NCBI RefSeq assembly: GCF_000337215.1
Contig: NZ_AOHZ01000061.1
Coordinates: 1-64,000, forward strand
DNA length: 64,000 nt
Direction of reading: 5' to 3'
Source: Natronolimnohabitans innermongolicus JCM 12255
GTDB taxonomy: Archaea > Halobacteriota > Halobacteria > Halobacteriales > Natrialbaceae
Made by a program: the position numbers and the translations under genes. Each line of letters opens with the position of its first letter. Positions within the stretch are counted from its first letter, which is position 1. The notes beneath the pieces are model-generated. The model was not told the origin of the DNA and did not search any database. It saw only the letters and a list, made by a program, of their open reading frames with translations. Positions 1 to 64,000 of the stretch are shown one piece after another.

Positions 1-1160
1 AGCAACAGTCCGACCGCCGAAATCGCCGGCCCGGTCGCTCGAGCCGGGAGCAGTCCCAGCCAGCGAGCGACGATGGCGAGTCCGCCCGCGACCGCGAACG
101 CGAGCGGACCGACCACCAACAGCGTCGCGACCGGGACGCCGGTCGTCGAGAGTCCCCAGGTGAGGTCCGAAAGCCCGCGGACGAGCCCGACGTACAACAG
201 ACCGGCCCAGACGGTCCCGACGCCGGTGATGACGACGCCCGTGATCACCGCGACGGCCTGGCGGGTCGACGTGACGGCGATCTGGCGGACCAGCGCCCGC
301 AGTCCCCACAGGAGGTAGGCGACGAGCGCGGTGCCGACGCCGACCGCGAGCAGCGGCCAGACGAGCGCCGGATCCGAAAGGCCCAGGATCGCGTTCTCGA
401 GGGACGGCCGATCGGCGAGCAGGTATTCGACGTCGAGTAGCGGCCAGAGGAAGAGGCTGCCGACCAGCGCGAGTAGACAGCCGATACTCGCGACCCGAAG
501 CCAGTTGTCGCCGATCCGGAGATACCGCAAGGCGTCCTCCCGCCGCGAGCGCGGCGCCAGCTGGCGAACGGGAAGCTTGCGAAGCGCCAGTCGCAGACAC
601 GACGCGCTCACGACGACGGCGAGGCAGCTGACGACCACCGAGCCGAGCGCGTCGTCGACCGCGGTCGCGGAGTCCAGCGACACCCAGCCGAAGAAGGCGG
701 CGACGGCGACCGTCCCGACGGCGACGCTTGAGACGAGCACGGTGAGGTACGTCAACAGCCCGCTCTTGACGGCCCGTCCGATCTCCTCGCTGCCGACGTC
801 GGCCCAGGCGGCTGCGACGCCGACCAGCGCCACCGCACACGCGGCCACGACGAACAGGGCTCGGTCGACGATTGGGGCCGCGAGGACGAGCACCGACAGC
901 GCCGACCCGGCGGTCACGACCAGCAGGTGGCCGACGAACAGCTGGGCGAACGAGTTGCGATCGAGGAGTGCGACGCCGGCGACGGTGAGGCCGACGAGCA
1001 AGGCGAGCGCGGGCAACAGCTCCGGCTCGCCGGCGCGCACGCCGATCGCGCCGACGACGGCGAAAACGACGAGCGAGGCGAGCCAGAGACTCGCCGCTCG
1101 AGCGCGTCCCTCGTCGCCGATCGCGGAGGGGTCGTCGAGACGGGGGCTGGCGATCGGCAT
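1..1160 (-). CDS. Polytopic membrane protein, DUF7519-like (3' end outside window)
   Basis: Reading the minus strand from the ATG at 1160 gives an open frame with no stop to the window edge, so the C-terminus is missing. The protein begins MPIASPRLDDPSAIGDEGRA and consists almost entirely of hydrophobic helices (about ten) separated by short charged loops. No catalytic motif is visible. The ATG follows directly after the TAG of the DUF58 gene, so it is the last visible gene of a four-gene operon. In other haloarchaea a DUF7519-type membrane protein occupies this place, usually followed by a MoxR-type AAA ATPase; that family name is from memory. Role inferred: partner in an envelope protein assembly or processing system. 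Confidence 0.8.
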   Translation of the reverse strand, partial: MPIASPRLDDPSAIGDEGRARAASLWLASLVVFAVVGAIGVRAGEPELLPALALLVGLTVAGVALLDRNSFAQLFVGHLLVVTAGSALSVLVLAAPIVDRALFVVAACAVALVGVAAAWADVGSEEIGRAVKSGLLTYLTVLVSSVAVGTVAVAAFFGWVSLDSATAVDDALGSVVVSCLAVVVSASCLRLALRKLPVRQLAPRSRREDALRYLRIGDNWLRVASIGCLLALVGSLFLWPLLDVEYLLADRPSLENAILGLSDPALVWPLLAVGVGTALVAYLLWGLRALVRQIAVTSTRQAVAVITGVVITGVGTVWAGLLYVGLVRGLSDLTWGLSTTGVPVATLLVVGPLAFAVAGGLAIVARWLGLLPARATGPAISAVGLL

Positions 1161-2657
1161 CTACGGCTCACCTCCCCACGGCGATCCGGTCGGCATCGAT
1201 TCGACGGCTGCCCCCGGTTCATCGCCCCCTCCGCGATCGGCTGGGGATCCTGTTGCGCTCGAGGTCGTCGTGCCCGTCGATCCCCCGCTCGCGCCGCCGC
1301 CACGACGAGCACTCGAGCGGCGCGCGTCGGCGGTGAAGGCGTGTTCGATGAGCACCGGCAGCGGCGTTCCTCGGCGCCAGTCGAAGGTCCGCGCGCCCAG
1401 CGCCTGACAGCGAGCGAGACGCGTGCGCCGCCGAATCTGCGTGTACTGTCCGCTGAGGGTGTTCTCCGGAACGACGTCCGGCGAGAGCGCGACGACCGGG
1501 AGGCCGCCGCCCTGCCAGCGCTCGACTGCGTCGACCGCCCCGTCGTCGAGCAGCGGCGAGAACAGCGCCACCTGCGAACCCGACGGCGCGAGCTCGAGGA
1601 TCTTCCGAACCTGTCGCGTCGTCCGGCGGCCGCTACTGGATCCCGAGCCGGAACTCGAGGCGCTCCAGTTGGGGGCCCGCCGCGCCCAGTTCGGTTTCGA
1701 CTCCGATTCCGGCGTCTCCGTCGCCGCTCGCAGTACGTCGCGGGCGCGAACGCGTTGCTCGCGGCCGCTCGCAGGCTCGAGCCAGTGGAGTCCCGCCGGC
1801 CCGTCGCCCTCGCGGCCGATCACGGCGACGCCGACGTCGTGTCCATGACCGAGCAAGTCCGAAAGCGATCGCGTGGCCGCGTACGCGGCGAACTCGACGG
1901 CGGTCGGTCGTCCCGGTCCGGCGACGACCTCGTTTCGCTCGCGGGCGTCGACGACGAGGACGACCGTCGACGACACCTGGCGCTCGTAGTTGATCGTCGC
2001 GAGCGAGCCGCGTTTGGCGTAGTGGCGCCAGTCGATGCGGTCGGCCGGATCGTCCGGGCGATACTCCCGGACGGAGTGAAACGTCAGCCCCTCGCCGGGC
2101 CGGTCGGTCGTCAGCTGGCCGACGCGGCCGTTGCCGACGTCCTCGATCGGCGGCGCGTCGGCGTCTAACCGACAGACCAGTCGCTCGGCGCCGTCGGCTT
2201 CGACCGTCGCCGTCGCGACCGCGCTGGCGCCGAGCCCGCGGACGCGATACTCGGGCGCCTCGAAGTCGTACTCGCCGCGCCTGGCGACGACGACGTACTC
2301 GACGCGTCTGCTCTCGCCGGGCCGGAGGGTCGCGCCGACCCGCGGCGACCCCTCGAGCACGGCGAGTTCGTCGGGGACGCCGTCGACCACGCGCAGGTCG
2401 GTGAGCGTCCGGTCGGACGCGTTTCGCACCGTGAGCGCGACGGTAACCGGCTGTCCGGGGACGGCGGGGGTCGGCGAAACCTCGCGCGTCGCCTCGAGCC
2501 CGTCGGGAATCGAGACGGTCGAGACGGCGCCGTAGGCGACGTACACCAGGGGCACGACGGCGCCGAGCAACAGGACGGGGTTGGCGTCGAGCAGCCCGGC
2601 GATCACGAGCACGACCGTCGCCGCGATGGCGCCGCGCCAGCGCAACCGACGGCTCAT
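1161..2657 (-). CDS. DUF58 domain-containing protein
   Basis: 498 aa. Two hydrophobic helices at the N-terminus (about residues 8-45) are followed by a beta-rich region with Ig-like character and then the DUF58 domain. The hallmark is the segment REYRPDDPADRIDWRHYAKR near residue 220, which is the family signature before a von Willebrand A-like fold (VVLVVDARE follows). DUF58 proteins are encoded with MoxR AAA ATPases and transglutaminase/DUF4129 proteins and are thought to act in chaperone-like assembly of membrane or surface complexes. The start overlaps the stop of the upstream gene by ATGA, and the stop abuts the ATG of the downstream membrane gene, so translation is probably coupled. The C-terminal 60 residues are low-complexity Ser/Gly/Thr. 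Confidence 0.92.
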   Translation of the reverse strand: MSRRLRWRGAIAATVVLVIAGLLDANPVLLLGAVVPLVYVAYGAVSTVSIPDGLEATREVSPTPAVPGQPVTVALTVRNASDRTLTDLRVVDGVPDELAVLEGSPRVGATLRPGESRRVEYVVVARRGEYDFEAPEYRVRGLGASAVATATVEADGAERLVCRLDADAPPIEDVGNGRVGQLTTDRPGEGLTFHSVREYRPDDPADRIDWRHYAKRGSLATINYERQVSSTVVLVVDARERNEVVAGPGRPTAVEFAAYAATRSLSDLLGHGHDVGVAVIGREGDGPAGLHWLEPASGREQRVRARDVLRAATETPESESKPNWARRAPNWSASSSGSGSSSGRRTTRQVRKILELAPSGSQVALFSPLLDDGAVDAVERWQGGGLPVVALSPDVVPENTLSGQYTQIRRRTRLARCQALGARTFDWRRGTPLPVLIEHAFTADARRSSARRGGGASGGSTGTTTSSATGSPADRGGGDEPGAAVESMPTGSPWGGEP

Positions 2658-3643
2658 CGGCGTTCACCCCCGGTCTCCCAACGGAACGACTCGGACTCGG
2701 TCGACTCCTCGAGCGTTCGGTCTGCGGGCTCGGCCCGCCCTTCGCCTCGGGTCGACGTAGTACTGAAATCCATCCGTTCGCGTCGGTCGGTTCCCGCCGG
2801 TGTCTCGATTCCGTCGGTGCCGTCGGTCGTCGTCCCCTCACGGCCACCGTCGCTGTCGGTTTCGACGGCGCCGTCGGCACCGAGTTCGGGACGGCGGGGC
2901 TGTGGCCCCCGCGCGGTCGCCATCGGATCGACCGCGCGCTGCAGCTGTCCGTCGGCGCCGCGATTGAGCTCCTCGAGTCGGGGCTGGAGAACCGGCCGCG
3001 TCCGGGGGGCCGACTGGCCGGGCACCGTCGGCAGCGCCTCGTTCGCCGCCGTCGCGACCGCGTTCACCGCCCGGCGGCTGCGCTCGCGGACGACGCGCTC
3101 GGGGAAGAGCCACGCCCGGAGCCGCTCGCGGAACGGTCGATCCGGCGGCTGCACGCTCGAGTCGAGCACGCTCGCGGCGACGCGGTCCTCGGTCCACTCG
3201 CCCGACTCGAGCGCGTTTTCGACCTCGGCTCGCGGCGTGCCGTCGGCCGCGAGCGCCTCGACGAGCGCCGTTCGGAGCGAGGGGCGAACGACTTCGATCC
3301 CGTCCTCGACGTCTCCCCCGTCGCCGGCCCGTTCGGCCGCTTCCTCGAGGACCGACGCCAGCGAGCCGCTGGAGAGCGCCGGCGACTGGTCGCTTCGCTC
3401 GGGCGCCGGCGCGGCGAACCCGTCGGCGTTCGTCCAGGAGACCGCCGGCGCGTCGGCCGTGTCGTCGAGCGTTCCGCGGACCTTCGACGCACCGAGGACG
3501 AGCGCCACGAGCGCGAGCAACAGGGCGGCGCCGATGGTCGGATTCGTCCAGACCCACACCAGTTGCTCGTCCGTTCCGTAGGCGACGCCGGCCGCCACGA
3601 GGACCAGCCCGAGCACCGTACATAGCGCGACGCGGCGGTTCAT
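2654..3643 (-). CDS. Membrane-anchored DUF7269-like protein
   Basis: 329 aa. Two transmembrane helices lie at about residues 5-23 and 32-51, followed by a soluble acidic region with a helical stretch that recalls the FtsH-associated or DUF4129-type tail (REVENALESGEWTEDRVAA). The last 90 residues are disordered and rich in Arg/Glu/Thr. No catalytic residues recognised. It sits between DUF4129 and DUF58 genes with 4-nt overlaps on both sides, which is the conserved order in haloarchaea. The DUF7269 name is from memory of haloarchaeal annotation and is the least certain part. Function unknown; inferred structural partner of DUF58. Confidence 0.8.
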   Translation of the reverse strand: MNRRVALCTVLGLVLVAAGVAYGTDEQLVWVWTNPTIGAALLLALVALVLGASKVRGTLDDTADAPAVSWTNADGFAAPAPERSDQSPALSSGSLASVLEEAAERAGDGGDVEDGIEVVRPSLRTALVEALAADGTPRAEVENALESGEWTEDRVAASVLDSSVQPPDRPFRERLRAWLFPERVVRERSRRAVNAVATAANEALPTVPGQSAPRTRPVLQPRLEELNRGADGQLQRAVDPMATARGPQPRRPELGADGAVETDSDGGREGTTTDGTDGIETPAGTDRRERMDFSTTSTRGEGRAEPADRTLEESTESESFRWETGGERR

Positions 3644-6132
3644 CGTCGATCACCGCTCGAGTCCGCGTCTGCATCTTCGTCTGTGCCTGCGTCCGTGGTT
3701 GCGTCTGCATCCGTGCTCGTCCCGTCGCTCTCGTCGGACGGCTCGCCACCGTCGTCAGCGTCCTCCTCGTCCTCGTCGTCCTCTTCTTCGTCGACGAGCG
3801 TCGAATACGCCGCGTCGGCCCGGTCGCGGACGCCGCTCGAGAGGGGCCGACGACCGTACTCGACCTCGCGAAAGAGCGTCGTCAACTCGTCGACTGACCC
3901 CCGCGGGTAGCCCTGTTCGACGGCGCTGCGCTGGATCTCGCCGGGCGTCGAGCGAGGCCACCGCCCCGGCGCGACGCGGCTGGCGAACGCGCGCCACAGC
4001 TCGCGAAACGTGAGCCGCTCGTCGGAATCGTCCGTCTCGGCGGCCGCTGCGGGTCCGACGGCTCGCTCGCCGTCTCGGTCGATGCTGGGCTTCGGCTCGT
4101 CACCGCTCGAGGACGCCGTCCGGCGACGTCGATACCGGTAGAGCAGCGCCGCGAGAACGAACGCACCCGCGGCGGCGGCGGCGCCGCGTTGTCCGTCGAC
4201 GGCGTACCCGGCGCCGACGGCGAGGAGACCGACGATGACGGGCACCGGAAGCGTCCTGATCGCCTCGAGCCCTCCTCGCAGCCGACCGAACGCTCGGTCG
4301 GGAACCCTCGAGAGCCAGTCGACGAACGCGGCGACCAGCGCGGTTCCCGACCGCGGGAGCGTTCCGAGCCACGAACGCAGGGCCGCCAGCTTCGCCCGGA
4401 GCGCCACGATCGCGCGCTCGACGACGGCGACCATCGTCAGGACGCGGTCGACGAACCACTCGAGGAACCGGTTCGGCGCGTCGCCGGCCGACGGCCGTCC
4501 GACGTCGACGGATCGTCCGCGTCGCATGTAAGCGACGGCGAACGCGAGTCCGACGGCCGCGAGCAGGGCGGCCGCGCCGGCCGCCGGACCGTAGAAAGCC
4601 TCGACGACGAGGACCGCGAGAAGCGCGCCCGCTCCGCCGAGGACGGCTCCCGCGCCGAAAACGCCGTAGGTCCGGTACGCGAGGGCAGCGAGACCGACGA
4701 CGACGAGCGTCGCCGCGAGCGCGACGTTGCCGTAGGCGTCCGCAAGGCTCGTGGTCGCCGTCTGATCGCCCGCACTGACCGTCACCGTCGCCGTCGGATC
4801 GACGGGGAGCGTGATCGCGAGCGTTCCGTTCTCGTCCGTCGTTCCGACGGTCTCGCCGTCGATCTCTACCGCCGCGTTCGCGACCGGTTCGTCGGCGGCC
4901 GTCACCTCGACGACGCCCGGGCTGCCGGGGATCGGCGCCAGCCCGTCCGGCGAGAGCGCCCCCTCGAGCAGCGCCACGTCGACGGCGGTCGTGCCGTGGA
5001 ACTCCCCGCGGCTGACGCCCACCTCGACGGAATCGGTTCCGTCGTCCGGAATCTCGATCTCGGCGACTCCCGTCGCGTCCGTCTCGGCGACGTCGTCGCC
5101 GTCGACCGACACCGTCGCGTCGGCCATCGGGACGTCCTCGATGGTCGCCTCGAGTTCGACCGTTTCGCCGGGTTCCGGCACGTCCTCGAGGACGATCTCG
5201 ACGTCGCCATCGACGTCGTAGGCGACGGTGCTGTCGTCGTCATCGCCGTCAGCGTCGTCCTGTACGCTCGCTACCGGCCGATCGTGTTGCGCGCCGATCG
5301 ACGGCTGGACGCTCGCCGCGGCCGTCGATAGGTGTGCGCTCGGGTTCGAGGCCGAACTCGAGGCCGCGAGCAGCGGTTCTGCCAGCGCGGTCCCCGTCGA
5401 GGCGACCGCACCGGCACCGGATACGGTGGCGTCAGCCGATAACGCCGGGCTGTCTCCGGCTGCAGTCTCGGCGCCGATCCCCGTTCCGGCGCCGACTACG
5501 GCACCGACGCCGGCTGTCGCGGAGCTCAGGGACGTCCTCGCATCGGTCGCGTCTTCGACGCCCTCGCACTCGGGGTGGTCGCTCGTGTCGAGTCTGACCG
5601 AGAGTTCCGACTCGTAGGGCACCTCGCCGGTTACTCGGCCGTCGCCGTCCGTTTCGCCGACCCATTCGCCGTTGTACTGGACCGGAATGCCGGTCACCGG
5701 CTCCCGTTCGTGCAAGACCGTCGCGGTCACCTCGCTGCCGGGCGTCGGATCGTCGTGTAACATGATCGTACACGCCGAGACAAGCGGCGGCTCCGTCGGC
5801 TCCGACTCTTCGGGCGGATCGTCTGAGCCGAACCAGTCGAAGGAGAACCACTCGGGGAGCTCACCCCAGTCGAGGGAGATGTCGGGGAACCCGTCCATCT
5901 CCCCGTCGCCGTCGGGCATCGAGTCGGCGTCTATCTCGTCGGGATCGACGTCCGGTTCGCCGTCGACGCTCGGATCGATACCGGTTTCGGGACTCGTGAT
6001 ACCGCTCCCACCGCCAACCGGGGCGAGAAACGCCGCTAGCACGACCGCGAGCGCCGCGATCGCGACGAACGACAGCTGGCGATAGTCGGGACTGGCGTCG
6101 GGCGTCGACTCGTTGGAGGGGGGATCTGACAC
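3640..6132 (-). CDS. DUF4129 domain-containing multi-pass envelope protein
   Basis: 830 aa from a GTG at 6132. The GTG (VSDPPSNESTP) has a GAGGTG ribosome-binding motif seven nt upstream, while the longer ATG reading (6285) adds 51 basic, non-conserved-looking residues; the GTG is preferred. An N-terminal membrane helix (about residues 20-38) leads to a long acidic exported part with at least two Ig/carboxypeptidase-regulatory-like repeats (VSVDGDDVAETDATGVAEIE). Then come several membrane helices and a C-terminal cytoplasmic DUF4129 domain (TFRELWRAFASRV to GYPRGSVDELTTLFREVEYG). The tail is Glu/Asp-rich low complexity. First gene of the DUF4129-DUF7269-DUF58-DUF7519 operon. Compared with transglutaminase-containing relatives, no Cys-His-Asp transglutaminase core was seen. 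Confidence 0.85.
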   Translation of the reverse strand: MSDPPSNESTPDASPDYRQLSFVAIAALAVVLAAFLAPVGGGSGITSPETGIDPSVDGEPDVDPDEIDADSMPDGDGEMDGFPDISLDWGELPEWFSFDWFGSDDPPEESEPTEPPLVSACTIMLHDDPTPGSEVTATVLHEREPVTGIPVQYNGEWVGETDGDGRVTGEVPYESELSVRLDTSDHPECEGVEDATDARTSLSSATAGVGAVVGAGTGIGAETAAGDSPALSADATVSGAGAVASTGTALAEPLLAASSSASNPSAHLSTAAASVQPSIGAQHDRPVASVQDDADGDDDDSTVAYDVDGDVEIVLEDVPEPGETVELEATIEDVPMADATVSVDGDDVAETDATGVAEIEIPDDGTDSVEVGVSRGEFHGTTAVDVALLEGALSPDGLAPIPGSPGVVEVTAADEPVANAAVEIDGETVGTTDENGTLAITLPVDPTATVTVSAGDQTATTSLADAYGNVALAATLVVVGLAALAYRTYGVFGAGAVLGGAGALLAVLVVEAFYGPAAGAAALLAAVGLAFAVAYMRRGRSVDVGRPSAGDAPNRFLEWFVDRVLTMVAVVERAIVALRAKLAALRSWLGTLPRSGTALVAAFVDWLSRVPDRAFGRLRGGLEAIRTLPVPVIVGLLAVGAGYAVDGQRGAAAAAGAFVLAALLYRYRRRRTASSSGDEPKPSIDRDGERAVGPAAAAETDDSDERLTFRELWRAFASRVAPGRWPRSTPGEIQRSAVEQGYPRGSVDELTTLFREVEYGRRPLSSGVRDRADAAYSTLVDEEEDDEDEEDADDGGEPSDESDGTSTDADATTDAGTDEDADADSSGDRR

Positions 6133-6539
6133 GTCGTAGCACCTCGGTTCGTCGGCTGGGGGACCGCTCGGGGAGCCGATTCGGGGGCCGCGTTTCCGTT
6201 TCGGCGTGTGCGACCGCCACTCGAGCGCGAGCGTTTCGTCCGTCGGTTGCACCTCGTCGGGTAGCTCTCGAACCTGCCGGTTCATTAAGGTATGCTCGAG
6301 TTCCCCCGGCGGGGCCGCGTCGGTACCGCTTCGTCGCCGGAGCGGTCGTCGCCCCCGAGCGGACGGCCGGTCGACGCCGTTCTGTCGCGCGGTCGAATAC
6401 GGTTTCGACTCCCCGCTCTCAATTTTCCACTGAACTGTTCAATAGAAAACCTTTTGCTATCCGGCTCGGTTCGTTCGGACAGCATGTATCGACCGGCCGA
6501 CACGACCGTCGAAGATACCGCAGCCGCAGACCGGCGAGT
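6133..6539. promoter_or_regulatory. Divergent promoter region with a possible short upstream ORF
   Basis: The gap between the divergent DUF4129 gene and the ABC ATPase gene. An AT-rich patch (aatagaaaaccttttgcta, about 6451-6469) is the only plausible TATA region and lies about 20 nt before an ATG at 6484. That ATG opens a 19-codon frame (MYRPADTTVEDTAAADRRV) ending at 6543, where its TGA overlaps the ATG of the ATPase gene (ATGA). It could be a leader peptide with coupled translation, or chance. Confidence 0.4.
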
Positions 6540-7319
6540 ATGATCGACGCGACGGACCTCACCAAACGGTACGGCGACGTGACGGCGCTCGACGGACTCG
6601 ACCTCGCCGTTCCCGAGGGCGAAATCTACGGCTTTCTCGGCCCGAACGGCGCCGGCAAGACGACCACGATGGAACTGCTGACGACGCTTGCGGTCCCGAC
6701 CGCTGGCACGGCGACCGTCGCCGGCCAGCCGATCGCCGACCGGGAGGCCGTCAAACCTCACGTCGGCTACCTGCCCGACGAGCCGCCGGTGTACGACGCC
6801 TTCAGCGCCCGCGAACAACTCGAGTACGTCGCCACGCTCCGGGGACTCGAGGACGACGCGGCGACCGAGCGGATCGAGCGATTGCTGGCTCGCGTCGACC
6901 TCGTCGACGCCGCCGACCGCCGGATCGACACCTACTCGCAGGGGATGCGACAGAAGGTCGGCCTCGTGCAGGCGGTCCTCCACGAACCCGACGTGCTCTT
7001 TCTCGACGAGCCGACGAACGGGCTCGACCCGCGGATGGCTCGCGAGGTGATCGACCTGATCGACGAACTCGCCGCCGACGGGACGACCGTCTTCTGCTCG
7101 ACGCACGTCCTCCCCGTCGTCGACGAACTGGCCGATACGGTCGGCGTCCTCTTCGACGGCTCGCTCGTCGCCGAAGGCGCTCCCGCGGAGCTACGACGCC
7201 GAGCCGGCGACGACGGCGACCGCTCGCTCGAGGACGTCTTCCTCGAGGTCACCGACGACGCGGGACGCATCGCCGACGAATCGGACCGGTCGACGGAGGC
7301 GCGTTCGGATGCCGGCTGA
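6540..7319 (+). CDS. ABC transporter ATP-binding protein
   Basis: 259 aa. A complete ABC nucleotide-binding domain: Walker A GPNGAGKT (residues 34-41), the signature YSQGMRQK (132-139), Walker B VLFLDEP (152-158) and the switch His in CSTHV (about 189). The last 40 residues are an acidic, non-conserved tail. It resembles the NatA/CcmA/DrrA-type ATPases that drive efflux or membrane-protein export. The stop overlaps the start of the permease gene by 11 nt, so the two form one transporter. Substrate not deducible. Start chosen at the ATG that overlaps the TGA of a possible 19-codon leader. Confidence 0.95.
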   Translation: MIDATDLTKRYGDVTALDGLDLAVPEGEIYGFLGPNGAGKTTTMELLTTLAVPTAGTATVAGQPIADREAVKPHVGYLPDEPPVYDAFSAREQLEYVATLRGLEDDAATERIERLLARVDLVDAADRRIDTYSQGMRQKVGLVQAVLHEPDVLFLDEPTNGLDPRMAREVIDLIDELAADGTTVFCSTHVLPVVDELADTVGVLFDGSLVAEGAPAELRRRAGDDGDRSLEDVFLEVTDDAGRIADESDRSTEARSDAG

Positions 7320-9780
7320 TCGAGCCGGCGACTCGTCCGCGCCGACCGAAACGGAGTCCTCGTCGACCGACGGGGTCGCTTCTCGCTCCTCCCGCTCCTC
7401 CCGTTCCTCCCGGTCCTCTCGCTCCCCTCAGCGAAGCGGATCGTCACTGGCGACGATTCGGGCGATTTCGACCGCGGAGCGCCGCCAGGAGGACCACCGT
7501 CGGATTGCGACGCGCCGAAAGAAGGTCCTTGCCTACGTCGTGTTGGTGGCGCTGCTCCCGTTCTTTGGATTCCTCGTGTGGGGTGGCTACCAGCTCGGCA
7601 ACCTCGTCGGCGGCGGCGAACTGGAGGAGTTCCTGACGCTGGCGCGGTGGTACGTCCCGATCGCGATCGGCCTCTACGCGTTCGTCGGCGCCGTCGAGGT
7701 CGGCGACCGACTGCTCGAGTTCGAGGCGCGAGACCTGCTGTTGACCTCGGTTCGAGACCGCGACCTCGTCCTCGGCTTGCTGCTGGCCGACCTTCGAAAG
7801 CGATCGTGGATCCTCATCGGGTGGACGCTGCTGTTGACGGTCGCGTTCGGGGTCGGCGTCGGGTCCGCGACCGCCACCGTCGTCGTCTCCGCCGCCGCGG
7901 CCGCGCTGACGGCCGCCTCGATCCTACTCGGCTACGCCGTCGGGCTCGCCGGCCGCGTCGCGCTGGCTCGTCTCCCGATCGGCGGCGGCGTCCGGAGCCT
8001 GCTGGGCGGACTCGGCCCGGTCGCGGTCTTCGTCGTCTTCGCCGCCGGCGGGATGTACGTCGGGCAACTGAGCGGCGAGGGACGCGACGCCGTCGCGGAA
8101 CTCGCTCCCGACGGCCCGCCGCCGATTCCGATCGCCTACTACGCCGACTTCTTCGTCGTCGACACGCCGCTTTCGGCGGGAATCGGACCGGCCGCGATCG
8201 CCAGCGCCGCCGTCGTCGTCGCTTCCGTTCCCGTCCTCGTCTGGGCGGTCGCCGCGCTCGCGCCGATTCACTGGCGGATGGACCGCTCGCGAGCGGTCGA
8301 CGAGGGGTCCGACGGACGGCCGACGAACGATGCGACCGCCCGCGCGGCGTCGACGGCGACTCGAGCGCGCCGCGACTGGCCGTGGCTCGCGACGCCGACG
8401 GGGTACGTCGCCGACGGCGTTCTCCGGCGTGCGATCCGCCGTCCGAGCCGGCTGGCACACCTCGTCTACTACGGGATGGCCGCCAGCTTCGTCGTCCTGA
8501 CCGTCCTCACCGAGGGAAGCGGCATCCTGGCGGCCCTCGGCGCCGCGATCGCGGCGCTCGGCGTCCTGCTCGCCGGCGGCGCCGTCGGTCTGAACCCGCT
8601 CGGCGACGAGGGCTCGATGCTCGACCAGCTCGTCCTCTCTGCGTTCTCGCCGGAAACGTTCGTCCATGCGCGCCTGCTCGCGGGCGTCGCCCTCGGTCTC
8701 CCGCTCGCGCTGGTCGGGACGGCCTTGCTCGGTCTCGGGGCGCTCACGCCAACCGAGACGCTCGCCGTCGGCGCGACGCTCGTCCTCTCGGTGCCGGCGA
8801 GCGGGGCTGTCGCCCTCGGAATCGGGACGCTACTTCCGCAGTCGGAGCCGGGAACCGTCCTCGAGCGCTTCGAGTCCCGGCCGCCGGAGAAGCTCGCGAT
8901 GTTCGTCCACGGCCTCCTGATCGCCGCCCTCGTCGGCGCCGCGGTCTGGCTGACGCTCGCCGACCTCGAGTCGACGACGCGGGGGATCGGACTCGCGGTC
9001 GTCGCCGCCACGACGCTCCTCGCCGCGGACGGTAGCTATCGGTTCGCGCGCCGCGGATTCGCGGAGTACGGACGCCCGAAGACGCGGGATCCGATCTACG
9101 CGCTGGAACTGGTCGCCGGGATCGGACTGCTCGGGCTCGCCCTCTCGCTGGCACTCGAGTCCGGACTCGTGCTGGTGATCCCGGGTACCGGTCCGGCCGT
9201 GATCATCGTCGCCGCCGTCGGCTCGTTCGCCGGCTGGGCGCTGGCGGGCGTCGCGTACCTGCTCTCGAGCGGCCGTTCGTGGGAATATCTCGACGGTCGC
9301 GTTCCGACGGCTCGCGACGCGCGCCTGCTCGCCGTCGGGATCGCGAGCTCGCTCGCGATTTACGGCGGGTTCGTCGCGATCACGTCGGTCCTCGACGCGC
9401 CCGTCGTCGAGCACGCGCTCTCGACGGCGGTCGTCGACGGCGGATTCCCGTTCCTGCTCGCGGTGCTCGCGCTCGTCGTTCTCGTCAACGCGCCCGTCGA
9501 GGAGTTCCTCTTTCGCAACGTCGTCCAGAAGCGACTCGAGGAGACGATCTCGGCGCGTCGGGCGATCGCCGCCACGGCGGCCCTCTTCGCGGTCCTCCAC
9601 GTGCCCGCCTTTCTCCCCGGCTCGCCGACCGCCGTCGCGGTCACGCTCGCGCTGCTCGCGGCGCTCGCGGTGCTCTGGGGCTGGCTCTACGCGAAAACGG
9701 GAAGCGTCGTCGTTCCGGCGCTCTGTCACGGCGTCTACAACGCGGTCGTCGTTACGGTCGCGTTCGTCGGCGCGCTCTGA
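7309..9780 (+). CDS. ABC-2 type permease fused to a CPBP intramembrane protease
   Basis: 823 aa. After a disordered Arg/Ser-repeat N-terminus (about residues 20-45, encoded by 9-nt DNA repeats) come many membrane helices typical of a large NatB-like ABC-2 permease up to about residue 600. The C-terminal 200 residues form a CPBP (CAAX/Abi-type) glutamic intramembrane protease: EExxxR motif E731, E732, R736; a His in AVLHVPAF (H764); and a His in LCHGVYNA (H807), the three conserved catalytic blocks. It pairs with the overlapping ATPase gene. Such fusions are known but not common; the protease may process the exported substrate or an immunity target. The catalytic residues look intact, so the protease part is probably active. 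Confidence 0.88.
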   Translation: MPADRAGDSSAPTETESSSTDGVASRSSRSSRSSRSSRSPQRSGSSLATIRAISTAERRQEDHRRIATRRKKVLAYVVLVALLPFFGFLVWGGYQLGNLVGGGELEEFLTLARWYVPIAIGLYAFVGAVEVGDRLLEFEARDLLLTSVRDRDLVLGLLLADLRKRSWILIGWTLLLTVAFGVGVGSATATVVVSAAAAALTAASILLGYAVGLAGRVALARLPIGGGVRSLLGGLGPVAVFVVFAAGGMYVGQLSGEGRDAVAELAPDGPPPIPIAYYADFFVVDTPLSAGIGPAAIASAAVVVASVPVLVWAVAALAPIHWRMDRSRAVDEGSDGRPTNDATARAASTATRARRDWPWLATPTGYVADGVLRRAIRRPSRLAHLVYYGMAASFVVLTVLTEGSGILAALGAAIAALGVLLAGGAVGLNPLGDEGSMLDQLVLSAFSPETFVHARLLAGVALGLPLALVGTALLGLGALTPTETLAVGATLVLSVPASGAVALGIGTLLPQSEPGTVLERFESRPPEKLAMFVHGLLIAALVGAAVWLTLADLESTTRGIGLAVVAATTLLAADGSYRFARRGFAEYGRPKTRDPIYALELVAGIGLLGLALSLALESGLVLVIPGTGPAVIIVAAVGSFAGWALAGVAYLLSSGRSWEYLDGRVPTARDARLLAVGIASSLAIYGGFVAITSVLDAPVVEHALSTAVVDGGFPFLLAVLALVVLVNAPVEEFLFRNVVQKRLEETISARRAIAATAALFAVLHVPAFLPGSPTAVAVTLALLAALAVLWGWLYAKTGSVVVPALCHGVYNAVVVTVAFVGAL

Positions 9781-9786
9781 GGCGAT

Positions 9787-9839
9787 GGTGTAGTGTGTTC
9801 GGCGCCGTCTCGAGGCGACCGCGAACCGAACGCTACACC
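9787..9839. terminator. Inverted repeat between convergent genes
   Basis: Arms ggtgtag (9787-9793) and ctacacc (9833-9839) are perfect complements and enclose a second pair ttcgg (9798-9802)/ccgaa (9826-9830). It lies exactly between the ends of the convergent permease and hisE genes, which suggests a shared transcription end. No T-tract follows, so this is an inference from position. Confidence 0.45.
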
Positions 9840-9852
9840 ACGCACCCCGACG

Positions 9853-10137
9853 CTACCGGCGCGCCTCGAGTTCGGCCTCGAGATCCTCGAGCTCCATCTC
9901 CTTCATCGAGAGCAAGACGAGCAGGTGGTAGACGATGTCCGCGGCCTCGTAAGCGATCTCGTCGTGGTCGTCGTCTTTCGCCGCCAGGACGAGTTCGGTC
10001 GACTCCTCGCCGAGTTTCTCTAACACTGCGTTCTCGCCTTTCTCGTGCGTGAACAGCGAGGCGGTGTAGGAGTCTTCGGGCAGCGTTTCCTTGCGATCCT
10101 CGATGACGGCGAACAGCTCTTCGAGCGTGTCGTCCAT
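9853..10137 (-). CDS. hisE: Phosphoribosyl-ATP diphosphatase
   Basis: 94 aa, the usual length. HisE hydrolyses phosphoribosyl-ATP to phosphoribosyl-AMP, the second step of histidine synthesis, in the cytoplasm. The all-alpha MazG-like fold is recognised from KLGEESTELVLAAKD (the metal-binding EExxE helix) and from EIAYEAADIVYHLLVLL (the ExxD helix). The ATG directly follows the stop of the DUF151 gene, so the two are co-transcribed. Other his genes are not nearby, which is normal for haloarchaea, where his genes are scattered. Confidence 0.95.
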   Translation of the reverse strand: MDDTLEELFAVIEDRKETLPEDSYTASLFTHEKGENAVLEKLGEESTELVLAAKDDDHDEIAYEAADIVYHLLVLLSMKEMELEDLEAELEARR

Positions 10138-10605
10138 CTACATCTCACCCGCTACGTTGCGAATATCCTCGAGTTGCTCGAACTTTTCGCTCTCGTCGCG
10201 TCCGTCCTCGAAGACGTCGTCGGTGATCTCGATGGGGACGTTCGTCCGCGCGGCCAGCGCGAGCGAGTCGCTGGGGCGGGCGTCGATGACGGTTTCGCCG
10301 CGGGGAGTCTGAATGTGCAGATCGGCGATGTAGGTGCCGCCGTGGCCGTCGTCGCGCTGTTCGATCTCGCTGATGACGACGCGGTCGACGCGACTGCCGA
10401 GTTCTTCCATGACGTCCAACAGGAGGTCGTGCGTGAGCGGCCGTCCGATATCCTCGGCCTCGAGGCCGCGAGCGATACTCGTCGCCTCGTTGAAACCGAT
10501 GAAGATGGGGACCACGTCATCCTCGTCGTCGACGCCGAGGACGACTACCGGCACCGGTCCCTGGGCCGTGCCCGCGACGCGAACCGCGTCGATAGATGCG
10601 CGCAT
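10138..10605 (-). CDS. DUF151 (bifunctional nuclease) family protein
   Basis: 155 aa. Matches the DUF151 family, whose members have been reported with RNase/DNase activity in plants and bacteria; the role in archaea is not established. Recognised by VVLGVDDEDDVVPIFIGFNEA near the N-terminus, the block LTHDLLLDVMEELG in the middle, and the family hallmark DARPSDSLALAARTNVPI near residue 115. The C-terminal 30 residues are charged. It is followed immediately by hisE. A TATA-like sequence (gatatgtttt on the minus strand) lies about 25-30 nt before the ATG, consistent with a leaderless transcript. Confidence 0.92.
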   Translation of the reverse strand: MRASIDAVRVAGTAQGPVPVVVLGVDDEDDVVPIFIGFNEATSIARGLEAEDIGRPLTHDLLLDVMEELGSRVDRVVISEIEQRDDGHGGTYIADLHIQTPRGETVIDARPSDSLALAARTNVPIEITDDVFEDGRDESEKFEQLEDIRNVAGEM

Positions 10606-10699
10606 ACCAGACCCGTTGGGTGCGACCGAGAAAACATATCCGGTCGCGAATGCATGCCCACCGATCGTTCCCTCGAGCCGATCGCCCGGTGACTCACGA

Positions 10700-11575
10700 C
10701 TACCACTCGCGGTCGTCGTCCGGTTGCGGCGAATCGTCGTCGGGCCGTGACGTATCGTCGCCGTCAGGTTCCGCCCACGGGTCGCCGGTGGCGGCCGGAC
10801 TCGAGTCGCTCGCGTCCGCCTCCGTCAGTTCCGTCGCCTGCGCGCGCGATCCCGCCGCCGCGTTCGGCGGTCCCGCCGTCGATTCGGCTCCCGACACCGA
10901 CCCCGACCCGGACGCCGGATCGCCGAGCAGCGACTCCGCGATCCGGCCGCAGACGTAGGCGAAGGCGTTGATGACGTGCAACAGCGCGATCGCGGCGATC
11001 GCGCCGATCGGGACGGCGAGCAGCGCCTCCGGCAGCGAGTCGATCGTCCACGAGACCGTCGTCGAGTTGACCGTGAAGAACTCCACCTCGTGGGGGTAAC
11101 GAACCGGCGCGGTGACGATCGAGAGCGCACTCAGGAACAACACCAGCAACACGAAGCCGGCCATTCCGACCCAGAACTTGAGCAGGAGAAAGCCGACGCC
11201 GCGCCAGGTCGAGGGCGCGTCGAGATACCGCTTGGTTCCCGCGAGCAGTCCGTTGGCGGTCTCGGCCTCTCCGTCGGCGTCCCTCGCTCGCTCGAGTTCG
11301 GTGGATAGCAAGGCGTTTGCGAGCCGGCGCTCGAGTCGCGCGAGGAGCCGACAGCCGGCGACGGTCGCGATCAAAATCGGAATCCCGATCAGAACGATCG
11401 AGAACGCGGTCCCGAACGCGAAGCCGAACGTCACGAGCATGAGATACAGGAAGCCGAGCGGGAACGCCAACAGGAGGTACAGCAGGTTCTTGTAGGTCTG
11501 TCCGTCGGCGACGATGCCGACGAGGTCGCGGGCCGCGACGCCGTCGGTCGCGTCGGCCCGTCGTGGAGGGCACAT
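10700..11575 (-). CDS. Sensor-domain membrane protein (PF13796-like)
   Basis: 291 aa from the ATG at 11575 (MCPPRRADATDG); an ATG eight codons earlier (11599) is possible, but the TATA-like sequence at about 11605-11615 fits the later start. The protein has two pairs of membrane helices (FPLGFLYLMLVTFGFAFG and a second pair after residue 120, then one at about 190-210) in the arrangement of the putative sensor domain that in bacteria sits in front of histidine kinases. Here there is no kinase domain; the C-terminal 70 residues are acidic and disordered. Possibly a membrane scaffold or sensor that signals through another protein. Downstream DUF151 and hisE are on the same strand but have their own promoter. 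Confidence 0.78.
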   Translation of the reverse strand: MCPPRRADATDGVAARDLVGIVADGQTYKNLLYLLLAFPLGFLYLMLVTFGFAFGTAFSIVLIGIPILIATVAGCRLLARLERRLANALLSTELERARDADGEAETANGLLAGTKRYLDAPSTWRGVGFLLLKFWVGMAGFVLLVLFLSALSIVTAPVRYPHEVEFFTVNSTTVSWTIDSLPEALLAVPIGAIAAIALLHVINAFAYVCGRIAESLLGDPASGSGSVSGAESTAGPPNAAAGSRAQATELTEADASDSSPAATGDPWAEPDGDDTSRPDDDSPQPDDDREW

Positions 11576-11657
11576 GTCTATCGACCGTTGTTTCACCATC
11601 GCCAAAACTATTGTGTCGGTGTCATCGCTCGAGTCGTTCCCGCCGGCGAAGCGATTC

Positions 11658-12290
11658 CTACCGCGCTTTCTCCACCTCGAGCGCGGGAACGTCGGCGGCC
11701 GCGTTCTCGAAGAACGCCAACCCGTGGATGCGGCTGTCGGGGGTTAGTTCGGGGTGGAACGCGGTGCCGACGACCGGCCCCTCGCGGACGGCGACCGGGC
11801 GGTCGTCCCACGAGGCGAGCACGTCGGCGTCGCCGCCGACGTCGTCGATCGCCGGCGCGCGGATGAACACCGCGGGGTAGGGGTCGTCGTCGGCGAGGCC
11901 GTCGACCGAAAGCGGCGCTTCGAAGCTGTCCTTCTGGCGCCCGAAGGCGTTTCGCTCGACGGCAACGTCGAGGAGGCCGAGTTCGTCGACCCGCTCGTCG
12001 TTGGGCTCGCTCGAGGCGACGATGAGGCCGGCACAGGTCGCCAGCAGGGGCTTGCCGGCGGCGACGTGCTCGCGGATCTCGGGGGCGATTCCCTCGCTGT
12101 GGACGAGTCTGGAGATGGTCGTCGACTCGCCGCCGGGCATCGCGAGCAGGTCGCAGTCGGGGACGACTCCCGACTCGCGGATCTCGTGGACGGTGACCTC
12201 GGCGCCGCGGGCCCGCGCGGCGCGCTCGATGGCGTCGGCGTGTTCCTCGACGTCGCCCTGGACGGCGACGACGCCGGCGGTCAGTGACAT
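11658..12290 (-). CDS. pdxT: Pyridoxal 5'-phosphate synthase, glutaminase subunit
   Basis: 210 aa. PdxT hydrolyses glutamine and passes ammonia to PdxS to make pyridoxal 5'-phosphate. Class I glutamine amidotransferase triad: Cys86 in LLATCAGLI, and the His/Glu pair in GTAFHPELT near residue 185. The oxyanion and recognition motif MPGGESTTISRL (51-62) is intact. The ATG at 12290 (MSLTAGVVAVQGDV) is chosen over longer readings because it matches the family N-terminus. pdxS is not in the window, so the partner is encoded elsewhere. Confidence 0.96.
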   Translation of the reverse strand: MSLTAGVVAVQGDVEEHADAIERAARARGAEVTVHEIRESGVVPDCDLLAMPGGESTTISRLVHSEGIAPEIREHVAAGKPLLATCAGLIVASSEPNDERVDELGLLDVAVERNAFGRQKDSFEAPLSVDGLADDDPYPAVFIRAPAIDDVGGDADVLASWDDRPVAVREGPVVGTAFHPELTPDSRIHGLAFFENAAADVPALEVEKAR

Positions 12291-12357
12291 GCACTCGGCT
12301 ATGGCGCAGCCGGTCAAAAAAGTCGCGTCCTGTTCCAAACCGTCCTCGAGTCGGTCG

Positions 12358-12561
12358 CTACTCGCGAGTCGGTGATTCGTACGCAAGCGTTTCGACCGCA
12401 GCCACGAGCCGGTACAGGAGGTACACCACGTAGATGGCTCCTGCCGCCCAGAACAGCGACGCCTCCGAGCCGACCATTCCGAGCATGACCAGCGCGACGA
12501 GTCCGATTATTACCACGCCGTGGACGACGGGGAGTGAGATCCCAGGTCTGCTGTCTGTCAT
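12358..12561 (-). CDS. Small two-helix membrane protein
   Basis: 67 aa. Two hydrophobic helices (about residues 11-29 and 34-52) separated by a very short loop, with a charged C-terminus (VETLAYESPTRE). No family recognised. It has its own ATG, codon use like its neighbours and a position between two well-supported genes on the same strand. A TATA-like stretch (tatgttatctc on the minus strand) lies about 30 nt upstream. Function unknown. Confidence 0.6.
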   Translation of the reverse strand: MTDSRPGISLPVVHGVVIIGLVALVMLGMVGSEASLFWAAGAIYVVYLLYRLVAAVETLAYESPTRE

Positions 12562-12670
12562 CTAGTTGGTTCTGTTTCACTCTTTCGCCCCGAGAGATAA
12601 CATATTTGAAATTCGGACGCACGGTGCCGGGACGAGACCACTCGTCGGAAGACCGGGAGCTCAGACCATC

Positions 12671-13579
12671 TCAGTTCGACTCGGCTCGGAGTCGAATCTC
12701 GAGCCCATCGGGGTCGACGAATCCGAGTCCCGTCTCCCGTTCGTCGACCGTCACCCCGCTCTCCTCGAGTCGTCGCCGAATCGCCTCGAGCGCGTCGCTC
12801 GAAGGGACGACGAGTTCGGTCCACGACAGCCCGCGGCTCCCGTCGGGTGCAGGTGCCGACCGGCCGTTCCACGTGTTGACGGCGAGGTGGTGGTGGTAGT
12901 CGCCGGCCGCGAGAAACAGCGCTCGCGGCGTGGCCGTCTTCACGTCGAGGCCGAGCGTGTCGACGTAGAACCGGCGGGCTGCCTCGAGCGACGAGACCTC
13001 GAGGTGGACGTGTCCGAGCGTCGTTTCGGGTGGGACGCCGTCCGCCGCCGGAGCGTCCGTCGCGTCGTCGGCCGCTCCGCCGTCGGTCCCGCCGCCGGCC
13101 GCGGTCGCAGCCGCCGCGATGGGTTCGAGATCGAGCGCCCACGAGCCGATTCGAATGCCGCCGTCGTCGTCGCGCGGCCACTCTTCGCGGGGCCGATCAC
13201 AGTAAAGTTCGACGCCGTTGCCCTCGGGGTCGTTCAGGTACAGCGCCTCGCTGACGCCGTGGTCCGAGGCGCCCGTGAGCTCCCAGCGGTCGCGAACGCG
13301 AGCCAGCGCGTCGCCGAGCGCCGCGCGGCTGGGGAGCAAGAACGCGTTGTGAAAGAGCCCCGCCGCGTCGGCGGGACGCGCCGACGCGTCCGAACCGTGA
13401 CGGAGCTCGAGCAGTGGGGTCTCACCGGCGCCGAGGACCGTCGTCGACGAGTCCGCTGAAAGAACGGTGAGGCCGACGACGTCACGGTAGAACGTCGTGA
13501 CGGTCGGTTCGTCGTCGACGACGAGCGCGCTCCGGCCGAGATGCGCCGCGGCCGGTAATTGCGCCGCGGAATTGGTCAT
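12671..13579 (-). CDS. VOC-family (glyoxalase/extradiol dioxygenase-like) protein
   Basis: 302 aa with two vicinal-oxygen-chelate domains, about residues 12-140 and 188-300, joined by an Ala/Gly/Asp-rich linker. Repeated motifs are seen: LVVDDEPTVTTFYRDVVGL and VSSLEAARRFYVDTLGL mark the beta-alpha-beta starts; NDPEGNGVELY and VDPDGLEIRL mark the C-terminal metal Glu. Candidate metal ligands are His197 region (LGHVHLEV), the HHH triplet in GDYHHHLAV and Glu in LEIRL. It resembles bacterial CatE-type catechol 2,3-dioxygenases; substrate not deducible. A TATA box 25 nt upstream supports the ATG at 13579. Confidence 0.88.
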   Translation of the reverse strand: MTNSAAQLPAAAHLGRSALVVDDEPTVTTFYRDVVGLTVLSADSSTTVLGAGETPLLELRHGSDASARPADAAGLFHNAFLLPSRAALGDALARVRDRWELTGASDHGVSEALYLNDPEGNGVELYCDRPREEWPRDDDGGIRIGSWALDLEPIAAAATAAGGGTDGGAADDATDAPAADGVPPETTLGHVHLEVSSLEAARRFYVDTLGLDVKTATPRALFLAAGDYHHHLAVNTWNGRSAPAPDGSRGLSWTELVVPSSDALEAIRRRLEESGVTVDERETGLGFVDPDGLEIRLRAESN

Positions 13580-13601
13580 GGTCTCCGTACGCGCTCGACG
13601 A

Positions 13602-13609
13602 CCATATAG
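13602..13609 (-). promoter_or_regulatory. TATA box of the VOC gene
   Basis: The minus-strand sequence gctatatgg lies 23-30 nt before the ATG at 13579, the spacing expected for a leaderless haloarchaeal transcript. Confidence 0.6.
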
Positions 13610-13816
13610 CGTCTGACCGATTGGTTAGTGTGTCGTGTGACATCAGTCGACACTCTCTCGAGTCGTCGAATCGGCGAGACGCCGGACGGACCCGGCGCTC
13701 GGGCGACGAAAGCGGGTCGGACCGAAAGCGGAACTGGACGGCGAGGCCGACTCGAGCCGTCGAGACGACGTCGTCACTCGAGCCAGCGGGTGGCGGGAGA
13801 GAAGTGGGCGCGTCGG

Positions 13817-13978
13817 CTACGCGGCGAACGTAAGCAGCTGTACCAGGATTCCGATCATCACGCCGGTCGCGATGACGGTCTTGGGGTCGATCTGGATTGC
13901 GTTCGAGTCCTCTGCGTCGAAGTACCGGACGAGTCCGGCACTGGACATCAGCCCACCGGTGTTCTGTCCTCGGTCCAT
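13817..13978 (-). CDS. secG: Preprotein translocase subunit Sec61-beta
   Basis: 53 aa: [20 protein letters not shown], then [19 protein letters not shown] and a hydrophobic helix ending LLTFAA. This is the archaeal Sec61-beta (SecG) subunit of the SecYEG channel; the [16 protein letters not shown] block and the single C-terminal membrane helix are diagnostic. An in-frame ATG six nt earlier (13984, adding MR) is possible, but family members start at this point. A TATA-like sequence (agatttagtt on the minus strand, about 14002-14013) lies upstream. The gene is short enough to be missed by length cut-offs. It is divergent from the thioredoxin gene. Confidence 0.95.
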
Positions 13979-14109
13979 ACGCATGCCTATGAGCGGGCGG
14001 AACTAAATCTTTCGTCCGTCCTGTGCCGTCCCGTCACGTCGCCGGTTGCGGCAAGCGGTCACTGGTGGGAAACCCTTATGCGCGCTGCGTCGGAACTAGC
14101 GATGAACCG

Positions 14110-14379
14110 ATGACTGTCACACTCAAGGACTTCTACGCGGACTGGTGTGGCCCCTGTAAGACCCAGGACCCGATCCTCGAGGAGCTCGAGGACGACTGGG
14201 AGGGCCGATTCGAGGTCGAGAAGATCAACGTCGACGAACAGCAGGATATCGCCAACGAGTACCAGGTACGCTCGCTCCCGACGCTCATCATCGAGAACGA
14301 CGACGAGATCGTCGAGCGCTTCGTCGGCGTTACCCAGCGCGAGGACATCGAGGACGCCCTCGAGTCCGCCGGCGCCTAA
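14110..14379 (+). CDS. trxA: Thioredoxin
   Basis: 89 aa. Active site WCGPC with Cys13 and Cys16; cis-Pro in SLPTLII; the fold is complete though short at the N-terminus (MTVTLKDFYADWCGPCK). Reduces disulfides in the cytoplasm. The promoter (aaacccttatg, about 14069-14079) places transcription start near 14100. Between it and the gene is a three-codon frame, ATG AAC CGA TGA (14102-14113), whose TGA overlaps the ATG of trxA. Downstream, a pyrimidine-rich tract (tccttctttccgtctttt) may stop transcription. Starts further upstream (14023) would precede the promoter and are rejected. Confidence 0.93.
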   Translation: MTVTLKDFYADWCGPCKTQDPILEELEDDWEGRFEVEKINVDEQQDIANEYQVRSLPTLIIENDDEIVERFVGVTQREDIEDALESAGA

Positions 14380-14388
14380 GCAGTAACT

Positions 14389-14409
14389 ATCCTTCTTTCC
14401 GTCTTTTCG
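14389..14409 (+). terminator. T-rich terminator after trxA
   Basis: A run of pyrimidines with several T clusters begins about 10 nt after the trxA stop, the usual form of archaeal intrinsic termination. No hairpin is needed or seen. Confidence 0.45.
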
Positions 14410-14486
14410 GCCGTCAGCGGCAGCGCTCTCGTGCGGTTCGATCCCGATCGCCGCTAGTCGGCGACCGTCTTTCGGCCGAGTCGCTC

Positions 14487-15191
14487 TCAGGGTTCGTCCG
14501 GATCGATATCGTCGCTCGCGTCGTCCGATCCGAACGTCTCGTCGTCGTCTTCGAACCCGTCAGTGCCGTCGAACTCGTCGTCGGCGGGCGGCTCTTCGGT
14601 CGCGCCGAAGGCGTTGGCGTCCGTCTCCGTGTCGGTTCCCTCGCTGTCGCTTCCGCCCGGCACGTCGTCGTCCGGTCCGGCTGGCGCCCCGTCGTTAATA
14701 TCGACGGTCGTGACCTCGTCGATTCCGCCGGCGCCGCCGGCGCCCGCGGCGGAGTCGTCGATATCGAACTCGTCGGTCTCGAGTTCGTCGCCGTCCACGC
14801 TGACTCGGCCGTCCTGGATCTCGATGACGACGCCGTCTCGGCTCGGCGAGCGGCCGATCAACTGGTTCGTCGTCGACTCGAGTTCCTGGTTGACCGACCA
14901 GACGAACCGTAACACGGACTCGAGTTCGGTGCCGGCTCGGCTGGCACTGCGCTCGGGTGAGAGTTCGCCGAGGCTCTGGGCGCCCTCCGGGTGGAGGTAC
15001 TGGACGGGGTGGTCGTTCGGCACCTCGCGGAGGTCGACCTCGAACGACCAGAGGTAGGGGAGCAACTGGATGGCGTACCCTTTCGGTTTTGGCACTTTGC
15101 GACCGATGGCCGTCGTCGCGACGCCGATGGCCGTCGTCCCCGAGTCGGTGTCGTAGTAGACGCCGGGGAGGCCGGGAATCGAGAGGCGCAT
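14487..15191 (-). CDS. Conserved haloarchaeal protein of unknown function
   Basis: 234 aa. The N-terminal 110 residues look folded (MRLSIPGLPGVYYDTDSGTT; FEVDLREVPNDHPVQYLHPEG), followed by a helix (ELESVLRFVWSVNQELESTTN) and a short beta unit (VVIEIQDGRVSVDGDEL). The final 90 residues are extremely acidic and Gly/Asp-rich, probably disordered. No transmembrane helix or catalytic motif. Family not recognised. Its 3' neighbour is trxA (convergent). A perfect inverted repeat AGCCGGCACC/GGTGCCGGCT (15226-15235 and 15268-15277) lies upstream in its promoter region, near the left limit of the TnpB remnant. Confidence 0.8.
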   Translation of the reverse strand: MRLSIPGLPGVYYDTDSGTTAIGVATTAIGRKVPKPKGYAIQLLPYLWSFEVDLREVPNDHPVQYLHPEGAQSLGELSPERSASRAGTELESVLRFVWSVNQELESTTNQLIGRSPSRDGVVIEIQDGRVSVDGDELETDEFDIDDSAAGAGGAGGIDEVTTVDINDGAPAGPDDDVPGGSDSEGTDTETDANAFGATEEPPADDEFDGTDGFEDDDETFGSDDASDDIDPDEP

Positions 15192-15630
15192 ACCCGCCGT
15201 AGGAGGGTCCGTCGGGTGAGTCTACAGCCGGCACCTGCCACGTGGACTTTTTGGGTGTGTCGGCGCGGGTGCCGGCTCGAGGCCCCGTTTCTGAGACCGC
15301 GAGCGTGCATCAGGTAGCGAACGAACTCGTCGCTCGCGCTCGTGAACGCAACGCCGTCGTCGTGTTCGGCGATATGACGGGGTTGCGTTTCGACAACGAC
15401 GAGGGGCGGTACGTAAACGACAAGACGCACAAAATGCCGTACGCGAAACTGGCAAACATTCTCACGTACAAGGCTCATCTCGACGGGCGAGCGTGTCTCC
15501 CTGTCGATGAGTACGATACGTCGGTGACGTGTTGGCGGTGCGGATCGCAAAATACGAGTCGTGATGTGCAGGGCCGGGTGGAGTGTTGCAAGTATGGGTT
15601 GGATGACAATGCGGACAAGAATGGCGTATT

Positions 15631-15673
15631 CGAAAATCAGAGATTTTCGGATGTATGCGAACCTCCGGTTCGC
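15631..15673 (+). repeat. Double-palindrome insertion inside the tnpB remnant
   Basis: Two perfect hairpins in a row: cgaaaatc (15631-15638)/gattttcg (15642-15649), loop aga, and gcgaacc (15657-15663)/ggttcgc (15667-15673), loop tcc. They fall in the 51 nt that have no counterpart in typical TnpB between NGVF and NIGKRA, and they keep the reading frame. Confidence 0.7.
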
Positions 15674-15846
15674 AACACGTCGAATATTGGGAAACGAGCC
15701 GTCGGTAAGGACATCATGAGCCCGCTATCGACGGTGGGGGCTGTTGTGGCTCAGCCCGAAACGCAGGTCGTACTCGACGGAATCAGCGGTGAGATGGAAC
15801 CTGCGAACTCCCCAGAAGACGTGGGCCTAACCCTCTGTGAGAGAAG

Positions 15847-15866
15847 CCCACGACTTCAGTCGTGGG
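15847..15866 (+). mobile_element. IS200/IS605-type right-end hairpin (copy 1)
   Basis: Perfect 8-bp stem cccacgac/gtcgtggg with loop ttca, at the end of the tnpB remnant. Such right-end hairpins mark the transposon boundary and the 3' scaffold of TnpB-associated guide RNA. The adenine deaminase stop codon (15872-15874, minus strand) begins six nt later. Confidence 0.75.
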
Positions 15867-15871
15867 AGTAG

Positions 15872-17752
15872 TCACGCCGGCCGGACCGGTTCGACGAACT
15901 CGAACCGCTCGGTGTCGACGAGTCCCCGGTTCGTGATCCGAAGCTCTGGCAGGACCGCCAGCGCGAGCAGCGACATCGTCATGAACGGCGCGTTGAGCTC
16001 ACAACCCAGTTGTTCCCAGGCGTCCTCGAGGGCCGCGACGGACTCGCAGACCGCCTCGAGCGGCCGGTCGCTCATCAGCCCGGCGATGGGCAGGGCGACC
16101 TCGGCGAGGACCTCGCCGTCGTCGACGGCGACCATTCCGCCCTCGAGTTCGAGCAGGCGCTCGGCGGCCCGGGCCATGTCCGCGTCGTCGGTGCCGACGA
16201 CGAGCAGATTGTGGCTGTCGTGGGCGACGGTCGACGCGACGGCGCCGCGGTCGAAGCCGAAGCCGCTGACGAAGCCGTAGCCGACCGAGTCGTCGGTGCC
16301 GTGGCGCTCGAAGACGAACGCTTTCGAGACGTCGCCCTCGAGCTCGACCGTCCCGTCGACGACCGGCAGCGTCCGCTGTTCGCGGCTCGTGCCGACCTGA
16401 TTCTCGTGGACGCGACAGACCTCGGCGACGACTTCGTTCACGGATTCGGGATCGTCGATCCGTTTGCCGCCGCTCTCGCCGCTCTCGGCCGACGGCGCCG
16501 GAATCGAAAACGCCGACGGCTCGGGCGCCTCGAGGGCGACGGTTTCGCGGGCCCACGCCGGGTAGCGCTCCCGGAGCGCGTCCGTGTGTTCCCCGACGGG
16601 TGGAAGCCCCGTTTCGTCGACGAGTTCGCCGTCTTCCGCGACGAGTTCCCCGTCGACCAACACGCGGGAAACGTCGACCGACGCGAGGTCCTCGAGGACG
16701 ACCACGTCGGCGATCTTGCCGGGCGAGAGCGCCCCGAGGTCGGCGTCGACGCCGTAGTACTCGGCCGCGTTGAGCGTCACGGCCTGAATGGCCGTCACCG
16801 GATCGAGGCCGTTTTCGATGGCGACCCGGAGCACCCGATCGAGGTGGCCGTCCTCGACGATGGTGTCGGGGTGGGTGTCGTCCGTGACCAACAGGAGGTG
16901 GCGCGTGTCGACGTCGGTCTCGGTGACCGCTTTCACCGTCTCCGGAACGTCCTCCCACGCCGACCCCTGTCTGAGCTGGGTCCAGACCCCGCGCCGGAGC
17001 TTCTCGAGGGCTTCCTCGCGGCGCACGGACTCGTGGCAGGCGGTGATCCCCGAGGCGACGAACGCGTCGAGGGCCCCGCCGGTGTCGCGGCTCGCGTAGT
17101 GGCCCGTCGCGACGACGCCGGCGTCGTAGGTCGCGGCCAGCTTCCGGTGGACCTCCTCGTCGCCGTGGACGACGCCGGGGTAGTTCATCATCTCGCCGAG
17201 GGCGAGCACCTCGTCCCACTCGAGGGCCTCGGCCACGTCGTCGGCGTCGATCTCCGCGCCGGCGTCCTCGAAGCCCGGCGCGGCCGGCACGCAGGAAGGG
17301 ATCGTACAGTAGGTCTTCAGCGGCAGGTCAGCCCCCTCGTCGAGCAACAGTCGGATTCCCTCGAGGCCGAGGACGTTGCCGATCTCGTGGGGATCCACGA
17401 ACACGCCCGTTGTCCCCGTCGGCACGACGCCGCGGGCGAATCCGGTCGGCGTGACCATGCTCGACTCGATGTGGACGTGCGTGTCGAGAAAGCCGGGCGC
17501 GAGGTAGGCGCCGTCGACGTCGATCTCGGTCGTGTCGGGGCCGGCGTCGACCGCTCCCGTCTCCGTGACGCGAGCGATTCGTCCCGCGGCGATGACGAGG
17601 TCCATCCCTCGCTGGATCTCGCCGGTGTGGACGTTCACCAGTCGACCGTTCCGAACGATCGTCTCCGGCGGGTCGTCCCCCCGGGCGACCGCCGCGAGCG
17701 CCTGCGAGCTGTTTTCGAGCGTACCGTTCGTTCGCGTCGAGACGTACTCCAT
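15872..17752 (-). CDS. ade: Adenine deaminase
   Basis: 626 aa. Converts adenine to hypoxanthine and ammonia (purine salvage). Amidohydrolase fold: metal motif HVH at residues 92-94 (GFLDTHVHIESSM), GTTGVFVDPHEIGNV, GVVATGHYA, and LLVTDDTHPDTI carrying the catalytic Asp. The C-terminal domain unique to adenine deaminases is present (VAHDSHNLLVVGTDDADMARA; GGMVAVDDGEVLAEVALPIAGLMS). Length is somewhat above the bacterial 570-590 aa because of an N-terminal extension. The final codons meet the right end of the IS remnant, so the natural C-terminus may have been slightly altered. Confidence 0.95.
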   Translation of the reverse strand: MEYVSTRTNGTLENSSQALAAVARGDDPPETIVRNGRLVNVHTGEIQRGMDLVIAAGRIARVTETGAVDAGPDTTEIDVDGAYLAPGFLDTHVHIESSMVTPTGFARGVVPTGTTGVFVDPHEIGNVLGLEGIRLLLDEGADLPLKTYCTIPSCVPAAPGFEDAGAEIDADDVAEALEWDEVLALGEMMNYPGVVHGDEEVHRKLAATYDAGVVATGHYASRDTGGALDAFVASGITACHESVRREEALEKLRRGVWTQLRQGSAWEDVPETVKAVTETDVDTRHLLLVTDDTHPDTIVEDGHLDRVLRVAIENGLDPVTAIQAVTLNAAEYYGVDADLGALSPGKIADVVVLEDLASVDVSRVLVDGELVAEDGELVDETGLPPVGEHTDALRERYPAWARETVALEAPEPSAFSIPAPSAESGESGGKRIDDPESVNEVVAEVCRVHENQVGTSREQRTLPVVDGTVELEGDVSKAFVFERHGTDDSVGYGFVSGFGFDRGAVASTVAHDSHNLLVVGTDDADMARAAERLLELEGGMVAVDDGEVLAEVALPIAGLMSDRPLEAVCESVAALEDAWEQLGCELNAPFMTMSLLALAVLPELRITNRGLVDTERFEFVEPVRPA

Positions 17753-17857
17753 GCACGTGCGTACGCAACACCTCGAGTAACGTTGCCGAAGACGGCGAAT
17801 ACGGCCCGTACTTTCGCCCGGAGATGCTTTTCGACGACGTCGGTTCGGGGATCCGGC

Positions 17858-18601
17858 TCAGAATCCGTCGGCGTACTTATCCCGTCGGTTGACGTCGATC
17901 TCGCTGACGCTCGAGCCCTCCCGACTGGCCGCGAACAGAACGGCCTCGGCGACCTCTTCGGGTTCGCTGGCCTCGCCCTCTTCGAAGTGCTCTTCGAACG
18001 TCTTCCCGTCGGTCGCTTCGAACGCCGAGCGAACTTCGGCCGGGTTGACGATCGTGACGCCGACGTCGTCGTCGCCGACTTGCGCGGCGACGCTCTTGGC
18101 GAAGCCGCGAGTCCACCACTTCGTCGCCGCGTAGATCGGGTTGAACGATCGTGGATACTTGCCGGCGAAGCTACCGACGTAGATCAGGTGGCCGTCGGTC
18201 TCGCGGACGTGGGGAATCGCCGCCCGCGTCGCGTAGAAGAGCCCGTCGACGTTGGTCTCCTGCATCGTCTCGTACTCGTCGGTGGTCATCTCCTCGAGGT
18301 CGCTCCCGCGGGAGAGGCCGGCGTTGTTGACGAGGACGTCGATCCCGCCGAACGCGTCGACGGTCTCGTCGATCAGCGCGTCGACCTCGTCCTCCTCGCG
18401 GACGTTCGTCGGTACGACCAGCGTTTCGACCCCGTGGTCGGCCTCGAGTTCGGCGGCGAGGTCCGCGAGGCGATCCTCGCTACGGGCGGCGAGCACGACG
18501 GACGCCCCGGCGGCGGCGAACTCGCGACAGGTCGCGGCGCCGATACCCGAACTCGCACCCGTGACGATGGCGGTTTTGCCCTCGAGTGACGTTCGTACCA
18601 T
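17858..18601 (-). CDS. Short-chain dehydrogenase/reductase
   Basis: 247 aa, typical length. NAD(P)-binding motif TGASSGIG at residues 14-21, NNAG near residue 90, catalytic Ser in IYVGSFAGKY and YxxxK in IYAATKWW. The Arg after the glycine motif (VLAARSEDRL) is compatible with NADP(H). The C-terminal NPAEVRSAF is a normal SDR substrate loop. Substrate cannot be told. Own promoter is likely; the upstream region carries tandem repeats. Confidence 0.93.
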   Translation of the reverse strand: MVRTSLEGKTAIVTGASSGIGAATCREFAAAGASVVLAARSEDRLADLAAELEADHGVETLVVPTNVREEDEVDALIDETVDAFGGIDVLVNNAGLSRGSDLEEMTTDEYETMQETNVDGLFYATRAAIPHVRETDGHLIYVGSFAGKYPRSFNPIYAATKWWTRGFAKSVAAQVGDDDVGVTIVNPAEVRSAFEATDGKTFEEHFEEGEASEPEEVAEAVLFAASREGSSVSEIDVNRRDKYADGF

Positions 18602-19101
18602 ATCGAGGGTTCTCGACGGCCGGAGGCTAAAAATCGCGGTTTGCGGTAGTTTTCTGGTGGTGCTGGGACGTGACTCGGGGGACGTGACTCGAGGGAGGGA
18701 CTCGATGATGTGATCGAGGGAACGCGTGATGTGATCGAGGGAACGCGTGATGTGATCGAGGGAACGCGTGATGTGATCGAGTGAACGCGAAGTGGATCGC
18801 CCGTGTCAGCGTTCGCGCACACTCCTAACGGATTTCACCTCGAGCTTGCGGGGCAGTGAGTTTGGTCGTCAGCGAGCTTGTCGGGCAGCGAGTGTAGGCG
18901 TTAGAAGTTTACTCATCAGCGAGCTACCGACACGGTCGTGGCAACGAGGAGTCCCACGCCCTCCCCATCCGACTCGTTCACTCCCGTCGGTCGTTCACTC
19001 GTCCCTCGCGAGTCGACCCGCGGCTCGCCGTTCGCTCGCCGCGGCTCTGCGCGCCGAAACTACGCTGTTCGGTGGGCGTGGGCGATCCCGGAATCAGCCG
19101 C
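18602..19101. other. 500-bp gene-free stretch with repeats
   Basis: No gene recognised. It holds the 21-nt tandem repeats (18710-18789), two imperfect copies of cgagcttg-cggggcagtgag/cgagcttg-tcgggcagcgag at about 18841-18895, and a C/G-rich section with repeated ctcg/cgag words up to the end of the carboxypeptidase gene. Open frames here are low-complexity and look non-coding. Confidence 0.6.
18710..18789. repeat. Tandem 21-nt repeat, nearly four copies
   Basis: Units start at 18710, 18731, 18752 and 18773. Each begins gtgatcgaggg and continues aacgcgtga; the fourth carries gtgatcgagtgaacgcg and then diverges. The first three are identical. Being a multiple of three, it reads on the minus strand as ITSRVPS repeats, but no gene surrounds it. 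Confidence 0.85.
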
Positions 19102-20631
19102 TCAGTACCCCTCGATCCCGTACAGGTCGCCGTACTTCGACTCGACGTACTCGAGGAACGGATCGGCGGTCAGTGCCTCGCCGGTGGCGCGCTCGATCAG
19201 TTCCTGGGTCGTGTACTGCTTGCCGTGCTGGTGGACGTTCTCGCGGAGCCAGCCGTTGAGTTCCTCGAAGTCGCCCTCGCGGACGTCGTCGTCGAACGAG
19301 CCGAGTTCGTCCTCGGCGGCCGCGTACAGTTGCGCCGCGAGGACGGAGCCGAGCGAGTACGTCGGGAAGTAGCCGAACGAGCCGTGCGACCAGTGGATGT
19401 CCTGCAGGCAGCTCTCGGCGTCGGTTTCGGGGCGGACGCCCAGGTACTCCTCGTACTTGTCGTTCCACGTTTCGGGGACGTCCTCGACCGCGAGGTCGCC
19501 CGATATCAGGTCGCGTTCGATCTCGAAGCGGATGACGATGTGGAGGTGGTAGGTCAGCTCGTCGGCCTCGGTCCGAATGAGGTTGTCGTCGTAGACCTGA
19601 TTCGCGGCCTCGTAGGCGTCTTCGGGCGAGACGTCCTCGAGTTCGGGGACGCGCTCGCGGGCGATCGGGAGGAAGTGTTCCCAGAAGGCTCGAGAGCGAC
19701 CGACGTGGTTCTCCCAGAGTCGCGACTGGGATTCGTGGACCGAGAGGTCGCGGGCTTCACCGAGCGGCGTGGCGTAGCCGTCGTCGGGGAGCCCGAGCGT
19801 GTAGTTCGCGTGGCCGAACTCGTGGATTGTCGACGTAATGGAACCGAGCAGGTCGTCTTCCTCGAAGCGAGTGGTCACCCGGGCGTCGAACTGCGTCCCG
19901 GTGGAGAACGGGTGGGGGGCGGTGTCGAGGCGGCCGCGATCCCAGTCGTAGCCCAGCGAGTCGAGCGCGTCGCGGGCGAGGGCCTCTTGCTCGTCGTCGT
20001 CGAACTCGCCGGCGAAGGCGTCCGTGGTCAGTTCCGCGTCGCTCTCGTCGACCGCCTCGATCAGCGCCACCAGTTCGTCGCGCAGGCGCTCGAGGACGCG
20101 CTCGGCCGTCTCGAGGTCGATGTACGGTTCGTAGTCCGAAAACAGCACCTCGTAGGGGTCGGCGTCGGGGTCGATGTGATTCGCATACTCCCGCTTGAGT
20201 TCGACCAGGTCCTCGAGGACGGGCGCGAACGCCTCGAAGTCGTCCGCCTCTTTCGCCTGCTTCCACTTCGGGTGGGCGTTGGCCGTCGTCTCCGAGATCT
20301 CGGCGACGAGTTCCTGCGGGACGCTGGTCTCGCGGTCGTAGCGCCGACGGACCTCGCGGACGACGGCGGCTTGCTCGTCGTCCAGTTCGGCGTCCTCGAG
20401 TTCGTCGAGCAAGTCGCCGGTCTCGTCGGCGGTCAGCAGTTCGTGGCCGAGCGAGGACAGCGTCGAGAGCTGCTGGGCTCGAGCGGGCGTCCCCGCCTCG
20501 GGCATTACGACTTCCTGGTCCCACTGGAGGACGCCCGCCGCGTTCGAGACGTTCGCGATTCGTCGGACGCGCTCCTCGAACTGGTCGTAGGTGTCCGGAG
20601 TCGACTCCTGTGAGGGCTGATCGGTCGCCAT
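19102..20631 (-). CDS. M32 family metallocarboxypeptidase
   Basis: 509 aa, the usual length of Taq/Pfu-type carboxypeptidases that remove C-terminal amino acids. Zinc motif HEFGH at residues 270-274 (STIHEFGHANYT), the downstream Glu in VHESQSRLWENHVG, and the M32 signatures HPFSTG and RFEIERDLISGDL. The N-terminal helical lid begins at YDQFEERVRRIANV. All catalytic residues are present. Cytoplasmic; peptide recycling. It is divergent from a small membrane protein gene, with 258 bp between them. Confidence 0.95.
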   Translation of the reverse strand: MATDQPSQESTPDTYDQFEERVRRIANVSNAAGVLQWDQEVVMPEAGTPARAQQLSTLSSLGHELLTADETGDLLDELEDAELDDEQAAVVREVRRRYDRETSVPQELVAEISETTANAHPKWKQAKEADDFEAFAPVLEDLVELKREYANHIDPDADPYEVLFSDYEPYIDLETAERVLERLRDELVALIEAVDESDAELTTDAFAGEFDDDEQEALARDALDSLGYDWDRGRLDTAPHPFSTGTQFDARVTTRFEEDDLLGSITSTIHEFGHANYTLGLPDDGYATPLGEARDLSVHESQSRLWENHVGRSRAFWEHFLPIARERVPELEDVSPEDAYEAANQVYDDNLIRTEADELTYHLHIVIRFEIERDLISGDLAVEDVPETWNDKYEEYLGVRPETDAESCLQDIHWSHGSFGYFPTYSLGSVLAAQLYAAAEDELGSFDDDVREGDFEELNGWLRENVHQHGKQYTTQELIERATGEALTADPFLEYVESKYGDLYGIEGY

Positions 20632-20889
20632 TGGCTCCCGATACGGCTGGCCGTCGTATCAACGTGGCGCTACACCGCGGACAGCGGTTGACTCCGGTTC
20701 CGCGAGCACTGTCGATGCCGAGCGACCAATATCGTGTCCGATTTACGATAGATCGGGCGAGGAGAGTGTTTGGGATCTGTTTCAGTGGCGCGTTCCGACG
20801 CTCTGCTGTCGATTCTCGAGTTCGGCGAGGATTGTACGGAACGTGCAAGCAGTGGCGTATTCCGGAGCGCTGACGTATGTCTCGTTGCT

Positions 20890-21246
20890 ATGGTCGTCGC
20901 ATCAGCGATCGTGTTCCTCGTTAGCCTGCTAATCGGCGCGTTGGGTATCTACGTCGGCGCCCGCATCATCGTGGGCGCGGGCGACTACGACCACGCGATC
21001 GTCACCGCGTTGATCGGGGCGGTCGTCTGGGCCGTCGTCGGCTTCTTCGTGGGGTGGATACCCCTGTTGGGGCCGCTACTGGCCTTGCTCGCGTACATCG
21101 CCGTGATCAACTTCCAGTACCCCGGCGACTGGACGGCCGCGGCGATGATCGGCCTCGTCGCCTGGGCGACGATCCTGGTCGTCCTGTACGCGCTCGCGGC
21201 GCTCGGAATCACCGGCTTCGAAGCCGTTGGCGTTCCGGGCGTCTGA
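20890..21246 (+). CDS. Conserved membrane protein
   Basis: 118 aa starting MVVASAIVFLVSLLIGALGI. Four hydrophobic helices fill the sequence; small Gly-rich turns (GAGDYDHAIVTALIG) recall DUF-type integral membrane proteins found across haloarchaea. No function can be assigned. The ATG at 20890 is preferred to an upstream reading (20770) because the extra residues are not hydrophobic and look like leader DNA. Confidence 0.75.
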   Translation: MVVASAIVFLVSLLIGALGIYVGARIIVGAGDYDHAIVTALIGAVVWAVVGFFVGWIPLLGPLLALLAYIAVINFQYPGDWTAAAMIGLVAWATILVVLYALAALGITGFEAVGVPGV

Positions 21247-21333
21247 CGGGCGCAGAAACGTCCGTCCGACGGTTACACGAACGGTATTTTTCGGCCGGTA
21301 AACGCAATCGCTGTCGCGAAATAGCGTCGGCAG

Positions 21334-21717
21334 TCAGCGCTGTATCTGCGCGACGAAATCGTCGGCGTCGCCGTCGAACTCCCGGACTGACTCGAGTACG
21401 GTACGCAACTCGTCACACCGTCGCGTCGGCGTGACCGCGCCTGCCTCGTGATCGAAGTCGACGAGGCGGTAGTCGGCGAGTCGCGGCAGTTTCTCGTGGT
21501 GCAGTCGAATCGCGGCCTGCTCGTCGTCGAAGCGGTCCTCGAGTTCGGAGATCGGAACGGTTCCGCCGCGCTCGGTCAGGAGATAGAGGATGTATCGCGT
21601 CTGCTCGTCGGCGAGTAACTGGAAGAAGTCCTCGAGTTCGAGAGGGAGGTCGGTCGACGCATCGGTGCCCGCGTTTAGGGCGAACTGATCGACGTTCGAT
21701 CCGGCGTCTGGTTTCAT
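21334..21717 (-). CDS. HTH transcriptional regulator (DUF7344-like)
   Basis: 127 aa from MKPDAGSNVDQF. A winged-helix domain is seen in the core: LADEQTRYILYLLTERGGTVPISELEDRF, then AAIRLHHEKLPRLADYRLVDFD and a wing GAVTPTRR. This pattern (hydrophobic helix, recognition helix with LHHxKLP, turn, wing) is the one named DUF7344 in many haloarchaeal regulators. The longer upstream reading to 21822 adds Cys/His-rich residues with no support. Probably a local repressor; target not known. Confidence 0.82.
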   Translation of the reverse strand: MKPDAGSNVDQFALNAGTDASTDLPLELEDFFQLLADEQTRYILYLLTERGGTVPISELEDRFDDEQAAIRLHHEKLPRLADYRLVDFDHEAGAVTPTRRCDELRTVLESVREFDGDADDFVAQIQR

Positions 21718-22100
21718 ACCGAACACCAAGCGACGAAAGGGTTGTAAACGCTGCTCCAACCTATGTTGGCAGTGTCGGTGAAAGGACATGTCATGTGATG
21801 ACACGCAGCGTGGGAGGCTCAAACGGAAGGTGAGTGATTTTACATAAGGCGTGAAACGAGCCAGAGATGAGGCAACGGACGGTTCTGCCCCGAGAACGCG
21901 ATCCCGTCGGCGTGTAAGAGTATCGGCGTCATTTCGCTCGTGTGAGCGCGACGCAGTGATAGGCTATCGATGGACCTCGATGCGGACGAGGCGCAGTATT
22001 TCGGCTGCAGGAAACGGCGTCGAAGTTCGAATACAGCGTCGTAATCCGAAGGCTGCCGGAACGAGCGCAACGTTATATATCTGCGAGAGCATCCAGTATT
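21718..22100. promoter_or_regulatory. Divergent promoter region
   Basis: 383 bp between two divergent regulator genes. A clear TATA box, gttatatatc (22071-22080), lies 21-30 nt before the ATG at 22101, so the plus-strand gene is probably leaderless. Apart from that no gene or repeat was recognised. Confidence 0.5.
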
Positions 22101-23102
22101 ATGACACCTTGGGGGAACGACGAATCGGGGAACCTCTCCGCAGACGACGCTTTCGCGATCCTGGCCAATCAAACACGCTTCGAGATCGTCCAGACGCTGT
22201 GGGAACTGTACGAACCGGACGATCCGGCCAACGTGGTCAAGTTCGCGGACCTGTACGATGGGGATAACGCGGTTTCGTTCTCGGAACTGTACGACACGGT
22301 CGACTATAACGACACCGGGAACTTCAACTACCATCTCGAACAGCTCACCGGTCACTTCGTCCGCCAGTCGGACAGCGGGTACGAACTCACCGAAGCCGGC
22401 TTCGAGATCGTCCGGGCGGTCCTCGCGGGAACGGTCCGCGAGCGCCCGCGTCCTGACGCTGTGGAGATCGACGCAAACTGTCCCCGGTGCGACGCCCCTG
22501 TCGTCGCTGATTACGAAAACCACCACTTGAGCGTCTCGTGTAGTCAGTGTCCGGGCATCTGGCAGAACGTGACGGGCGAGGACGGCGTCCTCTTTACGTT
22601 CCCGCTTCCGCCGGCAGGGCTGTCTAACAGAACACCGGACGAGGTGTTCTACGCGACGCTCGTGTTCAATTTAAATCGAATCAGATCGTTTATCGACGGC
22701 GTCTGCCCCTACTGCTCAGGACCGGTTCATGAGTCGCTCGACGTCTGTGAGGAGCACGACCCTCGCGACCGGGGCGGGTGTCCGCAGTGTCACCGTCAGC
22801 ACGCAGTCGAAGTCGCGGAAGTCTGCCACCAGTGCAAGGCGGTCGCTCGCGGACCACTCGCGATCGCGATCCTCTCGCACCCGGCCGTGGCGGCATTCTA
22901 CCATGATCGCGGATTCGAGCACCGGTTTGCGTCCTGGGAGACGTTCAGTCGCGCACAGACTGTCGAGGAGTCAATTCTCGAGACAGACTCGTTACGCATC
23001 CGGCTCACGGTTCCCTGTGAAGGCGACCGACTGCGATTGACGCTCGACGAGTCGCTCTCGATCGTCGAGGCCGTCCAAGAGACCTCGCTGGAGCGGGACT
23101 GA
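22101..23102 (+). CDS. Winged-helix regulator with zinc ribbons
   Basis: 333 aa. An ArsR-like winged helix forms the N-terminus (DDAFAILANQTRFEIVQTLWE; the recognition region FSELYDTVDYNDTGNFNYHL; wing SGYELTEAGFEIVRAV). The rest contains four Cys-pair knuckles: CPRC, CSQC, CPYC with a later C-E-H, and CPQCH with CHQC, consistent with one or two zinc sites, then a beta-rich C-terminal domain. The overall plan (HTH plus zinc-binding domain, about 330 aa) is common in haloarchaea. Role: DNA-binding regulator, perhaps metal- or redox-responsive; this is an inference. Confidence 0.85.
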   Translation: MTPWGNDESGNLSADDAFAILANQTRFEIVQTLWELYEPDDPANVVKFADLYDGDNAVSFSELYDTVDYNDTGNFNYHLEQLTGHFVRQSDSGYELTEAGFEIVRAVLAGTVRERPRPDAVEIDANCPRCDAPVVADYENHHLSVSCSQCPGIWQNVTGEDGVLFTFPLPPAGLSNRTPDEVFYATLVFNLNRIRSFIDGVCPYCSGPVHESLDVCEEHDPRDRGGCPQCHRQHAVEVAEVCHQCKAVARGPLAIAILSHPAVAAFYHDRGFEHRFASWETFSRAQTVEESILETDSLRIRLTVPCEGDRLRLTLDESLSIVEAVQETSLERD

Positions 23103-23258
23103 CGCTGTCGAGAACCGATGGCAGCCGCGGCTCGATCATCGGCTTCGGGAGTCCACCGGCAGAATGGGGCAATATGGGCTGTACTGGGGTACAGTAACTT
23201 CACCGTCAGTAATATAATACAGCGTACACTTATCTGTCAGATCCGCGAAGTCGAGTCG

Positions 23259-23903
23259 ATGTCACGCGGGAAATACCGACGGCAGGTACTGGCACTGATC
23301 GGATGTAGTTCGGGGGCGATGCTGGCCGGATGCTCGAGCGGAAGCGACGACGGAACGACCAGCGGTAGCAGCGATAGCAACGGCGGTGACGAGAATACCG
23401 AAGAGTCGACGACCGAGGTGCCGGACGACCTGACCGCCGCCGACGTACTCGCCGAGGACGAGGTATCGGGGTTCGTCGCGGAGTTCGAGGCCGGTGACGA
23501 GAACCCGATAACCGGTACCCAGATCGTTCACGAGGAGGACTTCTACCTCGACGAAGAGACTAGTGGCGTCGAACGGTACGCCGTCGGTGACTCGATCTAC
23601 ATCGTCCACCGCGGCGGGTGTGACGTCGAAGACCGCGGCGATTCGAACGAGATGAACGACGCCTACGTCCCCGCTGAGCCGGCCCGCGGGCACTCGCTCG
23701 AGGACGTCCCCGTCTCGCACTCGACGACCGTCGACGGTGAAGCGGTCTACGTGATCGAACCCGACGAGCTAACGACGATGTACGTCAGCACCGAGACGGG
23801 CTACCGGGTGCGCATGGAGTCCGGTCCGAGCACCGTCGCGGAGTTCCACTCGTGGGGAGAGACGGATCCGATCGAGCCACCAGAGGAAGACTGCGGTATT
23901 TGA
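23259..23903 (+). CDS. Predicted lipoprotein
   Basis: 214 aa. Signal MSRGKYRRQVLALIGCSSGA with lipobox LAGC (Cys25) followed by a Ser/Gly/Asp-rich linker; the RR pair followed by hydrophobic residues suggests Tat export. The mature part (about residues 60-214) is acidic with no family recognised; two Cys residues (GGCDVEDRG and EEDCGI) might form a disulfide. Promoter: AT-rich gtaatataataca at about 23210-23222. Function unknown. Confidence 0.75.
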   Translation: MSRGKYRRQVLALIGCSSGAMLAGCSSGSDDGTTSGSSDSNGGDENTEESTTEVPDDLTAADVLAEDEVSGFVAEFEAGDENPITGTQIVHEEDFYLDEETSGVERYAVGDSIYIVHRGGCDVEDRGDSNEMNDAYVPAEPARGHSLEDVPVSHSTTVDGEAVYVIEPDELTTMYVSTETGYRVRMESGPSTVAEFHSWGETDPIEPPEEDCGI

Positions 23904-24185
23904 AGGCCGCGGGTGGCTGACGGAAGCCGACAGCGGGTCGAAATGGCGACTCCCGCACTCGTTCAACAGTAGAACACGATGACGACCCGTACCCAGGTGA
24001 GGATCGACCCGTTCGCCATCTGGGTTCGGGTTCCTTCCGACGGTTTCGACGACGGAGGTCGATATGTTCGACCGTCTCGACGGTGTCGGTCCGTCACCGT
24101 TCGTCGTGTCAGTACGAACTTGATCGGCGTTTCGCACCAAGGTGGAGCAATCGGGCGTCCGATTCCACGTCGTCGAGACGACGGA

Positions 24186-25169
24186 TCACCCCGGCGTGCC
24201 CACACCGGGTTCGTCCTCGACGACGTCGTCCACCGGCTCCGGCGCCGGCTCACCCTCTTTTTCGGCCCGACTCACGACGTCGGCGAACGTGCTCGAGCGG
24301 TCGGCGATGTAATCCATCGTCTCGCTGTCCGGGCTCTCGCCGTCGGCCTCGACGAGGTACGTCGTGATCACGACCGTCTTGATCCACGGCGAGAGGAGGC
24401 CGAAGTACCCGACGGCCACGAACCCGCCGATGACGAGCCAGACGACGGTCTCGACGATCGTCCCGAACCCGCCGAGAGCTCCTGACAGCACCGCCAGGCC
24501 GCCGACGAACGCGAGCATGGTACCTTGCATCCCGAGCACAATCAACAGCGTCGAGCCGAGCACGGGCTTCCAGGTCTTCCCGTAGAGGACGATACCGTCG
24601 CGGGCAGCCGTCCAGGTTTCCTTCTCATCGTGTAAGAACATGTGAGCCAGGATGGCCTGGTCGATGTACGACGCCGCCAGTCCGATCGCTTGCGTCACGA
24701 TTCCCATCAGCTGTCGCAATGCGGGGACGAAATCCGCCAGCTGTCCGAGGGAGGCGACGGCCTTGTTGAACTGTTTGAGTACCGTTTTGATGACCTGATC
24801 GACGGCGAACAGCGCGCTGGCTTCGACGAACCGATCGGACACCTGCTGTTTGCCGAACTGGAGTTGATTGTCCGGAACCTCGCCCGTCTCGACGACGTGT
24901 GCGATGACGGCGATGTGGCCGGCGGTGACCAGATAGAGGACGTACCGGTGGAGTAGTTTGACGAGTCCACCGAACACCACAGTCGCCAGGAGGATCAACA
25001 CCAGCCCGATCACCCCCGAGACGCCGATCGAACCGAACAGGATCCAGAGGACGAGCCCGAACCAGAGGACCGCGAGCAGTGCGAACCCTACGCCGACCGC
25101 GAACCGGACCGCGACCCACGGCATCGTCTTCAGGAATATACTCGTTGCCTTGCCGAAGTGTAGTACCAT
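24186..25169 (-). CDS. Polytopic membrane protein, haloarchaeal family
   Basis: 327 aa from the ATG at 25169 (MVLHFGKATSIFLK); the upstream reading starts with TTG and overlaps the promoter. About six membrane helices: three in residues 15-100 and three in 210-280, separated by an amphipathic region. The block VRFAVGVGFALLAVLWFGLVL is typical of membrane-embedded domains annotated only as hypothetical. A TATA-like sequence (attaatatcgg on the minus strand, about 25193-25203) is 25-30 nt upstream. C-terminus acidic. Function unknown. Confidence 0.75.
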   Translation of the reverse strand: MVLHFGKATSIFLKTMPWVAVRFAVGVGFALLAVLWFGLVLWILFGSIGVSGVIGLVLILLATVVFGGLVKLLHRYVLYLVTAGHIAVIAHVVETGEVPDNQLQFGKQQVSDRFVEASALFAVDQVIKTVLKQFNKAVASLGQLADFVPALRQLMGIVTQAIGLAASYIDQAILAHMFLHDEKETWTAARDGIVLYGKTWKPVLGSTLLIVLGMQGTMLAFVGGLAVLSGALGGFGTIVETVVWLVIGGFVAVGYFGLLSPWIKTVVITTYLVEADGESPDSETMDYIADRSSTFADVVSRAEKEGEPAPEPVDDVVEDEPGVGTPG

Positions 25170-25860
25170 CTCGACAGTATCATACGACAACCGATATTAA
25201 TGTTTGGCAGACAGGTCTGTATTATTATATAGTAATAAAAATGGTGGCTTATAGTGGCGGTTAATGGGTGAGATGGGGTGTCCAGCGGTGGTATCGGCGT
25301 ACTCAATGACAACTATCGGAGACGACCAATTCCGGTCGCTCGAGCGGTAGTCCGTAACTACCATGGGCCGTGGTCCGTGCGAACAGGAAGTAGGCAACGC
25401 TCGAGGAGACCGTACTGCAAGTGCCGAAAACGACCGCCTGTGTGGACGTGAACGCACCTCGACGACCGGTACCGACCGCTCGAGAACGGAACGTCGAGCG
25501 CCGCGGCCGACGCGGACTATTAGGCACTTCCCGAACGAGCAGTACTCGAGTACAGAAAGTTCTGTTACAGTATCGTACTACAGATCACACTTATCGATTC
25601 ACGAAAGTTGAATTGTAGCGATAATACCGAATGGAAACGAATCGGGTTCGACTACGAGCCCGACTCGCCAGCTACTCCGCGAGGTCCGGAGCGCGGACGA
25701 CCTCGCCCTCGTCGACGAACTGGTGACCGACGACTACGTCCACTCCGATCCGCTGCTCCCGGAGTCGCTCGATCGAAGTCGACCGACACTCTGTCTGTTC
25801 CAGCCGATGGCGGGGTCCACCCGCAGCGTAGGACCGCGGTTTACAGAGATAACAGGAGAA
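25170..25860. other. 690-bp AT-rich gene-free stretch
   Basis: Contains the promoter of the membrane protein gene, a near-palindromic AT-rich run at about 25221-25238 (tattattatatagtaata), no intact gene, and the SnoaL-like relic at 25672-25790. Short open frames on both strands have no family resemblance and were not accepted. Confidence 0.55.
25672..25790 (+). pseudogene. SnoaL-like/ester-cyclase relic
   Basis: A frame reading LLREVRSADDLALVDELV, then TDDYVHSDPLLPE, resembles the N-terminal half of SnoaL-like polyketide cyclase family proteins (pattern: role-of-helix, DLALVDELxADDYVxHDP). It has no start codon and loses similarity after DRS. Only about 40 residues remain. The right-end hairpin of an IS200/IS605-type element follows 80 nt later, so an insertion/deletion event may have removed the rest. 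Confidence 0.5.
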
Positions 25861-25862
25861 AG

Positions 25863-25882
25863 CCCACGGCTTTAGCCGTGGG
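25863..25882 (+). mobile_element. Solitary IS200/IS605-type right-end hairpin (copy 2)
   Basis: Stem cccacggc (25863-25870)/gccgtggg (25875-25882), loop ttta. It has the same size, flanks (ag before, ag after) and shape as copy 1 (15847-15866), with a compensating A-T to G-C change in the stem. No tnpB is attached. The M20 peptidase stop codon lies six nt downstream. Confidence 0.6.
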
Positions 25883-25888
25883 AGGATG

Positions 25889-27004
25889 TCAACGCGGCCA
25901 GTTTTCGGCGGTTCGGCGGTAGGTCTCGTAACATCGCTCGAGGACTTCGAGCGAGACGCTCTCCGTTTCGGTGTGAGCTTCGCCGGGCTCGGATGGCCCG
26001 TAGATCACGCACTCGGTTCCGGCATCGGAGAGCCAGCCCGCGTCGGTCGCGTGCGGTTTCGTCACGAGTTCGGGCGACCCAGACTGGGTGCCGTCGGCCG
26101 CCTCGAGCACCGCCGTCGCGAACCGCTCGTCGCCGCATCGCATCGGCGGTAGATCCTGATCGACGGTCCACTCGACGCCCTCGAGGTCGGCGACGCGCTC
26201 GAGGTCGGCCCGCTCTCCGGGGACGGTCCGCTCGTCGACGGTCACCTCGCAGCGCTCGGGGATCACGTTCATCGCTGTGCCGCCCTCGATTTCGGTGACG
26301 ACGAGACTCCCTGCGAGGGTCTCCCCGGCGACGTCGACCGCGGGAGCCTCGAGGGTCCGCACGAGGTCGACGGCGTCGGCCGCGCGGTAGATCGCGTTCT
26401 CGCCGACGCCGACCTCGCTCGCGTGGGCCGCGGTGCCGCGGGCGGTGATCGTGCTCCCGCGGCGACCCTTGTGGGCGACGGCGACGTCCGTCACGCCCGA
26501 ACTCGAGTAGCCCGTCGAGCCCTCGCCGACGACGGCGTAGTCGGGCGCGAACCCCTGTTCGATGGCGTGGCGGGCGCCGACGCCACCGACTTCCTCGCCG
26601 ACGAAACTGGCGAAGACGAGTTCGCCCGCGGCGTCGTCCGCGCCGACCGCGGCATCGCGAAACGCGAGCATCGCGGCCGCGACGGCGCCTTTCATATCCG
26701 CCGTACCGCGGCCGTACAGGCGCCCGTCGCGTCGCTCGACGACGTACTCGCCGTCGGCGTCCACCTGCGAGGGAGCGGGCTCGACCACGTCGTGGTGACC
26801 GACGAGTGCGAGCGATTCGTTCGCCGCGTTCGTGGCGCTCGCTCCCTCGGCGCCGCGGCGGGCGATCACGTTTCCAACTTCGTCTCTGCGCACGCGAGCG
26901 TCGGTTTCGCGGCGTAGCCACGACTCGATGAACTCGCCCGCGGCCGTCTCGTCGGTGTGGCTGGGGATCGAGACGAGTTCGCGGGTCAGTTCGGCAACGT
27001 CCAT
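25889..27004 (-). CDS. M20 family metallopeptidase (ArgE/DapE-like)
   Basis: 371 aa from ATG 27004 (MDVAELTRELVSIPSHT). Metal ligands of the dizinc site: His in LALVGHHDVVEP, Asp in LYGRGTADMKGAV, catalytic Glu-Glu in SFVGEEVGGVGA, Asp/Glu in VVGEGS, and the C-terminal His in PGEAHTETESV. The dimerisation domain begins at AHKGRRGSTITARGTAAHAS. It probably hydrolyses an N-acyl amino acid or a small peptide. The longer open frame that runs up to 28258 is another frame of the HemAT gene and was not used. The 3' end touches the IS right-end hairpin. Confidence 0.93.
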   Translation of the reverse strand: MDVAELTRELVSIPSHTDETAAGEFIESWLRRETDARVRRDEVGNVIARRGAEGASATNAANESLALVGHHDVVEPAPSQVDADGEYVVERRDGRLYGRGTADMKGAVAAAMLAFRDAAVGADDAAGELVFASFVGEEVGGVGARHAIEQGFAPDYAVVGEGSTGYSSSGVTDVAVAHKGRRGSTITARGTAAHASEVGVGENAIYRAADAVDLVRTLEAPAVDVAGETLAGSLVVTEIEGGTAMNVIPERCEVTVDERTVPGERADLERVADLEGVEWTVDQDLPPMRCGDERFATAVLEAADGTQSGSPELVTKPHATDAGWLSDAGTECVIYGPSEPGEAHTETESVSLEVLERCYETYRRTAENWPR

Positions 27005-27048
27005 GTTCGCCACGTCGACGCTCGGGGAGTTGAGACCACCGGTCCGTC

Positions 27049-28740
27049 TCACCCGAGTCGCTCGTAGACCGGCCTCGTCGTCCCGGGTTCGGCGTCGGTG
27101 AGCCTCGAGACGGCTTCCCCGACCGACTCGAGGCTGGCCGTCTGTTCCTGGCTGGCCGCGGCGACCGACTGGGCGGCCGCGGCGACCTCGTCTGCACTCT
27201 CGGCGACGTCTTCGACCGTCGCCGCCGCCCGCTGGACGTTTCGCGCCTGCTGGTCGGTCGCCGCTGCGACGTCGTCCATCCGCGCCGCCGTCTCGCGTGC
27301 GGCGTCGTGGATCTCCTCGAGGTCGGCCATCGAGTCCCGGACGCGATCGGCGCCCCGGTCGACCCGCTCGACGGTTCGGTCGGTCGCGTCGACCGTCTCG
27401 AGGGCGTCCTCGCGAACGCCTTCGACCGCCGTTTCGATCGACTCGAGGTCGCGTCGCGTCTGGGCGGCGAACGACTCGACTTCCTCGGCGATGACGCCCA
27501 TCGTCCTGGCGTTCCCGCTCGCGTCTCCACCGGCACTTCCGTCGGCGCCCGAGCGCGTCGCCTCGATCTTCGCGTTCTTCGCCAGCACCGCCGTTCGTTC
27601 GGCGACTTCGTCGAGGCGCTCGAGAACGGCGTCGATCTCGTCGGTGCGCTCCTCGAGGGCGGCCGCGGATTTGGCGACGTCCTCGGTGGCGGCTTCGATT
27701 TGCTCGAGTTCCTCGAGGGCCTCGGTGGCCGCGCTCGCGCCGTTCGACGCGAGGCGTTCGGTTCGCTCGCTCTCCTCGCTGACGGCGTCGGTCGTACTCG
27801 CCACCTCTTCGATCGCGGCGCTCAGTTCGCCCAGTTCGGTCGCCGCCTGATTCGTGTCTTCGGCCTGGCTCTCGGTGTGCTCGCTGATTGCGACGGCGCG
27901 CTCGGCGATCTCTTCGCTGGCGTCGTGGAGCTCCTCGATCGGGCCCTGAACGTCTTCCTCGACGTCGCGTGCAAGCCGCTTCCGGCGCTCGATCGAGTCC
28001 TCGAGATCCTGTGCGTACGAGTCGACGTACGTCTCGGTCGCGATCTGCATGTCGAGGTTGATGATCCGAAGCAGGGAGAGGACGTCGTGCAGTCCGTCGT
28101 CGATCGCGTCCCTGACGGTCGCTTCGAACGATTCCTCGAGGCCGTCCTGCTGATCGTCTTCGACCTGGCTCTCGCTCCCGCCGCCGAACCCGAGCGCACC
28201 GGCCAGGCCGCCGAGTCCGCCCTCCGTTTCTTCGGTCTCGTTTTGTTCGGCCGCCCACGTTTCGATCTCCGCGATCACCTGTTCCTGAATTCGTTCGTTG
28301 AGCTGCTCGAGCAACAGATCGTAGTAGACGCCGTACTGCCCGATGTAGTGTTTGAGCGGCATGTCGAGCAGTTCGTGAAGTTTCCCGATCCGAGCGCGGT
28401 TCGCGAAGAACTCCTGGTCGTAGTCGCCGGTCGAAAGCGAAACGAGGTAGGCACTCTGGGTCTGCTTGAGCGCGTTGACGTCCTTCGGCGACCGCTCGAT
28501 CACCGTCCGCGTCCCCTCGTACCCCAGCAGATTTTCGTAGAAGTCGTCGGCGATCGCCGTCTGATTGTCCCGAAGCAGGTCCTCGAGGTCGGCGAGTCGC
28601 CGCTCGTCGTCCGCGTCGAAGCCGATGAAGTGCTTTCGCCAGTCGAGTTCCTGTTCGGTCAGCCCGATCCGGTCGACGAGTTCGTCGACCTCGAGAAACT
28701 CGTTGAGTTTCCCGGTTCCGAACGTCTGCGCAGGATCCAT
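27049..28740 (-). CDS. hemAT: HemAT-type globin-coupled chemotaxis transducer
   Basis: 563 aa from ATG 28740 (MDPAQTFGTGKLNEF). Residues 1-170 form a sensor globin of the HemAT/globin-coupled type, with proximal His122 in RIGKLHELLDMP; the rest is a soluble methyl-accepting chemotaxis domain with long coiled coils (AIEEVASTTDAVSEESERTE) and a kinase-interaction tip at AKNAKIEATRSGADGSAG. No membrane helix, as expected for cytoplasmic oxygen sensors. It binds O2 via haem and steers flagellar rotation through CheA/CheW. Unusual: an insertion of Gly/Glu-rich low complexity between globin and coiled coil (about 180-215). Confidence 0.95.
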   Translation of the reverse strand: MDPAQTFGTGKLNEFLEVDELVDRIGLTEQELDWRKHFIGFDADDERRLADLEDLLRDNQTAIADDFYENLLGYEGTRTVIERSPKDVNALKQTQSAYLVSLSTGDYDQEFFANRARIGKLHELLDMPLKHYIGQYGVYYDLLLEQLNERIQEQVIAEIETWAAEQNETEETEGGLGGLAGALGFGGGSESQVEDDQQDGLEESFEATVRDAIDDGLHDVLSLLRIINLDMQIATETYVDSYAQDLEDSIERRKRLARDVEEDVQGPIEELHDASEEIAERAVAISEHTESQAEDTNQAATELGELSAAIEEVASTTDAVSEESERTERLASNGASAATEALEELEQIEAATEDVAKSAAALEERTDEIDAVLERLDEVAERTAVLAKNAKIEATRSGADGSAGGDASGNARTMGVIAEEVESFAAQTRRDLESIETAVEGVREDALETVDATDRTVERVDRGADRVRDSMADLEEIHDAARETAARMDDVAAATDQQARNVQRAAATVEDVAESADEVAAAAQSVAAASQEQTASLESVGEAVSRLTDAEPGTTRPVYERLG

Positions 28741-28916
28741 TGTATGAACATATTCGGTGAGTGGCTGAAATGACGGCGCCAATTCCTATCGACTGGGAAC
28801 ACTGTAAATCTATCGTGATGGTTTCCGTGGGGGAGCCGCTGACGGGCGTCCCGGTACCCCTACGGCGGCGTTCGAAGGTGGAACATCCTTATACGTGTCC
28901 GCCGACCAGCTAGCAT

Positions 28917-30803
28917 ATGAACGTCGTGCCGGATACGAGCGTGGTCATCGACGGCCGCGTCTCGGTGGCGATCGAAGACGGGCAGTTCGAGGGAGCGACG
29001 ATTTCGGTGCCGGAAGCCGTCGTCGCGGAGCTCGAAGCGCAGGCCAACGACGGGATCGAGAGCGGCTGGGACGGTCTCGAGGAACTCCAGCGTCTGGCCG
29101 ACCTCGCCGACGAGGGAACGGTCGAACTCGAGTACATCGGCGAGCGGCCGAGCGCCATCGAGCGGGGCCACGCCTCCGAGGGAGAGATCGACGCGCTGAT
29201 CCGGGACCTCGCGGAGGACCACGAGGCGACCTTCATGACCAGCGACGTCGTTCAGGCGGAGGTCGCCCGGGCGAAGGGCCTCGAGGTCGAGCACGTCTCC
29301 CCCGAGGTCCGGGAGGTAGGTACGCTCACGGTCGAGAACTATTTCGACGACCAGACGATGAGCGTCCACCTCAAGACGGACGCCGTCCCGAAGGCAAAGC
29401 GGGGCGAACTCGGCGAGATGCACTACGAGCCGATCGCCGACGAGCCGCTTGAGGAGGCGACGATGGACGAGTACGCCCGCGAGGTCATCGACGGCGCCAA
29501 GGAATCCTCGGAGGGCTTCATCGAACTCTCCCAGCCGGGGATGAAGATCGTCCAGTTTCGCGACTACCGAATCGCCATCGGGCGACCGCCGTTTTCCGAC
29601 GGCATCGAGATCACGGCCGTCCGGCCGATCGCCCAGACCGACATCGAGGACTACGAGAACGCCGACGAACTGAAAGAACGGCTGCTCGAGCGCCAGCGCG
29701 GCGTCCTCATCTCGGGAGCGCCGGGAGCCGGGAAGTCGACGTTCGCACAGGCGGTCGCCCGGTTCATCTCGAATCACGACTACGCGGTCAAAACGATGGA
29801 GAAACCGCGGGACCTGCAGGTCGGCCCCGAGATCACCCAGTACACCGAACTGGGCGGCGAGATGGCCAACACGGCCGACGCCCTGCTGATGGTCCGACCC
29901 GACTACACGATCTACGACGAGGTCCGCAAAACCGACGACTTCGAGGTCTTCGCGGACATGCGCCTGGCGGGTGTCGGCATGATCGGCGTCGTCCACGCGA
30001 CGCGTCCGATCGACGCCCTCCAGCGACTCGTGGGACGGGTCGAACTCGGGATGATTCCACAGGTCGTCGACACCGTCGTCTACATAGAAGCTGGGGAGGT
30101 AAACACCGTCTACGACGTCCGGACGGAGGTCAAGGTCCCCGCCGGCCTCACCGAGGAGGACCTCGCCCGCCCGGTGATCCAGGTCACGAACTTCGAAACC
30201 GGCGAGCCCGAGTACGAGATCTACACCTTCAACCGCCAGGTCGTCACCGTCCCCCTCAAAGACGAGGAGGGCGGCCCCGGCAGCGAGTCCGGCGTCGACC
30301 GCATCGCCAAACAGGAGATCGAACGCGAGATCCGCTCGATCGCGCGGGGTTACGTCGACGTCGAACTCCGGAGCCAGGATAAAGCGGTCGTCTACGTCGA
30401 AGAGAACGACATCTCGAGCGTCATCGGCAAGGGCGGCGGTCGGATCACCGACGTCGAGAACCGCCTCGGCATCGACATCGACGTCCGAACCCACGACGAG
30501 AACCCCAACTACGGCGCCGGCGGTGGTGGCGGCGGAGCGACCGCCAACGGCGCCGGCGGCGGTGGCGGGGGCCAGCAGACCGCTGGCGAGATGGTAACGC
30601 CCGAAATCACCTCGAGACACATCGTCATCCCCGTCGACGGCAACCACGGCGAGACCGTCGAGGTGCAGGCCGGCGGCGACTACCTCTTCACCGCGACGGT
30701 GAGTCGCGGGGGCGAGATTCAGGTGTCTCGAGGGAGTGCGATCGCCGACGAGTTAGAGCAGGCGATCGATCGCAAGGAGCCGGTGTCGGTCGTGCCGTCG
30801 TAA
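28917..30803 (+). CDS. PIN domain, VirB11-like ATPase and KH domain protein
   Basis: 628 aa. Three parts in order: a PIN (VapC-like) domain with Asp6 in VVPDTSVVIDGR and ADEGTVELEY; a PilT/VirB11-type ATPase with Walker A GAPGAGKS near residues 266-273 and a Walker B-like MLMVRPDYTIYDEVRKT; then a KH domain (SSVIGKGGGRITDVENRLG, about 498-517), a Gly-rich linker and a short conserved tail. The family occurs in nearly all Euryarchaeota and is thought to act in RNA quality control. All three active parts look intact. A TATA-like cttatacg lies 22-29 nt upstream. Confidence 0.95.
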   Translation: MNVVPDTSVVIDGRVSVAIEDGQFEGATISVPEAVVAELEAQANDGIESGWDGLEELQRLADLADEGTVELEYIGERPSAIERGHASEGEIDALIRDLAEDHEATFMTSDVVQAEVARAKGLEVEHVSPEVREVGTLTVENYFDDQTMSVHLKTDAVPKAKRGELGEMHYEPIADEPLEEATMDEYAREVIDGAKESSEGFIELSQPGMKIVQFRDYRIAIGRPPFSDGIEITAVRPIAQTDIEDYENADELKERLLERQRGVLISGAPGAGKSTFAQAVARFISNHDYAVKTMEKPRDLQVGPEITQYTELGGEMANTADALLMVRPDYTIYDEVRKTDDFEVFADMRLAGVGMIGVVHATRPIDALQRLVGRVELGMIPQVVDTVVYIEAGEVNTVYDVRTEVKVPAGLTEEDLARPVIQVTNFETGEPEYEIYTFNRQVVTVPLKDEEGGPGSESGVDRIAKQEIEREIRSIARGYVDVELRSQDKAVVYVEENDISSVIGKGGGRITDVENRLGIDIDVRTHDENPNYGAGGGGGGATANGAGGGGGGQQTAGEMVTPEITSRHIVIPVDGNHGETVEVQAGGDYLFTATVSRGGEIQVSRGSAIADELEQAIDRKEPVSVVPS

Positions 30804-30884
30804 CAGTTGTTGGCAATGTGATCTACTTTATTCAGTCTGACCGGCTCGGACACTGCGAGATCCTTACCGGTTATTGTTCGGTTG

Positions 30885-31820
30885 TCAGTGCTCCGACTTC
30901 GGATTTTCTATCTGTTTCTTGACGTTGGTTTCATCTGGAGTGACGGGCTTCACTCGAAGCTCTCCGAAACCGTACTTCGAGTGGTTCCCGGCGCGGGTCA
31001 CTCCAGAGATCGCGGTCTCCACCGGACGGTCGCCGTCGTAGCCGACGACCACACCGTGATCGACGGTTTCTAACTCGTAGATGTCTCCGCCCTCGATGAT
31101 CTTCTCCAGCCGCTGGCGTAGCCGCGCTTCGTCGTCTATGCTCCACCACCAGGGCACGTCCACGTTGTTCGCCTTCGGGTACTCTGACCGGAGAACGAAC
31201 GGCGTCACGAGTTCGAGGATGAACGCCTCGCCGTCTTCGAGACGCGAGTAGTCTAGGGCCTCCAGGTCAACGACCTGCGTGTCTTTCAGCGTGGTCGTCC
31301 CGTAGCCGTAGTTACGTTTGCCGCCGAACTGGAGTCCATCGAGCACGTCCTCGCCCAGGGGGAGTACGCCAGGGTCATCGGCGTGCAAGTAGGCATTCAC
31401 GTACCAGCGCGTGGTCTGCTGCTGTTTCCGAGCGTCGTCGGGCCGACCCATGATCGTCTCGTGAGCCAACGCTGGCATCCCACTCTGGAACCGGATATCG
31501 TGGGCGTTCAGTCCGTCGCGGGGTCGGGTATCGAGCAGCCACGGATGGTCGGGATGCCGAAAGAGGAACAGGTCGTTGTAGCTCTCCACGTCAGGGAGCG
31601 ACGACCCCATGTACGGGCGAATGCCACTCTGTGAGTGCTCCTCGGGGAACGTCCCGAACTGGCCGGGAACGAACATCCCGTGGCTGGCGTTGATGTGCTG
31701 GTGGATGTCGTGCTCCAGCTGCATCCCGAGCGCGTGGTAGATCGCGTTCCCCGAGACGTAGTAGGGGTGCCCGAGATAGTCCATGTCGAGTTCCCAATGG
31801 ACCTGCTGGATGCGGGTCAC
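30885..31820 (-). CDS. Cas5-like RAMP protein with two RRM domains (HRAMP component)
   Basis: 311 aa from a GTG at 31820 that overlaps the previous gene's TGA (GTGA). Two glycine-rich loops are diagnostic of RAMP/RRM folds: LQFGGKRNYGYGTTT (residues 163-177) and VTRAGNHSKYGFGELRV (274-290). The two-RRM plan with loops at the ends of both domains matches Cas5/Csm4-like proteins, which bind the 5' handle of crRNA. An N-terminal WELDMDYLGHPYYVSGNAIYHAL block gives the first beta-alpha unit. It ends the six-gene operon. Alternatives: a Cas6-like endonuclease, since the second loop lies at the extreme C-terminus; but no clear catalytic His near the N-terminus stands out. HRAMP assignment is from memory of the published description. 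Confidence 0.72.
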   Translation of the reverse strand: MTRIQQVHWELDMDYLGHPYYVSGNAIYHALGMQLEHDIHQHINASHGMFVPGQFGTFPEEHSQSGIRPYMGSSLPDVESYNDLFLFRHPDHPWLLDTRPRDGLNAHDIRFQSGMPALAHETIMGRPDDARKQQQTTRWYVNAYLHADDPGVLPLGEDVLDGLQFGGKRNYGYGTTTLKDTQVVDLEALDYSRLEDGEAFILELVTPFVLRSEYPKANNVDVPWWWSIDDEARLRQRLEKIIEGGDIYELETVDHGVVVGYDGDRPVETAISGVTRAGNHSKYGFGELRVKPVTPDETNVKKQIENPKSEH

Positions 31821-32599
31821 GCGTTCTCCCTCCGGGTTTCGAGATCCTCGATGTACTGGAGCGCAGTGCTCCAACTCCAGATCCGCCGGAGGTTCGCATC
31901 GAGCACCATGTCGTGCTTGTCGTGATTGACATCGAGCGGGTGCGCGGTGAGGCGCTTCCACGCCGACTCCCACGACCGCCACGGGCGGCTTCCAAGGCGG
32001 GCCCACGGTTGCCCGCCTGCACTCCCGTCGATACGGAGCGCGAAGCGGTCGCCCGCGTAGACCGTCCGGTGGGGCACGATCTCCTCGCTATCGTCCACGA
32101 CCAGGAGGAGATCGGCGAACTCGTGGCCGGCGCGGTAGTTGTCCAAGAGCGCCGCCACGAGCAGCGTGTGGAACTTCAAGCTCGTGTACGGGTAGTAGAT
32201 GCTCTCGTTGAACCCGCTCGCTACGTCCGACGTGAGCCACGCCCGATGCATCACTTCGGGGTCGGAGCCCGTCAGCAGGTCGTTGATGGCCTCAGAGAGA
32301 CGCGGACGTGAGAACTCCTTGGGGTCGTAGTGAGAGTCGCCCGTCAGCAGTGAGAGCCGGTAGTGCGTCTCGTGGTTGTCCACAGTCTGTTCGGGCTTCC
32401 CGTTGGGCCGTGAGAGCGCCGACGCGTCGCCGTCCGCGCCGTGCGGGACGGTCTGATTCACCGGGACGCCGTGGAAGGTGTCCGGCGCGTAGTCGTGCGT
32501 CTCGCCGTTGAGCTTGTGGGCGTCGTGGCGGTAGGCCGCGACCATCACGTTCTGACCGCCGTCGCCCTGGAAGTCGCTAAGGGTGGCGTTCTCGGGCAT
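31817..32599 (-). CDS. Uncharacterised component of the RAMP operon
   Basis: 260 aa. No family recognised. The ATG follows the stop of the Cas7-like gene with no gap (TAG/ATG), and the gene's TGA overlaps the GTG of the Cas5-like gene. Visible features: a His/Asp-rich section (YRHDAHKLNGETHDY; VDNHETHYRLSLLTGDSHYD), a central alpha/beta segment (TSLKFHTLLVAALLDNYRAGHEF; LLLVVDDSEEIVPH) and a Trp/Arg-rich basic patch (RPWRSWESAWKRLTAHP) that could bind nucleic acid. Published HRAMP loci include one conserved uncharacterised protein besides Cas5 and Cas7 homologues; this gene has that position. The His cluster could be metal-binding, so a nuclease role is possible but unproven. Confidence 0.7.
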   Translation of the reverse strand: MPENATLSDFQGDGGQNVMVAAYRHDAHKLNGETHDYAPDTFHGVPVNQTVPHGADGDASALSRPNGKPEQTVDNHETHYRLSLLTGDSHYDPKEFSRPRLSEAINDLLTGSDPEVMHRAWLTSDVASGFNESIYYPYTSLKFHTLLVAALLDNYRAGHEFADLLLVVDDSEEIVPHRTVYAGDRFALRIDGSAGGQPWARLGSRPWRSWESAWKRLTAHPLDVNHDKHDMVLDANLRRIWSWSTALQYIEDLETRRENA

Positions 32600-33463
32600 C
32601 TACGGCCCCTCCTCGATGCGCTCTTCCAGCGCCTCCACGAACGCCGGGCGGTACTCTTCGGCCCACTGGTCGTCTTTCTCGTCCATCTTGTTCGTGTTGC
32701 CCTTCCCGCGGTCGAAGACGCGCTTCAGTTCGCGCTCCTCGTACAGCGGATTGATGAGGTGGCAATCGACGATCCCCGCGCCGAAGTTTCGCGCGCCACC
32801 GAGTTGGTGCATGAAGTCCGTCTTGTGCCCATCTAGGAAGTTGATCCCCTCGACGAGCAGGCCGATGAACTCGGGCTTCGTCTCCCGGAAGGAGAGGTGC
32901 CAGCAACCGTCAAGATTCGCCACGGCGTCCACCTCGGTGTTCCGTAGCGGTTCGCGGTTGTCCTCTCGGTTGCGAGAGACGACGTTCCGGTTCAGCCGGC
33001 GGTAGTGGCCTTCAGCCTGTCCGCGCGTGTAGTCCACGCTGTAGCGGACAGGGTTGAACTTGATCGGACGACGCATCACCTTCCCGGGCTGGTTGCCGAA
33101 TCCACCGAAGAGATCGAAGACGACACAGCCGTCGTCTTCCTTCGGGTCGTCGGTACACGCACCCTTCTCGTGATAATCGTCGTCGAGGTCGCGCTCGTAG
33201 ACGCCGTCCTTCATGAAGTTCGCGTTGGCCTCACCAGGATGGCAAGCGGTCCCGCCGTACTCGTGGACGACGCGCTCCATTCCATGGCGGAGCCAGCCCG
33301 AGAGCGGGAACGAGGGGATGATACCGCCGATCTGGTTCTGTGGGTCGTCGTCCTCGTAGTTCCCATTGCTGGCGTGGTGTCGGTCGGTCATGATCGAATC
33401 GCCGACCACCAGCAGGTCAGTCTGGATGCGGACGAACACGTCGCGGTCGAGATCTTCAATCAT
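32600..33463 (-). CDS. Cas7-like RAMP protein (Csm3/Csf2-like, HRAMP component)
   Basis: 287 aa. Shows the Csm3/Cas7 pattern: N-terminal strand FVRIQTDLLVVGDS; the RAMP insertion helix GGIIPSFPLSGWLRHGMER (47-65, compare IPGSSLKGxLR of Csm3); a Cys-bearing loop (C74, C103, C113) ending VVFDLFGGFG; and a C-terminal Gly-rich loop LGGARNFGAGIVDCHL (221-236). Cas7 proteins form the crRNA-binding backbone of class 1 effectors. Linked to a Cas5-like protein but to no Cas10, Cas8, Cas1/2 or CRISPR array. The glycine loop and SGWLRHG motif are intact. It fits the derived haloarchaeal system known as HRAMP; type IV Csf2 is the nearest alternative. Confidence 0.78.
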   Translation of the reverse strand: MIEDLDRDVFVRIQTDLLVVGDSIMTDRHHASNGNYEDDDPQNQIGGIIPSFPLSGWLRHGMERVVHEYGGTACHPGEANANFMKDGVYERDLDDDYHEKGACTDDPKEDDGCVVFDLFGGFGNQPGKVMRRPIKFNPVRYSVDYTRGQAEGHYRRLNRNVVSRNREDNREPLRNTEVDAVANLDGCWHLSFRETKPEFIGLLVEGINFLDGHKTDFMHQLGGARNFGAGIVDCHLINPLYEERELKRVFDRGKGNTNKMDEKDDQWAEEYRPAFVEALEERIEEGP

Positions 33464-33468
33464 GGGTG

Positions 33469-33603
33469 TTAGCAGCTTTCCAGTGCTGTTTTGAGGGCTT
33501 CGAGACTGCCGTAGCCAATGCCGCCAATCTCGTACTCCGTGTACGTAGTTCCCTCATCTGTGCGGACGATCTGGGCCGTCACACGGGGGTCACTGGATCG
33601 CAT
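33469..33603 (-). CDS. 44-aa protein inside the RAMP operon
   Basis: ATG at 33603, TAA at 33469-33471. Translation MRSSDPRVTAQIVRTDEGTT, then YTEYEIGGIGYGSLEALKTA and LESC. The start overlaps the 3' end of the upstream gene by 14 nt; the stop lies five nt before the Cas7-like ATG. The packing into an otherwise gapless operon argues that it is a real gene. Beta-strand then a helix after GGIGYGS; it resembles no family known to me, though KTSC-like small proteins share such a layout. Confidence 0.6.
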   Translation of the reverse strand: MRSSDPRVTAQIVRTDEGTTYTEYEIGGIGYGSLEALKTALESC

Positions 33604-34030
33604 CGGTCACCCCCTGACTCTTGTACTCCTCTTCCAGTTCGTCAAGCAGGTCTTCCGCGTCTGCCAGAACGTGACGGGTGTGTTCGAAGTCTGAACATCC
33701 GGGTCCGTTCCCGACGTTATCGTCTTCGATGGCTCTCCCAAGGGTGAGGAACGACGAATGGATGAACCGCACGAGGTTGAAAAGCCGTACCTTCGGGCTT
33801 TGGCGGTCAAGGACACCGATCCGTTCGAGATCGTCACTCACGTGCTCAATGTACTCGTCGGACCGAGAAACCATCAGCCAGAACTCCTCTTCAACGTCTT
33901 CGCCATGCTCAATACCGTCGCTGATTCGGTGAGCGTGGGGATCGACCTCTTCGGTGAAGAACGACTGGATGTTGATCGACATCTCCTGCCGAGCAATCCG
34001 CTCCCAGTTTGGACCGTTGTCACTAGGCAT
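33590..34030 (-). CDS. Helical protein of the RAMP operon (possible small subunit)
   Basis: 146 aa, predicted largely alpha-helical and acidic: NWERIARQEMSINIQSFF, EEFWLMVSRSDEYIEHVSDD, VRLFNLVRFIHSSFLTLGRA, TRHVLADAEDLLDELEEEYK. No motif recognised. Its size, all-helical nature and position between other complex components would suit a Cas11-type small subunit (Csm2/Cmr5/Cse2), but a HEPN-like accessory protein is an alternative. ATG overlaps the preceding stop (TGATG). The function is an inference from context only. Confidence 0.65.
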   Translation of the reverse strand: MPSDNGPNWERIARQEMSINIQSFFTEEVDPHAHRISDGIEHGEDVEEEFWLMVSRSDEYIEHVSDDLERIGVLDRQSPKVRLFNLVRFIHSSFLTLGRAIEDDNVGNGPGCSDFEHTRHVLADAEDLLDELEEEYKSQGVTDAIQ

Positions 34031-34347
34031 CAGGCGGACCCCTCCGTTGAGATACTGCGTACGAAAGCTTCGAATGGACTCTCATCGTCGGCGTAGTAGT
34101 GCCGATCGGCCCAATCTCGATTATCTACTCTATCCCGGACAAACTTCACGTAGTCATCGACGAAGTGAACGTTGAGAACACACTTCTGGATGAGCAGGCC
34201 GTCTGGGACGACGTGGATCGTCCCGTCGCTCGTCCGGTAGACGTGGGACGCGCCTTCGGTGTTGTCGCCCAGCTCGATGTAGGTCGGGCGCGGAGCGTTG
34301 TAGTTGCGAGCGATGCCTTCAATGGGATTGGGATCTGATTTCTTCAT
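34030..34347 (-). CDS. First gene of the RAMP operon, unknown
   Basis: 105 aa. Starts MKKSDPNPIEGIARNY directly after the structured leader. Contains a short beta-rich core (SHVYRTSDGTIHVVPDGLLIQKCVLNV) and a helical C-terminus (VDDYVKFVRDRVDNRDWADR). No recognised domain. The last codon overlaps the next ATG (TGATG), so translation is coupled. Role unknown; as the first product after the leader it might regulate or bind it. Confidence 0.65.
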   Translation of the reverse strand: MKKSDPNPIEGIARNYNAPRPTYIELGDNTEGASHVYRTSDGTIHVVPDGLLIQKCVLNVHFVDDYVKFVRDRVDNRDWADRHYYADDESPFEAFVRSISTEGSA

Positions 34348-34440
34348 GGGTTTCTGCTTCCCAGAAGCCCAGTCCGCGTGTCTCCAGCACGCGGACGTTT
34401 CCTGCGATGGTCACGCCCCGAGGGACCGGGCTCCCTTTAC
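34348..34440 (-). ncRNA. Structured 5' leader of the RAMP operon (candidate guide or regulatory RNA)
   Basis: Between the promoter and the first ATG lie about 93 nt with three hairpins. In transcript order: AGGGA (34432-34436) paired with TCCCT (34421-34425); a perfect 9-bp stem GTCCGCGTG (34388-34396)/CACGCGGAC (34372-34380) with a 7-nt loop; and GCTTC (34364-34368)/GAAGC (34356-34360) with a 3-nt loop. CAGGAAACG precedes the long stem and GCAGAAACCC follows the last one, recalling GAAAC ends of CRISPR repeats. Haloarchaeal leaders are usually absent or very short, so the length is notable. Function inferred only. Confidence 0.5.
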
Positions 34441-34460
34441 CCTGCCTTACTAGGCGTGGG

Positions 34461-34470
34461 TAATAAAAAT
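34461..34470 (-). promoter_or_regulatory. TATA box of the RAMP operon
   Basis: Minus-strand atttttatta, about 25-30 nt before the first base of the structured leader (near 34440). The nearest start codon is 114 nt further, so this transcript is not leaderless. Confidence 0.6.
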
Positions 34471-34493
34471 AGCGGTGCCGTGTGAGGCAGGGG

Positions 34494-34501
34494 GTTAAGT
34501 A
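34494..34501 (+). promoter_or_regulatory. TATA box of the divergent regulator gene
   Basis: gttaagta lies 22-29 nt before the ATG at 34523, the spacing of a leaderless transcript. It is only 23 bp from the operon's TATA box, so one bound regulator could affect both. Confidence 0.5.
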
Positions 34502-34522
34502 CTGGGAATATGAATTGCCGCT

Positions 34523-34765
34523 ATGGACGAGGACCGGGAACGAAACTCTCAGGGCCGATTTACTGCGGAACATGACGTGACTGCGGAAGATGTCTACGAA
34601 GCAATGGATCAGTTCGAACCCTATACCAGCCGGGAGATTGCCGACAATTTGGACATCCCGCGACGGACGGCGTACAAATTCCTTAATGATCTGGCGGACG
34701 CCGGACTCATCCGAAAGAAAAAGCCAGAGCCACGTCGTGCCATTTGGATCCGGAACGAGGAATGA
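34523..34765 (+). CDS. Winged-helix transcriptional regulator next to the RAMP operon
   Basis: 80 aa: MDEDRERNSQGRFTAEHDVT, then EDVYEAMDQFEPYTSREIAD, a recognition region NLDIPRRTAYKFLNDLADAG, and a Lys-rich wing (LIRKKKPEPRRAIWIR). This is a minimal HTH of the type often found on haloarchaeal mobile and defence loci. It is divergent from the RAMP operon and the two TATA boxes are 23 bp apart, so it probably controls the operon and itself. Confidence 0.85.
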   Translation: MDEDRERNSQGRFTAEHDVTAEDVYEAMDQFEPYTSREIADNLDIPRRTAYKFLNDLADAGLIRKKKPEPRRAIWIRNEE

Positions 34766-34779
34766 TCACGCATGGCTGA

Positions 34780-35160
34780 AGATGGGGCTTAGACCATGAG
34801 GCAGAGGAATCAAGTTATCAAACGATCAGCAATCAGGAATTATGGAGGAAACGGTATGAACGAACGGTCGGAGACGCGGATCCAGACTTTCAGGATGAGC
34901 TTGAGCCTGTCCGCGTGCCGATCACTGACCCGGCGTACCACAACCTCAAAACATAACTGCTGAAGAACATCGTCGAGCACGATGATCTCCCTTCCGCGGT
35001 CGGGGGACGTGATTTCAAAAACCGGCATGACAACGAGACGGTGCTTTAGTCGCATAACCCTAATTTCGTCACTCCCGACGGCGAACTCCCACCATATGAT
35101 GCGTTCCCAATCCGGCGAGAGAACGTGTGGTTAGAACAATACATATCGAGAGCCGGGTTC
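34780..35160 (+). pseudogene. Broken ORF with two in-frame stops beside the RAMP operon
   Basis: One frame gives RWGLDHEAEESSYQTISNQE, then LWRKRYERTVGDADPDFQDE, continues to DPAYHNLKT and stops (TAA), resumes LLKNIVEHDDLPSAVGGRDF to DNETVL, stops (TAG), and continues SHNPNFVTPDGELPPYDAFP up to WLEQYISRAGF. The protein-like composition on both sides of each stop, without frame change, indicates a gene decayed by nonsense mutations. Its tail overlaps the convergent beta-propeller gene. Family not recognised. It lacks a clear ATG. Confidence 0.55.
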
Positions 35161-36423
35161 CCACCGAAACCCGTACAGCGTCTCGTCCGTCGCGGCGACG
35201 AGTCGGTCGTCGACGAGGAACAGCTCGTCCCCACAGTCGACGTCTTCGTAGCGCTCCACCGACCACCAGTCGTCGCCGTCGGCGGCGACGCCGACGAGGT
35301 CGCAGCCGCGTCCGCCGTTTCCCTCGAGCGTCCCGTAGCCGTAGACGCCGTCGGCGTTAGCGACCGGCCCGGCGGTGAACCGAACGTCGTCGCGGTGCCA
35401 CTCCCGCTCGCCCGTCCCGAGGTCGATCGCGGTCAGCGACTCGCCGCTGGCGTGATAGAGCCGGTCGGTCGAACCGGTCTCGACGATCGCCGGATCGTGC
35501 GAGCGCGGCGGTGACTCGAGGGGAACCGTATACGCCGACTCCCTGTTGCGGTCCAGTCCCCGAAGCTCGCCGTCGACGGCCAGCAGGAGCGCCGGTCCGG
35601 CGTCGCCGCCGGCAGTCTCGAGCCAGCCCGGTGTTGTGGCCAGTTCGACGTCGGCTACCACCGATCCGTCGGCGTCGACGGCGACGAGGAGTGCGTCGCC
35701 GTTCTCGCGGTCCTCGAGAGCAGTCCAGACGAGGTCGTCCGCGACGGCGAGGGCTCGTATCCGCGGGTCGTCCGGTTCGTCGCCGACACGGGACCCGAAC
35801 AACCCGTCTTCGAACTCGAGGTGGAACAGCTCCGTGCCGTCGGTCGCGTCGAAGCCGACGACGCCGTCGGCGTGGCTGCCGGCGACGAGCGACTCGCTCG
35901 CCTCGAGTGCGAGTCGCGGCACTCGATCCGCATCGTCGTCCTCGTCCGGCTCGGTATCGGACGCGTCGCTCTCCTCGGCGTGGTACCACTCCGCTTTCCA
36001 CGTCGTTTGGGCGCCCTCGGCGGTCGAATCGACCCTCGCTTGCCGCTGTTCGTCACCGTCGCGCTCGAGTCGCACGACCGTGCCGTCCTCGAGCGGGAGG
36101 AATGCGGCGCCATCGGCAATTGCCGGCTCACCGTGACGGCTGGCGTCGGGGCTCCCGGTCCACACCGCCTGACCGCCGCCGTCGTAGACGTGTACGGTCC
36201 CGTCGCTGGGACCGAACGGCCCCACGGAGCGCTCGAAGACGGCGAACAGGTGCGTGCCGTCCCCGAGCCAGGTTACGCTCGGCGAGCCGCCGTACGGATC
36301 GACCGATTCGGTCCAGTCGAAGTCGCCGGCGGCGGCCTGATAGCCGCAGCCGGCGAGCCCCGTCGCCAGGCCGGTTCCGACCGCTGCGAGCAGTCGGCGT
36401 CTCCCGAGTCGGTCGCCGATCAT
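35131..36423 (-). CDS. PQQ-like beta-propeller lipoprotein
   Basis: 430 aa. Tat-type lipoprotein signal: GRRRLLAAVGTGLATGLAGC with lipobox Cys26. The mature part is a beta-propeller with about seven repeats of the form (V)xxxDxxDGxxxW/F, for instance VGFDATDGTELFHLEFED and TAIDLGTGEREWHRDD, as in PQQ-binding-like/BamB-like proteins. Acidic insert DTEPDEDDDAD. The ATG overlaps the stop of the HtpX-like gene (ATGA), so the two are co-translated: a membrane protease and an exported scaffold. Its 3' end runs into the broken ORF on the other strand. Confidence 0.88.
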   Translation of the reverse strand: MIGDRLGRRRLLAAVGTGLATGLAGCGYQAAAGDFDWTESVDPYGGSPSVTWLGDGTHLFAVFERSVGPFGPSDGTVHVYDGGGQAVWTGSPDASRHGEPAIADGAAFLPLEDGTVVRLERDGDEQRQARVDSTAEGAQTTWKAEWYHAEESDASDTEPDEDDDADRVPRLALEASESLVAGSHADGVVGFDATDGTELFHLEFEDGLFGSRVGDEPDDPRIRALAVADDLVWTALEDRENGDALLVAVDADGSVVADVELATTPGWLETAGGDAGPALLLAVDGELRGLDRNRESAYTVPLESPPRSHDPAIVETGSTDRLYHASGESLTAIDLGTGEREWHRDDVRFTAGPVANADGVYGYGTLEGNGGRGCDLVGVAADGDDWWSVERYEDVDCGDELFLVDDRLVAATDETLYGFRWEPGSRYVLF

Positions 36424-37448
36424 TCGGTTTCCCTCGCGAGCTCCCGAAGCCGTTCGATTCGCTTCGCTGTCGGCGGATGCGTGTCCGGGAAGATATCGGT
36501 GCTGACGAGTTCTTTCGAGGCGAAGTCGCGCCCCTCGAGCGGCGCGAGGTAGAGCGCTTCCGTGCCGCCGTCGAGCCGTCGCAGATCGCGGTCGGGAACG
36601 TCGGTCATCGTCTCGTCGATCGTCTCGAGTGCGCTCGCGAGTGCGGCGGGCGAGCCGGTGATCGTCGCGGCGGCCCGGTCCGCGGCGTACTCGCGCTCAC
36701 GGGAGAGCACGCGGTAAAAGAGCACGCTCGCGGCCCAGAACATCGCCGAGACGGTCAGCGTCACGACGGCCGTGACGGTGATGACGACCACCGCGACGAG
36801 GAGCCCGCGTCCGTCGCTGTCGCCGCCGCTCGAGCCGCCGAATCCGTGACCGAGCAGGCGGTAGAACCCGTAAAGGACGTAAAACGCCGCGATCGCGAGG
36901 TAGTAGGTAATCGTCGGCAACAGCCACGCGACGGTCATCAGCCTCGCGTCCTGATTTCTGAGGTGGGCGAGTTCGTGCGCCAGGACGGCCTCGAGTTCGG
37001 CGTCGTCGAGTTCCTCGAGCAGCGCCGAGGTGACGACGACCCGTTCGTCGCCGCCGCCGGCGACGGCGAAGGCGTTCGGCGCCCGACTCTCGACGACCGC
37101 GACGTCGGGTTTGGCGACGTCGACCTGGGCGGCCAGCCGCGTCACGGTCGCGTGGAGGTCGGGATAGGCGTCCGCGTCGACTGATCGGCCGCCGACGGAG
37201 CCGACGACGGCGCGGGGACCGAACCGGTACTGGACGACGAGGCCGCCGAGGACGACGACGGCGAGCAAGACGGGGTCGACGTAGAACTCGCCGTGGTAGG
37301 GCCGTTCGTTGGCCCACTCGAGCAACGCGATGCCGACGGTGTTCGCGAGAGCCACGAAGGTGTAGACGAACGCGAACGGGAGGACGACGAGCAATCCGAG
37401 CGCGACGAGCATTCGGAGCCGGAGGGCGTGATCGTCTGGGCGGGACAT
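36420..37448 (-). CDS. htpX: M48 family membrane metalloprotease (HtpX-like)
   Basis: 342 aa from the ATG at 37448 (MSRPDDHALRLRMLV). Two N-terminal membrane helices (about 12-40 and 60-72), zinc motif HELAH at residues 158-162 within EAVLAHELAHLRNQD, two more helices, and the third ligand in SREREYAADRAAA. All catalytic residues are present. HtpX-type proteases degrade misfolded membrane proteins. Promoter region shared with nadE on the opposite strand. Confidence 0.93.
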   Translation of the reverse strand: MSRPDDHALRLRMLVALGLLVVLPFAFVYTFVALANTVGIALLEWANERPYHGEFYVDPVLLAVVVLGGLVVQYRFGPRAVVGSVGGRSVDADAYPDLHATVTRLAAQVDVAKPDVAVVESRAPNAFAVAGGGDERVVVTSALLEELDDAELEAVLAHELAHLRNQDARLMTVAWLLPTITYYLAIAAFYVLYGFYRLLGHGFGGSSGGDSDGRGLLVAVVVITVTAVVTLTVSAMFWAASVLFYRVLSREREYAADRAAATITGSPAALASALETIDETMTDVPDRDLRRLDGGTEALYLAPLEGRDFASKELVSTDIFPDTHPPTAKRIERLRELARETE

Positions 37449-37666
37449 TGTGACGGAAACCGTAGCTGTCGTTCGGTTGTAAGCTCTCGACCATAACTGT
37501 ATTCCTCGCCGATCGGGGCCGAACCTACCGTTCGGTCGCGCTCGAGTCGGTCGCGGTGCCCGACCGGCCACTGTAAGACGTTCTCACTAGTAGCTGTTTA
37601 AGGGTTAAGCATTTATACGAGACGAATGTCTAACCAGGTACGAAATAAGATGGTGTTTGAACGCAA

Positions 37667-38554
37667 ATGAGCGTCGATAAGGAAACGGCCGTCTACTCGG
37701 GAATCGGTCACACGAACGGCTCGTTCATCACGGATCGCCCCGGCCTGGAACTCGTTCGCTCGCGGATTACGAGCGATATTCGGACGGCCGTCGAGAACGC
37801 CGGCGCGGACGGCGTCGTCGTCGCGATGAGCGGCGGAATCGACTCGACGGTGACGGCGGCGCTGGCCGTCGAAGCCGTCGGCAGCGACCGCGTCCTCGGG
37901 CTCGGACTTCCCTGTCACAAGAGCGAGGCGGCAGGGGTCAGCGAGGCGCGGACCATCGCCGACGGGTTCGGCATCGAGTTCGAGGAGATTCAGCTGCGGC
38001 CGGTGCTCGAGGCGTTCGAGCGAACGGTCGCGGACGAGATCGACGACCGGGAGTCGGACGCGGACCGGCCGTACGAGCGCAACCACGCGGTCGGAAACGT
38101 TACCGCGAGGCTGCGGATGATCGCGGCCTACTACGCGGCAAACAGGCAGCGCCGGCTCGTCCTCGGCACCGCGAACCGGTCGGAACTGCTGCTCGGCTAC
38201 TTCACCAAGTACGGCGACGGCGCGGCCGATCGATACCCGATCGGCGACCTCTACAAGACGGAAGTTCGCGCGCTCGCAAAGCGGATCGGCATCCCCAAGC
38301 GGATCGTCAGCAAGGCGCCCTCAGCGGGGTTCTGGGCCGACCAGACCGACGCGGACGAACTCGGCGCGACCTACGACGTTATCGATCCGCTACTGCAGCG
38401 TCTCGTCGACGAGGGGCTGACGGCGGGCGACGCGGCCGACATCCTCGAAGTGGACCGCGAGACGGCACGATCGATCGCGTGGCTCTGTGCCGAAACGGCA
38501 CACAAGCGGTCGATACCGGCGACGCCAGGGATCGCGGACCGCGCCGTCGAGTGA
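37667..38554 (+). CDS. nadE: Ammonia-dependent NAD+ synthetase
   Basis: 295 aa. Catalyses the last step of NAD+ synthesis from deamido-NAD+ with ammonia and ATP. PP-loop SGGIDST at residues 55-61; GTANRSELLLGYFTKYGDGAADRYPIGDLYKTEV is the nadE core; the C-terminal basic HKRSIP is typical. There is no glutaminase domain, so it uses free ammonia. Promoter: AT-rich ttaagcatttatacg about 37606-37620; ATG at 37667. Confidence 0.95.
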   Translation: MSVDKETAVYSGIGHTNGSFITDRPGLELVRSRITSDIRTAVENAGADGVVVAMSGGIDSTVTAALAVEAVGSDRVLGLGLPCHKSEAAGVSEARTIADGFGIEFEEIQLRPVLEAFERTVADEIDDRESDADRPYERNHAVGNVTARLRMIAAYYAANRQRRLVLGTANRSELLLGYFTKYGDGAADRYPIGDLYKTEVRALAKRIGIPKRIVSKAPSAGFWADQTDADELGATYDVIDPLLQRLVDEGLTAGDAADILEVDRETARSIAWLCAETAHKRSIPATPGIADRAVE

Positions 38555-38587
38555 CCGGTTCGTCGGTCGCCGGTTAGCCGTCGCCGA

Positions 38588-38992
38588 TCACTGCTGTCGG
38601 TACAGTTCCGTATTACGCCACCAGAACAGTCCCCACGAGAGCATGAAGCCGGCACCCATCGCGACGATATCACGGATGAGATCCGTCACGCCCGCATCCA
38701 CCAGCGGGACGAGGGCGATCGCCGACCCCATCGCGGCACCGACGACGATGAAAATCAGGTCACCAATCATGTGTTCCCGTGAGTTCTCCCAGTACACCTG
38801 GCGCTCCTCGTCGTACCAGACGCCGATATAGATCAAGACCGGAGCCATGGACGTGATCACCGTAATCACCTGATACTCCGGCTCGAGCCCCGCTGGGCCG
38901 AGTACGAGCAAGTTGATCGAGTTCGCGAGAATCGCCATCGCGAACAGTCCGACCAGGAGCCATCCCCAGCGCGGTAACGTCTCTTTGTCCAT
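38588..38992 (-). CDS. Membrane protein with four helices
   Basis: 134 aa: helices at about 9-30, 42-58, 76-97 and 106-125, with WYDEERQVYWENSREHM in the cytoplasmic or external loop. No family recognised. The reading frame has normal codon use for the region and an ATG at 38992. It ends 33 bp from the convergent nadE stop. Function unknown. Confidence 0.72.
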   Translation of the reverse strand: MDKETLPRWGWLLVGLFAMAILANSINLLVLGPAGLEPEYQVITVITSMAPVLIYIGVWYDEERQVYWENSREHMIGDLIFIVVGAAMGSAIALVPLVDAGVTDLIRDIVAMGAGFMLSWGLFWWRNTELYRQQ

Positions 38993-39055
38993 GCAGGGAG
39001 ACGGTCACCGCGAGAAAATAATCCTCCTGTTTTGGACTCCCACGCCGGCGTCGGG

Positions 39056-39349
39056 CTACTCCGCGCAGCAGGCGTCCTTTTTCGGGGACTCTTCGACGCC
39101 GTTTCCGTCGGCTGCCACCGGTTCCTCGAGACGATAGAGACTCTGTCGGGCGTCAGCGAAGTAGATGTCCTCGTCGACGATTCCGATATCTTCGAGGCGC
39201 TCGAGCGCGTAGCGGACGGTCCGGGCTGACAGCATCGATTCCTCGACGATCTGCTTTTGGGTCAACGGCCCGTCGTACTCGAGTACCTTGAAAACGAGTT
39301 TGGCACTCGGTGGCAAATCTTCGATGTCCTCCCCGTCGGTCTCTGCCAT
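39056..39349 (-). CDS. HTH regulator (MarR/TrmB-like)
   Basis: 97 aa from MAETDGEDIEDLPP. A compact winged helix: PSAKLVFKVLEYDGPLTQKQIVEE, recognition helix MLSARTVRYALERLEDIGIVDED, wing IYFADARQSLYRL. This layout with SARTVRYALxxLxxxGIV is typical of small haloarchaeal MarR-like regulators. A Cys-Cys pair at the C-terminus (KKDACCAE) may bind metal or sense redox. A TATA-like sequence (ttttatgct on the minus strand, about 39374-39382) lies 25-33 nt upstream. Confidence 0.85.
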   Translation of the reverse strand: MAETDGEDIEDLPPSAKLVFKVLEYDGPLTQKQIVEESMLSARTVRYALERLEDIGIVDEDIYFADARQSLYRLEEPVAADGNGVEESPKKDACCAE

Positions 39350-39531
39350 ATTACGAATCGAAAGGTCCCAGCAGCATAAAAGTTGAGCCTTACCGTCGAT
39401 AGCTGACGTGAAATATTCCAATACAATACTACGAGGAAATACTATTATGACGGGCGCTATTCCGTAATCTGGCTGTTTGACCGGGTAGTCAGACGCTGGT
39501 GAAATTTGGCAGTATCGAGACGGCGGTGACG

Positions 39532-40707
39532 CTACAGTTGCTGCCAGACGTCTTCGTCGTCGTCGAATCCGTCCTCGGGGTCCGCGAACTCGTCACTGCC
39601 CTCGAGTTCGAGATCGTCGGGCGTAATCGGGGGTTCGGCGTCGGCGACTGCTGACTGGTCCTCGAGATCCATCTCGGGCCAGGCGGTCTCCTCCCAGAGG
39701 CCGCGATCGCTGTAGTAGTAGACGACGCCGTCGCTGACGACGGCAAACAGCCCTCGTTGCGTGTCGTGGACGACGCGTTCGTTCGTATCGATCGCGACGT
39801 CGACGACGTCCTCGATCGTATCGAGCGAGACGTGATAGTCCCCGATCCACATCGGGATCGACCCCCGCGAGATCCACTCGGCGTAGCGCCGTTCGTGGAC
39901 CGCCCGACGCGCGGCCGCTTCGTCGATCGGCGAACGGCGGGCGGCGAAGACGCCGCCGGCGATCGCGAGCGTACCGAGCAGCGAGAGCGCGGCGATCGCC
40001 GTGAGGTTTCGCGGCTCAGTCGTCTCCTCGGTTCCCGTCTGAACGGTGTTCTCGTCGGTTGCCGACAGCGACTCCTCGAGCCAGTAGGCGTCGTCAGTTA
40101 CCTCGAGCGGCGATGACGCCGTGTGGACGCCCTCCGTCGTCCCGGTGTCGTACTCCGCGCGGAACTCGAGACGGAGATCGACCGCCCCGACGCCGGAGAG
40201 CGCGCTCTCGAGTTCCTGCTGTCGGTCGCGGTAGGCGTCGACGTCGATCGTCGTCTCGGACGTCGCCGCGCCGTCCTCGACGGTCGGCGACCCGTCTATC
40301 AGCGTGTGGGTCTCGTTCCAGAACACCGAGTCGTCGCGAGTCGCCTCGAACCGAAGCGTCAGTTCGTGGTCGACGACACCGTCGTCGATCGGCGTTCTGT
40401 CGCTCGTATTTTGCAACTCGGTCGTCGGCTCGAGGGTTAGCTCCGGCGAGTCCTCGAGCATGTACACGCCGCTGTTCTCGAGGCGATCGCCCTCGCTCCA
40501 CAGCGCCCCGTCCTGGACGACGACGGCGCTCGTCTCGACGTCGCTCGAGACGCGTTCGTCCCCGTACTGGACGGTCGTCGACGTTGACGGCGTCGCGACG
40601 ACCCAGCCGGTCGCCACGAGCGCGAGGACGCCGATGGCGATCAACCCAATCGCGATCGTTCGACCGTGCTCTGCGAGCACCAACTCGAGGCGCGGGTTAT
40701 CGATCAC
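39532..40707 (-). CDS. DUF5305 domain-containing membrane protein
   Basis: 391 aa starting with GTG at 40707 (IDNPRLELVLAEHGR). N-terminal helix (about 17-39), exported beta-rich domain to residue 235 (ELTLRFEATRDDSVFWNETH), a second helix near 245-262, then a cytoplasmic domain (RRYAEWISRGSIPMW; VVSDGVVYYYSDRGLWEE). This is the DUF5305 architecture, which accompanies SipW-like signal peptidases and DUF1102 proteins in haloarchaea. Role: probably an assembly or anchoring factor of the surface protein cassette. 163 bp separate it from the signal peptidase gene. Confidence 0.85.
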   Translation of the reverse strand: MIDNPRLELVLAEHGRTIAIGLIAIGVLALVATGWVVATPSTSTTVQYGDERVSSDVETSAVVVQDGALWSEGDRLENSGVYMLEDSPELTLEPTTELQNTSDRTPIDDGVVDHELTLRFEATRDDSVFWNETHTLIDGSPTVEDGAATSETTIDVDAYRDRQQELESALSGVGAVDLRLEFRAEYDTGTTEGVHTASSPLEVTDDAYWLEESLSATDENTVQTGTEETTEPRNLTAIAALSLLGTLAIAGGVFAARRSPIDEAAARRAVHERRYAEWISRGSIPMWIGDYHVSLDTIEDVVDVAIDTNERVVHDTQRGLFAVVSDGVVYYYSDRGLWEETAWPEMDLEDQSAVADAEPPITPDDLELEGSDEFADPEDGFDDDEDVWQQL

Positions 40708-40870
40708 GGACCGACCACCCCGGGTCTGGTCGGGTCACTCGAGACGGCGACCGGCACCCCCACGACTCCCGAACCGACCCGCCCCCACGGGCCGGTTGGA
40801 GAACGCACATGTATCGAGACACATCTATCGAGCAATATAACGATATTGGCCGCAGTCTCCCCTTGTCTCG

Positions 40871-42037
40871 TTACAACCATTTCTTGAACTTCCGCTCGAG
40901 TCGCGTCGAGAGCGGCACGTGATCGCCGGCCGAGCGGACGCGAATGTCGTTGTATCCGAAGACGAGAAGTACGAGCGCCACCGTGGCGCCGACGATAACG
41001 CCGTTGACCGCGGCGATCGCGGCGAGCGGGTGGAGTCCGTGGAGCCAGACGAGCACCGTCGGCGGGAGCACCATCAGGTATCGGTATTCGCGTACGTCTC
41101 GCGTGTACTCGCCGGTCTCCTCGGGAGCGGTCAGGGAGACCGTGGTTTCGCCGCTCGAGCGCAGTCCCACTGTCTGCGATTCGGGTTCCACCGCGGCGCC
41201 GCGGTCGGCCTCGTGGACGGCGACGATCGGCAGGTAGCCCGCGTTGTCGACGGCCTGCGTGAGTTCGCCGGTCTCACCGGGGGCGAGTACTTGCGGATCG
41301 TCGCTCGGCGAGTCGGTACTCACGAGCCCGTACTCGGCGGTTCCGGCGGGAACGACCATAGCCGCGGTCGCGAACGTCACGAACACCAGGAGAATCAATC
41401 CAAGCGCCGTCCAGAACGCAATCACGTTCGTGCGAGAGCGCGAGCGACTCGTCTCGCGTTGTCCGGGCCCCAGTTGGTCGAGGACCACGCCGAAGCCGAG
41501 TATCGCGACGCCGACGCCGACTAACATCGCGCCGAGCCCCTCCGAGTCGGGAGCGGACGCGACGCCGACGACCGACCCAACGGTGCCTATCGCCGACTCG
41601 ACGACGCTCTGGACGCCCATGATGGCCGTGCCGAGATACGGGATCGTCACTGCGTTGCCGTTTACTTGCCAGGCGGTGGCGACGATCTGGCTCTCGGAGA
41701 CGTGCGGTTCGCCGCCGTCTTGATCGGTAAAGGGATTGGCGTCGCCCCTGGTGACGTATCCCTCGTCGGTTTCCTCGACGACGCGGTGGGTCGTCAGCTC
41801 CCCGTCGTGGAGCTCCCGGGCTTCGAACACGATGATATCACCCTCGCCGACGTCACCGGAGACGACGCTCGGAATCGCGACGAAGCCGTCGCCGGCGTCC
41901 ATCGTCGGCTCCATGCTCCCCGTCGCGACGTATCCGAGCAGGATCGGCTGTCCGAGCAGTTGGCCGACCACCAGGAGGACGATCAGGAGCCCGGCGCCGA
42001 GCGCCAGCGCTCGCTTTAGAAGTGCCGTCGACGTCAT
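40871..42037 (-). CDS. Signal peptidase I, archaeal/SipW type
   Basis: 388 aa. Catalytic Ser41 in ATGSMEPTM and His84 in LTTHRVVE (archaeal/ER-type Ser-His instead of Ser-Lys); the GDIIVFEAR and GYVTRGDANPFTD boxes complete the family core up to about residue 120. The C-terminal two thirds hold more helices and a beta-rich domain (TVSLTAPEETGEYTRDVRE), an extension typical of haloarchaeal signal peptidases in DUF1102 clusters. It likely processes the nearby exported proteins. Confidence 0.9.
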   Translation of the reverse strand: MTSTALLKRALALGAGLLIVLLVVGQLLGQPILLGYVATGSMEPTMDAGDGFVAIPSVVSGDVGEGDIIVFEARELHDGELTTHRVVEETDEGYVTRGDANPFTDQDGGEPHVSESQIVATAWQVNGNAVTIPYLGTAIMGVQSVVESAIGTVGSVVGVASAPDSEGLGAMLVGVGVAILGFGVVLDQLGPGQRETSRSRSRTNVIAFWTALGLILLVFVTFATAAMVVPAGTAEYGLVSTDSPSDDPQVLAPGETGELTQAVDNAGYLPIVAVHEADRGAAVEPESQTVGLRSSGETTVSLTAPEETGEYTRDVREYRYLMVLPPTVLVWLHGLHPLAAIAAVNGVIVGATVALVLLVFGYNDIRVRSAGDHVPLSTRLERKFKKWL

Positions 42038-42161
42038 CGTGACCTCTCGAGGTGTGTCGCCATCGATTTCCCAGTCGGTTCGACGCGTGCTTTCGAGTCG
42101 AACAGCTTAAATGTCCCGTGGGGGAGCGTATCGAGGTACCGCTCCACTCGACGGACCGAAC

Positions 42162-43349
42162 TCATCGTCCGGGGAGGAACTGCCAGCGGCGATTGGCGAC
42201 GATTCCGAGCGCGAGAAGACTCCCCGCAAGCGGCGGTGCGAGCGCGACCGTCGTCGCCGCCGAGAGCTCGCGGTTCCAGACGAGCGGCGACTCCGCGTCG
42301 GAATCGGAGACAGTGATCGTCCCCGCGTCGACGCCGCTGACCGCGAGGTCGTACGTCCCCGCCGCGTCGAACTGTCGCTCGAAACTGACCGTTCGTTCGG
42401 ACCCCGGCTCGAGGGCGATCGCCCGCGTCTCGACGACGATGCCGTTGACCGCGAACTCGAGGGTGCGCTGAACGCGCTCGTCGGTCGGGTTGGAGACGGT
42501 CGCTTCGACCGTCGCTCGCTCGCCCGCGGCGAGTTCGGTCGCATCGACCGTCGCTTCCGTGACTGTCGGGACCGGATCGTCCTCGGTTTCGTTCCCGTCG
42601 TCTGACTTGGCAACGGTTACGTCCGCGGTCGTTCCGCCGTCGATTCCGACGTCGTAACTGCCGGGCCACTGCATTTGGCGTTCGAACGCGACGGTCCGCG
42701 TCTCCCCGGGACCGATTTCGACGGTGCGACTGTCGACGACGGTCCCGTCGACGGTCAGGTCGGCGGTCGTCTGGACGGACTCGGTTCCGGGGTTGTGGTA
42801 CGTTGCCTCGACCGTTATGGTCTCGCCAGGTTGAACCGTCGTCGGCTCGACGGAGACGGACTCGAGGGTGGGCTCTGAGTCGTCCACACCATCGTCGTCA
42901 TCGTCCGAGTCCTCGTCTTCGTACGTCACGTGGACGGTGAACGTCTCCGTTTCAGATTGGACAACAGCGGTGTCAATCGCGATACCGATACCGACCGTCT
43001 GACCAGCGGACGGTTCGAGTGGGCTCGATTCACTGATCTCGGACGTTGGATCTCCGGTTTTGTGGAACTCGAGTCCGTCGATATTGTTCTCGACCCAGAG
43101 CTGATCGATCGACTCGTCACTAATCGTAATCGCGAATACGTCATCAACGGTCGTAGTCGCGCGCTCGTTAAGTTTCTCGAGGTCAAGTCTGAGTTCGTCG
43201 TCTTCAACTGTCGCGTACAGGGAGGTCGATTCGAGTGAAACACCGTGTGTCGTCTCGTCGGGTTGCAGACTGATCGCCGCTGTCGGAACTACGAGTGCGA
43301 CGAGAAAGCAACAGACCGCGGCAGAGAGTAACGTTCTTGATGGCGACAT
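42162..43349 (-). CDS. Exported protein: DUF1102-like domain plus two CARDB domains
   Basis: 395 aa. Signal peptide MSPSRTLLSAAVCCFLVALV with cleavage near ALVVPTAA. The N-terminal domain shares LNERATTTVDDVFAITIS with the LNQNATTRIEQLVEIDV of the next DUF1102 gene, so it is homologous. Two CARDB/Ig-like domains follow (VEPTTVQPGETITVEATYHNPG; ATELAAGERATVEATVSNPT) and a C-terminal membrane helix and RRWQFLPGR. Possibly a membrane-anchored fibre base or adhesion protein. It lies between the signal peptidase and the second DUF1102 gene. Confidence 0.82.
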   Translation of the reverse strand: MSPSRTLLSAAVCCFLVALVVPTAAISLQPDETTHGVSLESTSLYATVEDDELRLDLEKLNERATTTVDDVFAITISDESIDQLWVENNIDGLEFHKTGDPTSEISESSPLEPSAGQTVGIGIAIDTAVVQSETETFTVHVTYEDEDSDDDDDGVDDSEPTLESVSVEPTTVQPGETITVEATYHNPGTESVQTTADLTVDGTVVDSRTVEIGPGETRTVAFERQMQWPGSYDVGIDGGTTADVTVAKSDDGNETEDDPVPTVTEATVDATELAAGERATVEATVSNPTDERVQRTLEFAVNGIVVETRAIALEPGSERTVSFERQFDAAGTYDLAVSGVDAGTITVSDSDAESPLVWNRELSAATTVALAPPLAGSLLALGIVANRRWQFLPGR

Positions 43350-43427
43350 CTGAACCCTGCTGTAGTGACTGGGCCTGATCGCTCGGCGACCACTACGGGC
43401 GGTCAGTGACGCAGTACGTTGTGCGGT

Positions 43428-43910
43428 TTACTCGGGATCTGCCGCCTGCACGTCGATCGTAATCGTGACTTCCGCGTCGATTTCTCCTTCGTCTTCGAGG
43501 TCGAATTCGAGACCGAACGTAACCGGCAAATCTGATTCGCTGATGTCACCGAGGTCGTCATCGAGTATTTCCAACCAGCCATCTTCTTCGTCACTGGTTA
43601 CACTAATATCGTCGATTTCCACGTCGTCTTGGTTGACGTCGATTTCTACGAGTTGCTCGATTCTGGTTGTCGCGTTTTGGTTTAGCCTATCTATCTCTAT
43701 TGCCAAAACCCCATCTTCCGGGGTCGAGACGTACTCATCTGCGCCAGCGGCTGCTTCGAGTGTGACGTATGCGTCGCCGTCACCGGTTGTCTCGACCGTC
43801 ACATCACGGTCTGCTTCCACGCTGCTAAACGCACCCGTACCGAGTGCGGCTCCGCCGCCCGCGACGATCGTACCCAGTCCAACTAACACATTTCGTCGGT
43901 TCATCCTCAT
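43428..43910 (-). CDS. DUF1102 exported protein (Tat-type signal)
   Basis: 160 aa from the ATG at 43910 (MRMNRRNVLVGLGTIVAGGG). Tat-like signal NRRNVLVGLG followed by AALGTGAF. The mature part has the family pattern ADRDVTVET..DGDAYVTLEA and a central LNQNATTRIEQLVEI, predicted beta-sandwich. DUF1102 proteins resemble TasA/CalY-like fibre subunits processed by SipW-type peptidases; the function here is an inference. An ATG at 43904 gives the same protein minus two residues. Confidence 0.85.
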   Translation of the reverse strand: MRMNRRNVLVGLGTIVAGGGAALGTGAFSSVEADRDVTVETTGDGDAYVTLEAAAGADEYVSTPEDGVLAIEIDRLNQNATTRIEQLVEIDVNQDDVEIDDISVTSDEEDGWLEILDDDLGDISESDLPVTFGLEFDLEDEGEIDAEVTITIDVQAADPE

Positions 43911-44633
43911 GATTGTAGTCTCCATCCGACCGCGCTACCCCAGCGAGGAGCGGAACGCGGCTCTTACGCACTCCTTGGGACTTTCCCCACTTTGTATTGA
44001 GTATCGAGATGCTGTTCAAGGTTGATAATACTCGTTGGAAGGACGGACCAATTCGCTTCAAGCCCGGCTTGAACGGCCGAAAACTGGTGTTTCAGGGATT
44101 TGCTTTGTATAGGTATTGTGTCTCATGGGATACTAATACACATATGGTGCCAAGTTCCGACCGATCACAGTTCCGCAGTCGCGCACGTACTCAGGAAAAA
44201 TCGTTCGTGAGTGGTTCGCCGTCGAACGTGACCGCGCCGTCGACCTGATTGACACATTTTCAAAAATCATAATCGCTGTGCTCGTCGTATTCTCTCATAT
44301 AGAACGTTCGAACAGACAGCCGTGACAACCGTCCAGTACACGCCTCCCTACTCTGTTAAAAACTAGCCCAACGCTTTGTTGCGGCACGTCGTTGCAAGTA
44401 TCACGACGGACAGTTACCGATCGAGTTGACTCCGAGTCGAACAGGTTGTCGCCTCTGGAGTCGACTCGATTCTCCTTCGAACATTGACGAGGCCAGAGTC
44501 TTTAAGTTTCAACTGCACTATCTTATCAAGTACAAATTAGGTCCGGGAAGCAGAACTCGACTACTGGGGTCGGTATTGGGGGGCGACTACGAATGAGCCG
44601 TCGAATCTGTTCGACCGAGAATTTCATACGATA
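43911..44633. other. 720-bp gene-free stretch between divergent DUF1102 genes
   Basis: AT-richer than its surroundings. Contains several possible TATA elements (cttatcaagtac about 44522-44533; tttgtatagg about 44103-44112). One open frame without ATG (about 44133-44323; PITVPQSRTYSGKIVREWFA, then VERDRAVDLIDTF) reads like protein but was not identified, so it may be a gene relic. No RNA gene seen. Confidence 0.45.
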
Positions 44634-45158
44634 ATGCGTACGACAGTCTCTCTCGGGATAGGGTTGCTCATCTTCGGTGCGCTCGTATTGGTCGCCTCGA
44701 GCGGCGCGTTCGACGCGACGAGTGCAGACCGGGGGGTCGGTATCGAGACGGCATCGGACGAGGATGCGTTGCTCGGCCTCGAGTACGACGAGACACACCA
44801 GTTAGTAAGCACGAACGGCGAGGGGAGCTGTACCGGATTTATCATCGGTAGTTGTGCGTTCGAGTACGAGGAGGACCTCATCCATCTCGAGGACAACACG
44901 GTCGAACGGGATCTGGACATCTGGCTCGAAGACGGCACGACGAGCGATACCGAAATCGTCGACGACATCTCGATCAACGACGAGACTGCGACCGTCGAGG
45001 GCTCGTTCCAGTGTCCGGCGGGTGGCTATTTCCTCGTCCCGACGCCCGGCGATCAAGCGGAAGCGTCGGAAACGGCGACGATCGCGATCGCCGCGAGCAA
45101 CGACGACGTGACGATCGAACTCGAGCGCGACGTGACGATTCAGTGTCAGCCGGATTGA
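44634..45158 (+). CDS. DUF1102-like exported protein
   Basis: 174 aa. N-terminal hydrophobic helix (about 7-24), then TSADRGVGIETASDEDALLGL, which matches the ADRxVxVETxxDxDA pattern of the DUF1102 protein on the other strand. Four Cys (CTGFIIGSC, FQCPAGG, IQCQPD) could form two disulfides in an exported beta-sandwich. Third subunit-like protein of the cassette. Divergent from the other two. A short TATA-like ctatcttatca lies more than 100 nt upstream, so the leader is longer than usual, or the true promoter was missed. Confidence 0.82.
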   Translation: MRTTVSLGIGLLIFGALVLVASSGAFDATSADRGVGIETASDEDALLGLEYDETHQLVSTNGEGSCTGFIIGSCAFEYEEDLIHLEDNTVERDLDIWLEDGTTSDTEIVDDISINDETATVEGSFQCPAGGYFLVPTPGDQAEASETATIAIAASNDDVTIELERDVTIQCQPD

Positions 45159-45349
45159 GTGCGTTCTGGCGCCGCCGGCCGGGAGATATCTTCAGTTCAG
45201 ACACCGTATTCAGACCGCCATTCGTCATATTTCATATAGGTAGGCGTCCTGCGGTTGCACGATAGTACAGTGTCAAGGGTTTCCGTACCACCTTGGCGAA
45301 AAGAACTATGTATCAGTACGCGACTCATTCTGCTACGACTGAGTAGTCG

Positions 45350-45886
45350 ATGCAAGCGCATATGGGGGGGAATTCGGACCGAGGACAGATCTTCGATTTG
45401 CTGAGCAACCACCGCCGACGGTACGCGATCCACTACTGCAAGCAAGCGGATGAACCCGTTACGTTGGGTGACCTCGCCGAACACGTCGCGGCCTGGGAAC
45501 TCGACAAGGAGGTCGAAGAGATAACGTCCGCCGAGCGAAAGCGCGTCTACACGTCGTTACAGCAGACGCATCTGCCGACGCTCGAGCGCGCCGAGATGAT
45601 CGAGTTCGATAACCGAACGATCGAACTCACCGACGAGGCTGCCGAACTGGACGTCTACCTCGACGTCGTGCCGGCGGACTCGATCCCGTGGGGACTGTAC
45701 TACCTCGGGCTGACCGCTGTCGGGGCGATCGTAATGGGAGGGTTGTGGCTCGAGATGATCCCGACGGAGACGGTGCCCGAACTCGGCTGGGCGACGCTCG
45801 TATTCGTGCTGTTTGCGGTTTCGGCGGTCGTCCACGTCGTCCAGAGTCGGCGGATGCGCTTGGGAGAGATGGAGCGGCCGCCGTGA
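45350..45886 (+). CDS. Membrane-bound HTH regulator (DUF7344)
   Basis: 178 aa. N-terminal winged helix: DRGQIFDLLSNHRRRYAIHYC, then EEITSAERKRVYTSLQQTHL and PTLERAEMIEFDNRTIELTDEA; this is the DUF7344 motif. Two C-terminal membrane helices (about 115-140, 145-165). Such membrane-tethered regulators accompany the DUF1102/signal-peptidase cassettes in other haloarchaea, so it probably controls this locus. An earlier ATG reading MQAHMGGNSD is kept; the second ATG (45362) is equally possible. Confidence 0.85.
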   Translation: MQAHMGGNSDRGQIFDLLSNHRRRYAIHYCKQADEPVTLGDLAEHVAAWELDKEVEEITSAERKRVYTSLQQTHLPTLERAEMIEFDNRTIELTDEAAELDVYLDVVPADSIPWGLYYLGLTAVGAIVMGGLWLEMIPTETVPELGWATLVFVLFAVSAVVHVVQSRRMRLGEMERPP

Positions 45887-45987
45887 CCTGCAGACAGGAC
45901 GTGTCTGTGTCGCCATCTGGCCCAGCTAGCTGATCCGCTCTCGAGTAATGCGAACGCCTTTTTAGCCCCGCGCTCAGAGTTCGAGCC

Positions 45988-46323
45988 ATGTCGACCGAAT
46001 CGATCAGTGACCGACGCGAGCACGTTCGCTCGATCAGCGTGACGGCGCTGTCCGCGCTGCTCGGCGTCGCCGCGGCAGTCGCTTCGATGGCGATGGTGGG
46101 CGACGTCTCGTCGTTCGAAGCGGCGGGTGACGCCGCGTCGGACACTCGAGCGCTACTGTTCGTCCTGGGGGCGATCCTCGTTCAGTTCGTCGTCTACGAC
46201 TTTACGAGCATCTACGGCGACGACGAGTTCGGGGCGAAACACTACCTGTTCATCGTCTTCATGACGTTCGCGTTCTGGTTCGTCTCGTGGGGAATCCTGC
46301 TGACTACGGGGGCGGCCGCGTAA
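45988..46323 (+). CDS. EMC6-like membrane protein
   Basis: 111 aa. Three membrane helices (about 18-37, 52-71, 83-105) with the archaeal EMC6-like pattern VRSISVTALSALLGVAAAVA, then FVVYDFTSIYGDDEFGAKHY. EMC6 belongs to the membrane protein insertase family; archaeal copies are encoded next to ABCE1, as here, with the stop one base before the ABCE1 ATG. That neighbour pair is conserved in haloarchaea and supports both calls. Confidence 0.88.
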   Translation: MSTESISDRREHVRSISVTALSALLGVAAAVASMAMVGDVSSFEAAGDAASDTRALLFVLGAILVQFVVYDFTSIYGDDEFGAKHYLFIVFMTFAFWFVSWGILLTTGAAA

Positions 46324-46324
46324 C

Positions 46325-48139
46325 ATGGCCGACGACAGTATCGCCGTCGTAGACTTAGATCGGTGCCAGCCCGACCGCTGTAGCTACGAGTGTAAGAACT
46401 ACTGCCCGCCGAATCGAACGGGCAAGGAGTGTATCACGCTTCGCGGCGAGGAGGCAGACGAGGGCCAGCCCGAACAGATTCACATCTCCGAGGAGATCTG
46501 TCTCGGCGAGACCTGCGGGATCTGCGTCGAGAAGTGTCCCTTCGACGCCATCGAAATCATCAACCTGCCCAAGGAACTGCAGGACGATCCCGCTCACCGC
46601 TACGGCGAGAACGCCTTCTCGCTGTACGGCCTCCCCGCGCCCCAGGAGGGACAGGTCACGGGGATCCTCGGCCCGAACGGCATCGGGAAGACGACCGCCG
46701 TCCGCATCCTCGCGGGCGAACTCGAGCCGAACCTCGGGCGCCACGCGGACGAGGTCGACTGGGACGACGTTCTCGAGGCCTACCGCGGCACCGAGCTCCA
46801 GGACTACATCGCGGACGTCCGCGACGGCGAGGTGACGGTCGCGCGAAAGCCCCAGTACGTCGACCAGATTCCGAACTCCTTCGACGGGAACACGCGCGAA
46901 CTCCTCGAGCGAACGGACGAACGGGACGCTCTCGACTCGCTGGTCGAACGCCTCTCGATCGGACCGGTCATGGAGCAGTCGATCGACGACCTCTCCGGCG
47001 GTGAGCTTCAGCGGGTCGCTCTCGCCGCGACGCTGGCTCGCGATACGGACTTTTACTTCTTAGACGAGATTACGCCGTATCTGGACATCGGCCAGCGCGT
47101 CACCGCGGCGCGGCTGATCCGCGAACTCGCCGAGGAGGAAGACAAGTCGATGCTGGTCGTCGAACACGACCTCGCGATTCTCGACTTGCTCGCCGACACG
47201 CTCCACGTCGCCTACGGTGAGCCCGGCGCCTACGGTGTCATCACGTCGCCGAAATCCGTCCGAAACGGTATCAACGAGTACCTCTCTGGCTACCTCGACA
47301 ACGAGAACATGCGGATCCGACCGAACCCGATCGAGTTCGAGGAGCACGCCCCACGGACCGACACCCACGGCGACGCGCTCGTCGAGTACCCCGACCTCAC
47401 CAAGAGCTACGGCGACGGCGAGTTCACCCTCGAGGTCGAGGGCGGAACGATCCGCGAGAACGAAGTGCTCGGTGTCGTCGGTCCCAACGGGATCGGGAAG
47501 TCGACGTTCGCGAAGCTGCTGACGGGCAATCTCGAGTCCGACGAGGGCGACGCCGACCTCGATCTGGACATCTCCTACAAGCCCCAGTACGTGACGATCG
47601 ACCAGCACATGCGCGTCGACGCGTTCCTCTCGTCGATCACGGACCAGTTTGGCTCCTCGTACTGGAACACGGAGATCGCCCAGCCGCTCCAGCTCGAGCG
47701 GATCATGGAGCAGAACCTTTCGGACCTGTCGGGCGGCGAACGCCAGCGGGTCGCCATCGCGGCCTGTCTCTCCGACTCGGCGGATCTGTACCTGCTCGAC
47801 GAGCCATCGGCCCACCTCGACGTCGAACAGCGGGTGCAGGCGACCAGCGCCATCCGGCGCTACGCCGAACAGCAGGACGCGACCGTCCTGGTCATCGACC
47901 ACGACATCTACATGATGGACCTGCTGGCCGACCGGCTGATGGTCTTCGACGGCGAGCCGGCCGTCCACGGTCGCGCCGGCACGCCCCAGTCGATGCGCGA
48001 GGGGATGAACGAGTTCCTCGCGAACCTCGAGGTCACGTTCCGTCGTGACGAGCGGACCTCGCGTCCGCGGATCAACAAGCCGGAGTCGCAGTTGGACAAA
48101 CGGCAGAAGTCCGAAGGCGAGTACTACTACGCGCCCTGA
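46325..48139 (+). CDS. rli1: ABCE1/Rli1 ribosome recycling ATPase
   Basis: 604 aa, the expected length. Two 4Fe-4S clusters at the N-terminus: CQPDRCSYECKNYCPP and CLGETCGICVEKCPFDAIEI. Two ABC domains: Walker A GPNGIGKTT and GPNGIGKST; signatures LSGGELQRV and LSGGERQRV; Walker B YFLDEITPY and YLLDEPSAH. A hinge region VEYPDLTKSYGDGEFTLEVE joins them. It splits ribosomes after termination. All motifs are intact. Co-transcribed with the EMC6-like gene. Confidence 0.97.
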   Translation: MADDSIAVVDLDRCQPDRCSYECKNYCPPNRTGKECITLRGEEADEGQPEQIHISEEICLGETCGICVEKCPFDAIEIINLPKELQDDPAHRYGENAFSLYGLPAPQEGQVTGILGPNGIGKTTAVRILAGELEPNLGRHADEVDWDDVLEAYRGTELQDYIADVRDGEVTVARKPQYVDQIPNSFDGNTRELLERTDERDALDSLVERLSIGPVMEQSIDDLSGGELQRVALAATLARDTDFYFLDEITPYLDIGQRVTAARLIRELAEEEDKSMLVVEHDLAILDLLADTLHVAYGEPGAYGVITSPKSVRNGINEYLSGYLDNENMRIRPNPIEFEEHAPRTDTHGDALVEYPDLTKSYGDGEFTLEVEGGTIRENEVLGVVGPNGIGKSTFAKLLTGNLESDEGDADLDLDISYKPQYVTIDQHMRVDAFLSSITDQFGSSYWNTEIAQPLQLERIMEQNLSDLSGGERQRVAIAACLSDSADLYLLDEPSAHLDVEQRVQATSAIRRYAEQQDATVLVIDHDIYMMDLLADRLMVFDGEPAVHGRAGTPQSMREGMNEFLANLEVTFRRDERTSRPRINKPESQLDKRQKSEGEYYYAP

Positions 48140-48251
48140 GACGGATTGCTGTCCCGATGTCCCGGCGCAACCGCCGCCCGGCCGGGTCGCGGGTGCGCCG
48201 GAACTGACGGACAGGAAACCGTATGAGACGGGAGACGCTTTTTTCGGTCGT

Positions 48252-49130
48252 TCAGTCCCGTTCGCCCGCCTCGGCGCCGAACACGACCGCGAGCCCGAGG
48301 AATACGATCAGGAGCCCGATCGCCGCGTAGCCGACGACGGCGGGCGAGAGGACGAGGCCGCCGGTGGCGCCGACGACCGCGCCGAGTGCGGCAACGACGG
48401 CCCCGACGACGATCAGTCCCGAACCGACGAGGTCGCTCGTGATCCCGCCGTCGTCGCGCGTCGAATCCGGTCGCTCGAGGGGGTCGACGAGTCGCCACTC
48501 GGGCTCGTCGTCCTGGTTCAGGCGGAGTCGACCGCCGGACAACGACGTCACGAGCGCGTCGCTCGCGGTCCGTACCGACGCGGACCACCAGTCGTCCTCG
48601 TCGGTGGGCTCGCGGTCGGTTCGCTGCAGGTAGACGGGTTCGCCGACGACGTGGTCGATCGAGGCGGCGTCGTAGCCGACGTCCTCGACCAGCCGGGCGA
48701 GCAAGAACTCCTCGGACCACGGAATCGGCTTCTCGAGCGTGAACGTGACCGTTTCGCCGTGGGGGAGCGAGACGGCGAGTCGAACCGTTCGGGCGTCGAC
48801 CGCGTCGATGCCGGCGATCCGTCCCTCGACGTACCCCTCGGTCGTCGTCATGACGTCGATCCGGCCGAGTTCGTCGGCGAGGTCCGTCTCGGTGACGGTG
48901 TGCTCGGCGTCGGGTCGCGTCTCGCGTGGCGTCGAGTTCCCGTCCGTCGCGTGATCGTCGGATTCGCCATCAGTCGCTCGTCGCGGGTCGGTCATTCCGC
49001 GTGTGATTTCGATTTCGACTTCGCCGTCAGCGTCGGTGTTAGTGTCGCCGTCGGTGTCGACGTCGGCGTTGGCGTCGGCGTCGCTGGACGCTTTCTCGCG
49101 ATCGGCCGGATCGTCGGCAATGTCGGTCAC
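48252..49130 (-). CDS. Conserved haloarchaeal protein with two C-terminal helices
   Basis: 292 aa, GTG start at 49130. N-terminal 70 residues are Asp/Thr-rich low complexity. Middle part (about 80-215) is a folded unit with beta-strands (YVEGRIAGIDAVDARTVRLAV; FTLEKPIPWSEEFLLARLVE) and a helix DLLARLVEDVGYDAASIDHV. Two membrane helices near the end (about 232-252, 258-283). Family not recognised. Convergent with ABCE1. Function unknown. Confidence 0.75.
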   Translation of the reverse strand: MTDIADDPADREKASSDADANADVDTDGDTNTDADGEVEIEITRGMTDPRRATDGESDDHATDGNSTPRETRPDAEHTVTETDLADELGRIDVMTTTEGYVEGRIAGIDAVDARTVRLAVSLPHGETVTFTLEKPIPWSEEFLLARLVEDVGYDAASIDHVVGEPVYLQRTDREPTDEDDWWSASVRTASDALVTSLSGGRLRLNQDDEPEWRLVDPLERPDSTRDDGGITSDLVGSGLIVVGAVVAALGAVVGATGGLVLSPAVVGYAAIGLLIVFLGLAVVFGAEAGERD

Positions 49131-49197
49131 GGAACGTAGTCGCTCCGACCGTAGGGTCTCGAGCGGGGTAAGTCGTTCCCGTCACCCGCCGTTCCCG

Positions 49198-49839
49198 TCA
49201 TCGATCGGGTCGCGCACGAGTGACGGCGAACAGGCCGTCTCCGTGACCCTCGCGAACGTCCGGCTCCTCGACCGCGCTCGGATCGTCGAAGACGGTCTGT
49301 AGCCGTCGCTCGATCGTGAACCCCGCATCCTCGAGGGCCGAACGCGCTTCGGCGGCCGTCAGGAACGTCGCGTCGGCGTAGAACGGATTCTCGTCTTTCT
49401 GTTCCTGATACACCCGTCCGACGGGACTCGAGCGGTCGAGGACGGCGACGACGAGTGCTCCGTCTTCGGCGAGGACGCGTCGCGTCTCGGCGAGCGTCGC
49501 CTCGAGGTCGTCGACGAAGGCGAAGACGGTGACGAACAGCGCGAGGTCGACCGCGTCGTCGGCGACGGGAAGTGACTCCGCGACGCCCTGTACCGACTCG
49601 ATGTCACGCTCGCGAGCCCGCACGAGTGCGGACCGTGCGGGGTCGACGCCGAGCGAGATCCCGAGCGGCTCGGCGAACCGACCCGTGCCGGCGCCGATTT
49701 CGACGGTTCGCGAGCGCCGGTAGTCGGCGGGCAGGGCTCGCTCGAGGGCGACGCGTTCGGCGCGGTAGGCGTCTGCGTTCGCGTCGAACCACGCGTCGTA
49801 CTCGTCGGGGTCGCTTTCGAACGGATCGACGACTGTCAT
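49198..49839 (-). CDS. Class I SAM-dependent methyltransferase
   Basis: 213 aa. SAM motif VEIGAGTGRF at 46-55, motif II ESVQGVAESLPVADDAVDLAL, motif III VLAEDGALVVAVLD. The N-terminal DPDEYDAWFDANADAYRAER is the usual lead-in for UbiE/COQ5-like methyltransferases. Substrate unknown. Ends before the convergent region of the hypothetical gene at 49130; upstream are the archaemetzincin and UPF0146 genes. Confidence 0.92.
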   Translation of the reverse strand: MTVVDPFESDPDEYDAWFDANADAYRAERVALERALPADYRRSRTVEIGAGTGRFAEPLGISLGVDPARSALVRARERDIESVQGVAESLPVADDAVDLALFVTVFAFVDDLEATLAETRRVLAEDGALVVAVLDRSSPVGRVYQEQKDENPFYADATFLTAAEARSALEDAGFTIERRLQTVFDDPSAVEEPDVREGHGDGLFAVTRARPDR

Positions 49840-49890
49840 AATACGACTGCGCGTTCGAAGAAAAAAGCCGCTTCGACTAGTCAGGCCCGA

Positions 49891-50412
49891 TCAGCTGATC
49901 AGTCGTTGGCAGCTTCCACAGAGGTTCTCCTCTTTGATGTCGACCTCGCGGACGGTCGGCGAGAAGTTCATCACGCAACGGTTGTTGTCGCAGTGCTCGA
50001 GCCCGTAGGTGTGGCCGATTTCGTGGACGATCTCCTTGCGGACGCGGTCCTGGAAGATGTCCTCGGCGCTCTGGTTGGAGAACCCGCCGTCGCTCGAGGT
50101 CTGGAGGCGATACGTCGAGACGACGCTGCCGCTGCCGTCGAGATAGGCCAGTCCGAAGACGTAGTTTCGGCGGCGGTAGAAGAGGTCGTGGGGGGTGACG
50201 GCGATGTTTTTCTCGCCGCGGCCGACGCGCTCGGCCAACTGGATGAATGTCTCGGCGGTGTACTGGTTCCGGTCGGCGTCGTAGGCGCCGTTGGGGACCG
50301 ACTGGGCGTCGTTGATCGTAACGTCGCAGTCGTAGACCGATCGCAACGCAGTCGAGGCCGCCCGCTTGACGTTCGCGGGGACGTTGCCGACCGGCACGAT
50401 ATCGACGAGCAT
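49891..50412 (-). CDS. amzA: Archaemetzincin
   Basis: 173 aa from ATG 50412. The metzincin core HEIGHTYGLEHC spans residues 130-141, with zinc ligands His130, His134 and His140 (pattern HExxHxxGxxHC), and structural Cys pairs C146 and CGSC (165-168) near the C-terminus, plus VMNFS as the Met-turn. Predicted zinc protease of unknown substrate. Divergent from UPF0146; the two start codons are 39 bp apart. Confidence 0.94.
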   Translation of the reverse strand: MLVDIVPVGNVPANVKRAASTALRSVYDCDVTINDAQSVPNGAYDADRNQYTAETFIQLAERVGRGEKNIAVTPHDLFYRRRNYVFGLAYLDGSGSVVSTYRLQTSSDGGFSNQSAEDIFQDRVRKEIVHEIGHTYGLEHCDNNRCVMNFSPTVREVDIKEENLCGSCQRLIS

Positions 50413-50451
50413 AGCAAGTGCTATGGCCGCGGGTGGCATAAACGTCCCGCC

Positions 50452-50856
50452 GTGTCCCACTCTCGCCGGAACCCGTCGGATTTGCTCGAGGCTCTCGCCG
50501 GCTACGACCGCGTCGTCGAGATCGGAATCGGCCGGCGAACCGACGTTGCAGCGGCGCTCGTCGACCGCGGCGTGATCGTCACCGCGACCGACGTTTACGA
50601 CCGCGGGGTCCCCGACGGCGTCGAGTTCGTCCGCGACGACGTCGTCGATCCGGACCCTGCCGTCTACGACGGCGCGGACGCGGTCTACGCGTTGAACCTG
50701 CCGCCGGAACTCCATCGACCCGCACTCGAGGTCGCCCGCGCGGCCGACGCGGACCTGCTGTTTACGACCCTCGGCGGCGACCAGCCCGCGGTACCCGTCG
50801 AGCGACGAACCGTCGCGTCGGGGACGCTGTACGTCGCTCGAGGGCAGAACCGTTGA
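50452..50856 (+). CDS. UPF0146 family protein
   Basis: 134 aa from a GTG at 50452 (VSHSRRNPSDLLEALAGYDR). Rossmann-like fold similar to a methyltransferase with a short core: VVEIGIGRRTDVAAAL (22-37), VTATDVYDRG, YALNLPPELHRPALEVARAA. UPF0146 is a conserved archaeal family of unknown function that likely binds a nucleotide or SAM. A TATA-like gcataaac (about 50437-50444) lies only 8-15 nt before this GTG, close for leaderless transcription, so the start may be a few codons later. Confidence 0.85.
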   Translation: MSHSRRNPSDLLEALAGYDRVVEIGIGRRTDVAAALVDRGVIVTATDVYDRGVPDGVEFVRDDVVDPDPAVYDGADAVYALNLPPELHRPALEVARAADADLLFTTLGGDQPAVPVERRTVASGTLYVARGQNR

Positions 50857-50992
50857 CCGCGGTCGCCGATTTCCGCTCGCGTCGGGGCGGGACGAATCGG
50901 CTCGAGCGGAACCGAAACGTTTCCGGATTGAATTGTTTTGGTGACTATCACAGTCGGAAGAATTATCGTGTGCCAGCACGGTTCAGCGATCG

Positions 50993-51769
50993 ATGGTCGT
51001 CGACACAGTTCCGCTCGCCGCCGCCGGCGTCGTCGGATTACTGGCGCTGCTGGCGGTCGTCGCCGTCGTCGATTCGATCGGTCGGTTCCTGCACCGACTC
51101 GCGATGGCTCCCGGCGTCGTCGTCCACGAGTTCGCCCACGCACAGGCCTGTCGGCTCGTCGGAGTCTCCGTCGTCGAGGTCGTCTACTTCAGGTTCGGCG
51201 ATCCGCCGGGGTACGTTCGCCACGCCCACCCTGGCCGGTACCGGGAGTCGTTCGTCATCAGCGTCGCGCCGTTTCTCGTCAACAGCGTCGTCTCGCTGGC
51301 GGCGTTTTTCGGCGTCGCCGTGCTTGCGGCGTCGGCCGGATTCGTAGACGCCGTCGTGCTCGGCGACGTCCTCGCGACCGCGAGTGCGTTGCGGGACGCG
51401 CTCGGAACAGCACCGCGCGAGGTACTGGCGGCGATGACCGCGCTCGCGTGGCTCGGCTTCGTCGTCGGCATACAGGCGTTTCCGAGTACCGGCGACGCGA
51501 ACACGCTCTGGTCGCGCTCGCGGGCGGAGTGGCGGCGGTCGCCGGTCGTCCTGCTCGGCGTTCCGGTCGTCGCCGTAATCTACGTCGCCAATCTCCTCTC
51601 GTGGCTGTGGGCGGACGTCCTCTACACGTTGGGGCTCGCCGCCCTCGCGTTCGTCTCGGTCGGTGTGGTCAGCGCGTTCGGCGTCGCCGGTGCGGTCAGC
51701 GCGTTCGGTGCCCTCGGTGAGGTCGCCGCCGTCGGCGTCGTCAGCGTCGTCGGCCGCTGTCGGTGCTGA
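50993..51769 (+). CDS. Membrane metalloprotease-like protein (HEFAH)
   Basis: 258 aa. First helix 10-27, then zinc motif HEFAH at 45-49 inside [14 protein letters not shown], a typical site-2 or DUF3267-like membrane protease motif. Five or six more helices follow, and [15 protein letters not shown] near residue 195. The C-terminal 60 residues are an unusual Val/Ala/Gly-rich helix with repeats of VSAFG, of low complexity. A TATA-like agaattatc is at about 50959-50967, 26-34 nt before ATG. Confidence 0.8.
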
Positions 51770-51848
51770 CCGTCGCGTTTGGGACCGGGGTTCGCGATGG
51801 GCAACCAAATCCGACCGCCTTTATCCCCCGCGGGTCGTCTGTGCGACC

Positions 51849-52730
51849 ATGAACGCAGACGCCGTCGTGTTGGACGTCGATGGCGTACTCGTCGACGTCG
51901 CCGACTCCTACCGGCGCGCGATCGTCGAGTCCGTCGAACGCGTCTACGACCGCACGATCCGCAAACCCGACATCCAGCAGTTCAAAGACGCCGGCGGGTT
52001 CAACAACGACTGGGAACTCACGTACGCGGCCGCCCTCTACGTCCTCGCGACGGGCGAGGGGTACGACCGCTCGATCGACGACTTCACCGACGAAATCGCC
52101 GCGAACGGCGGCGGTCTCGAGGCCGCCGAGGACGCGATTCGGGACGGACTCGGCGCGCAAGCGACCAGACGCGTCACCGACCGCTGGGACCGCGACCGAC
52201 TTCGTGACGTCTTCCAGCAACTCTACCTCGGGGCCGACCTCTACCGTGGCCTCGAGGGTGGCGAACCCGATCTCGAGACGGCGGGATTCATCCACGACGA
52301 ACCAGTTTTACTCGAGGAGACGACCCGCGACGCGCTCGTCGAGGACGACGATCGCTCGCTCGGGATTCTGACCGGCCGTCCGGCGCCCGAAGCCGAAATC
52401 GCCCTCGAGCGGGTGGGACTCGACGACGCGATTCCCCTCGAGCACCGGTTCACGATGGACGACTGGGAGGAGGGGAAACCGCACCCACGGGCGCTCGTGA
52501 CGCTCGCCGACCGCTTCGACGCCGAGACGGTCGTCTTCGTCGGCGACACCTTAGACGACGTGCGAACCGCGAACAACGCCGCCGAGACGGATCCCGACCG
52601 CGAGTATCACGGCGTCGGCGTGCTCACGGGCGGACTCACGGGCGAGGATGGACGGCGGACGTACGAGGCCGAGGACGCGTCGGTCGTCCTCGAGTCGATC
52701 AACGAGTTGCCGGCGTTGCTCGAGGAGTAG
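51849..52730 (+). CDS. HAD-superfamily hydrolase (TIGR01548-like)
   Basis: 293 aa from ATG 51849. HAD motif I DVDGVLVD (Asp9 nucleophile, Asp11), motif II ILTGRP, and motif [11 protein letters not shown] with downstream acidic pair. The length and the tail GVGVLTGG fit the HAD-IA family named TIGR01548 in haloarchaea. A phosphatase of unknown substrate; annotation sometimes links it with histidine synthesis, for which no local evidence exists. A longer reading from 51663 overlaps the previous gene and is rejected. Confidence 0.9.
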
Positions 52731-52797
52731 CGTTCGACGCCGTCAGGTGCTCGCACACCCTTTTTTGGTCGGCGTCGGTGTAGGCCGTCGCAGTTCG

Positions 52798-54519
52798 ATG
52801 CCTGACTTTCCCTTCGACGCCGATCTCCCCGGTCGACCGACGTCGCCCTGGCTCGCGAGCACGCTCGAGTCGCCTCCGGACGAGGATTCGTCGCGGAAGA
52901 CAGCCGCTGAAACCGAATCCGAAGCCGATCCCGAGACGAGAACGGAAGCGGAACCGGAATCCGAGCGCCGCCCCGAAACGACCGGCACGCTCGACTACGC
53001 CCCGCTCCGGGCCGACCGCTCGGTCGACGTCGCCGTGGTCGGCGCCGGCATCGCCGGCCTCTCGACGGCGCTCGAGTTGCGCGAACGGGGGTACTCGGTC
53101 GTCGTTCTCGAGCGCGATCGAATCGCGGCGGGGACGACCGGCAAGTCGACGGCGAAGCTGACCAGCCAGCACGGGCTGCTCTACGATCACCTCCGCCGGG
53201 AGTTCGGCCGCCGGCAGGCGCGCCAGTACGCACAGACCCAGGAGGCCGCGATCGACGCCGTCGAGGAACGCGTCGACGATCTGGAGATCGACTGCGGGTT
53301 CGAACGCCACCACTCCTATCTCTACGGCGATCGCCGCGACGCCATGGAGCGCGAAGCCGCCGCGGCTACGGAGGCCGGCCTCGAGGCGACGTTCGTGACC
53401 TCGGTGCCGCCGTTCGAACGCTCCCAGGCCGGCGTTCGGTTCGAGGATCAGGCGTGGTTCGATCCGCGCGCGTACCTGCTCGGGATCGCCGACGAACTCG
53501 CGGGTCTCGAGGGGGCGAGCGTCCACGAGGGAACGCGCGTGACGGACCTCGAGCCCGGTTCGCCCTGCCGGATCCGTACCGACGCGGCGTCGGTCGAGGC
53601 CCGACGCGTCGTCCTCGCGACCGGCTTTCCGATCCTCGATCGGGCGGGCTACTTCGCCCGAATGCACCCGAAACGCTCCTACGTGCTCGGGCTTCGCCTC
53701 GACGGGCGGCCGCCGGAAGGGATGTACTACCGGCCCGGCGACGACTATCGGTCGATACGGACCCACCGCGGCGAGGACGAGACGCTCCTGCTGGTCGGCG
53801 GCGAGAGCCACAAAACGGGCCAGGGCGGCTCGGCCCGCGAGCGCTACCGGCGACTCGAGGGCTGGGCGCGCGAGCGCTTCCCGGTCGAGGAGGTCGCCTA
53901 CCGGTGGTCGACCCAGGACTACGTGACGGTCGACAAGGTTCCGTTCGTCGGCCGCGCCGGACCCGGAGCCGAGAACGTCTACATCGCGACGGGCTTTCGC
54001 GGCTGGGGGATGACCAACGGCGTCGCCGCCGGACGGCTCCTCGCCGAACGCATCGCGGGCGCGGAGCCCGCGGCCGGAGACCTGTTCGACCCGCTGCGGT
54101 TCACGCCGAAGACGTCGCTGGCCGATACGCTCACCGAGAACGCCGACGCCGCGAGCCAGTTCGCGACTGACTGGGCGCGCTCGCTGTTTTCCGACGACGC
54201 CACCCCGATCGCACCCGGCGACGGACGGGTCGTCCGCCGCGGCGCGAAGCCGGTCGCCTGCGCTCGAGACGACGAGGGGCAACTGCACGAGGTATCGGCG
54301 GTCTGTCCCCACACGTACTGCGTCGTCGAGTGGAACGACGCCGAAGCGAGCTGGGACTGTCCCTGCCACGGCTCGCGGTTCGCGCCGGACGGCAACCTCC
54401 TCGAGGGGCCGGCGACCGATGACCTGTCACCCCGTCGGTCGCCGTCGGACGCGTCGCACGGTTCGCGGTCCGGTTCCGGTTTTGGTTCTGATTCTGGTTC
54501 CGGTTCCGGTTCCGAGTAG
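52798..54519 (+). CDS. FAD-dependent oxidoreductase with C-terminal Rieske domain
   Basis: 573 aa from MPDFPFDADLPGRPT. Rossmann motif VVGAGIAGLSTALELRERG (80-98) with an FAD-binding DAO-type domain; NGVAAGRLLAERIAG closes it. Residues about 475-540 form a Rieske [2Fe-2S] domain: CPHTYC and CPCHGSRF give the Cys-His pairs. The N-terminal 65 residues are acidic and variable; the C-terminal tail is Ser/Gly/Asp repeats coded by ggttcc/ggttct hexamers. The same two-domain plan is known for DAO/Rieske oxidoreductases that transfer electrons to ferredoxin-like partners. Substrate unknown. Confidence 0.9.
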   Translation: MPDFPFDADLPGRPTSPWLASTLESPPDEDSSRKTAAETESEADPETRTEAEPESERRPETTGTLDYAPLRADRSVDVAVVGAGIAGLSTALELRERGYSVVVLERDRIAAGTTGKSTAKLTSQHGLLYDHLRREFGRRQARQYAQTQEAAIDAVEERVDDLEIDCGFERHHSYLYGDRRDAMEREAAAATEAGLEATFVTSVPPFERSQAGVRFEDQAWFDPRAYLLGIADELAGLEGASVHEGTRVTDLEPGSPCRIRTDAASVEARRVVLATGFPILDRAGYFARMHPKRSYVLGLRLDGRPPEGMYYRPGDDYRSIRTHRGEDETLLLVGGESHKTGQGGSARERYRRLEGWARERFPVEEVAYRWSTQDYVTVDKVPFVGRAGPGAENVYIATGFRGWGMTNGVAAGRLLAERIAGAEPAAGDLFDPLRFTPKTSLADTLTENADAASQFATDWARSLFSDDATPIAPGDGRVVRRGAKPVACARDDEGQLHEVSAVCPHTYCVVEWNDAEASWDCPCHGSRFAPDGNLLEGPATDDLSPRRSPSDASHGSRSGSGFGSDSGSGSGSE

Positions 54520-54614
54520 CCGACGCGGATCGGCGGGCCGGCGGTTCTCCCGACCGGTTTGCTCGCCCAGAGCAGAGCCGAAAATATTTGTTGGTATATG
54601 CGAATGTATGGCCA

Positions 54615-55220
54615 ATGGAGACGCCGTTGCGCTCGAGCGTCGATACCGTCGTCGCCGATACGAGCCGCGCGTTCGGCACGTTCGTCGGACTCCTGTGGCT
54701 TTGCGTTCTCGTCGGAATCGTCGCCACCCGCGCGGTCGACACGGCGTCGGTCCAGTTCGTCGGACCCGTCGAACTGCTCTGGGCCGCGACGTTCGTCGTG
54801 GCTGCGCTTGGGACCACCTGGCTCGAGGGCGGCGGCTACGAGCGACTCGGCGCCGATCCCGACGGCGGGCCGACGTTCGCGTGGCTGGTCGTGTTGTTCG
54901 TCCCTCTTGCGTTCCTGCCGCTGTGGCTCGCGTCGACGCGCCTGCTCGGCGAGCCGACGGTTCCGAACATCCCCTTCGTGCTCTTTGCGACGCTGCTTTC
55001 GGGCTGGCTCGCTTTCTACGGCGGCCTCGAGCGACTCGACCTCGAATCCGACGACTTCACTCGCGTCTTCGGCTATGTCGTCGCCCTCGGCGTGCCGATC
55101 GCCGGCGCCGCGTGGCTGTTCGACGACGGCACGGTCGTCTCCGATCCCGTCGCCGCGGCGCTGGCGATCGTCGTTCAGGCGGCGGCCTGCTGGCTGGGAG
55201 TCGTCCGACGCGGGCGCTGA
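54615..55220 (+). CDS. Polytopic membrane protein
   Basis: 201 aa from ATG 54615 (METPLRSSVDTVVADTSRA). Six hydrophobic helices alternate with short polar loops: about 20-41, 51-68, 83-101, 113-133, 143-160, 168-190. No family recognised. A TATA-like aaaatattt (54581-54589) lies 26-34 nt before this ATG and supports it over the earlier ATG at 54588. Function unknown. Confidence 0.8.
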   Translation: METPLRSSVDTVVADTSRAFGTFVGLLWLCVLVGIVATRAVDTASVQFVGPVELLWAATFVVAALGTTWLEGGGYERLGADPDGGPTFAWLVVLFVPLAFLPLWLASTRLLGEPTVPNIPFVLFATLLSGWLAFYGGLERLDLESDDFTRVFGYVVALGVPIAGAAWLFDDGTVVSDPVAAALAIVVQAAACWLGVVRRGR

Positions 55221-55256
55221 GCATCGACGCGGGTCGGAACAGGACGCGCCGGATAC

Positions 55257-56096
55257 CTACGACTCGCTCGAGAACGATCCAAGTCCCGGATAATCTGCGA
55301 TGATCCCGTCCACACCAGCGGCGGCGAGATCCCGATACTGCCGCCAGTCGGTCACCGTCCAGACGTTGACCGCGCGCCCCTCGGCGCGGGCGCGCTCGAG
55401 GACGTCGACCGCCGGCTCTGCGGAGCCGAAGCCGGCGTACTCGGTCCCCGCGAGTGCGGTTCCGGCGATCGCGTTTCTGGGCGGGTGGATCGCCTCGCAG
55501 TCGTATCGCTCGGCGACCTCGAGTCCCGCTTCGAGGTCGTCCCAGACGAGCGCCGCGGCCGCGTATCGCGAGTCGATCTCGCGAAGCGCCGCGAGCGCGC
55601 CCTCGCAGAACGACGAAAAGAGGAGTTCGCCGTCGAAGTCGGCGCACGTCTCGCAGACGCGGTCGACGAACGGTGCCCAGACGTCGCGGCGCTCGTCGCG
55701 CTCCGCGGCCGGCAGCGACTCGGCGAACCGCAGGTCGGTCGTTCCGGGGGTTTTCAGCTCGACGTTGACGCCGACCGTCTCGGGAACTGCCTCGAGAAAT
55801 TCGGCGAGCGTCGGCACCGTCTCGTCGGTGCCGAGGACCCGCGTTCGCCGTAGCTCCTCGAGGGGCGTCTCCCAGACGAGTCCCGATGCGTCGGTGAGCG
55901 CGTGGCCGTCGCGGTCGCCGGTCCCTTCGAGGCGTTCGTCGTGGATCACCACGGGCGTTCCGCAGGCGGCGGGCTGGACGTCTACCTCGAGCATCGCGGT
56001 TTCCTCGCGTTCGGTCGCGGCGAGCGCCGCACCGACGGTGTTTTCGGGTGCGACGCCCGCGAAGCCGCGGTGGGCGATGACGGCAGGGCTTGTCAT
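55257..56096 (-). CDS. Glycerophosphodiester phosphodiesterase
   Basis: 279 aa from ATG 56096 (MTSPAVIAHRGFAGVAPENT). GDPD TIM barrel: catalytic His9 in IAHRG and His in VVIHDERLEGTGD, metal-binding EVDVQ, and Glu in GVNVELKTPG. The end IIADYPGL is the usual closing strand. It hydrolyses glycerophosphodiesters, releasing glycerol-phosphate from lipid headgroups. The upstream lipoprotein gene is on the same strand, 65 bp away. Confidence 0.94.
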   Translation of the reverse strand: MTSPAVIAHRGFAGVAPENTVGAALAATEREETAMLEVDVQPAACGTPVVIHDERLEGTGDRDGHALTDASGLVWETPLEELRRTRVLGTDETVPTLAEFLEAVPETVGVNVELKTPGTTDLRFAESLPAAERDERRDVWAPFVDRVCETCADFDGELLFSSFCEGALAALREIDSRYAAAALVWDDLEAGLEVAERYDCEAIHPPRNAIAGTALAGTEYAGFGSAEPAVDVLERARAEGRAVNVWTVTDWRQYRDLAAAGVDGIIADYPGLGSFSSES

Positions 56097-56161
56097 GGTC
56101 GAGAGACGACGGTCGGGATAATGGGTGCTGTGCTCGAGGCGGACGGCGCAACCGTACTCGA

Positions 56162-57052
56162 CTACGGCTCGTACGCCTCTCGGTGGACGACCAGTTCCTC
56201 GCCGTCGACGAGGATCGTCACGACGATCTCGTCGCCCTCGGGATCGAAGCCGCTCGTGAACCAGTCGGCCGGGAACCGACCGTCGCCGTCGTCCTCGTCC
56301 GGCCGGTAAACCGACGACTCGGTCTCGAGACTCGAGGAGTACGCGATCACCTCGTCGGCGTCGGTCGACTGGTCGATATCGATGGTCACCCGTTCCTCGT
56401 CGACGTCGAACTCGAGGCCCTCGATCGGATCTCGGTCGTCGACCGGCTCGTCGTCGGGTATCTCCGGGGGTTCCGTGTACTCGAAGAAGTGTCGCCACTC
56501 GCCGTCTTCGGTGAGCATGATCTGGGTGTCTTCCTCGAACAGCTGTTCGCCGTCCTCGGCGATTTCGGTTTCGACGGCGACTAGCGCGGCCTCCTCGCCC
56601 TCGAGGTGTTCGTCGAGGTCGACGTCCTCGAACCAGAACTCGGCGTACGGGTGGTCGTGGACGTCTTCGGGCTCGTACGCTTCGTCCGCGAGTTTGACCT
56701 CGTAGTCGACGATCTGGTCGCCCTCGAACGTAAACGTGGTGTCCTCGTCCTCTTCGGCCGCTTCGGCCATTTCGAGGGGATCGAACGGATTCGCCGTGTG
56801 CGTCAGTTCGGACACGGTCTCCAGATCTTCGTCCTGGGCGGCGTCCATGTACGACTCGAATGCGCGCACGGCGTCGTGTTTCTCGTCGCCGGTCCCCTCG
56901 TCGTCCGTCCCGTTCTCGTCGCCGTTGTCATCGTCGCCGTTACCGTCGTCACCGTTTTCGTCGTCATCGCCCGTTCCTAGCTCGCTGACACAGCCTGCGA
57001 GCGCAGTTGCAACAACGGTTCCGCCGACCGCAATGTATCTTCGACGGTTCAT
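56162..57052 (-). CDS. Predicted lipoprotein with a SnoaL/NTF2-like folded part
   Basis: 296 aa from MNRRRYIAVGGTVVATALAG with lipobox Cys21. Then an Asp/Gly/Asn-rich linker (about 25-63), and a folded half from DAVRAFESYMDAAQDEDLETVSELTHTANPFD, whose opening resembles NTF2/SnoaL-like domains (helix, then loop with a His), ending EWRHFFEYTEP. A second beta-rich part follows (FDVDEERVTIDIDQSTDADEVIAYSSSLE), a common archaellin/Ig-like exported layout. Promoter agataatact on the minus strand (about 57080-57089). Function unknown. Confidence 0.75.
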   Translation of the reverse strand: MNRRRYIAVGGTVVATALAGCVSELGTGDDDENGDDGNGDDDNGDENGTDDEGTGDEKHDAVRAFESYMDAAQDEDLETVSELTHTANPFDPLEMAEAAEEDEDTTFTFEGDQIVDYEVKLADEAYEPEDVHDHPYAEFWFEDVDLDEHLEGEEAALVAVETEIAEDGEQLFEEDTQIMLTEDGEWRHFFEYTEPPEIPDDEPVDDRDPIEGLEFDVDEERVTIDIDQSTDADEVIAYSSSLETESSVYRPDEDDGDGRFPADWFTSGFDPEGDEIVVTILVDGEELVVHREAYEP

Positions 57053-57117
57053 ATTTCGAACCAGTTCGCCTTCCACTGTAAGTATTATCTTGTGAGAAAT
57101 TAGGAGTTTGCAACTAT

Positions 57118-57137
57118 CGATAGTATTGTTACTATCG
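57118..57137. promoter_or_regulatory. Perfect inverted repeat upstream of the lipoprotein gene
   Basis: cgatagta (57118-57125) and tactatcg (57130-57137) are perfect complements with a 4-nt spacer ttgt. A third copy of the half site (actatc) follows at 57141-57146. It lies about 30 nt upstream of the lipoprotein's TATA box, so it resembles a binding site for a dimeric transcription factor. Confidence 0.5.
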
Positions 57138-57193
57138 AAACTATCATGGGTATCTCGCGGGCTATCCGTCAGTTCGAATCCTCTTTCTGTCCT

Positions 57194-58237
57194 TCACCGT
57201 GGCGAGAGCCCGACGCCCTCGGCCAGCAACTCGTGTGACCGCAGCGTGTCGTCGGGATCCGCGATCTGGCTCTGGACGACCACTTCGTCGACGTCGACGG
57301 CGAGCTGATCGGTGAGTTCCTCGAGTAGCTCTCGAACCGTCTCCGGGCTCCCCGAAATCGCTCGCGGCCACTCGCCGGGTTCGATCGGCAGCCGCGTCGG
57401 TTCGGGGACGCCGCCGAGGAAGTCGATCGCTTCCTCGACGGAGCGGACTGGCAACCGGTCGATCCGGCCGCTGCGGAGCAGTCGCGAGGAGGCTTCGGTC
57501 GTCGCGCGAAGCCGGGCGGCCTCCTCGTCGGTCTCGGCGCAGGTGACGTTCATCGACAGCATTCCCGTCGGCTCGTCGGGGCCGGCGCCGTGTGGCGAGG
57601 ATTCGAAGTGGTCGCGATACGTTTCGAACGCCTGGACGGCCGGCTCGGGGCGGATGAACGCGGCGAAGCAGTACGGCAGCCCGAGTTCGCCGGCAACCTT
57701 CGCGCTGGCGGGGCTCGAGCCGAGCACCCAGATTTCGGGGACCGACTCCGCGGAGCGGGTGATCTCGAGGTCGGCAAAGGGGTGGTCGTCCGCGAAGCCG
57801 CCGTGGAAATACTTCACGACCTCCTCTATTTTCTCGGCGTGATCGGTGCCGGTGCGTCGGCGCTCGCTGCGGTCGTCCTGCAAGGCGAGGTCGCTCGCCG
57901 GATTCCCCGTCGCGCGGCCGAGACCGAGATCGATCCGGCCGGGCTCTAGGGCGTCGAGGACGCCGAAGGTTTCGGCGACCTTGTAGGGGCTGTAGTGGTT
58001 GAGGAGGACCGTCCCGGAGCCGACGCGGATCGCGTCGGTTTCGGCGGCCACGTAGGGGATCAGCGCCTCGGGGGTCGTGCTCGCGACGGAGTCGGTGAAG
58101 TCGTGGTGTTCGGCCACCCAGAACCGCGAGTAGCCGAGTTCCTCGGCCCGCTGTGCGCGTTCGACCGTGTGTTCGAACGCCTCGGTCGCGGAGCCGCCTT
58201 CGGGGACCGGTGCGAGGTCGACGATCGAGAGGTCCAT
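57194..58237 (-). CDS. LLM-class flavin-dependent oxidoreductase
   Basis: 347 aa. Luciferase-like monooxygenase TIM barrel: MDLSIVDLAPVPEGGSATEAF start, RFWVAEHHDFTDSVASTTPE (the WxAEHH motif), GSGTVLLNHYSPYKVAETFG and ALEPGRIDLGLGRATGNP. The flavin-binding GSSPASAKVAGELGLPYCFA is intact. It uses FMN or F420 to oxidise a substrate; which, cannot be told. Single gene with a 141-bp gap before the upstream lipoprotein. Confidence 0.93.
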   Translation of the reverse strand: MDLSIVDLAPVPEGGSATEAFEHTVERAQRAEELGYSRFWVAEHHDFTDSVASTTPEALIPYVAAETDAIRVGSGTVLLNHYSPYKVAETFGVLDALEPGRIDLGLGRATGNPASDLALQDDRSERRRTGTDHAEKIEEVVKYFHGGFADDHPFADLEITRSAESVPEIWVLGSSPASAKVAGELGLPYCFAAFIRPEPAVQAFETYRDHFESSPHGAGPDEPTGMLSMNVTCAETDEEAARLRATTEASSRLLRSGRIDRLPVRSVEEAIDFLGGVPEPTRLPIEPGEWPRAISGSPETVRELLEELTDQLAVDVDEVVVQSQIADPDDTLRSHELLAEGVGLSPR

Positions 58238-58389
58238 ACCGACGGAAGGGACTCGGATGGGAAAGGGATAGTCATCCGGATTCGACCTCGATCACGGGCC
58301 CAACCTCGAGTTACTTCCGGCGCGAGTCCGCCGGCGAGCGCGCTCATGACGGGCCAGCCTTCACCACGCTGGCCGACGGCAGTCAACGT

Positions 58390-58647
58390 ATGACCGACAC
58401 CACCCTCGAGGACGTCGAACGAAACCTCGACCGCGCGACCGATCTCGAGACCGAGGAGGCCGTGTCCGTGCTGCGAACGACGCGCCAGGACGTCGAGAAT
58501 CTCGCCACCGACGCCGACGTCGACGAGCAGCGCCGCACGGAACTCGAGGAACGCCTCGACCAGCGAATTCGAGAGGTGCAAAACCGCGACGCCTACGACA
58601 GCGGCCTGGGCGCGGCGATGAATCCGGAAGACGGCGACGCGCCGTAG
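58390..58647 (+). CDS. Small charged coiled-coil protein
   Basis: 85 aa: MTDTTLEDVERNLDRATDLE, then a heptad-like helical region (TEEAVSVLRTTRQDVENLAT; RRTELEERLDQRIREVQ) and a short tail AYDSGLGAAMNPEDGDAP. Seen in many haloarchaea by layout but I cannot name it. The ATG at 58390 is preferred to the open frame upstream, which has no coding signature. Possibly a cytoplasmic scaffold. Confidence 0.75.
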   Translation: MTDTTLEDVERNLDRATDLETEEAVSVLRTTRQDVENLATDADVDEQRRTELEERLDQRIREVQNRDAYDSGLGAAMNPEDGDAP

Positions 58648-58775
58648 CCGTATCGCTGTTTCAGTAGCGAAAGACAGTGACGAGACACCGACCTGACCGC
58701 CGGCGACGTCCGAAAACCCGGCGAGAACGGCCGGGCTCCATCCCTTTTATTCGGGTGCCGTCCTGAGAGACTGGT

Positions 58776-59444
58776 ATGCGCATCGCACTCATTGGCGGCA
58801 CCGGAGACATCGGCCAGGGACTGTCCCTGCGTTTCGCACACGACACGGACCACGAAGTGCTCATCGGCTCTCGAGACCCCGAAAAGGCTCGAGACGCGGT
58901 CGAGACCTACGAGGAGGAGCTCTCGGAGCGCGGCGTCGAAGCGTCCGTCAAGGGCTTCGCCAACGAGATGGCGGCCGACCGCGCGGACGTCGTGGTGCTG
59001 AGCGTTCCGCCGTACCACGTCGCCGATACGGTCGAATCGATCGAGGGGAGGCTCGACTCGGAGACGATCCTCGTCACGCCCGCGGTCGGCATGCAGGGCG
59101 ACGAGGACGGCCTGCACTACCACCCGCCGGGGACCGGTAGCGTCACCGAACTCGTCGCCGAGCGCGCCCCCGACGAGGTGCCCGTCGTCGGCGCGTTCCA
59201 CAACCTCGCGGCCGACGCGCTCTCGAACCTCGACAACGACCTCGAGCTCGACACCCTCCTCGTTGCGGACGACGACGACGCGAAAGAGACCGTCCGCAAC
59301 CTCGCGAACGAGATCGAGGGGCTGCGCGCGCTCGACGTCGGCCCGCTGGCCAACTCCGCGGAGGTCGAAAGCGTCACGCCCCTCGTGATCAACATCGCGA
59401 AGTACAACGAGGACCTCCACGACGTCGGCGTCACGTTCCACTAA
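58776..59444 (+). CDS. npdG: NADPH-dependent F420 reductase
   Basis: 222 aa. Transfers hydride between F420 and NADP+. Rossmann motif GGTGDIGQG at 7-15 (MRIALIGGTGDIGQGLSLRF), second pattern VLIGSRDPEKA where Ser/Arg bind the NADP phosphate, then VVVLSVPPYHV and the F420 side VTPAVGMQG and VGAFHNLAADAL. Complete. TATA-like ccttttatt at 58743-58751 lies 25-33 nt before ATG, so it is leaderless. Confidence 0.94.
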   Translation: MRIALIGGTGDIGQGLSLRFAHDTDHEVLIGSRDPEKARDAVETYEEELSERGVEASVKGFANEMAADRADVVVLSVPPYHVADTVESIEGRLDSETILVTPAVGMQGDEDGLHYHPPGTGSVTELVAERAPDEVPVVGAFHNLAADALSNLDNDLELDTLLVADDDDAKETVRNLANEIEGLRALDVGPLANSAEVESVTPLVINIAKYNEDLHDVGVTFH

Positions 59445-59788
59445 CCAACCTTTTGCGCTGTCGTTCGAGAGAGCGAAGCTCTCTCGTGATGACGAGACGC
59501 CTTCGGCGTCTCGAACCACGTGCGGTCGCTTCGCGATCGCACTCGGCAAAACGTTGATGAAAAGCACTCCTCCCTCCCCTCGGCTCGCGGCCTTCGGCCG
59601 TCTGCTCACGGGCACGAAGCGCCCGTTCGCATGGTCCGCGGGACCTTCGGTCCCGCGCTACTCGCCTATCCGCGGCGCGTAGCGCCGCGCTCTCCGGGTC
59701 GGTCGTCGGCCCGCTCGCTCCCTTCGGTCGCTCGCGGTGAGTACCCTCGAGCCGGCGGTTTTTGACCCCGCGACACCTACCACAGAGC
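59445..59788. repeat. Array of consecutive short hairpins
   Basis: No gene found. At least six perfect or near-perfect inverted repeats in 290 bp, most with 3-nt loops ttc, gaa or gta: 59467-59485 (8 bp), 59493-59513 (9 bp), 59520-59541 (one mismatch), 59587-59601, 59637-59657 (9 bp) and 59671-59689 (8 bp). The section separates npdG from the cobalamin-binding protein gene. The loops often spell cTTCGg, the stable UUCG-type tetraloop in RNA. Confidence 0.75.
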
Positions 59789-60766
59789 ATGCGAATCGTC
59801 ACGACGCTCCCCTCGGCGACCGAGACCGTCGCCGCGCTCGGCCTCGAGCCAGTCGCTACCTCCCACGAGTGTGATTACCCGCCCGGCGTCGAATCGCTGC
59901 CGTCGGTCACCACCTCGAGGATCGACGCGAGCGCCTCGAGCGGCGAGATCGACCAACAGGTCCTCGACGCGACGGAAAACGAGGACGGCGTCTACGACGT
60001 CGACACCGAACTGCTCGAGGCCCTCGAGCCGGACCTGATCGTCACGCAGGGGATGTGTGACGTCTGCGCGGTCGACGAGGTCGTGATGGCCGAGGCCGTC
60101 GACGAAATCGATGCGGACCCGGAAATACTCACTACCGACCCCCACGGCGTCGCCGACGTCCTCGACGACCTCGAGCGGATCGGCCGCGCCACCGGACGGG
60201 AGGATCGCGCCCGCGAGGTACGCGCGGACCTCGAGTCCCGAATCGATGCGATTCGGGAGCGAACTGCTGACGCCGATCCCGGCGGCTCGAGCGCCGATCG
60301 CCCACGCGTCGCCATCTTCGACTGGACCGATCCCGCCATGATCGCGGGCCACTGGACCGCCGACCTGGTCGCGTGGGCCGGCGGCGAGTACGGGCTGGCC
60401 GCGTCGGGCGAGCGCTCGCGGCCGCGCGAGTGGGGCGAAATCCGCGAGTACGACCCCGAACTGATCGTCGTCGCCCCCTGTGGCTTCGGTCTCGAGCAGA
60501 CCGCCGCGAACCGAACCGACCTCACCGAACGCAACGGGTGGGACGACCTCGCCGCCGTCTGCGAGGGTCGCGTCTGGGCGATGGACGGCCACCACTACCT
60601 GAATCGGCCCGGCCCGCGGCTGGTGGACACGCTCGAAGCGCTGGCGCCGATCGTCCGACCCGAGCTGTTCGACGAGGCGACGCCGTCGGTCCCGCTCGAG
60701 GAGGTCGCCGCGCCGCTCGAGACGCTGTCGGACCGCTTCGAGGGGCGTCCAGAGCCGGAGCCGTGA
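59789..60766 (+). CDS. Cobalamin-binding protein (BtuF-like)
   Basis: 325 aa from ATG 59789 (MRIVTTLPSATETVAALGLE). Periplasmic-binding-protein fold of the helical-backbone type: PSATETVAALGL and LIVTQGMCDVCAVDEVV on the N-lobe, VAWAGGEYGLAASGERS on the second, VWAMDGHHYLNRPGPRLVDT at the end. It lacks a signal peptide, so it may be cytoplasmic, as noted for several haloarchaeal relatives; it may bind B12 or a siderophore. It overlaps the next gene by GTGA. Confidence 0.88.
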   Translation: MRIVTTLPSATETVAALGLEPVATSHECDYPPGVESLPSVTTSRIDASASSGEIDQQVLDATENEDGVYDVDTELLEALEPDLIVTQGMCDVCAVDEVVMAEAVDEIDADPEILTTDPHGVADVLDDLERIGRATGREDRAREVRADLESRIDAIRERTADADPGGSSADRPRVAIFDWTDPAMIAGHWTADLVAWAGGEYGLAASGERSRPREWGEIREYDPELIVVAPCGFGLEQTAANRTDLTERNGWDDLAAVCEGRVWAMDGHHYLNRPGPRLVDTLEALAPIVRPELFDEATPSVPLEEVAAPLETLSDRFEGRPEPEP

Positions 60767-61230
60767 CCGGTTCGACCGCCGAACTCGTCGTCCCCGAAGC
60801 GATCCGCGACGAGATCCTCGAGCGCGCCCGCGACGGCCGACCCGAGGAGATCTGCGGGATTCTCGGCGGCGAGTACGACCCCGCCCCCGACGGTCGGAGC
60901 CGCGTTCGGTCGCAGTACCCCGCCGAAAACGTCGCCGAGACGCCGCGGACCCGCTATCGGATCGCCCCCGAGGAGCAACTCGAACTCTTCGAGCGACTCG
61001 AGGGGCGAGGCGAGGAGATCGTCGGCTTCTACCACTCCCATCCGCGGGGGCCGCCGCGACCGAGCGAAACGGACGCGAAGCGGGCGACGTGGCCCGATCG
61101 GTCGTACCTGATCGTCTCGCTCGAGCCGCGCGCCGTCTCCGCCTGGCGGTGGCGAGCGGGATCCGAGTGCGACGCGACGGCGTCTCGATTCGAACGCGAA
61201 CGGATCGTTCGCCCGGATCGGCGCCGCTGA
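60763..61230 (+). CDS. JAMM/MPN+ metalloprotease (desampylase-like)
   Basis: 155 aa from a GTG at 60763 overlapping the previous TGA (GTGA). Complete JAMM motif: Glu28/29 in RPEEICGILGG, H91 and H93 in YHSHPRGPPRPSETD, with Ser101 and Asp104 (HxHx7Sx2D). This is the HvJAMM1-type, which removes SAMP (ubiquitin-like) tags or releases sulfur from thiocarboxylates. Size fits. Coupled with the cobalamin-binding protein gene, a pairing not explained by known function. Confidence 0.92.
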   Translation: MTGSTAELVVPEAIRDEILERARDGRPEEICGILGGEYDPAPDGRSRVRSQYPAENVAETPRTRYRIAPEEQLELFERLEGRGEEIVGFYHSHPRGPPRPSETDAKRATWPDRSYLIVSLEPRAVSAWRWRAGSECDATASRFERERIVRPDRRR

Positions 61231-61601
61231 CGACATCGCCGTCGCCCGGCGGGCGGGTTGTTTGGTGGCCGTTTTGCGGCTGTTAGACGGCCGACGGCGC
61301 GCACGGAACGACGACCGTAACCCGGAATCGCGTTCGAGCGTCCTGGCTCGAGCCGACGGTGTGGGACGAGACGAAACGGGACAGCATGGGAAATACCCTT
61401 TATGCGGCGGGCCCTACGCTGTCGATAATGAGCGGTGGCGCGTTACGAAGTGATGTTGCGGGCGCGGCGCGGGCTCGAAAACAGGCGACCGACGAACGAT
61501 ACCGATTCCATGGGTACTAGACGCGAAACCGACGAGTCGACGCGGACGGACACGATGGCGAGACCGATCTCGAGTCGCACCGACGGAGGCAGGACGTACC
61601 G
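61231..61601. other. 371-bp stretch before the MBL gene
   Basis: Besides the possible 30-aa ORF and its TATA box nothing was recognised. The promoter of the MBL gene is probably the same one, since no other TATA-like element lies in the 80 bp before 61602. Confidence 0.45.
61428..61520 (+). CDS. Possible 30-aa leaderless ORF
   Basis: ATG at 61428, TAG at 61520. Translation MSGGALRSDVAGAARARKQA then TDERYRFHGY; basic and helical. A TATA-like ccctttatg (61397-61405) sits 23-31 nt before the ATG, the spacing of a leaderless gene. No homologue known to me; it could also be a leader for the MBL gene 81 bp downstream. Confidence 0.3.
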   Translation: MSGGALRSDVAGAARARKQATDERYRFHGY

Positions 61602-62426
61602 ATGCGCGTAACCCTCCTCGGCACCGGCGATACGACCGGCACGCCCACGGTCGGCTGTGACTGTGACACCTGCGAGGCCGCCCGCGAACGCGGGGTCGAG
61701 CGGACGCGCTTCTCGGTCCACGTCGAGAACGAACACGTCGACGAGTCGCTGCTGATCGACTTCAGTCCCGACTTTCGTACCCAGTTCCTCCGGGAGGACG
61801 TTCCGCTTCCCGACGCGGCGATCGTCACGCACATTCACTTCGACCACCTCGACGGGATGGGCAACGTCTTTCGCGTCTTCGACTCTCTCGACGTCTACGC
61901 GGCCGACGAGACCGATCCCAAAACGGGCAAGAGCGTCGCCGAGACAATCAGCGACGACTACCACTACCTCGAGGCGATCGACGTCGAGCCGACGACGCCA
62001 CTGGAGACGATTCACGTCAGCGGATTCAACGTCACGCTGGTCCCGGTCGAACACCCGCCGCTGGTCTGTTACGGGCTGGCGATCGAGGATCCGGCGACCG
62101 GCGCGAAACTCTCGATCACGGGCGATACGAGCTACAACGTCCCCGAGGAGTCCCGCGCGGTGCTCGCCGATCCCGATCTGTTGCTCGCCGACGCGATCGT
62201 CCCCGCCCACCTCTGTGAGTACCATCCCATCGGCGGCCGTCACGAGGGCGACGACGGCGTCCCCCGGACGTTCGGGACGAAACACATGACTCGAGAGGGG
62301 GCGCTCGCACTCGCCGACGAGTTGGGCGCCGACCGAACGCGACTGGTCCACGTCGCTCACTACTACCCGGCCGACGAGGCGTTCGAGGAGCCGTTGGCGG
62401 TCGACGGCGAGACGTACGAACTCTAG
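61602..62426 (+). CDS. MBL-fold metallohydrolase (PhnP-like)
   Basis: 274 aa. Metallo-beta-lactamase motif THIHFDHLDG with H77, H79, D81 and H82; further ligands in VPVEHPP and SITGDTSYN; a C-terminal His in LVHVAHYY. The N-terminal Cys triplet in GCDCDTC suggests the extra zinc-binding loop of PhnP-like phosphodiesterases. It probably hydrolyses a cyclic phosphodiester or a related ester. Confidence 0.92.
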   Translation: MRVTLLGTGDTTGTPTVGCDCDTCEAARERGVERTRFSVHVENEHVDESLLIDFSPDFRTQFLREDVPLPDAAIVTHIHFDHLDGMGNVFRVFDSLDVYAADETDPKTGKSVAETISDDYHYLEAIDVEPTTPLETIHVSGFNVTLVPVEHPPLVCYGLAIEDPATGAKLSITGDTSYNVPEESRAVLADPDLLLADAIVPAHLCEYHPIGGRHEGDDGVPRTFGTKHMTREGALALADELGADRTRLVHVAHYYPADEAFEEPLAVDGETYEL

Positions 62427-62676
62427 TGGCGGTCCAAGCCTGAACTGATGGGGCGAATCATGCGATGTTGTCCGATTCGCCCCATCAGTCGACGGTTGAA
62501 ACGGTACTAGTAGCTTCCCAAGCCTGCACTGCTGAGCGAACTCATGCGGTGTGGTTCGATTTCGTTCAGCAGTCGACGCTTGGGAGGGTACTATAGTCGC
62601 CACTGCAAGTCAATGCACCCTGATCGCAGTACAGCGTTGCGATCAGTGTGTAAATCGTTTCAGTGGCTACTATATT
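62427..62676. repeat. Three tandem two-stem inverted-repeat units
   Basis: Unit 1 (about 62427-62510): perfect 16-bp stem ACTGATGGGGCGAATC (62444-62459)/GATTCGCCCCATCAGT (62474-62489). Unit 2 (about 62511-62594): inner stem ACTGCTGAGCGAA (62528-62540)/TTCGTTCAGCAGT (62561-62573), outer stem CTTCCCAAGC (62514-62523)/GCTTGGGAGG (62578-62587). Unit 3 (62595-62671): outer AGTCGCCACTG (62595-62605)/CAGTGGCTACT (62661-62671), inner CTGATCGCA (62620-62628)/TGCGATCAG (62638-62646). Each unit ends with GGTACTA or GCTACTA plus TA. Units 1 and 2 share sequence (CCAAGCCTG, CTCATGCG/ATCATGCG, CAGTCGACG) with paired changes in the stems. Confidence 0.8.
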
Positions 62677-62797
62677 GTGGTGGTTGTTTTCCGACAGCTG
62701 TCCTTCAGCGTGATAGTCACCGATAGCGGACTGTTAGCGGGCTCTCTCCCGACACGATAGGGATGAATTAATAACCGGGTGACCCATGGTGGAGTGT

Positions 62798-64000
62798 ATG
62801 GATTATCGCGTCACCCCGATCAGTAGCGGGGTCGATGGTCTCGACGCACTTCTCAACGGCGGATTCGCCGCGGGCCGGATGTATCTCATTCAGGGGCAGC
62901 CGGGGACCGGAAAGACGCTGCTCGGAATGCACGTTCTCGAGGAGGGGCTGGCGAACGACGAGACGGTACTGTTCATTCACGGCGAGGAATCCAGAGACGA
63001 GATTCTCGCAAACGGCAGGGCAGTCGGAATCGACATCTCGGACGCCGAATTTCTCGACCTCGGGCCCGATTCCGACTTCTTCGTCGAAGACTACTCCTAC
63101 GATCTGGTCGATCCGAGCGATATCGAACGCGACCGGTACACGCAGGACATCCACGAGGCGGTTCGAGATATCGACCCCGACCGGGCCGTCGTCGATCCGA
63201 TCACGCAGCTTCGGTACGTCGAAGCGAACGACCACCAGTTTCGGAAACGTATTCTCTCCTTTATGCGGTTTCTCAAGCAGCGCGAAGTAACCGTCGTCAC
63301 GACGGCAACGTCGTCGCCCGACCAGGAGTACGACACGGAGATTCGCTCGCTAAGCGACGGGATCATCGAACTCGATCGCGGCGTCGGCGGTCGACGCATT
63401 CAGGTGACGAAACACCGGGCGCTCGGCCAGATGGACGAGGACCACGGGATGGAGATTCGCACCGAGGGTATCGAAGTCTATCCGCAGCTGATCCCCGACC
63501 AGTCGAGTCACGACATCAAGCGAAACCAGATCTACTCCGGCATTCCCGAACTCGACGAGCTGATCGGCGGCGGCTTCGACCAGCGAACCGTGACGTTCAT
63601 CAGCGGTCCGACTGGCGCCGGGAAGACGTCGACCGGGACGCAGTTCCTCCAGCAGGCGGCGGAAAACGACCTCACGTCGGCGATCTATCTCTTCGAGGAG
63701 GACCTGAAAACCTACGAGTACCGCTCGGAATCGATCGGCATGCCCGTCTCGGAACTGCGCGACGAGGGGGTGCTCTCGGTCACCGAAGTCGAACCCCTCG
63801 CGCGCTCGAGCGAGGAATTCTCCCACATGGTCAAAACGCAAGTCGAAGAACAGGACGCCGACGTGGTGATGATCGACGGAATCGACGGCTACACCGTCTC
63901 GGTTCAGGGAAACGAGACGGAACTGATTCGGGACCTCCACGCGCTCTCTCGCTACCTGAAGAGCCGCGGCGTGACGGTCCTGATCACGAACGAGATCAAC
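62798..64000 (+). CDS. KaiC-like RecA-superfamily ATPase, two domains (3' end outside window)
   Basis: At least 401 aa; no stop before the window ends. Two KaiC domains: the first with Walker A GQPGTGKT near residues 36-43 and the start MDYRVTPISSGVDGLDALLN; the second with GPTGAGKT at 270-277, preceded by NQIYSGIPELDELIGGGF. Catalytic Glu pairs are partly visible (HGEESRDEI and FEEDLKTYE). The ATG at 62798 is preferred because the TATA-like ttaata (62767-62772) is 26-31 nt upstream; an ATG at 62786 (MVEC) is an alternative. Haloarchaeal homologues act in signal transduction or circadian-like regulation. Possible C-terminal partner domains lie beyond 64000. Confidence 0.9.
   Translation, partial: MDYRVTPISSGVDGLDALLNGGFAAGRMYLIQGQPGTGKTLLGMHVLEEGLANDETVLFIHGEESRDEILANGRAVGIDISDAEFLDLGPDSDFFVEDYSYDLVDPSDIERDRYTQDIHEAVRDIDPDRAVVDPITQLRYVEANDHQFRKRILSFMRFLKQREVTVVTTATSSPDQEYDTEIRSLSDGIIELDRGVGGRRIQVTKHRALGQMDEDHGMEIRTEGIEVYPQLIPDQSSHDIKRNQIYSGIPELDELIGGGFDQRTVTFISGPTGAGKTSTGTQFLQQAAENDLTSAIYLFEEDLKTYEYRSESIGMPVSELRDEGVLSVTEVEPLARSSEEFSHMVKTQVEEQDADVVMIDGIDGYTVSVQGNETELIRDLHALSRYLKSRGVTVLITNEIN

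Follow-up and report, generated by a model that had tools for sequence, protein, structure and literature searches.

The window analyzed here, a 64,000-nucleotide stretch of DNA from Natronolimnohabitans innermongolicus JCM 12255 (NZ_AOHZ01000061.1), carries on its minus strand an operon with the gene order p105, p146, Cas7-like, p260, and Cas5/Cmr3-like, headed by a structured leader and a promoter, with a divergent regulator gene beyond them (Table 1). An earlier note on this DNA had described the operon as a RAMP system with Cas7- and Cas5-like proteins and without a CRISPR array. Both parts of this description agree with the evidence: in addition to the weak PADLOC matches, a type III RAMP profile of NCBIfam weakly matches an operon protein (E 0.0017); the low-confidence predicted structure of the Cas7-like protein (pLDDT 60, pTM 0.65) finds its best Foldseek matches in the PDB among Cas7-type subunits of type III, IV, and VII complexes (E ~1e-3); and no CRISPR-like direct repeats with unique spacers were found at positions 26000-42000 of the window. 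HRAMP is presented in two reviews as an array-less haloarchaeal RAMP system (PMC8730458, PMC12669027). This locus, where the Cas7 and Cas5 homologues are diverged and no array was found, fits such a system, as judged from weak profile and fold matches.

Table 1. Features of the leader, its promoter region, and the adjoining genes, in window coordinates
Feature	Position	Strand	Evidence or remark
Leader RNA, 5' end through ATG inclusive	34345..34439	-	cmsearch R2 85.4 bits, E 2.8e-19 (the 95-nt window leader is itself among the model seed sequences)
P1, junction closing helix	34423-34435 (GGGAGCCCGGUCC) with 34363-34375 (GGACUGGGCUUCU)	-	covariation
P2, GGGCGU/ACGUCC	34413-34418 with 34393-34398	-	7/8 pairs covary
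P3, GCGUG/CACGC	34388-34392 with 34376-34380	-	4/5 pairs covary, 99.8% paired
9-bp hairpin of the earlier note: P3 plus 4 bp competing with P1/P2	34372..34396	-	alternative state
P4, alternative start-codon hairpin UGGGCUUCUG/CAGAAACCCA	34347..34371	-	mutually exclusive with P1
Conserved element in first codons	34311..34323	-	+25 to +30 and 'CG' at +36/+37
p105, first gene after leader	34030..34347	-	105 aa, small lineage-specific family
p146, second gene	33590..34030	-	146 aa, no assigned role
HRAMP Cas7-like protein	32600..33463	-	PADLOC Csm3 E 2e-4
p260, conserved HRAMP gene	31817..32599	-	no assigned role
HRAMP Cas5/Cmr3-like protein	30885..31820	-	PADLOC Cmr3 E 3e-5
TATA-like box	34462..34469	-	~28 bp upstream of leader
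Operator-like inverted repeat CCCTGCCT (34485-34492) / AGGCAGGG (34440-34447, minus-strand letters)	34440..34492	.	flanks TATA box
Divergent winged-helix (TrmB-like) regulator gene	34523..34765	+	80 aa; Pfam TrmB E 4e-9

Profile searches with Pfam, NCBIfam, and PADLOC returned no match for p105, and a search for related loci with this protein as query retrieved nothing. Further observations at the locus concern the gap upstream of cas7 (33464-33593), which is 68-88% conserved over parts in several HRAMP loci and may possibly be a further gene remnant or element, and an ARAGORN call of tRNA-Thr at 39755-39833, which overlaps a 33-nt tandem repeat within a coding region; Rfam finds no tRNA there, and the call is probably false.

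The leader lies downstream of a TATA-like box, TTTTTATT (34462-34469), and runs to the ATG at 34347-34345; its extent of 34345-34439 extends the segment first noted (34348-34440). The earlier note's central observation, a real folded leader between promoter and first ATG, holds for the sequence as described and is conserved by comparison; its perfect 9-bp stem (GTCCGCGTG/CACGCGGAC) with a 7-nt loop, CTGGAGA, is present at 34372-34396. The GAAAC-like ends exist as motifs (GGAAAC and GAAACC) but do not mark the ends of repeats; the right-hand motif lies within the strand that is complementary to the P1 3' strand. The accompanying premise that most haloarchaeal genes are leaderless is true of Haloferax volcanii (two-thirds of genes) and not of Halobacterium salinarum (30%) (PMC8241225). 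When folded as a single sequence, the 93-nt leader is more stable than 196 of 200 dinucleotide shuffles (z -2.58), which is modest support; the comparative evidence is decisive. An Rfam covariance search found no family at gathering score in the window and no match to the leader in 13 further loci, and the best sub-threshold matches to the leader had E-values of 2.2 and 4.5. Several resemblances were also considered and discarded: a likeness to conserved regions of RNase P RNA, noted by eye, receives no support from Rfam; a kink-turn in the P2 loop was judged by eye not to be canonical; and a transcription terminator would call for a U-run, which is absent after P4.

The conserved fold is a three-way junction in which P1 encloses P2 and P3, and not the three hairpins originally described. 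Compensatory base changes in the stems of homologous leaders had been proposed as a check, and they are abundant: across 93 aligned leaders, two-sided change occurs at 24 of 27 pairs (0/500 shuffles), with 414 double-change cells against 113 in shuffled data and 93.3% of cells paired, counts that are flattered by alignments fitted to the structure. A first set of 53 distinct leaders likewise gave two-sided change at 24/27 pairs and 220 double-change cells against 65 shuffled. Despite the fitted alignments, chance is untenable given the size of the effect and the slid-structure control, in which 26-45% of cells are paired over the same 93 leaders. Within P1, 11 of 12 family-alignment pairs change on both sides, and 94.3% are paired. 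The 9-bp stem divides into an inner 5 bp (P3), kept in nearly every copy, and an outer 4 bp that is 85% paired; as many as 20 of 93 sequences break it at a given position, and these four outer pairs break when P1 changes. Strong conservation outside the helices is seen at two As in the P2 internal loop (34399-34400), one U in the 7-nt loop of P3 (34386), and the ACC before the ATG.

At paired positions, G-U combinations far outnumber A-C (213 vs 39), from which it follows that the leader acts as sense-strand RNA; its transcribed strand is thus under selection. The same excess bears on the idea of a DNA element, whether recombination site, operator, or promoter hairpin: copies do occur in mobile regions and tandem arrays, but the G-U count and the fixed order of TATA, leader, and ATG leave this reading with a negligible probability. 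That the leader is a conserved, structured, cis-acting RNA is, on comparative grounds, almost certain.

Covariance models were built in succession from 7 (R1), 55 (R2), and 93 (R3) sequences. R1 matched 181 of 392 haloarchaeal genomes at E<=0.1, and R2 matched 210 of the 392 at E<=0.001, a lower bound under strict search filters. Among 247 genomes sampled across the phylum, the 17 positives all belong to the window's own order, and BLAST searches of plasmids recovered copies in Halobacterium and Halococcus. Genomes may contain multiple copies, in some cases as a tandem series with one before each gene. When the leader was compared with 40 loci by blastn, six HRAMP loci matched at 79-89% identity over 63-91 nt; in these the leader is kept and p105 is undetectable. 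More generally, the first gene varies widely among loci (p105 family, Zn-ribbon, SWIM proteins) and the RNA is kept. Viral carriage was considered and rejected: phage records contain no match to the leader or to cas7, and nine viral contigs that fit the consensus DNA pattern gave no covariance model match. Judged by Rfam and by a literature search of mainly open-licence papers, the RNA family is apparently undescribed.

Particular genomic contexts deserve mention in their own right. Tandem leader-headed genes at four loci (L132-L135) and on NZ_CP095009.1 (L202, 9000-16250) encode SWIM zinc-finger proteins, a ~300-aa protein, a beta-CASP/RMMBL nuclease, an AAA ATPase, a winged-helix protein, and TFB; these clusters are possibly another mobile or defence system. 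On the Halobacterium salinarum plasmid pHSAL1 (116.5 kb), a second leader lies ~11 kb from the HRAMP genes, adjoining a divergent FaeA/PapI regulator, a transposase, and a PemK/MazF gene, and a nearby same-strand downstream gene is absent from the annotation.

The leader is coupled to translation starts throughout. An ATG followed by an open frame, mostly of 50-200 codons, ends 96 of the 96 copies examined; the ATG columns belong to the covariance model, and the open frame, promoter, and regulator do not. Four leaders were compared with the annotation of Halococcus dombrowskii, and all four stop exactly at an annotated start codon. The annotated start of the first gene in Haloarcula halobia (L203, 6270-6917) falls 108 nt (36 codons) past the leader ATG, in frame, and is probably mis-annotated. 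Conservation continues into the coding sequence: across 95 leaders, bases at +25-30 and the CG at +36/37 are kept whatever amino acid they specify, and the first base of codon 13 is G in 94 of 95, the residue being D, G, A, V, or E. A search for a helix within the first codons gave no consistent one, the best sums barely exceeding a null in which relatedness is not taken into account.

The 3' strand of P1 is complementary not only to its partner in the junction but also to the bases directly before the ATG, with which it can form the alternative hairpin P4. The arms of P4 co-vary: among 76 non-identical arm pairs, the mean helix score is 5.73, compared with 4.53 when partners are permuted, and 0 of 1000 permutations reach the observed value (0/500 in the first set). 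Scores are 5 or higher in 63 of the 76 and weak (<5) in 13. Arm types shift jointly, as in GGGTTC/GAACCC, GGTTTGTC/GACAAACC, GGTCTTC/GAAGACC, and GCTTCGTG/CACGAAGC. The P4 co-variation accordingly predicts a second fold at the start region that excludes P1, and comparison shows that both pairings are kept by compensatory change. Blocking the 5' strand of P1 in silico makes the pre-AUG bases less accessible, their mean probability of being unpaired falling from 0.57 to 0.26. For the window leader alone, the P1-P2-P3 fold is predicted at -41.4 kcal/mol and the hairpin-plus-P4 state at -28.7 kcal/mol, with parameters uncalibrated for molar salt. Inclusion of some of the coding sequence is enough to make the P4 state the best predicted fold, and the default state is therefore uncertain; any direction of switching is read from these energies. 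That the leader operates as a two-state switch at the start codon is, on this sequence comparison, likely.

How the leader relates to HRAMP depends on its distribution. The earlier note had favored a guide or scaffold RNA; in this reading the leader would be excised from the transcript to serve as the RNA component of the Cas7/Cas5-like complex. Such a role would suit a system described in one review as array-less (PMC8730458), with no array found near the window locus. It would also suit the canonical class of HRAMP loci, to which the window Cas7 is about 53-60% identical: R2 places the leader within about 1 kb ahead of cas7 at 39 of 40 sampled loci; all 4 further loci also have it, and the usual distance to cas7 is 500-1000 nt. 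Of 39 loci in the window's own class other than the window itself, 13 give an R2 match. R3 detects additional, weaker matches, and those in L065, L095, and L100 (a locus that lacks cas7) stop precisely at the start codon of p105. Leader and cas7 co-occur in genomes with an odds ratio of 3.2 (p 2e-6), a value inflated by the HRAMP-locus copies themselves. Among the 150 matches listed, 37 precede cas7 by no more than 3 kb and run in the same direction, and none lies opposite to or downstream of it; but 84 of these 150 are in genomes without detected HRAMP cas7, where other genes follow them. Some of the HRAMP-less leaders belong to decayed HRAMP loci (L146), and others head SWIM zinc-finger genes in beta-CASP nuclease clusters. 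HRAMP therefore makes use of the leader without having it to itself. Nor do the leaders themselves resemble guides: the 93 aligned sequences are conserved throughout, and no variable, spacer-sized segment was found along them; every copy examined runs into a start codon; and the strand before the ATG co-varies with P1, a feature for which a guide has no need. On the strength of distribution, missing spacer, and start-codon coupling, the guide or scaffold reading was rejected as highly improbable. The alternative raised alongside it, regulation of the leader's own operon, fares much better; cis regulation fits best and is well supported.

Upstream sequence is consistent with such a role. Relative to the RNA start, 81 of 95 leaders have a TATA-like element at -33 to -24, compared with 40 of 95 shuffled sequences, and this placement predicts the foot of P1 as the transcription start. 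As judged from the TATA element alone, the start thus falls at the RNA 5' end, and not downstream of the hairpins, as the earlier note had considered; covarying structure accordingly occupies the interval between the TATA-inferred transcription start and the start codon, as in a cis-regulatory leader. The inverted repeats that flank the TATA box are specific in sequence to each locus, and their arms match better within loci than between them (6.31 vs 4.81; the maximum of 300 permutations is 5.14). In 63 of 96 cases, a similar winged-helix gene lies beside the leader and is oriented divergently from it. By association, a promoter with operator-like repeats, usually beside a divergent winged-helix gene, should drive the leader.

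Taken as a whole, the locus is probably best explained by a new, haloarchaea-wide family of cis-regulatory RNAs, of which the HRAMP leader would be a 5' untranslated member acting as a two-state switch on translation of the operon's first gene. In the proposed mechanism, P1 would form first during transcription and would leave the AUG open, near the 5' end; for the isolated leader it is also the fold of lower predicted energy (about -41 versus -29 kcal/mol). A factor that opens P1 would free its 3' strand to cover the AUG through P4. Since a Shine-Dalgarno sequence can be dispensable for translation in archaea, the effect of masking by P4 may be confined to the AUG. The RNA switch on translation of the first gene and the winged-helix regulator would together place two locks on a cargo operon that differs by locus—HRAMP here, other operons elsewhere.

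The factor that would move such a switch can be imagined in different ways. RAMP proteins are RNA binders, and either one of them or the small first protein might bind the junction and lower its own translation; the leader directly precedes the operon to be controlled in every case examined, which follows the classic logic of leader autoregulation. But the first genes differ greatly and the RNA is kept, such that one dedicated binder would be improbable unless host-encoded, and we consider autoregulation of this kind quite unlikely. A ligand-sensing riboswitch, in which a small molecule or ion stabilizes one of the two states, would account for the pairing of a junction with a mutually exclusive start-codon hairpin, as well as for the wide distribution and several copies per genome; the downstream genes share no common metabolic theme, however, and so few unpaired bases are strongly conserved that there is no obvious ligand pocket. 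This reading, too, seems unlikely. A more tentative extension of the two-state switch is that the copies form a shared arming system, in which one host- or virus-triggered factor flips all of them and unites HRAMP, SWIM/beta-CASP, and other mobile cargo in a single RNA regulon; we regard this as a speculative possibility, with the odds against it.

Translation control in haloarchaea is poorly understood, and the family offers a strongly covarying leader found across the lineage, with a two-state design that lends itself to testing and hundreds of instances, some of them on plasmids of Halobacterium salinarum. Its architecture resembles translational riboswitches and other bistable 5' leaders in combining a structured 5' UTR with an alternative hairpin over the start codon. 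The fluoride riboswitch of Thermococcus kodakarensis provides a natural archaeal example; a single natural riboswitch had been experimentally established in archaea as of 2021 (PMC8241225). Unlike translational riboswitches, the present leader has no Rfam match and no obvious strongly conserved ligand core, and it is seen only in haloarchaea, on mobile and defence-like operons. The operon behind it resembles HRAMP loci in its Cas7-like and Cas5-like genes and absence of an array; the Haloarcula halobia HRAMP locus contains an HNH gene, and canonical class 2 can carry an HNH nuclease. Unlike HRAMP proper, the leader is common to non-HRAMP operons as well. The available sections of HRAMP reviews mention no RNA component (PMC8730458, PMC12669027). 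For HRAMP, the conserved RNA more probably exerts control than supplies the missing guide, and an HRAMP RNA should therefore be sought elsewhere. As a small RNA beside CRISPR-related genes, the leader also recalls creA/creT and scaRNA; these need a degenerate repeat and a targeting segment, neither of which is seen in it. Finally, the small divergent winged-helix gene and the operator repeats around the TATA box are reminiscent of divergent regulator-promoter modules, from which this locus differs in that the module is joined to a conserved, putative RNA switch.
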